Origin: Acholoe squamosa | Taxonomy: Eukaryota > Annelida > Polychaeta > Phyllodocida > Polynoidae | Length of the DNA: 64,000 bases | Reading direction: 5' to 3' | Assembly: GCA_949317995.1 (NCBI GenBank) | Contig: OX439043.1 | Span: 42,351,560 to 42,415,559, forward strand | Shown here: one piece after another, positions 1-64,000 of the stretch | Numbering within the stretch: position 1 is the first letter of the stretch | Layout: every line of letters begins with the position of its first letter | Notes under the pieces: model-generated | Told to the model about the DNA's origin: nothing | Databases searched by the model: none | What the model saw: the letters and a program-made list of their open reading frames with translations, nothing else | Position numbers and translations under genes: made by a program

Positions 1-129
1 GTTCCTGGGGAGTTCCCCCTCCTCCTCGCTGCTCCAGCCGCTTTCCACAGCCTCCTGCTTCCAGGCCCTTTTCCTTTTATGATCAAAAGGGGAGGGCCAT
101 ATCTTTAAATATAGCAGTAAAGAGTTCAT

Positions 130-1520
130 TGCACATTACAGGGTTCCAAAAAGATTGTGGTTAAGTTAGCTCAGAAGTATGGCAAGGAAGCTTGTTTCAA
201 AGGATGTATCAGGGGAGGTGACCTGCCCCATATAGACAGGGTAAGCCTTTATTTCTCTTTAATTTTCCCAGGTATTACCCATATGACACATAGAACAATT
301 TCTAATGTATTTATTAAGTGGTCTTTCATGGCGTTGGCCTTGAACTAAGACATTTATTGCCTTATCAGAGAGGGGGGGATTAAATTAATAATAAATTTAT
401 ACTCTCTGAGAAAATAGTCCCCCCTAATAAAAATTTTACCCCATAAAAGAAAAAAAATTAACTTAAAAAATACAGCATATATCAAACAGAAAAAAATTAA
501 TTTTTGTTTAATGAATGTTATATACATTTTCTTTCAGTTCAGTTTCAGTGCTCAGGTACCTGGCAACTGGCTTGTCCAACCAAGGAAGGACAAAATGTGT
601 CGACTGCTGTATTACTGATCTTCTTCCCCAACTGATCAAAGTACATCCGATGGCCGATCAGTTTTGAAGAGAAAATGCTAGGAGCCTTGAAGGTGTACAG
701 AGTCAAAGACAAACGTATTGACTCCCTTTGTCTTCATCTGGTAGACGGAACTCACATTCCAATAAAGACCCCTGTCCAGAACGTGTACATCAACTGTAAG
801 GGATATCACTCGATTAACACAATGGTGAGAAATTACTGTGTTTTTCACCCTTTTTAAAGAAATTTCATTTCCTGTATTGGTTGTGAGAACCTCGTCTTTC
901 TTAAAAAGGAAATATCTTGCAGTTATTGTACCTTGAAATGAAATTCTCCCTTTATTCCTTCCTCAGGTGATATCAGACTATGATTGACGCATCTTCTACA
1001 TTGATCTGAGGTGGTCCTCCACTCAAGCCCCGTGGGTGATCAGGTAGTGATGGAAGAATGGGGAGACTTCAAGCTTCTTGGAGACAAAGGTTAAATTGAA
1101 GTGAATTATTGTGTCGCTGTCATAAAGCCTTAAATAAGTCAGTCCTCTGACTCCAATAAATACAGAGAGGAGAGGGAAAGATTTTTTTAAATTTTTTCCT
1201 GAAGCTACCCATTTGATCTCAATATCTTCTTTGTTTGATTTCAGGTACGGGTTGAAAAGGAACTTGTATATGCCTTACAGGACCGAGAACCCCACCCCCG
1301 CAAGACGCCTTCAACAAATGGCACAAGCGTACTAGAGTGAGAGTAGAACAGGCTATCGGGGTTCTAAATGAGCTGCTGTTACTTGCAGAATGTAGCGCTG
1401 GACCACAGGGTCAGAATAATCAATCATCCGGGGGATCCTTGGATACTAGTTAGGCCTCCACTCAGGCAACCTAGACAACTGACCAGGGAGCAGGAGAGCA
1501 AGCGCATAAGAGACTTCTGA
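130..1520 (+). pseudogene. Harbinger transposase (HARBI1-like), broken
   Basis: DDE transposase of the PIF/Harbinger superfamily, which cuts and inserts its element at TWA targets. Visible in order: a short exon-like piece (157-240) ending at GTAAGC; LRYLATG (about 551-571); DGTHIP (744-761), which carries the first catalytic Asp; KGYHSIN (about 798-818) followed by a GTGAGA donor; a decayed stretch from 967; and HKRTRV.VEQAIGVL (about 1,323-1,370), which carries the family's last catalytic Glu, ending at a TGA near 1,518. The frame changes between the RYLATG and DGTHIP blocks. The middle block after 967 has an in-frame stop, and the block from 1,250 changes frame again. At least three disruptions make this a pseudogene. 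The family's usual length is about 350-400 residues, and roughly 250 are recognisable here. An AATAAA lies near 1,694. Confidence 0.78.
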
Positions 1521-1744
1521 GCCCAATGTGTTACCACATATTTCACATGAAATGAACCATGCACAGCTGTACATATTTAAGTTAAACTGGTACACTCGTA
1601 ACCTTTGCTATTTTTAAGTATTTTAATATAAGTACTGAGATGAGTACTTGTAAAACGTAGACCAGGATTAGTGTCTCTCTTCTCCATCCCGTGAATAAAA
1701 AAACATTTGAATTAAATTATCTACATTGATACACAGTAATGTCA

Positions 1745-2300
1745 GTCTTTAGTCTTTAGGCTCCTTATATGTTAAACTGTACAAGGCATAGAGTCGTACA
1801 CAATGAAGCAAACAACAGTCAAAAGTCTTCTTTTTCAAAGGTTGAAGACCTGCATCTTGCAAGCACTTTCTCTTCTGTATGTTAGCTCTTATCAGACGCC
1901 TGAGTCTTTTTCTCTTGGTCTCATCTTCCTTCCCTTCTCCTGACTCAATCTCACTTAATTTCCTCTTCATCCTCCTCTCCTCTCTCTCCAGTCTCACATA
2001 GGCCCTCATTCTGTTCCTCTCTGCCTTCCCCTCTTTTTCACTTTCTCTTTTTTTCTCTTTCAACAGTGTCCTTTATCAGGCACAGAGGGTTTTCTTTCCC
2101 TTATTTGCTCCCTCATAGTGTCATTTTTCCCTTGCTTTTCAATGTTTTCTTGGCTAGATGTTCAGCCTCTTTCTCCTCTATTCTCCTCTCTAGCAACATT
2201 TCCCTCTTGTGCTCCTTCCTCCTCTCTTCCTTCCTTTGCCTAGCTTCTCTCTTTGGCACCTCTTTGACCTTTTTTCCCTTCCATTTTCATTAACGACATT
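1745..2300 (-). pseudogene. Charged, Lys/Glu/Arg-rich coding remnant of the Harbinger second gene
   Basis: The - strand keeps long open stretches in two frames (about 2,290-2,115 and 2,063-1,749). Together they read as highly charged, helix-forming sequence dominated by Lys, Arg and Glu, with one frame change and a stop between them. I cannot name a domain. Position inside the element and convergence with the transposase suggest the C-terminal exon of the second Harbinger protein, often Myb/trihelix-like. Compositional bias alone could produce such open frames, so the coding claim is modest. Confidence 0.35.
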
Positions 2301-3172
2301 GGCTTATGACGTCGCATTCAGGGGGAAACAAGTGGTGCCATCTGTTGATTCGGCTTGGAAATGCTTTCACCAAACCCTCTTGTGGTTATTTCCAGTTTGA
2401 TGGATACATATCTATTTCTGTTATGTTTTACTCCCATAGAGGGCCTGTAGAGACATTCTTTTTATATAAAAGGCACTAAAAGTTCATGAGGAAAGGGGCC
2501 TCTAACAAAAGAATGAAATGAATAGAAACTAGTTCAAATAAAAGTCTTTATTCAGAAAAAATGTTCAACACCTTATCTTTTAATTTCTTTATGAGTTCGA
2601 CATGCCTTAGAGAAGCCTGTATGGAACAATCAATTTTTTTTTATTATTTTTCCTTGATTAACAGGTCACTTTTTTTCTAATTAAATGACGTCTGCTTGTC
2701 TCTCTATCTAAATGAAAAGCTGAATTTTACACACCTTATTAAAACCAATCGTCTCTTTATGGTGAATGCACTGAATGGCGTTTAAAAGGAAACCTTGATT
2801 AAGATATTAACTTGCCTCTAAATATGGGTTGCATAACAAGTAATTTTTTTATGCTGCTTGCATGTCTCTTTATCTCCTTGTGTAAATGACTTCAGAGTTA
2901 AATTTAAAAACTTGGGCATATAATAACTCTCCTCCTTTTGCTGGGAAATACAATGTTTATTATGTTTTCAGAGAATTTAAAAGCCTTGGTTAACGGCATA
3001 GAAGATGACTTTAGTGAAAAGAAGTCTTCCCTGCGATGTGACCATTCCCTTGTGCACAGGAGATGAAAATGTATGTTAGCATAACTTGTGCTAAAAATTG
3101 AATCTACTAAAGCAAAATTAAAACATAAAGTATAAAGTCCCATATAACCATTAAAGGAGAGAGTCGTTCCTT
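2301..3172. other. AT-rich interior of the Harbinger element, no gene seen
   Basis: Intronic or intergenic sequence of the transposon. I find no coherent coding block on either strand. The open stretch on the - strand at 2,904-3,143 has no family resemblance and no useful splice context. Confidence 0.4.
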
Positions 3173-3592
3173 ACCTGCTATTTCTTTGGTTCCCTTATAT
3201 TGTAGACACATCACTTCCGTCCCATTACAGCCTTCACATTCGATCCCCTTCTTGATACGTTTGACGTACTCCTCGTTCTGTGTGTCAGAAAAAAAGGTAT
3301 ATGTAAGTTTTGTTGAAGGAAGGCAAAATGGTAAATGTTATTGAAACCCCAGAGAAAATAAAGAAAGGACATAGTAATACCTGTGCTCCATCACACCAAA
3401 TAAGGTACGGTAAGGGTATTTCATTTCAAATTGTGAAAGACTGAGAGAAGAAAGAGGAAAGAAAAAGAATTCTCTGAAGTACTTACTTTATTCTTAAGTC
3501 TGCTGGCAAAATCATTTATGTGTTTGCACATGTCCTTCAAGACCCGTCACTTCTTTCTGTTATGAATGCTATTGACAGCAGCTGTAGAGGAG
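3173..3592 (-). pseudogene. Two exon-like blocks of the Harbinger second gene
   Basis: On the - strand, a block at 3,592-3,487 follows a CTACAG acceptor and ends at a GTAAGT donor. It reads as KDMCKHINDFASRLKNK-like helical sequence after one in-frame stop. A second block at about 3,284-3,173 ends at a GTAAGG donor and reads EEYVKRIKKGIECEGCNG and onward, with a CxxC pair that could bind metal. The two join in a sensible order. They probably belong to the second gene of this element together with the upstream exons at 3,771-4,724. The family is not recognised. Confidence 0.42.
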
Positions 3593-3770
3593 ACAAGACA
3601 CATGAGGTAGAACAGAGGGAACAATCTTGGTGTACAGGGATATATTTGAACTATGGAAGCAAGCGCTGTTCTTCAATAAGTGAAAAGTATATTTTTTATG
3701 GTTATTTCTTAAATGGTTAGTCTTAAAATATAATATTTTTATATATAAAAGAGAAATACACAGAGAAGTT

Positions 3771-4724
3771 TCATGTGGACTTCAATGACATCCGAGGGTA
3801 GGGGTCTTCAGCGTCAGGTTTGGCCTTGCTCTTTGCCTTCACAGGATCCTTTGTTTTAGTAGTTTTTTGTACTGTCTTAACGGGAGTCACTTTCTTCTTC
3901 TTGTTCATGGCGGGGCAGCAGGAGTGTTTTTTTTTGAGCTCATAATTTTCCTCAGTGAAGGCAGACTTTTCTTTTTTTTCGAAGACACCTTTTGTTGATC
4001 ATCGTCCTCCCCGCTGCTGCTCATCAACTGGGAGCTTTCAGACTCTTGCTTGGGGGCAGGCTGTTTTTTTTTCTTCTTTTTAGGGTAAGGGGACAGCTTT
4101 GTATGCAATATGTCAGGGAGATCATCAAGGTCTTCCTTGAAACTATCAGAGGTGTCTGAATGAGTTGCGGATGGCTGGTAGTCTCCATTTGCATCGTTGT
4201 CTTCTATGGGACTTTCATCTCCGCTTACATCATAGTCATTGGGGTCCTGAAATAAAATAAAATGGAATTAAAAATTAGCTTGTGTAGAAGGGAGAAGAAA
4301 GGTCCACATACATACGTCATACTAAATTCTAAAGGTCTTTCTTACCCACCCTACCCCCTCTTGATTTTTTTCTTTTTCAGTGTGCTAAAGGTAGATGGAA
4401 AGTTATTCCCTCCTGCTGGCCCAGACCCCCCTGCCCCCTCCCAAGCTGAACTCCTAAACACTCAATGTTAATTTCAATTAACATACAGCACAAAGCAAGT
4501 AGGAAGGGAAGGAAACACAGGAAAGAGCGCAAAAATATATAATAAACAGATTGCTTGTTTAAATTTGCCCTATTATCGCCCACTTCAAGACACATAAAAG
4601 CCACTGTGTCGACTTAAACAACGAAACAAAGTCTACAGAGAGACAAGACAAGGTCAATCCACCCTCTTTTATGTGTTGAGAGGCAAAAAGATTTGATTCT
4701 TACCATAGAAGAGTAGTAAGGCAT
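3771..4724 (-). pseudogene. N-terminal exons of a nuclear-type acidic/Lys-rich protein in the Harbinger element
   Basis: Exon A (4,724-4,704) encodes MPYYSSM and ends exactly at a GTAAGA donor. Exon B starts at 4,246 after a TTTCAG acceptor in the same phase. It first encodes an acidic Asp/Glu/Ser-rich stretch and then several Lys runs of nuclear-localisation type. The reading frame stops at 3,905. A second open frame continues the lysine-rich character to a stop at 3,771, so a frame change, probably at one of the homopolymer runs near 3,930-3,970, seems to have broken it. Acidic-plus-lysine composition fits a chromatin-associated partner of a transposase, but no domain is recognisable. Confidence 0.45.
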
Positions 4725-4999
4725 GATCACAAAAATTGCAGGAAAGTCACGCCGGAATTGACGTATTAGCGCAATTGGGTCAAATTTCGCTGATTCCCAT
4801 CGGCTTTTTTGACGCTAATGCCAGAAGGATTGTGCTCAGTCTGAGGTTCGCAATAAAAAGGTGTCGCTAGGACAGCGACTGTCGCTAATACAATGCGACA
4901 TGTTTTGTGTAATGTGCTACAAAATATGTCGCTTGGTTGGGTGTTATTTTAGCGTACTTTGTGGTAGCATAGGGTCGCTTTTTTGTGGAATGACCCCCT

Positions 5000-7900
5000 G
5001 GGCCGCTTCTACAAACCGGACGACCTCCTTGAACAGGGCTGACTGAAAGTTGGTCCCTCGATCAGAGTGTAACACAGCCAGGGGCCCTAGTCGACAGACA
5101 AACTCCTCTACCCCTCTTTCCGCCACTAATGCCGCCTGCTGATTCGGCACGGCGTACGCTTCCGCCCATATTCCACCACCACTACTATGAAAACGTTGCC
5201 CCGCCAAGACGGGGGAAGGGGGCCACCCAGTCCATGGATCACATCCCGCCTATAGCTGGGCCAGTAGAACTGTCCCTGACATCTCCGGAGGGTGTGAATC
5301 CTTCCCAGGTGTCCCGCCAGTCTGGGCCCATGTAGGGTAGACATCACCATGTCCCTTTTTCCCTCAGGAACTAGTATTTGCGTATGGACTCCTCCTTGGG
5401 GTGAGATCCAGTCCTCCACCCCCCGGGTCTACCTTGGAGGGTCCACGTCCGGACGACCCTCAGGGTCTCGTCCTCCTCCTGCCAAAGCCTCTACTCTGAG
5501 GGTGATCCTACTAAGTTCCCCACCTCTGGTTCATCCTCCCACTCCTGTGTATTGGCGCCCATCTGGGTGACCACCAGGCAGTGACTAGGGGCCTACCCTC
5601 AGCTGCACTGCTTACAAGGCACCTGTGAGAGCGCATCTGCATTGCCGTGATTCTTCCCCCGTCTATGTTGTATCTCAAAGTCGTACGTCCCCAGAACTTG
5701 CAACCAACGGGCCACCTGGCCCTCCGGTTCTTGAACCTGGTAACCCATCTGAGTGCCGCATGGTCCGTCCAGATGAGGATTGGCCACCCGATCAGATAGT
5801 GCCAGTATTTCTTCAAGCCAAAGACTACGGCCAAGAGTTCACTCCTGGTGAGCAGTAGTTCCTTTCAGCTCTGTTGAGCGTGTGACTCCCATAGGCCAGG
5901 ACGCACTCCTCCCCCTCCTGTTCCTGTGACAGAACAGCTCCCGCCCCGTACAGGCTGGTGTCTGTATCCAGGATCAGTTTCCCCTCTGGGCGAGGGAACC
6001 CTAGGAAGGGGGATGATACCAGGGCCTGCTTAATATCCAGGAAGGCTTCCTCACATTCCTCCATCCACTGGAATCGCCTGTCCTTTTTTTGCCGCTGCTG
6101 ATAAGGGTTTGCATGGGTAGCAAAGTCTTTGATAAAAGACCTATAATAACCCGCTAACCCCAGGAAACTGCGTATTTCCCCCTGGCACTCCGGCCTGGGC
6201 CAGTCGGCCACAGCCTGTACTTTCTCTGAGTCAGTGGACAACCCCTCAGTCCGTACTACATGCCCCAGGAAGGCTACTTCACTCCATACGAGTTGACAAT
6301 TCTTGGGTTGGACCTTCAGTCCAGCTTCCTCCAGTCTTTCCAAGACCACCCCCAGACGTTCCAGGTGCGTCTTGAAATCCTTAGAGAAAATGATGGTGTC
6401 CTCCAGATATACTAGGCAGGCTTTCCACTGTAATCCCTTCAGTATAATTTTCATTAGCCGCTCAAATGTGGAGGGGGCGTTACACAGCCCGGAGGGCATA
6501 ACCTGGTACTTGTACAGGCCCCCATGAGTAAGGCCGTCTTTTCCTGGTCCTGCTCCCTCACCCCCACCTTTCCGTACCTGCTGGCCAGATCGAGGGTAGA
6601 GAACCAGGAAGCCCCTCCCAGGGTGTCCAACCAATCGTCGATCCTGGGGAGGGGTTAGGCATCTTTCCTGGTGGCTTCATTTACCCGCCGGTAGTCCACC
6701 CAGAATCGTCTGGTCCCGTCTTTTTTCTTTACAATAACCACTGGGGAGGCCCAGGGGCTTTGGGACTTTACTATAATGCATTTTTGGAGCTTCCCCTCGA
6801 CCTTCTCATCCATCTCCGCCTGGAAGAGTGGGGCTGGCCCTGGGGGCCTCTGTTTGTAAGGGGGTGCCCCGCCCGTGTCGATTTGATGCAAAGTGATATT
6901 CGTCTGGCTGAAATCCCTCTCCCATTTGGCAAGCGCCCTGGTACCGCTCCTGCCGAACGTCCGGCTCGATCCCCTCCAACAGCTTCTCCCTAGCCTCCCT
7001 CCTCCCATGCCCTTGCGGGATCCACCCCTTCTGGGGCCCCCCAGCATCCCACAGAATTCCATGTCTGCCTCTGTGGCTGTGAGGTACCCCAGGTTGGTTC
7101 CCAACTGGACCCAGACCTCTCCCAGCCCCGTCCCCAGCAGGTACATTAATGTTTCTCTTCTTTTATCAGGGGATATGATTCCCTGCCCCACCCTAAGGCC
7201 CAGGCAATCCTCATTTGCCGTGGCTTGCTCGACAACCCCCACATAGGTTCCAATCCAGGGGGTAGTCACCCTCTATATATACGGTCACTATGACCTGGCT
7301 GTTACAAGGGATGAAGCAGTCCTTGGCCAGCACAGCCAGGCATTGTTCCTCCCACCTCCTCCTCTTGGCTGGGGTGGACACCTCAGCCCACAGCAGCTGG
7401 CATTGATTCAGGTCTACCAGAATATTATTCCTCCGGAGCAGGTCAGCTCCCAAGATGCCCTCTTGGGAGACATCAGCCACCAGGAACTCCCCCTTCATAT
7501 ACGCCCCTCCAATCGCCAGGGTCCCGGTTATCCATTCCTTGATCACCATGGGTCCCCCGTCCGTGCAGATCACGGACTTCGCTGGAGCAGACAGGGTTTG
7601 GATAATAGCAGGTTAATCGTCCTCTCAAAGATCTCCCCTTCTACTAACAACCCGGTGCCTGTGACCTCCCTCCCATGTTCGGCCCTTCTCCATCTGCCCC
7701 CACAGGGGTGGAGTATGGTCCGGCCTGTCCCTTCCCCAGTCTCCCGGGGTACGGCGGGACCAGTCCACGGGGCCGGCTGTCACCTCATAGCTTCCGCCCA
7801 GCCAGTCTTGCCGACCGTTCTTCCACTCCTGCCGAGGCTGGCCCCTCCTCCTTAAGAAGATTTCCTCCTCCCCGCAGTCCACCACTGTGCCCCTGGCATT

Positions 7901-8240
7901 CATTCCTTTCCCAAATGTGACCGTCCTCCTGGTTTCCTGAGGATGATCATCCCCTAAAAGTAGTTCCTCCCCTGCTTCCAACTGGGCTGCACCCTGCCTG
8001 TCAGTTATCGATCCATACTTAAGATTCCGTCTCAGGGGGAATAGGTCATCCTCTATCCCACCGCTGTCAACACCGTAGTGAATTCTTTAGTAATAATAAA
8101 GGATAACACACCAGCTATCCATGTACGGTTTACCAAGCAATCTTTTATTGTTGTTCTACTCCAACAAGTTAACTGACAGGTAGGCGTCTCGAGCCTTTTA
8201 TATACCCCACTTTTGATACCAGATGCTCATATGAGTGACC
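5000..8240 (-). mobile_element. Ty3/Gypsy LTR retrotransposon, fossil, broken
   Basis: Parts in - strand order, from high to low coordinate: LTR-like sequence with a polyadenylation-type region (about 8,060-8,240); a primer-binding-site-like stretch (near 8,050); a gag/pol leader remnant (about 7,625-7,981); aspartic-protease-like region (about 7,211-7,573); reverse transcriptase (about 5,900-6,800); RNase H (about 5,510-5,900); integrase zinc-binding and core regions (about 5,000-5,420). The order PR-RT-RH-IN identifies Ty3/Gypsy. Most of gag is missing. The integrase end coincides with the start of the Harbinger element, as if that element had inserted here. The copy is broken in several places and is not young. 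The opposite LTR is not seen. Confidence 0.85.
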
Positions 8241-8345
8241 GGGTCGTACTTCATGCGGAAGGCTCCCTCGGTACGGAGTTCACCCACAAGGACCTCCTCC
8301 GCCCAGAGGAAGCCCCACAAGCCAGGCCGAAGGACAGGGTCTCGA

Positions 8346-8900
8346 TCCCATAACCTCATCACATGCGCCCAGTGCCCCACACAGAGTAGTCCTATACCCC
8401 ATAACCTCATCACATGTGCCCAGTGCCCCACACAGAGTAGTCCTATACCCCATATCCCCATCACATGCACCCACACACAGAGTAGTCCTATACCCCATAT
8501 CCCCATCACATGCACCCACACACAGAGTAGTCCTATACCCCATAACCCCATCACATGCACTCAGTGCCCCCCACTGAGTAGTCCTATACCCCATAACCTC
8601 ATTACATGCACCCAGTGCCCCACACAGAGTAGTCCTATATACCCCATAACCTCATTACATGCACCCAGTGCCCCACACAGAGTAGTCCTATACCCCATAT
8701 CCCCATCACATGCACCCACACACAGAGTAGTCCTATACCCCATATCCCCATCACATGCACCCACACACAGAGTAGTCATATACCCCATAACCTCATTACA
8801 TGCACCCAGTGCCCCACACAGAGTAGTCCTATACCCCATAACCTTATCACATGCATCCAGTTACCCACACACTGTAGTCCCATGTCTCATAACCTCATCA
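8346..8900. repeat. Minisatellite with 51-bp and 45-bp units in a higher-order pattern
   Basis: About eleven units share the core CACAGAGTAGTCCTATAC. Long units are 51 bp and short units 45 bp (the short form lacks the CAGTGC segment). Their order is roughly L L S S L L L S S L L, so a five-unit block of about 246 bp is itself repeated: short units at 8,449 and 8,494 recur at 8,695 and 8,740. The array begins about 100 bp beyond the LTR-like sequence of the neighbouring Gypsy fossil. Both unit lengths are multiples of three, which keeps several frames open without implying a protein. Confidence 0.9.
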
Positions 8901-9880
8901 CACACACGCCCACTGTGCCTCTATGCACACATCCAGTGTCCCACAAGGGTACAGAAAGAACTACCAAATTTCCCAGCTAGAGATCATTCCAACCTTTATA
9001 ATCTTTTGAATTAACAATGCTGATGTAGGATCCATTCATCTAAATAAATATTTGCTTTGGCCAAGAACGTTCGTCCGTGATGCTAGCGGCGGGTTGAGGC
9101 AGTGACATCTGTAAGAACCCAAGCCAGCTGACTGTGCATTCTAGTATAAGATTAGAGGTCTTGCAAACAGACTCTGACAATGACATACACGCAGTTCACT
9201 CTGATAACCTGAATAACCTGCACAGACACCTAGATAGGGGCCTTTGTCAGGCTCATTCAAAAGATTTGGATCTTTTTATTTTGTTGAAGCAATAAGATTT
9301 AAATGATATGTATGGATCTGTATGGTAGAGGTAGAGAGGTGAATTCCTATTTGTTATTGCTAATCAGATTTTTGGTGAGACAACCTTTCTATGATATCTG
9401 GTACTTTTTGTGTGATTTTGATTGAAATATGTAGCTACACTTGTAGATATGTAAATATCTGTGTCTGAATTCCCTCCCACGGTCAGGTATTCCTTTGTAG
9501 ACCTCGTTCTACCGAGATTGTCATTGTACCGGCTTTTGACTGAAATTCTTTGATATATGTTTTGTGTGCAAGGGGCTCATACTGGGGCAGTGGGTGGTAT
9601 TGTAAGAATCTGGGGGAATGTGCAAATTTTCCAGAGGTGTTACCCTCGTAGGTAAAATACGTGCGGATAAGAATGGTTATTTGTATGAGCCCTGCAGTGC
9701 GCAACCATTGTTTGACCTGGTACTGGCGAGATGAGCATTGGGTAGCAGCCTTGAATTCCGCAGTTAATTCAGGTAATTATTTTAAATTCTACTGTAATCT
9801 ATATAATGGTATATACGATCTGACTATTTACATTCAGTTACTGTGGTGAAACTGTTTTGGTAGTAGCATGGGCCTGCTCA
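8901..9880. other. Intergenic, nothing recognised
   Basis: A decayed edge of the minisatellite is visible to about 8,950. Beyond that I see no coding block, RNA gene or transposon end. Confidence 0.5.
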
Positions 9881-9899
9881 TAAGGTGCCAACCTGTATC

Positions 9900-10080
9900 C
9901 GAACAAGTAAATCTACTGGAACAATTCTTGCTGGTACAGGCCGATTCTTGCGGGAACAGGAACAATTCTTGCAGGTACACAAACATTTTTGCAGGCACAC
10001 AATGTATGTTTCTATGCCTGTACATGCAAGAATAGTTTGTGTACCCACAATAATTCTCTTGTGCCCGCACTTTTTTGGTG
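9900..10080. repeat. Degenerate short repeats around ATTCTTGC.GGTACA, partly inverted
   Basis: Five loose copies of an ATTCTTGC(A/G/T)GG(T/A)ACA motif occur between 9,920 and 10,000. A reversed partner (TGTACATGCAAGAATAG) lies near 10,020-10,035, so the segment can fold back on itself. It may be the remnant of a palindrome-rich element. No TIR or target duplication was found. Confidence 0.45.
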
Positions 10081-10197
10081 TGTCTCTGACATTAAACCCA
10101 TTCGTGAGACCTTCATATATCTCCAATGTATAATATGCAAAATTGTGGGGAAAACAATGTTTGTGAGGTATGATATTTCTTTCTCGTCCATTAGTCT

Positions 10198-10560
10198 CTG
10201 ATTCACCAACCCTCATTTTCCCTAATCCCAGATTCACCAACCCTCTTCTTGTCCCTTATAATCCCAGATTCACCAACCCTCTTCTTGTCCCTTATAATCC
10301 CTGATTCACCAACCCTCATCTTGTCCCCTAGTGCCTGATTCACCAACCCTCCTCTTGTCCCTTATAGTCCCTGATTTACCAACCTTGTCCCCTAGTGCCT
10401 GATTCACCAACCGTCTTCTTGTCCCTTATAGTCCCTGATTCACCAACCCCCTTCTTGTCCCTTTGCCTTATTCACCAACCCTCTTCTTGTCCCTTAGTCC
10501 GTGAGTCACCAAACCTCTTCTTCTCCCCAATCTATGATTCATCAACCCTATTCTGCGTGA
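10198..10560. repeat. Minisatellite, about 36-bp unit
   Basis: About nine to ten head-to-tail units contain GATTCACCAACCCTC followed by TTCTTGTCCCTTA. Unit length drifts from 26 to 36 bp, and the units diverge towards the right end. Confidence 0.9.
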
Positions 10561-11032
10561 TTCGCTTCAATCATAGCACAAATCCACAGAACACATCAAT
10601 AATAATTGCACTGTGCATTCATAATCAATGGGGGAAAATACCTCTGTGAAACCTCCATTGAATTGACACCCCCCCTGTCTAGGGATACATAAACCAGACC
10701 ACGTGACCCATTCCTCCTCACCTGTCTGGGAACCGGAGCCTCAGTGCCAGCTTCCTAAACATTCCTGCACTAAGGTGCCTCACACGTGGAACACATTAAG
10801 TGGTTGTTAATACTGCTTTCCACTTACCATGCCTAGTAACATCCTAAAATAAGACATGCCTAAGAAGGCTATTATCTTCTTTATTAGGGGCACTTTCTTC
10901 ATTGATATGGATGGAGAATGTAAAAAGGTAAGGGAGGGTGGAGGTGGTTGAGACCTAAAATGTAGGTTACTTATATCAATTGTAGGCAAAGGAGTGGCAG
11001 GATATATGAGGCAGCGGTGACAGATGAAGGAT

Positions 11033-11093
<61 letters not shown>

Positions 11094-11187
11094 CAGAGAC
11101 AGAGACAGAGACAGAGACAGAGACAGAGAGACAGACAGACAGAGAGACAGAGACAGAGAGACAGAGAGACAGATAGACAGAGAGAGA
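11033..11187. repeat. (AG)n then (GACAGA)n microsatellite
   Basis: A pure AG tract of about 38 bp runs into a longer GACAGA/GACA compound tract. The - strand open frame here is only the Leu/Ser translation of the repeat. Confidence 0.95.
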
Positions 11188-12825
11188 AAATAAGAGAGAG
11201 TACTAGGGAAAAGATAGAGAGGTAGGACAATAGAAGTAAAGCCATGAGAAAGGATGCCAGCTATGCACGTTGAGCAATGCCTAGATAGAGCGTTTCACCT
11301 CGGTAGGTCACCCTGCATCCATAACCAGCCTGCATAGCCCAGCTTCATGTGTTATTGGTAATACTACGGTTAGTTAGCAAGTGAACACTTCATGGCGACC
11401 AGGGTGTTAGTCACATCAACCCGAGACCAAGGTAACTGGCGAGGGATGGAAGCAATAGAATAAATCTTCATATCCCACGTACAGTATGGGAATCTTTATG
11501 GTAAATTCCTCATGTGTTGGATGGCAGGAAGGATCTATCTAGCTGATTGTCTCACTATCATAAATTTGTCCCCAAATCAAGTATATAGCCCTGTGGCACC
11601 TGGAAGGCGATACATAAGTCAAATGATTATTGAGTACATTTTTTTACTTAGAAACCATCATGTTTACGACAATAGAAAAAAGAAATGCTATTCACAACAT
11701 GCAGCATTGCCCATCATGGAATAGATCTAGTCATAAACGAGTCAATTACCATGAAAGATTTCATGGTCCCACAGTGTTTGATGGATAGTAATACTATACA
11801 GAAGGTCACTAATTCCCCAACCTATACATTGATTTAGACCTCTAAAGCCGAGAGGGAGACAATGGCCATTTTGGGGCTTGGTGACGTGAGACATGGAATA
11901 AGGGGACCCCAATCAGGAGTCCCATACCTCACCAGTGCAGTGGCAGCTACAGGGTTTTGAAATGAGGCTAAATTTGAGGGAATCAGGTAGAGACAGAAAG
12001 GCACAGGATGCGACAAAACCAGAAGGGGATACAGGTATAGGACTCAGTATGGAGGCCTAGTGGAGCCACCATCTTGAATTTTGCTGGTTGAGCTAAAACC
12101 CACTGATAAGACATAACATGATGGGTACCTTGTCCCTGGTTAACACCCACTTCCAGGGACATGCTGGTCCCATCTTATCAGTTCTTTTCATGTGTGTCGC
12201 TGGAACCAGCTCCAGCCATGCAGCTAGGGAGCATGGGTGGGGGGAGGGGCAGTGCTGATAATGAAAAAAAGGATACAGCATGGTGGAGGGATGAGGTGTA
12301 GCCTAAAGCCTAAAAACCGGAACAAATATATAGGTGGAGGAAAAAGCATTCCATACTGGTTCTAGCTGACAGCTGCTTGCCCACACAAAAATAAGTTTTT
12401 ACTGGTACATTACACCACTTATTATATCATGATAGTCCTTGGAATGGGTATGTGACAGTTTTATTAGTAGGAGGGAAATACAAGTGAAGGCTGTTATTGA
12501 AACCATACCCGTCGGGTTTAAGATTAGGGCTTGATTTCGCAATGTGTGCAGAGACATTTTATTGATATCACCTGGTACTATATGGCGTGGATCTGCAGAT
12601 GCGACATGGTGTTCACAGATCAGAGACGCCCAGACTAACCTGCTACCATAAAAAAGTCATAATTCAATCAAATCTTAAAGAGAAGAGATGATAAGCATGA
12701 CAGCTTTGAGGTAAATTTATTACTCTAGTCCCCACCGACATCTAGAACGATTTTCTCTAGGTTGTATTTTCTATATCTGTGATAAGAGGTAAACCGTTAG
12801 ATCTATGCTTTTGCGAAGAGATTTT
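11188..12825. other. Intergenic, nothing recognised
   Basis: Unique-looking sequence. The short open frames lack family resemblance, splice context or repeats. Confidence 0.5.
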
Positions 12826-12917
12826 ATACCCATAGTCCATGCGGCCTCTTTGGCCAACTTTGGCCATACATTTCCTACACAAAGGTTGGCCGAAGAGGCC
12901 CAGTGGACTATGGGTAT
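12826..12917. repeat. 92-bp near-perfect hairpin (small MITE or foldback)
   Basis: The arms 12,826-12,859 and 12,884-12,917 are reverse complements with about four mismatches. They start ATACCCATAGTCCA and enclose a GGCCTCTT.GGCCAAC block, with a loop of about 24 bases. The hairpin ends exactly where the 988-bp palindrome-array element begins, which suggests the larger element inserted at the hairpin's edge. Confidence 0.85.
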
Positions 12918-13903
12918 CCCAGCAAACACAATTGTACCGAGCCACTACTGGCCCAATAGGCAACTGCACCGGGCCAGTAGAGACAACCAAGTACAGGGCC
13001 TTTAGAGGCATGCAAGAGGCACCAGCAATGGGCCAGTACTGTATGCCAGTACTGGATGAGTACTGGTTCTGTACTGGGCCTGCACTGGGCCTGTACGGGT
13101 GTTTCAATACTGGACCAGTACAGGGTCAGTACTGGCTTTATGCTGGCATGCCAGCACAGGCCTGGTGTTGGCCCCTTTCTGTGTTCCAATAATAGTTTGG
13201 TAAAATACATGCTGTCTAAAATGGAAAGTATAATTGATATAAATCAACATCATGTTTACATCTCATACATTAAAAGGCCTCCTATCAAGACTCTCCCTCA
13301 CACTCTGTTGGTGTAAGAGCCCAGAGGCAGTGTGCATTAAATTTGGCCATCCATCTCACTGCCTGTGGGTTTTTAATTTTTGTTTTAGACAAATATAAGG
13401 TGTTTAGCATAACATGATTTTAATCCTCCCAATGTTTATGATATTTGGTTTGAAACTTTGAGCCAAGTAGGTTTCCAATGAAAGGTGTTTCATGTTAAAC
13501 AAATTTGCCCTCACCAAGTTTTTGACCATGATCATGGAAAAACGGTATTGGCCTTGATCCTAAATATTGTAATACAAGATACTGCTGACATCTTGTGGTG
13601 TGGTTGAAAATTAACCAAGCCAAAACTGGACCAGTACTGGCATGCCATTGCCGGCATACCCTTCTTAGCCGATACTGGCCCAGTACAGGCATTCCATCAT
13701 TGGCATACCTATACTGGCCCAGTATAGGTATGCAAGTAGTGGACCAGTAATGGTATGCCAGTAATGGCATGCCATTACTATAGCAATACAATCAAGATTA
13801 ATTGATACTGCACTGGCTTGGTACTGGCAGTACTGGCCCAGTACTGCCATTACATGTCAGTATGAAGCCAGTACTGGCACGGTAAGGATGTGTTTGCTGG
13901 GAT
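12916..13903. mobile_element. Non-autonomous TIR element filled with GCCAGTACTGGC-type palindromes
   Basis: The terminal inverted repeats begin with a perfect 15-bp match: ATCCCAGCAAACACA at 12,916-12,930 and its reverse complement at 13,889-13,903. Similarity continues inward for about 35-40 bp through ACCG.GCCA.TACTGGC. The interior carries about 25 variants of a CCAGTACTGG or GGCCAGTACTGGCC palindrome in two clusters (12,945-13,170 and 13,620-13,890). They flank about 430 bp of sequence without the motif. No coding capacity is seen. I could not define a clean target duplication, perhaps because the left end sits on another repeat, so the superfamily is unassigned. Confidence 0.78.
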
Positions 13904-15186
13904 TATCTCCCAGCACTATTCTGCTGAATATAAGTTCTATCTGGCGATGACTCCACTTTTCATGTTTTGCAGGAGAGGCAAAAGAAGTGTTACATAATAC
14001 TCCGGGATAATACTATAGCACACGGTTGACATAACTGTATTACATCGGGGCCTGTAGGCACACATATTATACACATACTTTCAATACTTTCAGAGTAGAT
14101 AGATAAAGATCAATAGATGTACAAACGGAAGAAAACTCAATTTTGTCAAAATGTCTGTTACAACCTTAAGTTGTTACCCCGGTGTTGTTACATTGAGGCG
14201 CCGACATGTACTATGAGACTATCCCCCTTTGCAGAACGGTTATACTAGTATGCAATAATCACAATGTTTCGTCTTTGCCCTATAGCCGATATTCTGATAA
14301 CACCATTGTTCAACTATATTCAACAATAGGTCCTTTGGAGAGAGATGTATAATGATAACGATTTCCCCATATCTTCAGCACTATTATTCTTTTCACAAAA
14401 TAGAATGCAATCATCCTTTATGACATAGAATCTATTCACCTTTTATCATGATCGTCAGTAGAAATCTTTCCTGAAAGATTTTGCCTATCTGTGGAAAGTG
14501 GGGATGTAAAATTTACTAACAGTAATAATCAGCCATCGATATTTTATTGATTTGATTCATATTTGCAACAAGCTATATAATTATAAAGATTGAACATTAA
14601 GATTGACGCAAAAGAAGTTGCTGATACAATGACGACAGTGACAGCCAGAGAGGCCCTGAACTTCACGCTCACCACGCATGTGCTTTAAATTACCAAAATG
14701 CAACCTATGCTTGAAGAGTGAGCCCTAAGCAGAATTTTCTGTTCCTGTTTGACTGGACTTAAGAGGGCAAAGTGGGAGTTTATATGAAACCAAACCTAGG
14801 TGCACCTTATAGACTTAGCCCGGAGTGACAATAAAAAGTTTTTGCCCAAAAAAATAATGTTGAATCTACCAGGTATCGTTGAAAACTGAACAGTGAACCA
14901 CCATGTGTAGGGAGGGAACCAGTGTAGTTTTTACAAGAAGCCCCAGGTAGCAGTACAAAGGATTCTCAGTGAAAATAGCAATGGATCACAGGCAACTTTG
15001 GGACGAAGATTCCTTCGTTATTTTGAAGACATTTATTTTACAGTGCACCTACTTATACTAGCCTACTATCTGAGAGTACTGTTCTTGAACTTCAAAAAGC
15101 ACCCCCACCCCTCTCTAACTGACAATTGCGAGACCTTGTGGACATTTTGAGAACATACATACACACCAGCGCCTAGTGCGCGGTAC
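13904..15186. other. Intergenic, nothing recognised
   Basis: AT-rich sequence with no supported gene, RNA or transposon end. Confidence 0.45.
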
Positions 15187-15524
15187 AGGTCGAATCCCAC
15201 ATGGCGAAAAATGGCTGAAATATCTCTGCGATTTTGAATCTGTTGCGATTTTGGGGCCAACCCCAAATTCGCAAGGATACAGCTACAGTGGGGTGTATAG
15301 AACACAAGGGCACTGTTGCATTTATTCCTGTACTCTTGGGAGTATTTTGCCTTTGTTGATGTTTGTATTATGTATTCTCTGGCCTAAGATCGCAAAGAAG
15401 TGCTTGTGTTCTATACACCCCACTGTAGTTATAACCTTGCGAATTTTGGGTTGGCCCCAAAATCGTAATAGATTCAAAATCGCAGAGATATTTCAGCCAT
15501 TTTTCGCCATGTGGGATTCGACCT
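15187..15524. mobile_element. MITE with ~120-bp terminal inverted repeats (family E)
   Basis: The ends start AGGTCGAATCCCACATGGCG and run inward as inverted repeats for about 120 bp on each side (15,187-15,310 and 15,401-15,524), leaving a unique centre of about 90 bp. TAC stands directly outside both ends, consistent with a 3-bp target duplication. Another copy starts at 61,659 directly after TTA. Three-base targets fit a PIF/Harbinger-type MITE, but TAC is not the usual TWA, so the superfamily is inferred. Two open frames here (one per strand) are products of the inverted repeat. Confidence 0.85.
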
Positions 15525-15639
15525 TACCCTCAATGGAGACTTTATTAGAAAGACCCATATGAGATGCTCGAACTTCGAATTGTCCATACACTGTACATAT
15601 ACATTAATCTGTAACTTGAAACAGGTACAGAAAGGATTT

Positions 15640-16250
15640 AGGCCAAATCCCACAGCGTGAAAACGACCAGGAAATCCTTGTGATTTAAGAAGATAGGGTT
15701 CCTTAGCCAATATTGGGGTGGTATTATCATCTAAGGAAGGGCCATAACAGCCAAGGAGCCTTGCCAAAGTGTTGTGGAGATTGCACTAAAAAGATTTTGA
15801 TATTTTCCTCACAAGAGGCCGGAAATCTCTGTTATATACTGAAATTCCCTGTGATTTAGAGTAAGACAAGAGTTTCTTGTAATTCACAAGAGGTATGTAT
15901 TTGATAAATCAGGATCCAAGTTCCACATACTGTAGTTATATGAAGGTTCTACTTCTGATTTATGCATGCAAAGCTACTACATCAGTATTGTAAACTAAAG
16001 AATTAAGTCAGACACAACTGTGATTTTGATATCAGACACTCTATTTTTGTGATTTAAGCTAACAGCTAGTCTGTGCAGTAATGGAAATCACAAAGAATTC
16101 CTTCTCAATACAGGCTTATAGTAGGATTTGGGTAAGGCAGAGCTTGGGGGAGAACCCTTGTGATTTTGATTATTGGCAAGAGGCCAAGTCTGCTGATATC
16201 CAGATTCACAGACATTTCAGATGCATTTTTCACATAGTGGAATGCGACCT
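15640..16250. mobile_element. Diverged relative of the family E MITE
   Basis: The left end (AGGCCAAATCCCACAG) and right end (reading inward AGGTCGCATTCCACTATGTG) both resemble the family E terminus. Repeated GTGATTTTGAT-like segments follow inside. The copy is longer (about 610 bp) and much more eroded than the one 115 bp to its left. Confidence 0.6.
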
Positions 16251-20616
<4,366 letters not shown>

Positions 20617-20689
20617 GCATAACCAGCTACATTTGGTAGACAGAGGAGAGGGGCAAGTACATAGGAACTATGGCGAGTCTATGGAATTT

Positions 20690-21590
20690 GGCAGGGCACA
20701 TGGGTGAGCAGGGAAGATAGTGGGTGGGTGAGCAGGTAAAAGGGTGAGTGGGTGAGCAGGAAAGCAGGTGGGTAAGCAGATAAGAGGGTGCGAGGATGTG
20801 CAGGGAAGGGGTGTGTGGGAAGGTAAGAAGGTGAGTGGGTGAGCAGGAAGGGGTGGGTGGGAAGGTAAGAGGGGATGGGTGAGCAGATATTATAAGCGGG
20901 TGAGTGGGTGAGAAGGTAAGAGGGTGGGTGAACAGGTAAGTGAATGGGTGTATAGGTGAGCAGTGTATAGATGAGTGGGAGAGCAGGAACACGTTGCAGG
21001 AAAGGGGTGGGTGGGAAGGTATGAGGGTGAGTGGGAAGGTAAGGGGTGAGTGGGCGAGCAGTGTAGAGGTGAGTGGGAGAGCAGGGGAGGAGGAGATTAC
21101 GTGAGCATTGTAGAGGTGAGTGAGTGGGCAGGGGAGGGATAAGTGGGTGATCAGAGGAGGGGGTGAGTGGGTGATCAGAGGAGGGGCTAAGTGAGTGAGC
21201 AGGGGAGGGGGTGAGTGGGTGAGAAGGGAGGGGTGAGTGGGTGAGCAATGTAGAGGGTAAGCGGGTGAGTGGGCGAGTGGGTGAGTTGATGAGTGGGTGA
21301 TGAGGGGAGGGGGTGAGTGAGTGATGAGAGGGAGGGGTGAGTGGGTGAGAAGGGAGCGGTGAGTGGGTGAGTAGGGAGGGGTAAAATGTATAAATAGGTG
21401 AGCAGCGAAGATAGTGGGTGGTTGGGCCGGGAAGCGGGGAAACAGCATTTTCGTGAACAGGGAAGAGGATGAAAAGTGTGAGAATGGAAGGGGTGATTGG
21501 ATGGGTTAGGAGTTTAGAGGTTGAGAAAATGAGCAAGAAAGAGGGTGAGTGCGTGTGTTGGGAAATAGTGGGTAAGTGATTGTGTTGTAT
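20690..21590. repeat. G-rich minisatellite of GTGAGTGGGTGAGCAGG-like units
   Basis: About 0.9 kb of loosely periodic 4-bp-based units (GTGA, GTGG, GCAGG, GGGAGG) on the + strand with almost no C. Unit length is irregular. Long Pro/Ser/Leu/His open frames on the - strand (20,627-21,614) are translations of the repeat. Runs of three or four G could form quadruplexes. Confidence 0.9.
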
Positions 21591-24500
21591 ACAGGAGGTT
21601 GAAGGGGGTGTCATCTACAATTCATAGTTGATGGCAGGGGTAGAGGTGCGTGGAAATGGCCCGTGTAAGTATGAGATTACACGAAAGTTTTATATTACTG
21701 TGACGTGCTGAGAAGCCATATCTGTTACACATACACCAATTTACTCTACATACACCCTGCACCTCCACCCACAGCCATATATCTACATAACTGCCTGCAG
21801 GAGATCCAGGCGGGACTAGCCATTAAACACCGGCTTCAAACCCAGAGTTACAAACCTTCAAACATTTACTGTGTGCCTTTAAGGCTGTGTGCAAGCATTG
21901 CCTGGGGTCATGATGAAACCGACCCGTTATGGGATTACATGGAGGAGAGTATGCTCCAATGGATGTCAGTGGCGAGCATGAAAAGGGGTGTGGGGGATTT
22001 GCTGATGCCTTTGCTGATCTTGTAAAGACAGATTTCTCATGGATTCATAGCGTACATGCAATGATACATACAATATGAATCAATGATGTAACAATCAGTC
22101 ATATACATTCGTTATGGTACCAAATATATCCTATATGGTACAATCAATGATAAATGCAATGACGCATGCAATTATGATATGCAGGCCTACAAAAATACAT
22201 AGAGTATGAGGTGTACAATGGTACATGAATAGAATATGACACAATGATGAGAATGATATACCTAATTTGATTATGTTTCTGACTGCTTCCTTCTCCTCTT
22301 GGTCAATTGTACTTTTGGATACACGAGTTTGGACTAAGATGCCTACCTGCTCTTTGGGTGCTGTATCTTTGAGGATGTGTCTGCCCTTTGGAGTTAGGAA
22401 AAAGTAAACAAAGTTTTCTGTGAAAAGCACAGAGAGTAGAGACGTATTGTTCTTGCTTTGTCCTATTTGTAGAATCTATGGGGACATTATTTTGTTATCA
22501 TATACCATAGCATTCACACACCTGTGTAGGTAAATACTTGCACTTAAGTTAAGTGCATCCACCCCATCCATCCTCTGTCTCTCTCCTCCTTTCCAACACC
22601 ACAACATCCAACCACTTCAGAAACAACACAAGGGGTGTGAGGGTATCTAGACGCCGTGCCCAGTCAAAATGTGTAGCCCCCGTAGGGAAGAGACGCCCTG
22701 CAGTCGGCGTTTGGGGCATGCGTATGGAGGGAGATATGTGGATTGTACCTCTCACTGACTGGCTGTCTGTAGGAGGGGCCCTGTAGGAGAATGAAGGCTG
22801 GGTTCAGTCCACACTGACATAAAGAGATGTACACTGGAGCCCGCCTGCAGCCGTGCTACCACTACCAGCATGGGGTGTCCCTATAGGCCGGGATAAACAC
22901 GGCCTTTTATTGGATATATGGGAGTCCAGACAAGTTACATAGACCACCAGGATCTAAGACAATATGGATACAAAGGGAAACAGCACAGGAGCGATTATTG
23001 ATAATACACGTAACGCTACAGTGTTAAGGTGGGTTTCAGACAGACTACTTGATCTTTCAGAATTTGAATTATGTTTGAATTCAGCCATGTAAAATGCACA
23101 CTTACCAAATGATATACTGAGGGTAATGATCAACTTGGAAGAAATTAGAAAGCCTTTGACAGCAGTTGGGGGTGGCATTAATCAAATAGAGGGATGAATT
23201 GCTCAAACATTTTCTATTGCATTCATCCCCAATTTGCAATTTCTTCTTCCTACCTTCCCTTATGTCCTCCATTTAATGTATATTCTGTTTCCAAATCCTT
23301 TTACAACTTTCGTTACCGATTGGGTACCCTGTCTCCGTCCTTCTTCCCCCCCCCTCATGTCCTTCTTCTTCATTGTCCTCCCGTTGCACTCCTTACTTTT
23401 TCATTTCTATCAGGAAAAGAGCATTTTACGTGACAGACCCGCATACCTGCGTCCCGTCCAATCCACTTCAGTCCCACACATGACAAAATGGCCACTTAGG
23501 AGCCGGTCACGACAAATGCATCTTAGACTAAAGTGTGCACAGTTTATATGGATCCAATTGCACCGAGGGCATGGATTTAACGCTCTGTTCACCATGGAGT
23601 CGGTATAAATCGTAATTTTAGACGATTACACGAGTCTAGGCAGTTTGTTGTTACTCTGATCTTCCAAGCGTCCAATCTTGTTATATTTTTAGAAACAGAA
23701 TAAAACCTACCAGGATACTTCCTCGGAAGGTCCTTAAGCAAAATAATGTTATCATGCATTGGGGTTTGACATGTTACATTACGGACCTAGTACTGCATTA
23801 GAAATTGATTTTGCTGTATCATAACGTTAGTGGGAGATTCTGATATGCATCTACAGATGTTCAGCATGAGCATGGGTTATTGTAGATATATGATTCGTTC
23901 TCCTTCCTTCTCACTAAGAGGGTTTGAGCTTTAGACTAGAGAAAAAAGTCATCGAATTCCTTTGCAAATAATATAGTTTTTAATTGGTACTACTTGGTAT
24001 TCTATTATCAGTTCTGCATATAAACCAACACTCTTTCCACCAATACCTTTGGTTACCGACCTTGTGACAAGCCTTAATGCAAACTCTCCAGATGACAAAG
24101 TTGTCTTCTGCAGCACGGACGCTGACGTATATTTGATAAAACATGTCGACTGAAAACAAACACAGACGACACAAACCCTCCATGCAGACCAATTACATAC
24201 CACTCACACAATGTGGGTATAAACACGTTCCGAACCATAGAACACTTTAGGAGCTATAACAAAGGTCCCTGTTGGGCGCATCATTCCCGGAGCTCAAAGG
24301 GCAATGGAATGAGTGCCTGCATAGCCACAGCCACATGCTCAAAGCGACTGTTTGGAGATTGGTAGAGACTTGTCATATTAATAGAGAGAAGGCTGGACAC
24401 TCCCAGCCCTCAGCCCTGCACTGAACCTTTTGGACTGATCTCACCAGTTGTCAAATCGCTGGGTATAAACACTTGCATAGTGATAATGCCTATTCTACTT

Positions 24501-25989
24501 CTAAACCCTGCTTGGTTCAACAAATACCATTTGTTGGACTGTTTGTGTATCGGAGACATTTCTTTAGTATATCCATCCTCATCTCTGTGACAACATTATG
24601 CGGTCCTCAAAACACATGGCTAATTAACATAGGATGATTCAGGGGTGTTGGGAGGGGGTTGCTGCCACAGGCACACACTAGTCACCCCCATGTACTCTCT
24701 ATGATATTGATACAACCACCCTTGACAATCAAAATTAGTAGAAATCTCATTAATTCCATTAATTAGTTCTTGTGCAGTAAATGTGAACCCCTACAACACA
24801 GACCAACCCCCATAGCACAAGAATAAATAGAAAATCCCTACTGTCACACCTTTTTGTAACTACTAAGCACCTACACTCACCAATCACAGGTTGCTTTCCG
24901 CCTGTGGCCACAACACTGTGAAGCATATATCTCACTACCCTGAATTCACTCAATGAAGTTGCCTCTGCAATGCTTTGGTTTCTCTTCTTAGTGCACTTCC
25001 AATGGAAGCATAGAATGTATCAGATATGCCTTTGTAAGATAGCATTCAGACTATCTTTCGCATAGTGTCCTATATATAGTATGAGACATTCAATTATTAT
25101 GCTTTGGGTATGTTTCAACTCTCTTACCGTTAGATATTCAAAGCCATCAGTACATAATGGCATATGGTCTGTCGTAGCCAGTGAATCCACCATTAACCAC
25201 AAGGGCTGGACATGTAGATCCATCTGCCACAGCCCTTTATGGTATCAGCACCAACATAAAACCAAACTCCTAATGGCTAACCTTAACATAAATGTCAGAA
25301 GGGGTACCCTTTCCCCAGCCACTACCCCGGCAAAGACAAATTTATATTGAGAGATACTGAGGATAAAGGCATGTAATAGGCCAAAGGTGACAGCATGCAC
25401 CTAGGCTCCTATTTAAGACGTAACGGGTACATAAAAAGGGTCCCCCGTACCAGGCGCAAGGAATACCTCTAACTGAGGTGGTATTTATACCAGATATGAT
25501 CCGACCACCAGCCCACCGCCAAAGGTTCCCTGGTGCAACCAAAGGGGTTTGTTTATGTTTGCCTTTCAATCCTTATGTACATTTGAGTTTAAGAATGTTT
25601 AAGAAATAGCACAGTAGCTACACTAGAGGTTTTTATGGACATTTCCATACTTCTAAATTCTATCATAGTTTATTGTCCATTTTCAATTCACCTTTGGGGG
25701 TAGTTTTTGTCTGTCCCTATGGGATTCTCCATAGCACCCACTCCACGTTAAAGTGTACTTGAAGTTAAAATAGTTATTATTGTTTCCCTTTCTTTCTACT
25801 TACAGTTTGTTCCTCTACAATGTATAGCATCACAGTGGACCAAATGACTCGGATGAGTGAATGAACAAGCGTGCCTAGACTTTCAAGATGTAAAGGATTA
25901 CAAATGAAATAGCAAACACATAGATAATGGGAAACTGAAAAGGGAAAGATATTGTGGCCATGGCTGTGGATATCAAACAATCTGACCAA
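21591..25989. other. Intergenic, upstream of the MAM gene, nothing recognised
   Basis: About 4.4 kb of unique-looking sequence. Short open frames on both strands have no domain, no matching splice partners and no repeat structure. Untranslated upstream exons of the MAM gene could lie here but cannot be seen. Confidence 0.4.
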
Positions 25990-25996
25990 TATAAAG
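25990..25996 (+). promoter_or_regulatory. Candidate TATA box for the MAM gene
   Basis: TATAAAG, preceded by CCAAT-like bases, lies 154 bp upstream of the preferred start codon. That would give a first exon with a short 5' leader. It is the only well-placed TATA-like match close to the gene. A second TATAAA near 26,115 is too close to the ATG. Unproven, because an upstream non-coding exon is possible. Confidence 0.35.
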
Positions 25997-26143
25997 TTAG
26001 TGTGACATCACCAGAGCGTAAAGGAAGCCAGTTGCAAATGTGGATTTTTACAACGTGAATTTCATCGTCAAAGCACTGGAGGATATTGCTCTATTCAGTC
26101 TAAATTGGAATGCTTATAAATGTATGACACAAGAAACAAGATA

Positions 26144-27089
26144 ATGGCATTGACACCATACATTGTGCTATTCTTGGACGTGTTGCTCGTGCTGACGCCC
26201 CGTTCTACTGATGCTCGTTCTCAGTTTTATATGAACTCTTGTACGATGCAGCGCGGGCGTTGCACGTACCGCGTGCACTTGACGGGCAGTTGTGGAGCCA
26301 ACAAAATCCCGTTCACCACCAATGTTGTGCAGAACGATTACAACGACCGTGTGAATGATATAGAGAAACACTTGACCAATGTGCGAACTGAGCACACCGA
26401 ACGGATAAAGACACTGGAGAGGAAGATGTCCAACCTGGTGAATGGAGCAGACAGATTGTACCATGCCAGGCCTCTTCCTATCCCACCTGTGGACGCACCC
26501 ACCACCACTGGGACTGACGATGGAGATGTGACAAGACATCACCGTCGTCGTCATAGCCACCGCCACAAGAAGTTTGACGAGGATCCACAACGCAAAGAGA
26601 ACTCGTTACTGAACGAGCTCCACACAACCTTCACTAATTTAAGAGAGCAGTTGAGCTCAAGCAAATCACGAGTTGCTGATTTAGAGCGACAGTTGGTGGA
26701 TAGCCGCGCTAAGCTAAACCAGAGTCAGATTGACCTGCGAGCCACCACAACCAAATTGCTCACCACCGAGCAACAGCTTGAGCAGTCACGGCGGGAGAAT
26801 GAGCAACTCCGCGAGCAGCTTAGGCAGACACAGATTGTGTGTAATCAGACTAAGGAGGAGCTGACAATAGCCTCACGTAGGGTGAGGTCACAGCACGTTA
26901 AGCTGGCCAGAGGTCAGAGGGAGAATGCCCTGCTGAGGGCGCAGATTGCAGAGCTAAGGGCGCTCCTGGAGCAGACCCGGAGGCTGCTGAGGGAGGCACT
27001 CAGGAAGTACCACGAGCTGAACGTCCGGCACGAGGCAGTTAACCTGGAACTAGAGTGGAAGAACCAGCAACTCATCATCTGTTACAGAG
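26144..27089 (+). CDS. MAM gene coding exon 1 (signal peptide, Cys segment, coiled coil)
   Basis: Encodes residues 1-315 plus the first base of Gly316. The exon ends AGAG and is followed by GTAAGT, an ideal donor. After the signal peptide comes [14 protein letters not shown] with neighbouring cysteines, then heptad-rich Gln/Arg/Glu/Leu sequence typical of a parallel coiled coil. A His/Arg cluster at about 132-142 interrupts the helices. Reading past the donor reaches a stop within seven codons, which supports splicing here. Confidence 0.92.
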
Positions 27090-30000
27090 GTAAGTCAAAC
27101 GTTCACTGAGTCGTATTATATGTGGGTTACTTATACATGGGGCATTATGCTCTCATCCCTCCTGTGTATTTTTTTTTTGCAATCTCATTGTATAATCTAC
27201 CTTCAGTGTCTCATTTCATTCTGTTTCTTCACAATTACAATGTGCCACATAGGTATCTAAAACTGATGATGTTGGTGCACGAATTTAACGGCTAAGTCTC
27301 CTAATCGATTGGAGTAATGTAATATTGTACTTTTTCATATTTCCTCAGTGTATGGTATGTGATGCATTATGGCAAAGAGGAAAAGGGTATAAATCATTTG
27401 AAACAAGGCAACAGAAACAGCAGTGATACTTAGAAAAAGAAAGCGTCAGTTGATTCTAATCCACACAAAACGTCTTGATGAATTTCCCAGTTACATTGGT
27501 GTTGATCTGAACTGCATCACCAAACCAAGTTTACTTTGACCCACATGTATGAGGCTCGTGTTTAGGGCCAGACTTCACATCCCTGAATTCAGACATTCCT
27601 TCCACTGCCACCAACATTTTGATCATGTCAGACATGACATTTGGCCATTACAGAATCCAGCTGGAGGGACACGATTACCAAGAAGTAGACGAAGTCAATA
27701 TAATAGGCAAATATGTGTTTGAAGGGGTAGAGAGTAATCTTGCAGGATTTAGAAAATGATATGCCAGAAGGGGGTAGGTTCTTACGTTGTAGTTTGTTTG
27801 TCCATGTGCCTGCACTCCCTGCTCTATCTACAGTTTGTATCCTGTTTCTTAGCAAGAAGGTCTCAAATATTTGCTCCAAGCTAAAAGTAAGCAGGATCAT
27901 TACAAGTGCTGTTGTGATCTGTAAGAAATATATATTTGAGAGAGTATTTAATGTCGGTTAGCATGGTTAAAGTACATCTACGGGGTTGTGACAGTGAATA
28001 AATTACAAGCCTATTAGGTACAAACATCTATACTACTTTATCTCACGATTCAGGCCCATCAGCGTGCTTTTTTGGTCATAACCCCATTCCGTTATCGGGT
28101 TTTAACTGCACTCTGAGACATTTTTTTCATCTTCAAGAAGGTGCTGGTTTGAACCTGGACATGTTAATAAATTGGAGAAGGATACAAAGTCACCCTCGCC
28201 ATACATTTCCAGTTAAAACCATTCAGGGCTCTATGGGAATTGTTCCCCTGCCGCTGTGGCAGGAGGCGAACTTGCTGTCCACTATACCAAGCTGCATGGT
28301 ACTAGAAACCAATGTACATGGAGGATTTTAATAATTTTCCAACATACCTGATGTTTGCACACCTCTTTAGTATAGAATCCAATGGTGCCATGTCGAGTTA
28401 TTAAAAGGGAAACATCCTAAAATATCCTAGTTGAGCATGCCATGCCTAAATTCTCCATTTTGTTCGAAATAAATAAGAATCGAATGATTTTCCATAGCAA
28501 TACGTCTCAGCACCCACCATTGTGACTTGCTGACCCAGTTCTTCAGCCGAAAGTATGTCAGGTTACATCCGGGCACCTCCCCGTTTCGTCAACAAGATGG
28601 AATGGCCGTGTGACGATGGATCGCTATAAAAATTCATTGGATTCTCATTTATTTAGAAGAAAATGGAGACAAAATGTAGGTGAACACCAACTAGAGATTG
28701 TATATCTGCTGGCATTATAAGTAAAGGAGCTGGCATGCTTGGATTCTACCCGAAAAATGTGTGTAAAGGTGGAGGTATGTTGGGCAGAGTGACAACATGG
28801 CCACGACGGCTTGGCAAACCATGCGGATTGCATACACTTTTAAAATGTCTTCTCCTGGATTAATTCTGGGGTTATAAGGTAAGAAATTGATACAAAATGG
28901 AGGAATAAGTGCAATAAACGCATTAATATTTAAGCTACGACTTGGTGAGGTCAGCTGGAAATATTCGCCCGACTGCGCAGCGGGAGGGCGAATATTTCCA
29001 GCAAACCTCACCTCGTCCTAGGTTAAACATACATTAATAGCTTAATACATATTAATATCACCTAAATAATAACCAGAATTATAGGGTAGACGGGAAGGAC
29101 ATTAAAGAAGAAGCAGGAAACAGAGAAAATATTGAATTTCTTCTTCATGCTATATTAAATCAAAAGTATATGACACATAATACAAAAGCTATTGAGGCCG
29201 CGGATCTGGATTGGATTTGTATTCACCAATGATGAGTAGCCCATACAGCGCTCACGTTGAAAAGGGTTAAGTCACAATGATTCTCTTAACAAAGTCAGAC
29301 AAGTCACAGAGCTGACTCACTTTGCAGAGAGTGTCCAACATAGCATGACCTTTCAGAAGAGAGTCAGTAAATGCTACAAAGTTACAAATGAGGATAAAGT
29401 CTGCACGTAAACACTTGTATATTCAGATGGAGAGAATCATTGCCATGTCCATTGTTTACCTACAGTACCAGACCCAGACTGTTTCTTACAGGGGACTTTC
29501 TAAACTCTTGTCTCGACTATTGTGATCCTTCACTCCGGCCCCCTTCCCCGAATGATACATCAAATTAGTACCACATGAGTGCAAAGCTAAAACTGGTCCA
29601 AGGAAACCATATACTACCCTGGCAAATAGTCAGAAGAAAGCGTAAGAATTGATAACGTTAATAGTAGGTAAGCAACTTGTATCATAACTCTTCAAAGAAA
29701 AATGATCTAAAATATACGTAAAAATATTATGGCCTTCATGTTATTCACCTCCTTCAAATTTCTCATCGAGCTGGACATTTTAAGCACCAGTCTCAATCAA
29801 TTAAATAAAAACTATCAATCCCACTTTTTCTCGGGTAGACTTTAATGGATGGAAAGTAACTGAATATAATATTCAACTGAGGGTGAATCTGTAAACTCAT
29901 ATCCTTGGCCACGCATGTGAAGACCAGACCTCTTGTAAGATTGTTTGAGATTTTATCACTCTTTCCCATATCCCTTAACACCAAAGCTGCAACGTGAAAG

Positions 30001-31468
30001 ACATAATGTATTGGGAGCAACCTTCAGCCCTTAGTGTCACCAGATAAGGACTGACTTATACATAAAACCACCCCTGTCCCAATTGTAGCTTTTAGTGAAC
30101 ATTGAAAGGCTGAGACGTAGAAGGTGCTATGGTCATTAATTATCCTCCAGTTGTTTAGTTTGTGTTTTAATACTCTGCTACTTGGGAAGCTCTAGCATGG
30201 ACCCATGCAGCTGAAAATGCGGGATATTTCTATTGGAAAAACTAACTTCATACGTTTAATGCTGCCTTTGGACTGCAGATAGGGGGCCCACAATGTCCTC
30301 TATCAGTTCTATGAAATGGCCGCGTGACAAGGCGCTAGAGCCCCCAGATGAACATTAAGAAAAGCCCTTGTGTCTTGCTGATTTAAAGAAATTTCCACCT
30401 TGTCTGTAAATTGTTCCCTGACCCTCATATAGATAGTGAACAGGATACCTCACCCTATCGAATTTACCAGTAAACTAAAACTTTTGCAATGTACATGGGC
30501 TCCAAATTGGAGGTGGGGGCACAGTTATCACTAGGATGGATTTAACACATGCATCAATCACTAGAAAGTACAGCCCATGAACAGAACCAGAGGAGCTCGG
30601 GGTGGTCAAACACTTTACTGCTTGTAAAGAAGGCACCAGGCCTGTTTTAACATCTATATCATTAGAACTACAAGTTGCACACGTTGTAACCCAATGCGAA
30701 GGTGGGAAAGCTTTAGTTCAATCAATCGTTCAGTCTATATGGAAAGGTTTTCACCATGTAGGCCACCCAGTCCTGCAGACATTTTATTCTTCAGGCCCGA
30801 GATTAATTTGTGTCAGGGAACGATTAACGGAATACAAGAATAAACTTACTATTTCAATGATTTAACTCAGTTAGATATCTAAACTTTTCAGGACACAATA
30901 TAACAATGACTTTTGTTTTGTGCTTTAAAACCCTCATTAATGATTCAATTCCCTAGCCATTAAAACAGTCATGTTGCCCATGGTCTTGAGATTACAGCCA
31001 CCAATTTGATCTCTCAGTTTGGTCTTTTCTGCCAGCCCTGCAGACATTTTGCCGGCTGTATACATAGCCTGTGTCCAGCAGATTCTTTCGTATAGACTGA
31101 TTTCCTACTTTTGCCCATTGGTGATTTACGATAGACCCATCTATTGTAGACACCGACCGATCAGGGAGTTCATCCTCCTAAGCATAGCGCAGTATGCGTG
31201 ATAGTTACATTACGCAAGCTAGATTTTAGAGTACCTTATTCTGCCTGTTTCTGTCAAATATAGGCTCAACATCACTGTGAAAGTGACAATGAAGGCATTC
31301 ACTTTACAAATTTGTTGATCATATCCTGACCATTGTAGACACCTCGTGGTAAGGAATGTAGGCACGTTTATAGCACTGTCATGTATACCTGTTGACAGAC
31401 CTCTTTGGATCTGTTTAAATCTGATAGACACAGGGGGATAAGTGTGTTGAATGCCGTTATGAGCTGGG

Positions 31469-31512
<44 letters not shown>

Positions 31513-34500
31513 AGAGCCAAAGCTGCATAGGGAAGAATTCGTAGAGGGAAGGGGAAAATCCTCCAAGGAAGGCTAAGACATATAAGAGTACTGATTTAGC
31601 AATACAACAAAAAATACCATTACATGTATTAGATAAAGGTATCACGGCCATATCCAGCTGAAGCGCCCTTTCAGATTGAGGAGAATATCAGTAAAGCATG
31701 ACCTTTATAGCGGACACCTGCAGTGTTTACATGAGGCACGACTAAATGCCTTCACTATGTTTGATGTCTATAAACAATGACTTGATACACATATGTATAA
31801 GGGAGTGATAACTTTTTAACTCGGGGGTGTGTTTGTGCGCGGACGCGCGAAGAAAAATTTCGACCCCCACTCTCTTAAGGGTAGAAATTTTTTTTGACCC
31901 CCATAAGAGGCAAAAATCGCACGTGAACGTGCCCTTTTAACCTATAGTAACGCACTGAGTTTTCCACTGAAAACAGGTGACACTATTTTGACCTGCCATC
32001 TGAGGGATTGAAAAAATTCTGACCCCCCAGTCAAGGGGTTGAAAAAATTCTGACCCCCCCTCAAACCCACCAGCCCCCCCCCCCCTGTTGTTAAAAAATG
32101 ATCACTCCCTAAGGACATGGGGTATCGATGAACCCGACAGTGTATAGATATATACTATGGTAGTTGTCCTATGAGCCTAGTTCTAGTTCTATATTATGAA
32201 TTAAAAGATGCACATGTTCAATATAAGGCTGGCGTTTACTACAGTCTATATTGATCCATAGACCTACACAGTATACTATGTACTGTACAGGTCCATGATT
32301 GAGCCGTGTAAACGATGTACATTTCTGTTTAAGTTTCTAATGGTGAGATCGATTATATTATTTTGTTGTCCATGGACTTTCTTGACTAATGTTTGCAGAG
32401 AATGGTTGGATAGAATTGAAGAGATCCAACGGTAGGCACACTGATGTAGAGCATGACAAGAAGTGACAGTGAAAATAATAGTCACCTTTTGACTCCAATA
32501 TAATTACTAGAGGCTTTGTCAACAGCACACTACATCGTTGGCTATCATAGTTAGGGAGTGATCATTTTTTAACAATGGGGGGGGGGGGGCTGGTGTGTTT
32601 GAAGGGGGTCAGAATTCTTTTGCCCATTTGACTAGGGGGGTCAAAATAATTTCACCTGTTTTTAGCGAAAAAGCCTGTGCGTTACTCATGGGCATGGAAA
32701 GCAGGGGGGAAATGTCCCCCCCCCCCCACTTCTGGCCAACTCCTCAAAAGGTCAAAACTAAAAGGTCAAGCAAAGGGAGGTCAAAAATTGCAGAAAACCC
32801 CCTGGTCCCACCCACTCTGAAACTGCTTCCCACGCCCCTGAAATTATTATAGGTTAAAAGGGCACGTTGGCACGCGATTTTCGCCTCCCGAGGGGGGGGG
32901 GGTCAAAAAGATTTTGACCGTTCTTGATTTAAAAGTGGATGCAAACAATTTCAGGTTTATCATTGTTATTTGTAAAGTCAAATTGAAAAAATACCATTCC
33001 AACAAAGATCTTTTGTATACCCAAACAAAGTGTTGATAGGGGACTACAGATCTTTGGTTACAGTGTGTAATAGATAAAATCAACAGCAAATCAAAAGAAA
33101 CGGAAGTTGCATTCTACTTCCACAAATGCTGTACTCAGCAACTATCATTGTGACTGAAAGCCTAACTCTAAAACCACTTCACAATTTGTATTTGTTCTTT
33201 GTTTTAAAAATCTCAAAACCCTTCCTCGTTTCATCTCCCTCCCTTGTTAGCTCATCTCCATGATATTTCATCTTGAAACCCCTCAAACCCAAATACCGGC
33301 GTTGCCACAGCGAAATTTTGTATTTATTTTGTGCTATTGCTCTGATTAAATGTACGAGCTGTGAAGGCGTTCTAGTTACCGAGTTAATAATGCTCATTAT
33401 ATTCAAGCATCCTTCATTGGGCTAGGTCAGCAGGCTTTAAATATGGTAAAAGTCGGTTGATGAGGGCCAGTGGATTCTTAGTCGAAGACAGCAAGTCTTT
33501 AAAGCTGCCACAAGATGTGAAATATAAAGAAATTTTGTTTTGGTATATCTAGAATCAGCCCATTTGCCTGTGTGTACTGTTCACATCTCAATCTATTCTG
33601 AGAGTTTTAACCATGCTACTTTCAAAGAAATAGATGTCTAGAAATAAAATGCTTCCAGCATTTTATCTTTGTTGACAAGCACTTAATTGCATCAGCTCAG
33701 TAGTGCCACCTGTATATTTAGGAAATCAGACTGTTGTGTTCTATTGCAATGACTCCTTTCCATTGGAAGCCTGCAGGGTTGCTAAGTGCTGCTATGTGGA
33801 GACTTTGGTTTGAACTAATTAACCAATCAGTTTATCTTCCCATCAATGCAGTGACTATTGTGTTTTTTTTTTCACTGTATGTATTAACACCCATTCCTTA
33901 CTAGATGGAGTACCATTAGATTGATTGGAAAGTGATGTATAATCTCCTGAAAAAATAAATTAGAAGAACGCATATCACGTCTTGTAGCAGCTTTAACACT
34001 GTATAACTCAAATCGGACTTTACAAATACCGCTACACCTAGGCCTCATACTTCACGGTCAGGTTGACATCCCTTAAAACACTTCCCTAGTTATCTGCCAG
34101 CTGATATGAAGATATTAGAGCCTGGGCTTCAGATAACCATCTCACTATTGCCTTTTTCACTCCACATAAGCAAGCACATCGACAATATTGTCTCACACTG
34201 GACAAGAGAACCTCTATAGTTTTATACCCTCTTTCTGTCTAGGACATACTGTTATAGGCGTAGATGACATACAGGCCTAGTTTAGTCCTATAGGCTAGCG
34301 TGATTAGCGAAGGGTGGGGATGACGTTCCTTTTATGATTTACAGTGTAATTTTTAAGAGCCTTGACTGTAGCTGTGAATGCAGATTTGCAGATTTGCCTT
34401 GTATTTGTAAGAAGCTGTACCAAGGCTATATCTGTCAAGGATGGAGCATGAGATATGGTGGTCTAGGTTGGTATGGCACGGGGGGTATAGATGCCGAGAG

Positions 34501-36274
34501 GCCAGAAACTTCAAAGGATAGAAAAGAAAGAAGAAACAAGTAAAAAAAAGCAAAGAAAAAAAGCAAAACCAACTAACATAATCAAGCACGTGAATGGCAG
34601 AATTCCTGCCATAGATTTCTGTAGGTCAATGATATCTCATTTGTCTTCTTTAAGACAATCATTGCTTTTTCATTTTATACATGAGAGGTGTCTGTCATAC
34701 ACGCGGGGTATTGCGGTACTTGCTAACGAATATCTTACTTCAGCTGAACTTGATCTGGTACATTAAACCAAATCACGGAAGGCAAATCATGGATTCAATG
34801 TGGGTGCTTAAAGACTCGTAAAATATGTGGCCTAGGCCAGTGAACATTCCTACACCCGTGCACTGCAGCAGAACCAGACCCCTAAGTTAGGCTCAGCAAG
34901 AAAACATACATCTGTAAAACAGCACAGCACCAGGCATTGGGGCAACTCTCGTCTGCTGGACCTTTTTAGGGAGCAACAAATCTGGTCTTGACAGGGGGCA
35001 TAAAATGCGGGAAATAGAGCTCTAGTCCTGTAATACGGCACTAAATAGAGGTAACAACACAGACTAGTAGAGACAGGTAGAAAACAGGCAGACGGCAGAG
35101 GGCATGAAGACCAAACTGGAGTCTAAAAGAGTGGAGCAGACGCCATCTTATAGGGCAGTGCATCCCAAGCTGGCCACAGTTCTACTACTGACAGCATTTA
35201 TTTGGTATTTTGAGATTGAACTGAGGGAGATCGGCGTTAACAGACTGTAACCTTAGGTATCATTGTACATCAAAGGTTAGAAGAAAACAAGAACAGTATT
35301 TTGTAATCAGTCATGTCCAGGCTCAGATGTCGTCTGCTGGGTAGGGTTCCCTCATTTCACACCAGGGGGCGTTGCAGAGGGGCTGTTCGGCATGGGGCAT
35401 CCGGTATGGGACAAGGCATGCGCATTTAGAGAATGAGAGATGCATGAGAGATAAATGCCTTTAAATTGACAGTGACATCCCCTGATGAAGGCTAAATACA
35501 TGTCTACATCCACACTGTACAGTCTGTTCTTTCATGGCAGTCTAAATACGTCTTTTCGACCTGAAGCATCAAGCAGCATCTGGATCCCGATTTGGATAAA
35601 ATTAGCTGATTCTATATTATAGTATCTTAAGCATGCGCCCTAGAAGTGATTCAAAAGGAAGAGCTCTACGAAAGGAGCACTTCAGATTTTACAACGATGG
35701 CAAGCTTTCTGTACCTGTGACATTGATCCAAAGTAAGGTAAAAGCGCCAGATAAACTTACATTTATCATTAGATAAGGCAAGTCATTCAGAGCAGTCTTT
35801 GATCATGCTGCTCATGGTGCAAATATTGACGAATGAGGTGCTGAACGGCAAAGCCATTTATTGAATATATCAATGGTTTCACAGTCAATTATCAATAGAT
35901 AGATCTGTTGTATGCCTGATATTTTATGAAATAACACCTGCTCCCTGGGTGGCTGATCTCCTCTTAGAAAAGGACGTGAGCTGCACCATGTCATGCCAAG
36001 TTGGTGAAGGAGGGCCTTAATTATGTCTAGCTGCTACACCCATTATTTATGAAATTCTACTTAATATATCGAATATGTTGCATGTCATGTTATCTATTGC
36101 ATTTTCTGTTATTGGTCGAAAGAAGTAATCAGGTTCTGTGAAAACCCCCTAAATGACCACAGGTGAATAAAATAACCCTTGTCTCTCTGCTGTAGAAAAA
36201 GAGATTTTTGGGTTATTTGATGTTAGCTTTTATAAGACCACCATATATGAAGAGAGAGAGGGAGAGAGTGAGTA

Positions 36275-36309
<35 letters not shown>

Positions 36310-39300
36310 GAGAGAGAGAGGGGTGGGCAATAGTAATGTATAATGCCTACATACTTTTTATCCATTTCCTTTACGCTTTTGCTCAGACCTGATGATTATG
36401 ATCCGTGGGAGGGTGAGGCAATGGTGTTCAAGTGTTCAGTGATAAGATTTTCAACAGGAGAAATTAAGAGGATGTATATACACGCATTAACTGTATTCAA
36501 AATTAGCCAATCAGCATTAGTTGGTCAGAATTGAGGAAGCAGTAAATAGTGTAACTGCATTAAGGGTGAAATATAACTCTTAACCCCTGTTTTTCTTTCA
36601 TTTTATTTGTGATAATTCAGATGCCATCAATTGATCACCAGACACCCAAATACCCTCAGGCTTATACAATGAAGGAATAGTAACTTTAGATGACCGACAA
36701 ATTGTAACATTGCAATCCGCTGGTGGAAATGATATTAATTTGGATAAAGGAACCCCAACAATCTACTCATTGTAAGAGAAAAATCTAAATCAAGAGATGT
36801 TTATGACTCAAGATCAGGTTCCTTTTACATCTTATACCGATTAGATGTAATAGAATATTCACACACAGTTATTGAGGCCATGGCTTTTGAGCTTCCCCAG
36901 ACAAGATTGATGATGAACACAACTGAAGTATTTCAAAGGCATTAGTTATGGACAGTAGGCAAGGACACCAGCATTTGTTGAAATGTGAAGTCTGCCAAGC
37001 AGAATATTGTTTGATAGTATGCACAGATAGGAGTGGGGTAGAGATGACAGATTTTCTACCCAAGTTGACCCACTTCACACCTCTATACCCCTTAGAGTGG
37101 CCATTGTTTACCCCCACTCTCACCTAGAGTGTCCTGGGTGTCTGAATAAGGCTACTGACATCTATACATTATACATATAGACAATGTCTACAGTTTCCAG
37201 AGGGTCTTTCTTCAAACAGGATCTAACAAGAAGAGAAAGGTGATCAGATGAAGCAACATTAGGTTCCAAGAGCATGGCTCACACCGGGGGCTCACATAAT
37301 CTATCCCAATTGTTGATCTAGAATTATTGTTATCAATATAGACGTCAATGGGGTTTGGGGGGGGGGGGGTAACAAAAAGAAAGGAAATAGAGGGCATAGC
37401 AGTCACGTGCATGCACACAACCTGAAGTGTCCAGTGTTAATATCAGTACCCCAAGATCCTACAGAAACAATATCTTTCTTTGTGCTATTTGTGGGTCCCA
37501 GGTCAAGAAGTTGACAATGCTTCTGCACATAGAGATCAGAGACACAATGTAAATTTGTTTCTTTGGTCTCGTTTTAAATGTCCTTATTCAGCTGTTCACT
37601 TAAATACCTGAGGGTAAGAACTATACTGCTTTGGTTTAGGCATAAACCTACAAAATATAATACTGTACAAGTTCATGGTTTAGGGTTAGGCCTAGTCATA
37701 TTTATTGATGGTAACATAGTGGCTTTTGGAATATATCTGAAAAAAGAAATAATCATATTGTAAATGCTGACCATAATGGTGGTCCTTTCAAATCATAATG
37801 GAACAACCTGACACAGTTGATGCATTTGATACTACGTGAGAGTCAACTTGTAACCAGTGGATGGACTATTGGTTGCAAATATGCCTCTCATGGCCTTTAT
37901 TTGTGAGTCTAATGTAAATACACTACGTACAAGCATATAGAAAGGGGGGAAGTAAAAACCCGAAGGAGTAATAAAAACTAACAGAATGATGACCCTATAT
38001 CAACATGCCAACCCAAGATGTACATCTCTTTCAGTCAGATCCCATCAGAAGCCTATCCATTGATAAGCTGTGCCAAGCCACGAGGTGAGGTCGTATAGAA
38101 CAGGGCTTTGGATACTGATTATTCCCTTTATATCACAGAATCCAATTTTCACTTCACAATTGAGCTGAAAGTGTTGACACGACGAAGGGGTGGTCACAGA
38201 ACAAAACTCCTTTTCCTTTCTTCAATAAAAATCAGTGTGACTGATAAAACCTATAACAATATGCTGTCAGATATATGGGTAACTACAAAATAAATGTAAA
38301 TCTCCTTCCAATACATTTTAGAGTTGAAGGCGAATGTTGAAAATCATTTTCTAATGTGACAACATTTGCACATTAAGTGTTAAGAGGCAATGGAAATGGG
38401 AATATGCATTTGTGTAAAGATTTAGCAAAGCCAACAACTGATCAAAGCCAAACCTTATCCCCGTATCCCAAGTAATAACATACCTGTATGACCCCATATA
38501 ATACAAAACTATTACAAAAGTGGGCAGGGATTGAATGTTAACCATGCATTAATTACGATGAGAGTGTTACTTCAGTATATTCAAAGTATACTATGATACA
38601 CTGCAGGCAGAGAAAAAGGACAGACAAATGGTAAAATAAAGAAATATTATGCGTTTAATGTATGTTATGGGAACGCAGGAGTGGATTTACGGGTTAATAA
38701 TCCACGACCCCGAAGGTACATTAAGGCATTTATCTCATAGATTCCTCCATTTTGTATTAGTTTCTTACCTTATAACCCAAGAATTAATCCAGGAGAAGAC
38801 ATTTTGTAAGTGCATACGATCCACTCGGTTTGCCAAGCCGTCGTGGCCATGTTGTTGTTCTGCCCGACATACCTCCACCTTTACACACATTTTTTGGGTA
38901 TAATCCAAGCACGTCAAGTCCTGTACTTCTAGCACCCCTAAAAATACAATCTCTAGTTGGTGTTTGCCTATATTTTGTCTCCATTTTCTTCGAAATAAAT
39001 AAGAATCCATTGATTTTCCATACCGATCCAACGCACACGGCCTGGTACACGGCCATTTCGTCTTGTTGACAAACCGGGGAGGTGCCCGGATGTACCTGAC
39101 CTACTTTCGGCTTAAAAACTGGGTCAGCAAGCCGCAGACACGTATCGCTATGGAAAATCAATGGATTCTTATTCATTTCGAACAAAATGGCGAAATTAGG
39201 CATGGCATGTTCATATACCAGGCTCCATGGATTCTAGGCTAACAACCTGTGTAAACTTCAGGTATGTCGGAAAACTTTTCAAATCCTTGATGTAGATTGA

Positions 39301-42300
39301 CTCCTATCACCGGTCGACTTGGTATAGTGGACAGCGACTCGCCTCCTGCCCTAGCGGCCGGGGATCGATTCCCCGTTGAACCCTAAACGGTTTTAACTGG
39401 AAAACTATGGCTTGGTTGACTTCGCCAATTTATTAACATGTCCAGATTGAAACTAGCAGCCTCTTGAAGATGTCCAAAAGATGTTAGAGTAGGGTTATGG
39501 CTTGATAATGCACGGGGGTTATGAGAAAAAAAGCACTGTCCAAGCCAAAATCGTGAGATAAAGATTGATAATCATTGGAGTTGACTTCCTATTTTCAGGA
39601 ATAATGGGAATAGTTTCACCTAACATCTATATGAGAGCCTGTGGCTTATCAACTATAAAGGCAGGTTGTTGGTCATGAATTAAAAATGGCCATCAGTTCG
39701 TCTTTGTTGGAGGGTGTGTGTGCTGAGATGAGAATGAGGACGTGTCTATTGTGGCATTCTCCACTGATTCAATATTGTTATATTGTCAAATAAAGCCATC
39801 CCACACAGGCTCCTACCAGCAGCTACCTCTAGGCCTGAGGCATTTCACGCACTTTTTGACCATATATACTGAGTCTGAGTCAGTTTCCATATGGTTCGAT
39901 GGAGACGATTAAAAATGACATTTTTAGAGACTGGCCTGCTAAAGGGAAACTCATTTAAGGGTCTAGATCAGCATATTCGCGCATATTTGCACTATTAGCT
40001 ATCTAGTAGTGCTTCACCGCTTAAAAGTATAATTCTCGTAATGTTGGTTGAAGGATTCCGTTGGCAAACTTTGTTTTTATTTAAGTATCTAAGTGCCTGG
40101 GGTGGCTTTAAGACCTCTATATCCCCCAGAGTGTCCGGTCTCTTGCAATCACCCCAGGACTATAGGATTAATTTCTTTCCTTCTTAGTAGAGGCCTGGAA
40201 TATGGCGAATGTAGCATAGTATGTCCATAATTCAGCAACACAGCAGTCTTGTAGATTCGTTGATTGGGATGAATCTAGGGGAAGACTTCCCGCAAACCAC
40301 ACACAAAATGTATCCCAAATAACCACATCAGAGCATCTAAAGAATGTTGTACTTTGATGCTACCAATGTGGCATAGTGGTGTTGGGTCTTTCGGAGAGAA
40401 AGGGCGTGTGCGAAAGATTCTATTACCAGATAAATTAGATAGAGTATACATAACAGGAGATCCTCGCGGGGCTAGGCTATGATAAATGTACAACAAGATA
40501 ATGATGAAGCTCCGTACAGTTGTCTGTATAGGCACAGACAGAATGGAGGTATCCTGAGTATAGAGGAAAAAATGCCCATACCTACTCCACAATGAATACT
40601 CCTACTACTTCAATCCTGACAGCCAGAAGAAAAGCAAACACAGGCTGAAAAAAACATGACAAAAACACATTAAGAATCTGCAACTGAAGGCGAGTTGGGC
40701 CCTCAGGATCTACCCAGGAGCCCACTTAAGGATCCCACCTCTGCCACTTGGGCTGTATAATTCCTGCACCCTCTGTCCTCAAGGCGCATGCCTCGCAGGT
40801 AGTGCTGGGGATTTGCCTGAGAAAAAATAGCCTTTCTAGAGGCTATTGACCGAATAATGACTGGCAGGGAATAAACTTGGGTGAAATATGTGGTGGAGGG
40901 ATAAGTAGTGGGCTTCACTGTCATGTCACGTAGTGTGTATCGGGGAGGGAATTCGGTTTAATATCGCCAGCTGATCATCCTATTCCACCGCAAAGCATAG
41001 CTACAGAGAAAGCCTCTGCCACAGTTTGGGACTCAGATCAATGTGCAAGGGGCCTGCATACCATCTTATAACTTCAATGTATTCTAAATTATTACAGATT
41101 AAGTGTATATCTAAATCTTAGTAATGAACCGTGGGAAAAATCCTCAGGGGGGGCATTCGAAAAGCTGACACCCCCTCCTTTTATTTTTTTTTTAAATTCA
41201 CTCCGACTGTCTAGAGAATGAATGACGCTTTTCAGCACAATGTACTTTGGTGTTTACTAGGCCCCCTTTTTTCAAATTGCTGGGTCCGCCCCTGGAAGGT
41301 TATGTGTTTTGTATGCCTCCACCATCCTGCATGTATGGGTACAATCAATCTAACATGTTTAGTCTCATGTCACTGAGACAGTCAGCAGAAGAACCAACCA
41401 ATCCTGTTGCACTGTGTGGGGCTACATACACACATAGCCTGGGGCTGATGAATAAAGAGGAGACGATTATGGAGTCCAAACATGCATCCTAAAATCTCGA
41501 TGATTCGATTCAACACGGATTGGCACATTTATCACGTAGGCCTATCATAGAAAACCTCAAAACAGGCTTAATCTAATATCTTCGCGATATGAAATGCTCT
41601 TGTTGATTTTTCGAGCTCCAATCGCTTCAATGGTCAGCATTTTCATTTAAATACTTACAATTGGGAACTTTAGTGTATTATCATGCAATGACAATTACTT
41701 CATATATTCCAGGACATCATTCTGTGGGGTACTATAACACCTCTATTTCAATAATATTAGGGTTCAGGACCAATGCAGTACATGTGAGAGTGAGAAAATC
41801 TAGCTGACAGGTGGTCGACTCTAGGTATGTGGTCATCTTTAGGTTAATCTACCCCACCACATGGACAACCCTTATCCACTATCCCCAACCCATGGCTCTC
41901 TGCGTATCATTGGCTAGAGTGACATAATTATATAGGCTGGTACTATTATGATAAGCAACATTCGGCGGGTCAGGTTTCATGGGTTTAGCCTTGACACTCA
42001 ACCTTTAAGGAGTTACATTTAGCACCCCAAAACAGCTTTCTTTCGATGGATAAAGAGGTCTTATAGTTGCCATCTTCTTGGTATCTTTTTAAAATCAACA
42101 TGCTTCATGACTGCGGTTACGCAGAATTGATTTACACCTGTAACTAAAAGCCTGCTTAATAGATTGCAAGAAAAGATTAGAAACAAGGCCTTCTAATTAA
42201 CCTTCCTAATAAAGTTAATCTGCTAGATCCCTCGGCTATATCTTTCCATTAGCATAATTACTAGGGCCTAAGTTATTGCCCAATTTGTTGATACCTAATT

Positions 42301-45300
42301 GCAGAACACAGAATGACAATGTTGATCTATCTGATAGTCTCTGGATAGTATCTGCAAGGCGCTACTAGAGACAGATACCAAATGAACCATCTGGAGCACA
42401 TATATTCATATAAAAACAGTATGATGATGGAATCTTTGTATTATCTACAACACTTGTATAATGCATATCTACAAAGAGAGTGTTACTTTCCAAAGTACTT
42501 GTCCTCTGTTCACGATTTCGATATTTACCTTGCCAATAAGGTAGCTTTTAAAAAGGCGTTAACGTTTTGTATAACATTGTCATCATCTATTATGCGCGAA
42601 GTGCTTTAGCACATGGCGCCTCGTTTTTCGTTTACCACCTTCCTCCACTCTTTTCTATCTAGGGCCTTTTCTCTGGCTGCTTCCGGTGTCAGATTGAGTT
42701 CCTCTAGATATTTTTCAAGGGTTTTAAGCCATGTTGATGCTTGTCCACCTTGTAGTTTCTTTGTTTTTCTTCTTGTTTCTTTAAGTGCTTGTTTTGCTGG
42801 TGTTTGCTTGTGTAGCCTTTCTGCATGTCAGTACCAGCATCGCCTTCTCATTCTGATAGTTTTACTCCATTTTCTTTGTTTTGTTGTACGGTATAGCTCC
42901 TCACATGAAATTTCCTGTGGCCATTTGATGTTTATGGCTCTCCTGAGTAGTCTTCTGTGGTATGTTGTTGGTGGTTTTGTTTGTCGTTCTGACTTATATA
43001 GGAATATGTAACGTAGTTTGAGTAGCGCATTGTTTGCAAGCTGTTTCCTTCTTTTGATGTCTTCTTGTGTATCTAGCAGACTTCCTAAAATTTTGCATTT
43101 CTTCCAGAAGTTCCACCTTTCATCTCCGTTTGACTTTACTTCGTATTTTTTGGTTTTGGTTTCATTTACTTGAAGACCTCTGGCTATCAGCTTTGGTGTT
43201 ACTGTTTCTTTCTCTGCTGTCAGTTCGTGTTTGCAGTTTGCAGCTCCCTATCCAATGTCATCAGCATATTTGGGCTTTATCAGAACTCCTATCTCTTGTG
43301 GCCAGCTGTAATTGTGGTCTTGTAGCTCTATCTTGGCAACTTTTGGTGGTTTTCCGTAGGAGTGTTTGTTTGGTCCGGTTGTGTCTTCAGTGTTTTCTGC
43401 TTCCAGGGCCCTGGCCAGGTATATATTGTGAACAGTATGGAATCCTATGTGCACTATCAATCTCACATCTTCGATTAGGAATTTTGTTAGGTGTAGTTTG
43501 GCCAGATTGAGAATCGTTTCCAGGTCTTCTAGACCATAACATTGTGATGATAGTTTAATGTATCATGGTGACTAGTGTGGACTCCCAAGACGTTATGGTG
43601 GGTGGTAAGAGAATTTCTCTCTGATTCAGGAGAGTATGTGACAACATGCACACCATGGTTGACTGTCCTTTCTGTAAGCAGGAGCAGACACTATAATCAG
43701 GGTAGAGAATATGTCTGTCAGGGTATTAATAGCCAAGTCTAGATGAAACCTGAGCGAACCAGAAGACCGTGATGGCTGTGTAACAATAAATGACAGTACC
43801 AGTGATAACCACATCCACTTCACTTACTCCCTCCTGTATCACCCTCCCCCAGGTATTAGAGATGGGTATCCCCCATCTGATGTAGACCATGTGATTTATC
43901 TATGGTGTATCCATGATGACGGGTCTGTGACGTGCCCATTTACGAAGTATCTGTTCGTAACACATAACAATGAGTGTCCAGTGGCTGTGTAACACAGCCA
44001 CTGGCACAACCAAACCCATTCCCAATCATCCCCAATGGAGGGATGTTTGTGTGGACATCCCCCTCCGTACGCCAGCAACTTGATATGCTCGCTTACTGAA
44101 AAGTAATCAACTCCATTGCAACTAAAAAATAAAGGAGTGACAATAGGGAAGAAATGCAGGAAACACTCCTGCTAGTTTAGTTTAGCTGTAGCTATTTTCC
44201 ACTTAAAGGAAGAGTAATGCTCACACCCTTTTGCCCTTTTACAATGTGACAGCTGGGAGTGATGTGATGATAGACCAGCCTTTGACAGTGTGACAGTGAC
44301 TTTCCCCCTGCAGGCGTCAAAGCACAAAGCCACCTAAGTTTACTACCTGCTGTAATAACTACATATATCTGGTAGCATACATTTTGCCGTATTGACTAGG
44401 CTCATACAGATCTGGCTCAATTAACCTTTTCTGTGCTGATCTCTCACACAAGGTTTATTAATGCCTCAAACTTATATTTTTCTTCTTTATAAACAATAAT
44501 GAGGGGAATGCCCATTGACTTACAAAGAGTCAAAACTGTGAGTGGCAGGTGGTTTGGTATGCCTCTGCCTTGGCTATAAGGCAAATAGGAGACCTGGAAT
44601 AAGAAATGACGCTGCTTTCTTATTATCCAACATAGAAGTTAACCGAAAAGCCACTGAAAAGCTAATGGAACAAAGTTCAATAATATGATGCACAGTTATT
44701 AAGAGTTGTGTTGAAGTTGAAATAAACATTTTAAAGAAAGTCAGAGATGCTCTGCTTTGAATATTAGGTGCCTGTAAAAATGGGTAAACAATTTGTAACA
44801 TTTTGAAATTACTATAATGATTAGAAATAAACTCCAGAGGTCGAAAAAAATATGAACTTGCAAGTATAAGACCAATAGACGAATTATTATTCACATTTGA
44901 AAAGAAAACTGAAAACCCTGAAAATACGAAATTTTGTCTCCCCTTTAAAAAGTCTAAACATCATTCAACATGATTATCCGTAACAGGGCTGATCTGTCAC
45001 TTATGAAATTGCTAAATGTTATCATTTTTCTGCCACTTAAAGTTACTGACCTTACACCATAATATGAGGGAATGAGATTTTTTTTTTATATCATTCTAAC
45101 TTTATCTCATCTGCTATAAACTTGATGAAACACAGAATTGGCAAAAGATTAGACATAATCTCCATGAATAGAAAGATCACTTAGAATCTCAGCAAGAACG
45201 ACTGCATATCTCATTTCCCATGCGCTTTGATATGTGACATGATCTGTGAAAAGGGCCCTCAGTGCAGAGGGGAATAAGGGCCCCTTTCCCAGTACATGTC

Positions 45301-45699
45301 ACATATATAAAAATACTGCAATTATTGCTATTTAAACCTTGTTCGCCTGTTTTCCTGAATAATTTTGAAATCAGTTTGGCAAAACCAGCTAGTCCCCTAT
45401 ATTTGCCTTCTAGACCTTTAGTGATATCGCTCTTTTATTTTTCAGGTTGCTAATATATAGCCCTCATCTCTGGGTGGCATGATTGTAACTTATTCATTCA
45501 ATCAATGGGACAAGACAATGCTTCATGAAAAAGAATGCAATGAGTGACTGAATTGTGATTCTGTTGGGCTGTCTGAGACAAATATGCCTTCCCGGAGTCA
45601 GCCCTTGATAATTGTCCGATTTAGGGAGTGATCCTTTTTTTCTTTTAAATTCCAGCAATTCTGAGGGGGACAAAGAGATAGATAGATAGATAGAGAGAT

Positions 45700-45769
<70 letters not shown>

Positions 45770-48700
45770 GGGGGGGGAGTTAGTAGGTAAGAACGAGCAT
45801 TGCTAATAAGACATCATACAAAGAACGCCTCAGTAGCAATGAAAAACAACAAAAAAAAAAAAGGTAGGAAGACAATGAAAGGCAATTATCGTGCCCTTGT
45901 TCCGTGGTGAAGCTCGGTCACAACCTGTTATAATGGTTACAGCAGTAGGTTTATATACCATGATGGGCAGCATACAGGTTCATAACAGAGGGGCAGTGTA
46001 TAGCCACAGGGCTCCGCGACCAGACATAGTAAAATAAAGGCTAGACACCCTAAGTGCTATGGAGACATTATAATTATGGTATAGAACCCTTCACATAGTC
46101 TTCTTGTACCCCTTAACCATTGTAAATGTAAGAGATATCCTTAGGAAGACAATGTACAAGATGCTACCTACAGTGGCCCAGGAGGGTCAAATTGTAGAAA
46201 CAAAAAGCACAAAACAGAAAAAAAAAAAAAAACGAATTCACAAAGTCAATAATGAATAAAAAAAAAAAGACAAAAAAAATGAAAATGAAATTAGCAAAAT
46301 ACCAAATTTCATTCACGAAGTCAATGAAGAATGAAAAATGGCAAAACTGGTGCCTCCCTGAAACCGTTTGAATAGTAATACCATTTTCAATTCTCAGCTT
46401 CAATATAACAACTTCATTTTGGCATTGATATACGTATGTATGTGCAAGGCTGCACCATAGTGAGGCACAAGATTTCAATCACACCTAGAAAACTTAAAAT
46501 AAACAGTTCATAGACTGTTCATAAATGTGTCAACGGCATTCTCAAGTTTCTTATATGTACATAAAATACCCAAGAGTCACCCGTCATTCTAACCAGGGAG
46601 GACACTATGTTGAATCATAAGATAGAAAGGAAGTGTGCCTATAGAAATATTGATGAACAGGTGCAGGGAATTGCTATCAGGTGGCCTTATAAACCAATAA
46701 AGTCAGTTTAATGGTAAAGTAATGTTTTGTGCCTCCCTTATAGTTCACACCTTCAATCCGCCAATCCTATAACACAAAGAATCTACCCACAAAAGGCCAC
46801 CAAACAAACACCACCCCCCACGAAAACACAAATATCCACACTTAGAGATTTATGGACAGGAAATTAAACCTCTGGGGTCTGCCCTCTTCAGTACAGGTCA
46901 ATTGGCCTGAAGCGCACCAACTGCAGGTAAATGCTTCTCTCTCCAGACGGCAATAATGTGCAACAAATTGTTAAATTTAGGTGAAGCTGCCCCAGCACCT
47001 TGCACCCCTGGAACAGTAAAGAACCTAGCTGTATACATGGGCATGGAAAGCAGGGGGGACAGGGGGAACATGTCCCCCCACTTTTGGCCAACTCCTCAAA
47101 AGGTCAAAACTAAAAGGTCAAGCAAAGGGAGGTCAAAAATTGCAGAAACCCCCCCTGGTCCCACCCACTCTGAAACTGCTTCCCACGCCCCTGGTATAGG
47201 ACTGTTACAGAGCACACCCATACCCTTAGTGTGTTGAAAGGGGATGCTGGTCATATCTGCACTGTGACACTTAAATGTGTCCATCAGCTCCTTTTCCGTG
47301 GTTGGGTCTTACAATTGGTTTTGATGTGTGCATGAGACTCAAACTAGGTTTGCTCAACGCCATGCTTGCATTTCACTAGCAGATGACGGAGTGGCAGATG
47401 TGTATTATGCATTTACCCATTGTCTCAAATGAGACGTCGTCGTCGTCGCCGCCGTCGTCGTCGTCGTTCTCGTCCTCGTCGTCATCATCATTATCAAGAA
47501 GCAACTGATGAAATTGTTATTCCTGCTTGTATGCTTGGCATTCTTTACCAGGGCAGAAACACCAAATTCCGTACCAACTTAAGTGCGATGGCGCATGGTT
47601 TTATGGCGGGGGATGCAGTAAGATATGCCTCCTATCTGTAGACAGGTAGCCCAGGTAGCGGTACTTGTCAATGCTAAGGGGCTAAAGGTTAACAGGTGCG
47701 TCACTCCGCCCACACGCACCAGGTGGTGCCCATTTGTAACATAACACTCTCCTAGCAGATACCAAGGATTCTACTATTTGTTATGCATCACAAAGAGTCT
47801 GCTTGTGAGAGAAAGGGTGAAAGTTACAGGCAGGACCCTTTAATTTTCTCTTCTCTTTTTGTAATGAGATGTTTATATTTTTAGCCTAGGAAATCGTTGA
47901 TAGTATAGTAAAATCTGTAGGGATAGACAGGTTTTTGATGGTGGCAAATGAGATAATATCTGAATATTTGTGTTCATTATATTTTCAAGGATAGCTGTCC
48001 TTGCAGTATCAAGGAATGAAGGATGATGATGTGTTTCTAAAAGCAAGTTTCAAATCAGAGCGCCAGATAGCCTGTCTACCTGCCCCATCCCTGCCTATCA
48101 AATAGCCTGCCTACCTACCCCATCCCTGCCTATCAGATAGCCTGCCGACCTGAGGCAGGGGTGGTCACAGGACAACATGAGGGGGTGGTCACAGGACAAC
48201 ATGAGGCAGGGGTGGTCACAGGACAACATGAGGGGATGGTTACAGGACAACATGAGGCAGGGGTGGTCACAGGACAACATGAGGCAGGGGTGGTTACAGG
48301 ACAATGTGAGGAAAGGCTGGTCACAGGACAAGGTGAGGAAAGGCTGGTCACAGGACAAGGTGAGGAAAGGCTGGTCACAGGACAAGGTGAGGAAAGGCCG
48401 GTCACAGGACTGCACATGGAAAGGCTGGTCACAGGACTGCAAGGAAAATGGGTGGTTACAGGACAACTGGGGGAAGGGGTGGTCACAGGACAACACAAGG
48501 AATTTTGTGTCCTGTAACCACCCTTCCTCGTTCTGTCCTGTAACCAGCCTCACTATAGCGTTGTCCTGTGACCACCCTCTCATGTTACTGTCCTGTAACC
48601 ACCCTTCCCTCATGCTGAACTGTAACCACCCTCCCCTCATGCAGTCCTGTAACCACCCTCCCCTCATGCAGTCCTGTAACCACCCTCCCCTCATGCAGTC

Positions 48701-51700
48701 CTGTAACCACCCTCCCCTCATGCAGTCCTGTAACCACCTTTTCCTTGTCCTGTCCTGTAACCATCTTTTCCTTGTGCTGTCCTGTGACCACCCTCCCCTT
48801 GTGCTGTCCTGTGACCACCTTTCCTCGTGCGTATAGTGCCACTATATGCACGAGGCCCTCATTCGTATATCGCTTCCCCTCTCCATGTCAGAGAGTCTGT
48901 CTACCTGCCCCATCCCTACATGTCAGGCACTCTGTCTACCTGCCCCATCCTGCCATGTCAGATAGCCTATCTACCTACCCCATTCCTCCCTGGCAGATAG
49001 CCTGTCTCCCTGCCCCATCCTTCCATGTCAGGCAGTCTGTCTACCTGTCCCATTTTTCCATGTCAGATAGCCTGTCTACTTACCCCATCCCTCCATGTCA
49101 GATGGTCTGCCTACCTACCTCATTCCTCCTTGGCAGATGACCTGTCTATCTGCCCCATCCCTGCCTGTCAGGGTGCTTGGACGTGTCATGAAAAGTGTTA
49201 CTCTACAGTTAGGGCTGCATTCATGCACCATGGGTATAGCCCCTATGTCACAAAAGTTTAGAAGATAGGGACTGTTGTGACATGGTCAACATTTCATGGT
49301 ATTTGAAAGTTTTCCCAAAGTCAGCGTGTAGCTTATACATGAAATGCGCCTGATATGGGAAGATTTACAGTATATGTTGAGCTCAGGAGAAATATACTCA
49401 TCTTTAATGGTGGGGCTATCAGTTTGTATATGTGGGGTTTTATGGTGTTTATGTCTAACTGCGAGGTTATGGGGCACGTAGGGATGAAGGTGTTGATATG
49501 TTAGATATCCTATAGCTGGGCCACTCCCAAGACAGACACAATTTATGATAAATGCAATCTGACCCAGATCCTGGAACATATGAATGTCAATGCCAACAAG
49601 CAGAAACACCACTCCACGAAGAAATTTTAATTCCCCATTAGACCACCAGGAGCCAATTCCCTGTGATCACATGTGAAGGTTGTTTCAATATCCCTGATGA
49701 CGACATAGGCCTCAGCTCTTAGCTCACAATGCACTGGTCAGAGTGACCAACATTAGTGCATGTTCAAGATTACATATAGTTACCAACCTTAGGGAGGAAT
49801 GTCTGATGACAACATCCCTCTCCAGTAAGATAGCAAAGTCGTCAGTAAATTGTCAGAGCGTCAGCTATATTGAAATAAGCGCCTCTGCAATTTGGAGGTA
49901 TAGTGGAGGGACGGAACACCCACAGGCCTGTCAGTGAAGGGAACCAGTCTTTACTATATCAATAAAAGTTCAACACAACTGGATTCCTTGGTGTCACTAT
50001 AAGGGGCGATGTGTGATAATTATTTGATTAAACGTCTGTAACTAATGATTTTTGTTGAAACAAGCTGGTTGCTAAGCAACTATCAATATTTCAAATTCCT
50101 CGATATCCCTCACAGAAAAAAATCAAAATTAGTAAATATTAATTTAACTTAGACAAAACCACTGGTTAGGCAAAATACCCAACATGTTAGTAATATTTTA
50201 CTAATGTGTTAGTTGTATTCACTAACCTATTCAGGCAAGATGGCTTGATTTAGCCAAGAGAGAAAAGCGGTCTTTTTGTCTAAAGGGTTAGTATTTTTAT
50301 CGAAGGGTTAGTAGATTTCTTCACACCAGGTGGCAGTGTGGTTTGCATGAGGACTTTTGTGGGAAGTGTCTATCATAGAAAGGCCTACAAATGTGAAATT
50401 TATGGCACTTCTAATGATTATTGACATGATAAAGCCTTCACCATTCAACCTGGCATAGGACTTAACAGAATACAGCCTATAGGTTGATTATGTTATTGAT
50501 GGGTGTCTTAATCCATGTGGAGTTTACACCTATCATTTGAATCAAAATAAAAGAATTGGTACTATGGGTATTGAAATAGTCCATGTAGTTAGTGAAAAAG
50601 TCTAAGGCAAGTTAGGAAGAATGCCCAACTTGCCTGATTTCTCCTAAGGGTTAGGCGTAAACTCCCAAGAAAACTTCGGTGGTTTGGCGACATGCAAACT
50701 CCCAACTTCCCTTAGCAATTCCAACAAATGTTAGGCAAACAGACTAAGATATTGAGAATTTTTTTTTTGTGTGCTCGGGCTACCCACCTTTAATAAGTTA
50801 ATAGAACCCCCCCCCCACCCTGCCAAGAGAAAAAAAACAACTCAGACAGCAAATGTGAGGTAACCTACCCCCCCTGGCTGCCGGACAACAGTGGTTTATT
50901 TCAATATCACTGACGATCTGAAAAATCACTGACGATTTGGATATTTTTTATAGTGGAGAGGCATGTTGTTGTCAGACATTCTCCTCTAATTTTCGTCTCT
51001 ATGTGATAATGCACAAAGAACTTGGTAGAACAGTCTAAGCAGTAATTTAAATGGCTCATAGTGGGTTTCCTGACGATGAATTGGAATAAGCCCCTAGGTC
51101 TTTTCCTCAAAAGTGAGATACCAGGGTGTTGCTGATTTCTAGGACAACCAATAATGTACACCCTTAGACAAATCTCGCATAATACGTTTGTGTGTGGTGG
51201 GGAGGGGTGGCTTGGTTGGGGGAGGTGGTCCATCATTCATCCAGTGTTGTCCATGTGAGTGCTGATAGGTGGTGGGTGAAGGAGAGTAGCCTTTCTACAT
51301 ATCAGAGGTATACCTTGCTTCTCCTCTTACTACCCCGCCACTACACCCCCCCCCCCCTTACTACCGTACACACTAATGTAGTCCCCGGAATGTAGCACCT
51401 GGTAAATTACCTCACCTGGACCGTGCTACAACATCAACAGGCACTTGTTGAGAAAAAGATGTAATCCAAGCCTCAACACAATATCTTTTGATTCTCCAGA
51501 ATCCTGGCTGAACAAAACTTACAACCGAGGGAGTGGTTGTCAGCTAACCTAGGTAGCAACAAGCGAGTAAGACAGAGTGGCAATTTGAGATGTTGGGACG
51601 TCTTGTTGTCTTTACCTTCTCTGACAATGGCAGGGAATCCTGACATAGACATGATAATTAGAGGTAGGGTACAGATAACCATGGGTGTTGTGTAGGGGTT

Positions 51701-53727
51701 GACTACAGATAGATCGATACACCCATGTACATACATGTCGATTTAGCTTGGATTGTTAATTTCAAGTTGGAATACTGACAGTCTCTCGGGGAGACGGCAG
51801 AAAATAGTTCCTGTTAGGCACATTTATTGTGGAGCAAAATAAGGTTCCACCGAAAAATAATAAGCTGCTGGTTTCAATTTTTTGCTTTGAATTATATTGT
51901 CCACATTAGAGTGGTGACCAAAGGTTAAATACTGGTACCTAATTTCTCGAGGGACAACGTACTTGTTATTCCACAGGCAGAGTGATTGACGGCACATATA
52001 GAATGATTTGAGCAAACTGGACTTCTGTGCACGTAATACATCAAAGTCTGGCCCTAGGTGTCCTGAGTGTTCTGAGGACTGACAGGGTTACCGGGGAGAT
52101 GTTCTGATAGGAACAATCGCCTCCCACATATAACCTTCACCTGGAGGGTGTGGCTCCAAAAGTAAAAGGAAGAGCTGGCTAAAATGCCCTCATTTCCAGT
52201 CCTTTCTTTTCATGAAGCTATAACTTGTCCCTTTTGTTGCTCACAGCTGGTCATTCAAGTATGGTGCTAAAAAAGGGGGATTTGAGTAGGTGCCTAGTTT
52301 GGAGAAGTCAGTCAGTATAATTAACTATTGAGCATGTGACATGAGTAGGTACCTGGTAGTGCAGCTCTCTATTTTAAACAAGGCAGGTGACTTTGCAGAC
52401 TAATGTGGTGAGTGCAAGTTGAATGGTGAAGCAGTGCACGACTTGTTTAGAAAAGAGGGCACATACTCCCAGCTCTTTTTACAATAGGAGCAACACCCTC
52501 CTGGTCCCCAATTAGGAATAACCCTTTCTGATCCCTTATTGGCTTTCATCCTACACCACAGCCAAACGTGTATATAAATGTACTATGATGTGCAAAATGC
52601 ATCAAAATGACCCAAGACCCCTGTCCTTGGGCCAAGCCATCATGATATGGTTTGTGAAGAAGCAAACTAACCCCTTAAAGGGCTGCATCCACTGCGACGG
52701 ATGGACCATTGGTCTCCCTTCATTTTTCTCCATAGAAATCAATGATAAATGATACGGATGAAACCGACGGATGGTCCATCCGTCGGCAGTGGACGCACCC
52801 CATTAAGGTTCCATGGATATTGAGTAGTCAGGAATTCTTACAGGACAGATGATCACTAATTGCAGTGAGGTCATAATACCTAGGATAATATTTAAGTGCT
52901 GGTGTCTCGAATAAGACCCGTTTTGAATGAACAAGGGGATACAACATGGGTATTCAAATAATTATTAAATGCATAGAATAATCATGCAAGCATTGTTAAG
53001 GTTTTTTACCAATCAATAGTCTAAACATTAATTGTGACAATTGAGTATTACTTATGGCCCAAAACTAATTTCTTTTCTTAATATATAATAACAACACCGC
53101 ACCCCCAAATTGCTCTATGGATGAAGTAGGGTGAGTTTTAGTTATCTGTAGTAACTACTTCATGTTGCAGCACTGTAGGTGATATATGGCTAGAACGTTA
53201 AGCGTTGGTGTACGGCCATCTGTTGTTTGTGTGTATCCTGCATGTATCAGATGTGACCTTTGTGTGGCCACTTAGCCCTGTATCCACCATTACCTTCTAC
53301 CCAGGTGTTGTATACCCGTGAGAACATACTCTCTCCCCATTCTAACACCTCACAGGATGAAACTAACTCATCCCTTAATACACTGTATTGACTGTGTATT
53401 CATTTTTAACTTTTCGTCCGTTTACATCACTTTATCATAATTTCCTAAGTTTTGGTACCTTCCTTTCTATGATGCAAGTTAGGCCCATTGATCAGTAGTA
53501 ATATAATGTGTGTCCTAACAATAGGATGACCATACACATGTAGCATCTCTGCCAGCATCTTCTTCCCTTCCCTTCTTCCCTTCCCTTCCTCCCCTCTATT
53601 TCTCCCCTCCCCTTCTCCCCTTCATCCTCCACCTCCTTTCTCTTCCCCCTTCACTTCCAATTTCCGTTTCCTTCATTTCTGCTCCTCACACATTTCTCTG
53701 TGTGTGACAGAGAGAGAAAGAGAAGGG

Positions 53728-53805
<78 letters not shown>

Positions 53806-56800
53806 TTTTGTAAAAATACGTCATGATAGGTTCTACTGCTGCAGGCACAAGTTTCTGTATATTAAAATTGATATTTTCAGAAATAGGACGTGTCTACCTA
53901 GCTTGTTTTCGCACATTCTCGTTGTTTACAAGACCTTCTAATTTTCTATTTCACATGAATAAATATCTCAATTGATTACTTACAGGTAAAACAGCCTCGT
54001 CCTGTGGGTTTGAGGAGGAGTCCATATGTGGCTTCATGCAGGCTGACAACACCACAGACTTCCACGACTGGATCCGGCACAGTGGTGCCACCCCGTCAGG
54101 GTGGACGGGACCAAGAAATGATCACACCTGTGGCAATGACAGAGGTGAGTACTCTCTGATAGGAGGATGAGGGAAATGCCCCTGGGTGTGTTGGATGTGG
54201 ACATACATAATTTATATGATTTAGGATGTACAAAAGGCCCACAGGTCATCAGTAACCCGGTGGTCATTTTATCGATAGAATGACCACTGGTGGTCATCCT
54301 ATCAATATGATGGCTACTGGAACTGAATCTATGCTGGCTACTATAGTACCTGACCTACCTCGTAAAGGGGAGGAGGGAAGGGGGGGGGAAAGGAATGGAA
54401 GGATGGGAGGGGAGGTGAAGCGAAAAGGAATAAGGGGAGAGGAGGAATAGAGGGGAGGAAGCGGGGAGGAAGGGAAGGGAAGGGAAGAAGGGAAGGGAAG
54501 AAGATGCTGGCAGAGATGCCACATGTGGTCATCCTATTGTTAGGACACACATTATGTTACCAGTGACCAATGGGCCTGACGTGCATCCTATAACACAGGG
54601 ATGCCCACAAGCAGTGGGCATACCTATTATACAGGATGCACGTAGATGGACTGGGTGCACCCCCATGCTGTAGTTTGGTATCGTCTTATTAGGGTTTTTT
54701 AATTAATGGCGACCTAGATTACTGAAATATGCCCCAACTGCGCCCCCCTCTGAACCCAAGCGATAAAAGCATTTTTAGCAGGGCACTAATAGTAATACAC
54801 CTTTGCCCCTTGGCTACCTGTTTGAATGCGGTTATTTAAATCAGACGAATATATGGAGAGTTATACCGAAACACTCGAAAGAAAGCTAGGAAGCAAGCCA
54901 GACTCAGAGTAGGACGTATAAATGGACGAGCCCAGATGTAAAATAATTAAAAAAATAGCAACACAGGGGAAAGAAAAAAGTGCACATGTAGGAAAATGAT
55001 TGATATGGGTACCCGGATAAGTGAAGTAGTGGTGTAATTTATCATAGTGTTTGACGAGTTAGTTACAGAGCGGCTCCCGCCTCTGTGTCTTTGTTTGACA
55101 AGCTGTCAGATCGTTTCTTACTACTGCCATAATCACAACTGTCTGCATGCATCAAATGTAGGAGTAGGGTGGGCGTCAAGTCACCCCCTTCTATCTCCTC
55201 TTGTCACAATGGGTATCATATGGTCTAGTGATAATGCATCTGTATGTATTTTTGAATACGCCAGGACGAAGACTGAAAAATCTTGCTGTCGACTCTTGAA
55301 TGCCTCTTTACCAAACACCGATCAATTGCTTTCAATAATAAAAAAAAAATAAGAAATTCGTTGAATGGCTTCATTAGCACAAACCGCGCTACTGAGACTG
55401 ATCATAAAAGCCCCTACACTTTATAGGCTGCAAAACACTAATTATTTTTCCACTGTTGGCCTATATAGCATATTGGCAAAAATAAAATATGCATGCACAT
55501 TTCTGGGCTTAGCCACTATTATTTTCTTGTAGGCACACATTTTTCCCATTAATTCAGGGCCATGAGATGTGGTACAATGTAATTAACTTTTCCGCTATCG
55601 GCTGTAGAGTGCGGACATACCCAAATTTGGGGGTTTTGCAGTGAATGATTTCAATAAATTCTCTAATTAAATAGAGTGCACCCCCCTCAACTTACCATCA
55701 AATATCAGCCTGAATAACACTCAAATCAATTAATATACACTCTAAGGATTAATTTGATGCCTGGTTTGCCTACCCACTGTCAGATTTTAGACCAATAATC
55801 TTTGTACAACACCCTTCAGTGCGGAGCTAAAAAGTGTCTCCTGCTGCCACCTCCCGTCAATTGGTGTACTGCAACCTATAGCCCACAAGCGGTAGGTTAT
55901 GGTTCCTACACTAGAGGGAAGCACATGCTGGATCCAGTCCACTAAGACTCTGAGTCGTGTACAACTTTTCCCACAAGAGGTTAGCACTGTGCATTAAGTC
56001 CCACCGCCCTAGTCTGTCTGCTCTTGATTTAGTTACAGCAGGCTCAGTAGGCATGATACCGATGACAGCGGTTTAGCTAGTCCTCAGGGCTACAGTGCCT
56101 GCCGCGTCCGCGCTGACCTAAATACGCGGACTCTACGCGGAGCCTCCCGCGGTGAGCATAGGTGCGCGGGCGTAGTGGTAGTCCTCAGGACTATAGCTAA
56201 TAATTCTTAGTCCTGGGGACTAGGTGATAGTTTAGCCCACAACTAAACTATACCGGTCAAGTCCTGGGGATAAAAGCATAGTCCTAAGGACTAAAGCCTA
56301 GTCCCCAGGACTAAGAATATGAGGATATTGTCCTAGGGACTAATTGTACATTCCCATGAATAACCCTGCAGACCCCATGACTTTGTATAAGACTGTGCTG
56401 TTAGTCTCCAGGACTAAGCTTTTAGCCCTGGGGACTACTTCATAGACTCAGGGACTACTTGTTTAGTCCTGAGGCTACAAAAACATCTGCCTAGTCCTCA
56501 GGACTATTGCATGTGGTTCTGAGGACTAATTCATTGATTGATGTCTAATGTAGTTTGACTAGGGATGTAGTCCCCAGGACTTCAAATTTAGTCCTGAGGA
56601 GTACTTCAAAGTCCCCAGGACTGCTCTGTGTAGTCCCAGTGACTAAAGATACAGTCCTGGGGACTAGAACATTGTCCTTGGGACTAGAGACACAGTCCTT
56701 GTGACCAATGCCCTAGGCCCCAGGGGTGCCTGTCAACATGTTTGTACAGTCAAATAGGTATAGCCCTGGGCGCAAAAAAGCAGCCATTGTTCCATAGTCC

Positions 56801-59620
56801 CTGGGATAGAACATTAGGCCTGAGGACTGTATAGTGGTCCTCAGGACTAGTCAGTCCAGGACTAGACCATTATATCTGTAGTCCCCAAGACTAGAGAAAC
56901 AGTCATGGTCCCCTGGGGATTAGATTCATAGTCCCAGGGCTACCTCTGTTTGGTCCTGAGGACTAAATATATACTTACCTAGTCCTCAGAACTAAAGTAA
57001 AGTCCCCAGGACTATTATCTGTAGTCCCTAGGACTTTCAGCGCGGACGCGGACGCGGCAGGCGCTTTAGTCCTGAGGACTAGTTAAACCGCTGTCATCGG
57101 TATCCTGCACTCAGTAGACTATATTATCGACTATCGTAATATTTACCTCGCGTATTTATAAGGCGCGACTTATATGCGAGGATTTGCCGCGCCTTATAGA
57201 ATGTACCTTGTAGGCCTGTACTATAGAACAGTATAAGAAAACCACCCTCAGTGTGCAATTTCCTTCAACTCAGTGTGCGCCTTATATTAAAGCGGGGTGT
57301 CTATATTGTACGTGACGTACGTGTATATTACGGTAGTTTGGTGATTGGAGTTGAGACAGACTTATAACGGAGATATGCCCTATATAATCTTTTCATCGTG
57401 AATATTTTTAAGGAAACATACATGTATACATAACCAATTAATGTGCTGTTTGCTAGTGATTGCATAGCTTATAATAACATACTTCATCACTTGATGTGAC
57501 ACAATTTCTTTATGTGAATGGGGGACCAATGTAATCATTAGAACGAATAACAAAATAATTATAGGTAATTAATTCCCATGTTTCTATCTTCAGGTCACTA
57601 CATGTATGTGGAGGCGTCAACCCGGGGCGAGGGACAGACAGCTCACCTCATATCTCCCAAATACCAAGGGATGGGAGAACAGTGTTTGGAGTTTTACTAC
57701 CACATGTACGGCCGTGATATAGGCACTCTGCATGTATATACACAGGTATACTATGTTATTTGCTGCATTTTCATAGAATGATTTGCCGATACCCCCCTCC
57801 GATACTTAGGAATCTCGTTAGGGCCTTGGTATCAGAGAAATTCTATGCTCTGTAGTATGGACCTCTGAGCATGCCATAGATACTTAAATGTATGGGAGAC
57901 AGTGGTCCTTGCTAGACTTTGATTTGTGTGGGCAATGTCTGCGAGTCCATGTATAGGGCCTACGTCTTAACTACGAAATTTCATCTTTGAGTCCTTCATT
58001 GGGAATGTTTATTACTAAGAAAAGATCGTTTCTGCATCTGAAAGACATATCTTAGCCCCAAAGGATAAGCAATGATACAAACTGTCATACTAGGATTTAT
58101 GACCATATTTCATTACCACAATACATAAATAGCCAATAATACTCTCGGCTATTTCCTGCAGAAGTCTGATACTTTGTGGATCACATTTTAACAATGATGT
58201 CCTTTTAACCTAATAACCTGTACATGCAGTGTATTGATTTTGCCCACTGGTAAGATAATGTATGAGTCCTCCTATCAACAACTCTTCAAACAACATTGAA
58301 ACCCCCTGGTGGAGATCGTATAGCCAATATTGGGCCATTATTGGGCCAGTGGTCAAGCTACCATTGGCCCAATATTAGAAGTGATATGTTGGCTCAATAT
58401 CGGAATTTGAATAATACATCAATGTTCTTTTTGGCTAAGGTAAGCGTCTGTCCCAAAGCATCCTGGGGAGCAAGCAAGCAATGCCCGTTTCTGTAGTAGT
58501 GGGAGAGAGTTCCATTGACTTACACTAGGGTATCTGTGGTTAAGCAATATAGCATCGAGCAATGACACTAGGTGTCACGCAAGAGCCGTGGTAGGAACCG
58601 GTAGGAAGGAACTTGTCTAATAGCGCAAACAGCAGTTGTTTGCCACTATAAAGCAGAACAGTTTGCAGATTTTTTTTTGCCGATGGGCGTAACGAGCGAA
58701 AGTGTGACAAACAGGTAAATACTCATAGGCAAGGACATTTGTCAGGATGTTAAAATGTATTGCAGGCAAGGGTATTTGTCAGTATGTTAAAATGTATAGT
58801 AGGCAAGGACATTTGTCAGTATGTTAAAATGTATAGTATATTGTATCTCAAAAAGCATTGGTCAACAAAACACACAAAAGCGGAAAAAGCACAAACACAG
58901 AACAAATTGAAATAATAAGAAATGGTTAAAAATGATTATCATGCTGCATTTGGACACTTACTATACCCTTCAGGTTGTTGACGGTGAGGAATTCAACCCA
59001 CTTTGGAGGGCTTATGGTAACCAAGGCAACCTGTGGACACAGGCACGAATCGCCATCCCTGTGGAGGTTGTCAGAAAAGGATACAGGGTGAGTATAGCAC
59101 CTAGTCAAATGCCATGTGCGGTATTCGTTATATCATCACCTGATCACTACATTGGAAAGTTAAATACATTAAAAAAAGATTCAGTGAGAAATAATTCTTA
59201 AACAAAACAGGTTATTGACTTCAGTTGAAATTCTGCTCAATGTGAGGAATCCACATAAGCTGATGCTTTCTGAGCAATATTTCGTTACCTGGAATTGAAA
59301 AGAATGAAATGGATGTGATATTACCACTTCAAGTCAACAATTAAAAGATGAGAGGGCCTACACATGACTTACTGTAAACATGTTTTACCATCATTCCTTT
59401 CTATCTAGTATAATGTCCGCTGATTACAATTCCATGAGCTTTCCATTTCCAGATTATATTCGCCGCCATCTTAGAATATGGTTACCTTGGTGACATGGCT
59501 ATTGATGACGTCAGAGTGTTTGACGGAGAGTGTTACCACGTCATGACAGTCGAGGAGATGTCGGAGAAGTTTAACATAACGTTCCCTCCTCCTAGCACCA
59601 CAACCACCAGGTCTCCATGA
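26144..59620 (+). CDS. Secreted coiled-coil/MAM-domain protein, five coding exons
   Basis: Predicted 512-residue extracellular protein. Coding exons are 26,144-27,089, 53,986-54,144, 57,594-57,745, 58,974-59,087 and 59,453-59,620. Every junction is GT/AG and the phases agree (1, 1, 0, 0). The ATG at 26,144 has A at -3 and G at +4 and opens a signal peptide ([16 protein letters not shown]). An in-frame ATG eight codons upstream has poor context. Domains: signal 1-26; segment with Cys33, 40 and 50; short coil about 65-100; Pro/His-rich linker about 108-150; long coiled coil about 152-312; MAM domain 322-484 with [21 protein letters not shown] and AIDDV signatures and Cys322, 330, 364, 399, 484; short Thr-rich tail. 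There is no membrane anchor. MAM domains mediate extracellular adhesion and assembly. Signal, Cys segment, long coil and C-terminal globular domain recall angiopoietins, so a multimeric secreted ligand is inferred. Confidence 0.93.
28218..28307 (-). pseudogene. Decayed tRNA-like segment inside repeat copy 1
   Basis: On the - strand, CTTGGTATAGTGGACAGC matches an A-box-like sequence, followed by TTCGCCTCCTGCC and an eroded T-arm. It aligns base for base with the better preserved segment at 39,312-39,382. It is a component of the repeat and not a functional tRNA. Confidence 0.55.
28944..29012. repeat. 27-bp-arm hairpin at the end of repeat copy 1
   Basis: The arms 28,944-28,970 and 28,986-29,012 match at 25 of 27 positions (core CTGGAAATATTCGCCC) with a 15-base loop that is itself palindromic (CTGCGCAG). 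Weaker complementarity continues outward to about 28,919 and 29,058. Confidence 0.9.
31469..31512. repeat. (TG)n microsatellite
   Basis: About 22 TG units with one TTTG interruption. Confidence 0.95.
31801..32109. mobile_element. Harbinger-like MITE (family A), complete, 309 bp
   Basis: The ends GGGAGTGATAACTTTTTAAC and TTAAAAAATGATCACTCCC form imperfect TIRs of about 20 bp. TAA flanks both ends (31,798-31,800 and 32,110-32,112), the 3-bp target duplication expected of PIF/Harbinger elements. The interior is rich in GGGGGTCA..TTTTGACC blocks and homopolymer C runs. Related copies are at 32,554 and 45,625. Confidence 0.9.
32554..32920. mobile_element. Family A MITE, second copy, truncated and interrupted
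   Basis: Starts GGGAGTGATCATTTTTTAAC directly after TTA and matches the reverse complement of the 31,801 copy. A 157-bp family B element splits it at GCGTTACT / ATAGGTTAAAAGG. The distal TIR is missing beyond about 32,920. Confidence 0.85.
32687..32843. mobile_element. Small TIR element (family B) nested inside the family A MITE
   Basis: Begins CATGGGCATGGAAAGC and ends GCTTCCCACGCCCCTG, about 16-bp imperfect TIRs. It is flanked by TTACT and TTATT if three extra A residues belong to the element. About 93 percent identical by eye to the copy at 47,036, where the target duplication is perfect. The nesting shows that family B was mobile after this family A copy landed. Confidence 0.87.
33503..33992. 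mobile_element. TTAA-target MITE (family C), 490 bp
   Basis: TIRs start AGCTGC(C/T)ACAAGA and end TCTTGTAGCAGCT. TTAA stands outside both ends (33,499-33,502 and 33,993-33,996). The inverted counterpart at 62,367-62,844 shares the interior TGCAATGACTCCTTTCC and AGACTTTGGTTTGAACTA blocks. TTAA targets are used by piggyBac and Kolobok elements. No transposase is present. Confidence 0.88.
36248..36320. repeat. (GA)n microsatellite
   Basis: Interrupted AG tract of about 70 bp. Confidence 0.95.
38645..39558. repeat. 0.95-kb dispersed repeat, copy 2 (opposite orientation to 28,041-29,058)
   Basis: Better preserved copy. It ends, reading the - strand, with TCTCACGATT after TTTA. It contains an internal inverted repeat: AATAAGAATCCATTGATTTT at 38,998 and its complement at 39,151, about 130 bp apart. 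The tRNA-like segment is on the + strand at 39,312. The left end also carries an imperfect palindrome (about 38,650-38,725) at the same place as in copy 1, although its sequence differs. Confidence 0.8.
39312..39382 (+). pseudogene. tRNA-like segment (SINE-type head or tRNA fossil)
   Basis: TTGGTATAGTGGACAGCGAC fits the A box, and GGGGATCGATTCCCC gives a perfect 5-bp T stem with a 7-base loop and a B-box-like core. Acceptor pairing is poor (GGTCGAC against GTTGAACC) and the anticodon arm is weak, so it is not a working tRNA. Unlike a classical SINE head it lies inside the repeat, about 175 bp from one end. Confidence 0.6.
41144..41294. mobile_element. Possible hAT-like MITE fragment
   Basis: The right end reads, on the - strand, CAGGGGCGGACCCAGC, a sequence type common at hAT-element ends. 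The left end CAGGGGGGGCATTCG is a loose match. A GCTGACACCCCCTCC block lies inside. No clear 8-bp target duplication was found, so this is tentative. Confidence 0.4.
42606..43524 (-). pseudogene. Non-LTR retrotransposon (LINE) reverse-transcriptase fragment
   Basis: The - strand encodes the C-terminal half of a LINE reverse transcriptase. The polymerase motif KPKYADDIG lies near 43,250-43,276. The following thumb region includes [32 protein letters not shown] and [10 protein letters not shown], then an RR.WY.H segment and a final [29 protein letters not shown] tail ending at TAA (42,608-42,606). There are at least two in-frame stops, one directly after YADDIG and one at the usual Gly after WY. 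The 5' part (N-terminus, endonuclease, fingers) is absent beyond about 43,524, typical 5' truncation. Motif spacing fits RTE/Nimb/jockey-like clades. I do not assign the clade firmly. Confidence 0.88.
43978..44004. repeat. Perfect 27-bp palindrome
   Basis: CCAGTGGCTGTGT, one central A, then its exact reverse complement (13-bp arms). Isolated, with no array nearby. Confidence 0.95.
45622..45675. mobile_element. Family A MITE fragment
   Basis: TTA followed by GGGAGTGATCCTTTTTTTC, the family A terminus, is preserved for about 50 bp and then runs into a GATA/GA microsatellite. The distal part is gone. Confidence 0.65.
45676..45772. repeat. (GATA)n/(GA)n microsatellite
   Basis: GATA units grade into a pure GA tract ending in a G run. 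Confidence 0.95.
46215..46275. repeat. A-rich tracts
   Basis: Two poly-A runs (about 17 and 11 A) separated by a CACAAAGTCAATAATGAATA spacer that recurs, modified, near 46,312-46,334. Confidence 0.8.
47036..47193. mobile_element. Family B TIR element, complete, 158 bp
   Basis: Starts CATGGGCATGGAAAGC and ends GCTTCCCACGCCCCTG. It is flanked on both sides by GTATA (47,031-47,035 and 47,194-47,198), a 5-bp target duplication. The CAGGGGCGTGG-type end resembles hAT termini, but hAT duplications are usually 8 bp, so the superfamily is uncertain. No coding capacity. Confidence 0.9.
47430..47485. repeat. (CGT)n trinucleotide repeat
   Basis: About 18 imperfect CGT/CGC units grading into CAT. The Arg-rich + strand frame over it is a repeat artefact. 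Confidence 0.93.
48060..48154. repeat. 35-bp minisatellite, left segment
   Basis: About 2.5 units of CCATCCCTGCCTATCA..TAGCCTG.C.ACCT. The same unit, in the same orientation, resumes at about 48,885. Confidence 0.85.
48155..48830. repeat. Two opposed 27-bp minisatellite arrays forming a giant inverted repeat
   Basis: Left array (48,155-48,500): about 13 units of GGTGGTCACAGGACAACATG plus 7 bp. Right array (48,515-48,830): about 12 units that are its reverse complement (CCTGTAACCACCCTCCCCTC plus 7 bp). Each array has its own variants (AGGTGAGGAAAGG on the left, CATGCAGT on the right). RNA or single-stranded DNA could form a stem of some 300 bp. Unit length divisible by three keeps several Gly/Trp/Gln and Cys/Pro frames open without coding meaning. 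Confidence 0.92.
48885..49180. repeat. 35-bp minisatellite, right segment
   Basis: About eight units of CATCC.TCCATGTCAGATAG followed by CCTGTCTACCTGCCC. It continues the left segment at 48,060-48,154, so the opposed 27-bp arrays look inserted into this older array. Confidence 0.9.
50111..50773. mobile_element. Dispersed repeat (family F), about 660 bp, possible TIR element
   Basis: The ends are CACAGAAAAAAATC and, on the - strand, CACACAAAAAAAAAATTC. The subterminal regions are dense in TTAG/CTAA motifs (GGTTAGT, GTTAGGCAAA). The left 400 bp aligns in the same orientation with 63,234-63,560 (CCTATTCAGGCAAG, GGCATGAGGACTTTT, CTGGCATAGGA). No coding region and no clear target duplication. Confidence 0.75.
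52679..52802. mobile_element. Short TTAA-target MITE (family D), 124 bp
   Basis: Terminal inverted repeats of about 31 bp (AGGGCTGCATCCACTGC.. and TGGGGTGCGTCCACTGCC..) share GACGGATGGACCAT. TTAA directly flanks both ends (52,675-52,678 and 52,803-52,806). The right TIR contains an additional perfect palindrome around GGATGGTCCATCC. The target suggests piggyBac or Kolobok. Confidence 0.9.
53471..53650. repeat. Left arm of an intronic inverted repeat bracketing exon 2
   Basis: Starts GATGCAAGTTAGGCCCATTG and runs through TGTGTCCTAACAATAGGATG and CATCTCTGCCAGCATCTTC into a pyrimidine-rich TTCCC tract. It is the reverse complement of 54,365-54,587 at roughly 85-90 percent identity by eye. The two arms enclose coding exon 2. 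Confidence 0.9.
53702..53805. repeat. (GA)n microsatellite
   Basis: AG tract of about 100 bp with few interruptions, 180 bp upstream of exon 2. Confidence 0.96.
53986..54144 (+). CDS. MAM gene coding exon 2 (start of the MAM domain)
   Basis: 159 bp, phase 1 to phase 1, residues 316-368. Preceded by TTACTTACAG and followed by GTGAGT. Encodes [11 protein letters not shown], the first MAM cysteine pair, W and DHTC. The symmetric length means that skipping or circularising it preserves the downstream frame. The flanking intronic inverted repeat makes that possibility worth noting. Confidence 0.93.
54365..54587. repeat. Right arm of the intronic inverted repeat bracketing exon 2
   Basis: Complement of 53,471-53,650, ending GGGCCTGACGTGCATC. 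The purine-rich GGGAA part is longer here than the matching pyrimidine tract, so the simple-sequence section has expanded or contracted since duplication. A GTGGTCATCCTAT motif inside it recurs at about 54,290. Confidence 0.9.
54581..54641. repeat. Imperfect hairpin adjoining the inverted repeat arm
   Basis: GTGCATCCTATA .. ATGCCCAC, loop AAGCA, GTGGGCAT .. TATACAGGATGCAC. The outer half overlaps the tip of the exon-bracketing arm. Confidence 0.85.
56051..57109. mobile_element. 1,059-bp TIR element packed with AGTCC/GGACT palindromes, 8-bp target duplication
   Basis: CTCAGTAG occurs immediately outside both ends (56,043-56,050 and 57,110-57,117), an 8-bp direct repeat of the type made by hAT or P elements. 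Terminal inverted repeats begin GCATGATACC (left) and TGCAGGATACC (right, complement) and continue about 55 bp through GATGACAGCGGTTTA, a copy of the palindrome and CCTGCCGCGTCCGCG. The interior carries about 35 variants of TAGTCC(T/C)(C/G)(A/G)GGACTA, spaced about 20-45 bp, many of them perfect palindromes such as AGTCCTGAGGACT. No coding region. It lies wholly within intron 2 of the MAM gene, about 480 bp upstream of exon 3. Confidence 0.9.
57131..57336. mobile_element. Candidate MITE with GCGCCTTATA motifs, 206 bp
   Basis: The ends CTATCGTAATAT and (complement) CTACCGTAATAT form short TIRs. GCGCCTTATA or its complement occurs three times inside (near 57,158, 57,189 and 57,277). It starts about 14 bp after the palindrome-array element's target duplication. 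No convincing duplication of its own, so tentative. Confidence 0.5.
57594..57745 (+). CDS. MAM gene coding exon 3
   Basis: Residues 369-419, phase 1 to 0. Acceptor CTATCTTCAG, donor GTATAC, which is weaker than the others. Encodes [27 protein letters not shown] and GTLHVY, the central MAM strands, with Cys399. Read-through past the donor would add 12 residues before a stop at 57,779-57,781. Confidence 0.93.
58320..58405. repeat. Cluster of GCCAATATTGGGCC-type palindromes
   Basis: Four or five imperfect copies of (G)CCAATATTGG(GCC), in both orientations, around GGTCAAGCTACC. The design resembles the GCCAGTACTGGC motifs of the 12,916-13,903 element, but no TIR ends were found. Confidence 0.6.
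58728..58842. repeat. Minisatellite, three units of about 37 bp
   Basis: GGCAAGG(A/G)(C/T)ATTTGTCAG followed by (T/G)ATGTTAAAATGTAT, repeated three times with about 95 percent identity. Confidence 0.92.
58974..59087 (+). CDS. MAM gene coding exon 4
   Basis: 114 bp, 38 codons, phase 0 to 0, residues 420-457. Acceptor CCCTTCAG, donor GTGAGT. Encodes [12 protein letters not shown], a conserved MAM segment, followed by the IAIPVEV strand. Confidence 0.92.
59088..59452 (+). other. MAM gene intron 4, 365 bp
   Basis: Short GT/AG intron with a TTTCCAG acceptor. Nothing else is recognised in it. Confidence 0.9.
59453..59620 (+). CDS. MAM gene coding exon 5 and stop
   Basis: Residues 458-512. Encodes [20 protein letters not shown] and the last MAM cysteine (Cys484), then a short tail with an N-glycosylation site (NIT) and a Thr-rich end, stopping at TGA 59,618-59,620. 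There is no transmembrane or GPI-type C-terminus, so the product should be secreted. Confidence 0.93.
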   Translation: MIFAAILEYGYLGDMAIDDVRVFDGECYHVMTVEEMSEKFNITFPPPSTTTTRSP

Positions 59621-60113
59621 TGGACCAGCTCCAAGTAGATAAAATTGTATAATCTAGTGACTGACAAGTTGGGGGAACTTATATTGGTGGACGACATCTA
59701 CCTTATCTGAGGATGATTATGCATGGGAACTGTCACGTTTAAAACATGGCAAGAAGCTACTCGATTCCCTAAAATGGAAAAGGGAAAATCAATGTGCATG
59801 TATAAAGGATTATTTTGTCTTTAATATCACGTGTTATTCTGCAGTGGTAAACCCACTTTAAAATCAATGGAATGAAATGAGGAAATGGACAAGGTTTAGA
59901 ATCCAGGTTTTCTGCCAATTGGACGTCTAGATATATGTGCGCTTTATTAAGAATGATAAGGTGAAAATATGTTATATATCATATAAAGCAGAATGAATTC
60001 AAGTACCGGTAATTGGGCATTATGGTGGGGATTGTTTGGTTCAAGTAAGAGGAACACAAATATGAGAACTGCACATACATTGCCAAGAAACTGTACATGT
60101 GAAGGTGCGTGGA

Positions 60114-60119
60114 AATAAA
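60114..60119 (+). terminator. Candidate polyadenylation signal of the MAM gene
   Basis: AATAAA about 495 bp after the stop codon is the first canonical hexamer downstream. Cleavage would be expected near 60,130-60,145. Not otherwise supported. Confidence 0.45.
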
Positions 60120-60149
60120 ACGAGTAAATTGTACAATTGCTGCCTTAAC

Positions 60150-60688
60150 ACACTGCACTGAAATTGGAGAGACTGGAATTTTTCCCAATTTAAGAATCAC
60201 AATGCACAACAATACACTCGCGGATACAAAGCTTAACTATACAATAACCTTGGCCCAACATGCATGCAACACCGAACTCTACTCTGAAAGTACATTTCGG
60301 GTTCTGTATATGAGAAGGGGTGGGGAGAGAAATCTGCCTGTGGTGGAAGGAAACGAGCAAACATGCATGATCATGATGCATCTAGGTTTCCCTCCCCCCA
60401 CAGCTTCATGCCCGATATTTTCCACCCGTTCAAGACAAAGCTCCCGAGACTACATTGATGAAAAGTCCGAAAAGAGTTATAAACCCCTCCCAGGGATCGG
60501 CAAGGATTAGAATTCATTACAAACTCTCTAAGAAAAAGACCAACACAATTTATAGTCATTTATCCAAAATCGATATTTGACCTCCGACTCCCGGACAGTT
60601 CAGTTTCAGCCCTGGGTCAATTCTACACCGGGAGTCATTCGTACAAGACCGGTGCTTATATGACATACACATTGACCTAAAACACAAT

Positions 60689-60690
<2 letters not shown>
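60150..60690. other. Downstream flank, nothing recognised
   Basis: An open frame at 60,109-60,510 has no domain and overlaps the expected transcript end. It is not called as a gene. Confidence 0.4.

Positions 60691-60746
<56 letters not shown>
60691..60746. repeat. (TA)n microsatellite
   Basis: 28 uninterrupted TA units. Confidence 0.97.
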
Positions 60747-60750
<4 letters not shown>

Positions 60751-61658
60751 TGTTTATTCTACCTCATTTATAAAGTTGTTACTTCACCATAAATCACACG
60801 GTTTGTTATTTGCATGTTAATTTGGAATTAAGAAATAATCTTACTAGAATGTGCAAAGGTAAAATACCGGTACTACATTGACCCGGGTGAGACCTTATAA
60901 TAAATGTACAATTAACTGGGTCAATATGAGGATCATGTACAATGCAACATATCCAAAGCTATACAGAAAGGTGATTAGTAATCCACATATATGTGGATGC
61001 CGGACAACTGTCAACATTTCTGGGCATTTATACCTCTGCAAATGCAGATTCAATATGACCATTTGCCATACAACTTACAATAGACACTATCCATTAGCAT
61101 CAATTATGATCGATAATGCTTGTAGATTTAGACGCACACAAAAGTGGGTATTGGAGCTCAAGTGAGAATATTAGATATAATCAGCTTGCTAATTGTAAAT
61201 AAGGCTCCCTTTCATAAGGCAACTATGACAGCATTCTTCATGGGCAGACTGGGTTAGAATGAGGAAAACATGTGTGCTCCAGGTTACAAGGTCTCAACGA
61301 CGGAATTATTTTGTTTCAGTTTCGCTTCAAAGATTATTACTCTGACATGACTAGTTTTCTATTGTGGCGACATATATGTCTTTACATATTGCTAATAGGC
61401 TAAATTGCCTCCAGAATCACTGCAAATCGACTAGGCACAATTGTTGAAATTGAAGGAGAAAATGATAGGGTTAGCCCTGATTTGCAAAGGTATGTTGGGT
61501 ATACCCGAAGCGCACATCCTTTTTTTTTTTTTTTTTTTTTTTTTCTTTTTTTTTTTTTGGGGGGGGGTCAACATAAAATAAAATGATATGAGATTCGTGT
61601 CTTGTGAATGTGCAATATGTTGAGTAATGTTTGTTGTAGTAGATCTAGATGCTAATTA
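60747..61658. other. AT-rich intergenic with a poly-T/G tract at 61,519-61,567
   Basis: A T run of about 38 with one C is followed by 10 G. No gene is recognised, and the 95-codon frame at 60,878 has no domain. Confidence 0.5.
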
Positions 61659-61757
61659 AGGTCGAATCCCACATGGCGAAAAATGCCTCGAATACCTCTG
61701 CTATTCTGAATCTGTTGCGTTTATGGGACCTTCCCCAAATTCGCAAGGGTTATATGT
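61659..61757. mobile_element. Family E MITE, truncated copy
   Basis: AGGTCGAATCCCACATGGCG directly after TTA, then GAAAAATG, TCTGAATCTGTTGCG and CCCCAAATTCGCAAGG as in the left half of 15,187-15,524. The second half is absent. Confidence 0.85.
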
Positions 61758-62366
61758 ACACAGTTTGGATTATAACAAAGGATCTACGGGAAAAAAGAGG
61801 TTCGGGCAGAATTGACCGTTACCTTGTTGAGCATGATATCAGCTAAGAATCATGGTTGGTTGTGCAGTGTGACACAGGCTACAGATCAAAGAAGTGCACG
61901 ATGGAACTTAATAACATCAGACCGAGTCGACGTTGCTGCCTTTAGAAAACAAACGAGACGCAGACTCAACACAATGGATCATCAATAGTGACCAAGGCTA
62001 CTTCCATGAAGTACTATTATAATCCCCTTAAATATGTGTTTGAATATTTGGGCCGAGTGCTTTATTTATAGTGTGGATAGATCCACACTATAAAACTTAA
62101 TAAAAGCTTGGATGTCGAAATAATATATCAATAAAATTAATGAATTTTTAATTGGTTTTCAGCATTTCATATATGGTATCGATCACAAGATATACTACAA
62201 AACGTGCTTTCATATGACATTTATGCAAAATAACGTGTCTTCTTGAATTACAAGCAATGTATTGATGTACATAATGTCTCAAACAACATGAAAAAGTCAT
62301 GAAAGACTCACCATTTGCTTTATTGATTACCACATACATGTAAATCTATACGCAACGTTCAATTAA
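61758..62366. other. Intergenic, nothing recognised
   Basis: AT-rich. A short palindrome GTGTGGATAGATCCACAC lies near 62,071. No gene. Confidence 0.45.
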
Positions 62367-62844
62367 AGCTGCTAAAAGACATGGTATTTGTTCTTCTCGT
62401 ATTATTCTAGTAAGGAGTGGGTGTTAATACATACAGTGAGAAATGCAATGTTCAACTGTGCTCACTGCATTGGTGGGAAGGTAAACTGCATTGGTTAATT
62501 AGTTCAAACCAAAGTCTCCATGTGGCAGCACTGAGCAGTCTGCAGCCTTGCAGGCTTCCCTTGGGAAGGAGTCATTGCAATAGAACACAACAGTCTGACT
62601 TTCTAACTACAGGTGGCACTACTGAGACCCGTTAAATAAAGAATGGGTTTTTACGAAAAGCAGAATGCACTTACGAGAAGTAATTTACGATATGCTATGG
62701 TAGCTTTTTACCCATGGTTAAATAAAAAAGGTTTCGTAATTCTGACTTGTGACCCCTCGTAAAGCCAAATGCTTGTCAACAAAGAAGCACAAGCAAGTGG
62801 GCTGAGCGTAGAAAATTCTTTACATTTCACGTTTTGTAGCAGCT
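62367..62844. mobile_element. TTAA-target MITE (family C), second copy, inverted
   Basis: Begins AGCTGCTAAAAGAC and ends ACGTTTTGTAGCAGCT, with TTAA directly outside both ends (62,363-62,366 and 62,845-62,848). The interior is the reverse complement of 33,503-33,992 in the CATTGGTTAATTAGTTCAAA and GGAAGGAGTCATTGCAATAG blocks. Confidence 0.88.
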
Positions 62845-63233
62845 TTAAGAAATTAGCCTTTAATAGCGTTTGTGTTATTGCTGATAAATGTCTGCTACAA
62901 AAATAAAAATGTCGCTGCCCTGTGATCAAAGCATAAAAAGATTATATAATTTACACATTGAAATTGAAATAAACAGTTACTAAAGGTGTAAGCCTTTCCC
63001 GATTGGTGATATCCTCTACTGTCCTAGCATGACAGAACCGTTTTGCCTTATGCAGTTTTCTAATGTAGGTTTCACATTTCTGGCCATGTATCCTGTCCAA
63101 GAATATATAATATTTACGTCAAATATACAGCACAGTCAGGGATCGACGCAATGTTTAAAGTTGATGTTTATTTTTTTTTTCATTTGGCCACATGTCACCA
63201 AACTTATTGAGATGTCTTGACCTGATGTAAGCA

Positions 63234-63560
63234 CTCAGAAAAAATCCAAATTAGTAACTTAATCCAATTTCACTTAGTCAAAACGACTAATTAGGCAAAT
63301 TAGTAGTATTCACTTACCTATTCAGGCAAGCTGACTTGACTCAGCCAAGAGAGAGTATCGATCACTTTGTCTTAGGGGTAGTAGTTTTGTCTAAGGGGTA
63401 GTAGGCATGAGGACTTTTCTGGTAACTGTATATCATTGAAACACCTATTAGTGTGAAAATAATGGTGCTTTCAAAGACTATTGACATAATAAAGCTTTTA
63501 CAATTCGAACTGGCATAGGATTTAACAGAATAACCTAATAAATTTATGTGTTATTGAAAG
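63234..63560. mobile_element. Family F repeat, second copy (partial)
   Basis: Starts CTCAGAAAAAATCCAAATTA and follows the first ~400 bp of 50,111-50,773 in the same orientation. It lacks the GGTGGCAGTG portion and the distal end. Confidence 0.8.
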
Positions 63561-63612
63561 AGCAAGGGCGAATAATGGAAACACTTTCTCTGTATATTAT
63601 GCACACAAAGAA

Positions 63613-63700
63613 TTTTGATACTCACAGTGAGCCTGATGTTAGCCTTAGGCAAATGTCACCGAAATGAGTATATTTTGATACTCAGGGTGAGCCTGGGGTG
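63613..63700. repeat. Direct repeat of TTTTGATACTCA.(G)GTGAGCCTG
   Basis: Two copies about 59 bp apart, separated by TTAGCCTTAGGCAAATGTCA. Confidence 0.7.
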
Positions 63701-63866
63701 TAGGCATACTCCAGCAATACCTGACACTCTATTCTAGATTGTTTATGGACTAACTGTACCCTCTCTACTGCCATACTCTCACAGTGCAAGAGTATCTTTA
63801 GAGACAGGCTCAGGGTCAACTTGAGTAACATAATAGAGGAGAATAGGACATTGCCTCTATCTCTAT

Positions 63867-63924
63867 GAAGAGGGTAAGGCAATGTTGGAGCCTGTTAAGG
63901 GTCCAGCATTGCCTGACCCTCTTC
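63867..63924. repeat. Hairpin with 22-bp arms near the window's right edge
   Basis: GAAGAGGGTAAGGCAATGTTGG (63,867-63,888) pairs with 63,903-63,924 at 20 of 22 positions. The loop is 14 bases. It may be an internal part of an element that continues past the window. Confidence 0.88.
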
Positions 63925-64000
63925 ATTACCAAGGGTGTCATGCACTGCCAGAGTATCCCAATACATAACATCACACTTTGCTGGATTCTACCTTCAGAGT

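What the first reader, a model, noticed from the sequence alone, without database searches (positions are those of the whole stretch)
56051..57109. A transposon-like element whose interior is ~35 copies of one palindrome
The element has an 8-bp direct repeat (CTCAGTAG) at its edges and ~55-bp inverted ends, both marks of cut-and-paste insertion. Nearly everything inside is variants of AGTCC-N-GGACT, spaced 20-45 bp and independently mutated. Ordinary MITEs carry motif repeats only near their ends. Here the palindrome fills the body and is also part of the TIR. This suggests sites for a dimeric protein, probably the transposase, kept or multiplied along the element. The 8-bp duplication points to hAT or P; the rest is inference.
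Basis: partly seen in the sequence, partly recalled or inferred. Interest (0 to 1): 0.85.

Follow-up and report, generated by a model that had tools for sequence, protein, structure and literature searches.

The report
Jumping DNA packed with palindromes
A transposon with no gene found in it, present in hundreds of copies in one 1.48-billion-base genome, has most of its length filled with copies of one 15-base palindrome spaced about two DNA turns apart, probably docking sites for a paired protein such as the enzyme that moves it.

Summary
The element is real: window 56051-57108, flanked by a decayed 9-bp (not 8-bp) target duplication. Its body carries a palindrome, TAGTCCYNRGGACTA: 12 exact cores, 25 with at most one mismatch, 33 with at most two; shuffles give 0, 0-1 and 0-6. 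About 744 such ends exist in the 1.48-Gb host genome against 3 control matches. Of 34 copies parsed, 24 have perfect 9-bp duplications. One insertion has an empty site elsewhere. Several long copies are foldback elements with two inverted palindrome-filled arms, up to 80 sites. The 68 copies found with two perfect tips run 955-11445 bp, median 1632; the four over 4 kb look like ordinary copies holding foreign DNA. No copy with a transposase was found. Duplication length and architecture fit Mutator-like/foldback transposons and argue against hAT or P. Within the array cores are conserved while spacers are near random, spacing is mostly 20-22 bp, and altered sites show no compensating changes. 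That favours double-stranded sites for a dimeric protein over hairpins. Transposase binding is the likeliest reading but is inferred; continuing selection on the motif could not be shown.

The parts
56042..56050 (.). left copy of the 9-bp target duplication, GCTCAGTAG
   Evidence: 8 of 9 match to 57109-57117; 24 of 34 parsed copies show perfect 9-bp duplications
56051..56112 (+). left terminal inverted repeat (tip GCAT, GCAG in most other copies), includes one palindrome at 56079-56091
   Evidence: 92% match to 57047-57108 reversed; end core seen 744 times at <=2 mismatches
56079..57080 (.). array of about 33 palindromic sites, core AGTCC-YNR-GGACT, usual spacing 20-22 bp
   Evidence: scan with shuffles, position-by-position information, spacing in longer copies
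57047..57108 (-). right terminal inverted repeat, includes one exact palindrome at 57068-57080
57109..57117 (.). right copy of the 9-bp target duplication, ACTCAGTAG
56051..57108 (.). whole element: 1058-bp shortened member of a family whose 68 perfect-tipped pairs have median length 1632 bp

Best explanation
This is a non-autonomous cut-and-paste DNA transposon of the foldback type, most likely moved in trans by a Mutator-like (MULE) transposase. Shown: conserved 25-bp tips, terminal inverted repeats, 9-bp target duplications, one empty site, hundreds of ends, and long copies with two inverted palindrome-filled arms. Inferred: each 15-bp palindrome is a double-stranded site for a dimeric protein. 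Sites about 20.5 bp apart put successive dimers on one face of the helix, so the arms would load many dimers cooperatively. This would raise recognition or synapsis of the ends and let short sites compete in a 1.5-Gb genome. The protein is most likely the transposase, because the same palindrome sits inside the terminal repeat, starting 29 bp from the tip, exact or nearly so in the ends printed.
For: Ends: 370 forward + 374 reverse matches at <=2 mismatches, reversed control 3. Perfect 9-bp duplications in 24 of 34 parsed elements and in 5 of 7 long copies fetched later (L059 and L061; L062; C11 unit; L066/L029); of the other two, L058 matches at 8 of 9 (read by eye) and L060 does not match. 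Empty site: the joined flanks of L061 match L029:3081-3307 at 92% over 237 bp with a single GAAAACAGT. Foldback arms: L018 219-2170 is self-complementary at 95%; L061, L023 and L021 have similar arms. Core against spacer: mean core identity between sites 0.82, spacer 0.30, adjacent spacers 0.32. Spacing 20-22 bp dominates; phase at 10.5 and 20.5 bp exceeds all 1000 null draws in the 4 copies tested. Of 250 core base pairs in one array, 47 are changed on one side, 1 on both, 0 changed to another complementary pair; the inner Y and R vary independently (TA 11, CA 8, TG 7, CG 3 of 29). None of the 68 perfect-tipped pairs is shorter than 900 bp. Analogy: Muta1 (9 copies of a 12-bp subterminal repeat) and Galileo (transposase THAP sites shown in its long repeats), from passages of PMC5225508 and PMC3688188.
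Against: No autonomous partner: none of 36 MULE (PF10551) matches lies within 60 kb of the 200 listed perfect ends, and the four perfect-tipped pairs over 4 kb hold other DNA. But only 200 of 234 perfect ends were listed (the two lists stop on C17 and early on C15) and ends with mismatches mostly were not. Core and spacer columns vary nearly alike among copies (44 of 281 against 71 of 393; changed cells 0.84% against 1.22%) and between the two arms (4 of 345 against 7 of 477, p 0.77); both tests have little power because the copies are young. In a more diverged array in L026 the two longer alignments show mildly fewer core changes (34 of 155 against 67 of 214; 12 of 68 against 28 of 106), which overlap in the same stretch, and one shorter alignment goes the other way (6 of 30 against 10 of 85); I picked these out of 56 possible alignments. 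The null of the phase test uses random gaps, so a decayed tandem repeat would also pass it. Sites were chosen for likeness to the motif, which works against seeing double changes. No protein-DNA binding was tested.
Confidence: 0.6

Rival explanations
1. The array is a decayed minisatellite of about 20.5 bp that expanded in an ancestral terminal repeat and hitch-hikes; it has no present role.
For: 20-22 bp unit spacing and weak tandem-repeat calls; core and spacer vary nearly alike among present copies; another foldback element has expandable tandem repeats (PMC4079207 passages).
Against: In a neutrally decayed unit all positions should decay alike, but spacers are near random identity (0.30) while cores are at 0.82.
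Confidence: 0.2
2. The palindromes are sites for a host dimeric DNA-binding protein (activator, repressor or insulator) that the transposon exploits; movement itself needs only the tips.
For: A symmetric 15-bp site with free centre is typical of host dimeric factors (general knowledge). Sites fill the body rather than only the ends.
Against: The motif is also part of the terminal repeats printed, exact or nearly so. No host factor was sought or identified here.
Confidence: 0.17
3. The palindromes act as hairpins in single-stranded DNA or RNA (cruciforms, small-RNA precursors).
For: Each site could form a 5-bp stem with a 3-base loop, and several long copies are large foldbacks.
Against: No compensatory change among 48 altered core pairs; the inner Y/R pair is often C-A or T-G (15 of 29).
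Confidence: 0.04
4. Same architecture, but moved by another superfamily with 8-9 bp duplications, such as Merlin or Rehavkus.
For: Merlin-type transposase domains (PF12762) are present, 46 matches; Rehavkus has 9-bp duplications and a minisatellite (PMC6446971 passages).
Against: No Merlin match lies within 95 kb of the 200 listed perfect ends. Rehavkus was not searched separately.
Confidence: 0.25

Closest known systems
Muta1 and relatives, Aedes aegypti (MULE, type 2 foldback; PMC5225508 passages)
   Same: 8-9 bp duplications, repeat-rich inverted ends, many non-autonomous derivatives with variable repeat number; its 10-bp terminal motif is also an imperfect palindrome
   Different: Muta1 has 9 copies of a 12-bp tandem repeat with 3-4 bp spacers confined to 145-bp ends; here tens of palindromes with near-random spacers fill the body. 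Muta1 has a known transposase.
Tm1, root-knot nematodes (Mutator/foldback; PMC3169594 passages)
   Same: mostly 9-bp duplications, composite terminal repeats with variable numbers of a ~14-bp motif, MITE-like copies
   Different: Tm1 has transposase-coding members; none found here. The passages I saw do not call its motif a palindrome (the word-stem occurs once in the paper, in a place I did not see).
Tetris, Drosophila virilis (foldback; PMC4079207 passages)
   Same: 8-10 bp duplications, foldback arms with internal repeats, no autonomous copy found; assigned to Mutator on the same kind of evidence
   Different: its internal repeat is named TIR-220 and builds satellite arrays; not a short palindrome
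Galileo (P superfamily, foldback-like; PMC3688188 passages)
   Same: long internally repetitive ends with several transposase (THAP) sites shown by binding assay
   Different: different superfamily; three sites described in the passages
Rehavkus (PMC6446971 passages)
   Same: 9-bp duplications, a minisatellite before the 3' end
   Different: PHD-finger transposase; no homology tested here

Membership tests
Mutator-like elements (MULE) | 8-11 bp target duplication, often 9 | tested here: met
   24 of 34 parsed elements perfect at 9 bp; 5 of 7 later long copies
Mutator-like elements (MULE) | terminal inverted repeats | tested here: met
   62-132 bp at the ends of the copies compared
Mutator-like elements (MULE) | family member with same ends encoding a MULE transposase | tested here: inconclusive
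   36 PF10551 matches, none within 60 kb of 200 of 234 perfect ends; ends with mismatches mostly not listed
Foldback elements | long inverted arms made of short repeats | tested here: met
   met in L018, L021, L023, L061; single-array copies L001, L009, L013 and copy L059 show only the short ends as main inverted match
hAT | 8-bp target duplication | tested here: not met
   9 bp
P element | 7-8 bp target duplication (recalled) | tested here: not met
   9 bp
Merlin | 8-9 bp duplication (recalled) | tested here: met
   9 bp
Merlin | IS1595/IS1016-type transposase with same ends | tested here: inconclusive
   46 PF12762 matches, none within 95 kb of 200 of 234 perfect ends
Rehavkus | PHD-finger transposase | not tested
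   no coding partner found; not searched separately
MITE | short (mostly under ~800 bp, recalled) | tested here: not met
   68 perfect-tipped pairs run 955-11445 bp
MITE | non-coding, high copy | tested here: met
   no frame over 140 aa in L018 and L022, two frames of L018 without Pfam match, no long frame in L059-L061; 744 ends

The most novel reading that the evidence does not exclude
The body of the element is a scaffold: some 27-80 dimer sites, largely on one face of the helix, let the mobilising protein load along the whole transposon as a cooperative nucleoprotein array. The transposon would then be recognised by total site number rather than by its tips alone, which would explain why no perfect-tipped pair below about 0.95 kb was seen.
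Probability: 0.25. Interest if true: 0.68.

Novelty: new variant of a known kind. Interest (0 to 1): 0.5.

Why it matters
What the long internally repetitive ends of foldback transposons do is an old question (raised in the passages of PMC3688188 that I saw). Here the repeat is a sharply defined palindrome standing out from near-random spacers, in hundreds of copies with different site numbers. That makes the multiple-site hypothesis directly testable by binding and by transposition with altered site number. It also gives a concrete motif with which to look for the binding protein.

Tried and rejected
Autonomous partner. I fetched the four perfect-tipped pairs over 4 kb. L058 (5.4 kb) has short arrays and a nested inverted-repeat insertion; its only frame of 80 aa or more is 87 aa. 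L062 (8.9 kb) is an ordinary long copy with a ~4.7-kb insert whose 317-aa frame looks by eye like a retroelement integrase. L066 with L029 (6.6 kb) is an ordinary copy with a nested retroelement, judged by eye. The C11 11.4-kb unit has ordinary arms around virus-like DNA. I recognised no transposase for these ends in any of them. L059-L061 have no frame over 96 aa.

Selection on motif. Among-copy variation and arm-to-arm differences gave no clear signal; copies are young (mean 1.2% from consensus). The diverged tail of L026 gave only a mild, alignment-dependent signal.

Rows dropped. In one search, L002-L008 were skipped as duplicates of larger loci, and L046-L047 as window surroundings. Of the 38 loci kept, L024, L029, L037, L038 and L045 gave no element because one end was not recognised; L015 gave two. 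Searches used 39 array stretches of at least 600 bp; shorter matches were dropped. In one search I used 4 of the 56 alignments. One search flagged two junction-spanning matches in the part of its output that was shown (the output was cut): L061, used here, and L013, which lies in a simple repeat and was discarded.

Not answered. Requests for the genome-wide motif-pair pattern and for relatives of the diverged L026 array did not complete, so whether other transposon families carry the same palindrome is open. Literature: seven searches listed no paper that I recognised, from titles and abstract starts, as describing a palindrome-filled transposon body like this; most subscription papers are not in that library. 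The host was not identified.

Full report
What is there. The reported stretch is a transposon copy at window 56051-57108. Its ends are 62-bp inverted repeats (92% alike). The flanking duplication is GCTCAGTAG / ACTCAGTAG, nine bases with one difference, not a perfect eight. The window lies in a 1.48-Gb genome of 63 contigs. A search with the whole element listed 233 matches from 40 scored of 757 candidates, so that count is a lower bound.

The palindrome. AGTCC and GGACT separated mostly by Y-N-R occur 12 times exactly, 25 times with at most one mismatch and 33 times with at most two, in 1059 bp. Fifty dinucleotide shuffles give 0, 0-1 and 0-6, and the rest of the window has no exact match. 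With flanks the motif is TAGTCCYNRGGACTA; information is 1.2-2 bits at core positions, about 1 bit at the inner Y and R and the outer T and A, and below 0.4 bit elsewhere (29 sites with a 3-base centre). In a longer copy (L009) 50 sites at <=3 mismatches have mean core identity 0.82, while the six bases that follow them have 0.30 overall and 0.32 between neighbours, near chance. One spacer position three bases past the core is not random in the 29 units spaced 20-22 bp (A 19, T 9, 0.9 bit). Site-to-site distance is mostly 20-22 bp, about two helical turns.

Duplex site or hairpin. Of 250 core base pairs in that array, 47 are altered on one side only and 1 on both sides, without restoring pairing. 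The inner Y and R combine freely: TA 11, CA 8, TG 7, CG 3 of 29. Selection for hairpin pairing should give the opposite, though choosing sites by likeness to the motif works against seeing double changes. This favours recognition of double-stranded DNA by a symmetric, hence probably dimeric, protein. That step is inference.

Mobility. The 21-bp end core occurs 370 + 374 times at <=2 mismatches, against 3 for the reversed control. Of 34 parsed elements, 24 have perfect 9-bp duplications, 2 (the window copy and L018) match at 8 of 9, and 8 match at 7 of 9 or fewer, two of which form one composite unit. A repeat copy at L029:3081-3307 shows the empty form of the L061 site, 92% alike over 237 bp, with GAAAACAGT once instead of twice. 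The 39 array stretches compared differ by 1.2% from their consensus on average, so the family is young.

Architecture. Three forms were seen: single-array copies of about 1.6 kb (L009, L013 and others), shortened copies such as the window's, and foldback copies in which the array is present as two inverted arms, in L018, L022 and L023 followed by 1.4-2 kb without the array. L018 is self-complementary from 219 to 2170 at 95%. L061 has 73 sites by a two-mismatch pattern count over its locus; L018 and L023 have 80. Of perfect-tip ends, 100 of 113 and 100 of 121 were listed; they form 68 pairs of neighbouring, facing ends, 955-11445 bp, median 1632, none below 900 bp.

Search for the partner. MULE domains give 36 matches and Merlin-type domains 46. 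The nearest listed perfect end is 65 kb and 96 kb away respectively; the lists stop on C17 and early on C15, and ends with mismatches were mostly not listed. The four pairs over 4 kb were read: they look like ordinary copies with foreign DNA inside. One (C11) carries about 10.3 kb of other DNA between two ordinary arms, with a Pox_A32-type ATPase frame (E 6.6e-8) and a Death-domain frame (4.6e-12) among seven frames scanned, the other five without a match over Pfam's cut-off. The unit has a perfect 9-bp duplication, CGCAGGATA, made in the tip of another copy. About 690 bp of the usual element middle is missing there, so it is either a nested insertion with deletion or captured cargo. I saw no sign that it is the source of the transposase.

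Is the motif still selected? Not shown. Among 39 array stretches, variable columns are 44 of 281 in matching core positions and 71 of 393 in spacers, outside CpG; changed cells are 0.84% against 1.22%; columns with at least two changes 11 of 281 against 25 of 393. Fixed differences between arms are 4 of 345 core and 7 of 477 spacer (p 0.77). In the more diverged array inside L026 I compared four of 56 possible alignments: core 34 of 155 against spacer 67 of 214; 12 of 68 against 28 of 106 (overlapping the first); 1 of 20 against 5 of 61; and the reverse, 6 of 30 against 10 of 85. Palindrome-rich DNA aligns with itself in many ways, so these are weak. The case for past selection therefore rests on the contrast between core and spacer inside the array.

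Comparison with the known. A 9-bp duplication with complex repeat-bearing ends is the pattern of Mutator/foldback elements: Tm1 (PMC3169594), Tetris (PMC4079207), Muta1 (PMC5225508), and Rehavkus (PMC6446971); only passages were seen. Passages of a survey of arthropod MULEs (PMC13359780) suggest that long ends may offer several cooperative transposase sites. Galileo, of the P superfamily, shows that repeats in long ends can be transposase sites (PMC3688188 passages). In tomato, tandem-end MULEs outnumber single-end copies in one family, and better recognition is one explanation its authors offer (PMC3310237 passages). What differs here is the nature and extent of the repeat: a palindrome with near-random spacers at two-turn spacing, filling the body. 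Assignment to MULE is by duplication length and architecture only; the defining protein is missing.

Verdict. Real, mobile, and a clear family; best called a foldback-type, probably Mutator-like, non-autonomous transposon with a body-filling array of probable dimer sites.

Noticed in passing
L015 (C11:62573200-62579200), 1338-4788: Two copies in opposite orientation with 189 bp between them; their inner edges share no duplication but the outer edges share CACGGCGTC, as if the pair moved as one composite unit.
   Followed up: partly
C11:51446273-51457719 (L064, L063, L065): One copy holds about 10.3 kb of virus-like DNA (packaging-type ATPase, Death-domain frame; an integrase-looking stretch judged by eye) between ordinary array arms, with a perfect 9-bp duplication around the whole unit.
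   Followed up: partly
L026:2290-3260: A chimeric copy whose right half is a more diverged palindrome array, pointing to an older subfamily.
   Followed up: partly
L017 (C7:47144500-47150500): Two right ends with the same flanking bases and a second stretch of array, as if flank and array were repeated in tandem.
   Followed up: no
L023 3800-5240, L064:760-1005: A second repeat, with units such as TTAAAATCGACATGTGACATGG, sits in the non-array part of a long copy and once inside an array; origin unknown.
   Followed up: no
window 48151-48819: A 27-bp tandem repeat of 13 units is followed by about 12 units of roughly its reverse complement, an inverted pair of minisatellites.
   Followed up: partly
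window 5825-6634: Reverse transcriptase and RNase H fragment of a retroelement (Pfam).
   Followed up: no
window 57120-57400: Just right of the element lies a stretch rich in CGCCTTATA-like units that, by eye, resembles L026:2820-3060.
   Followed up: no
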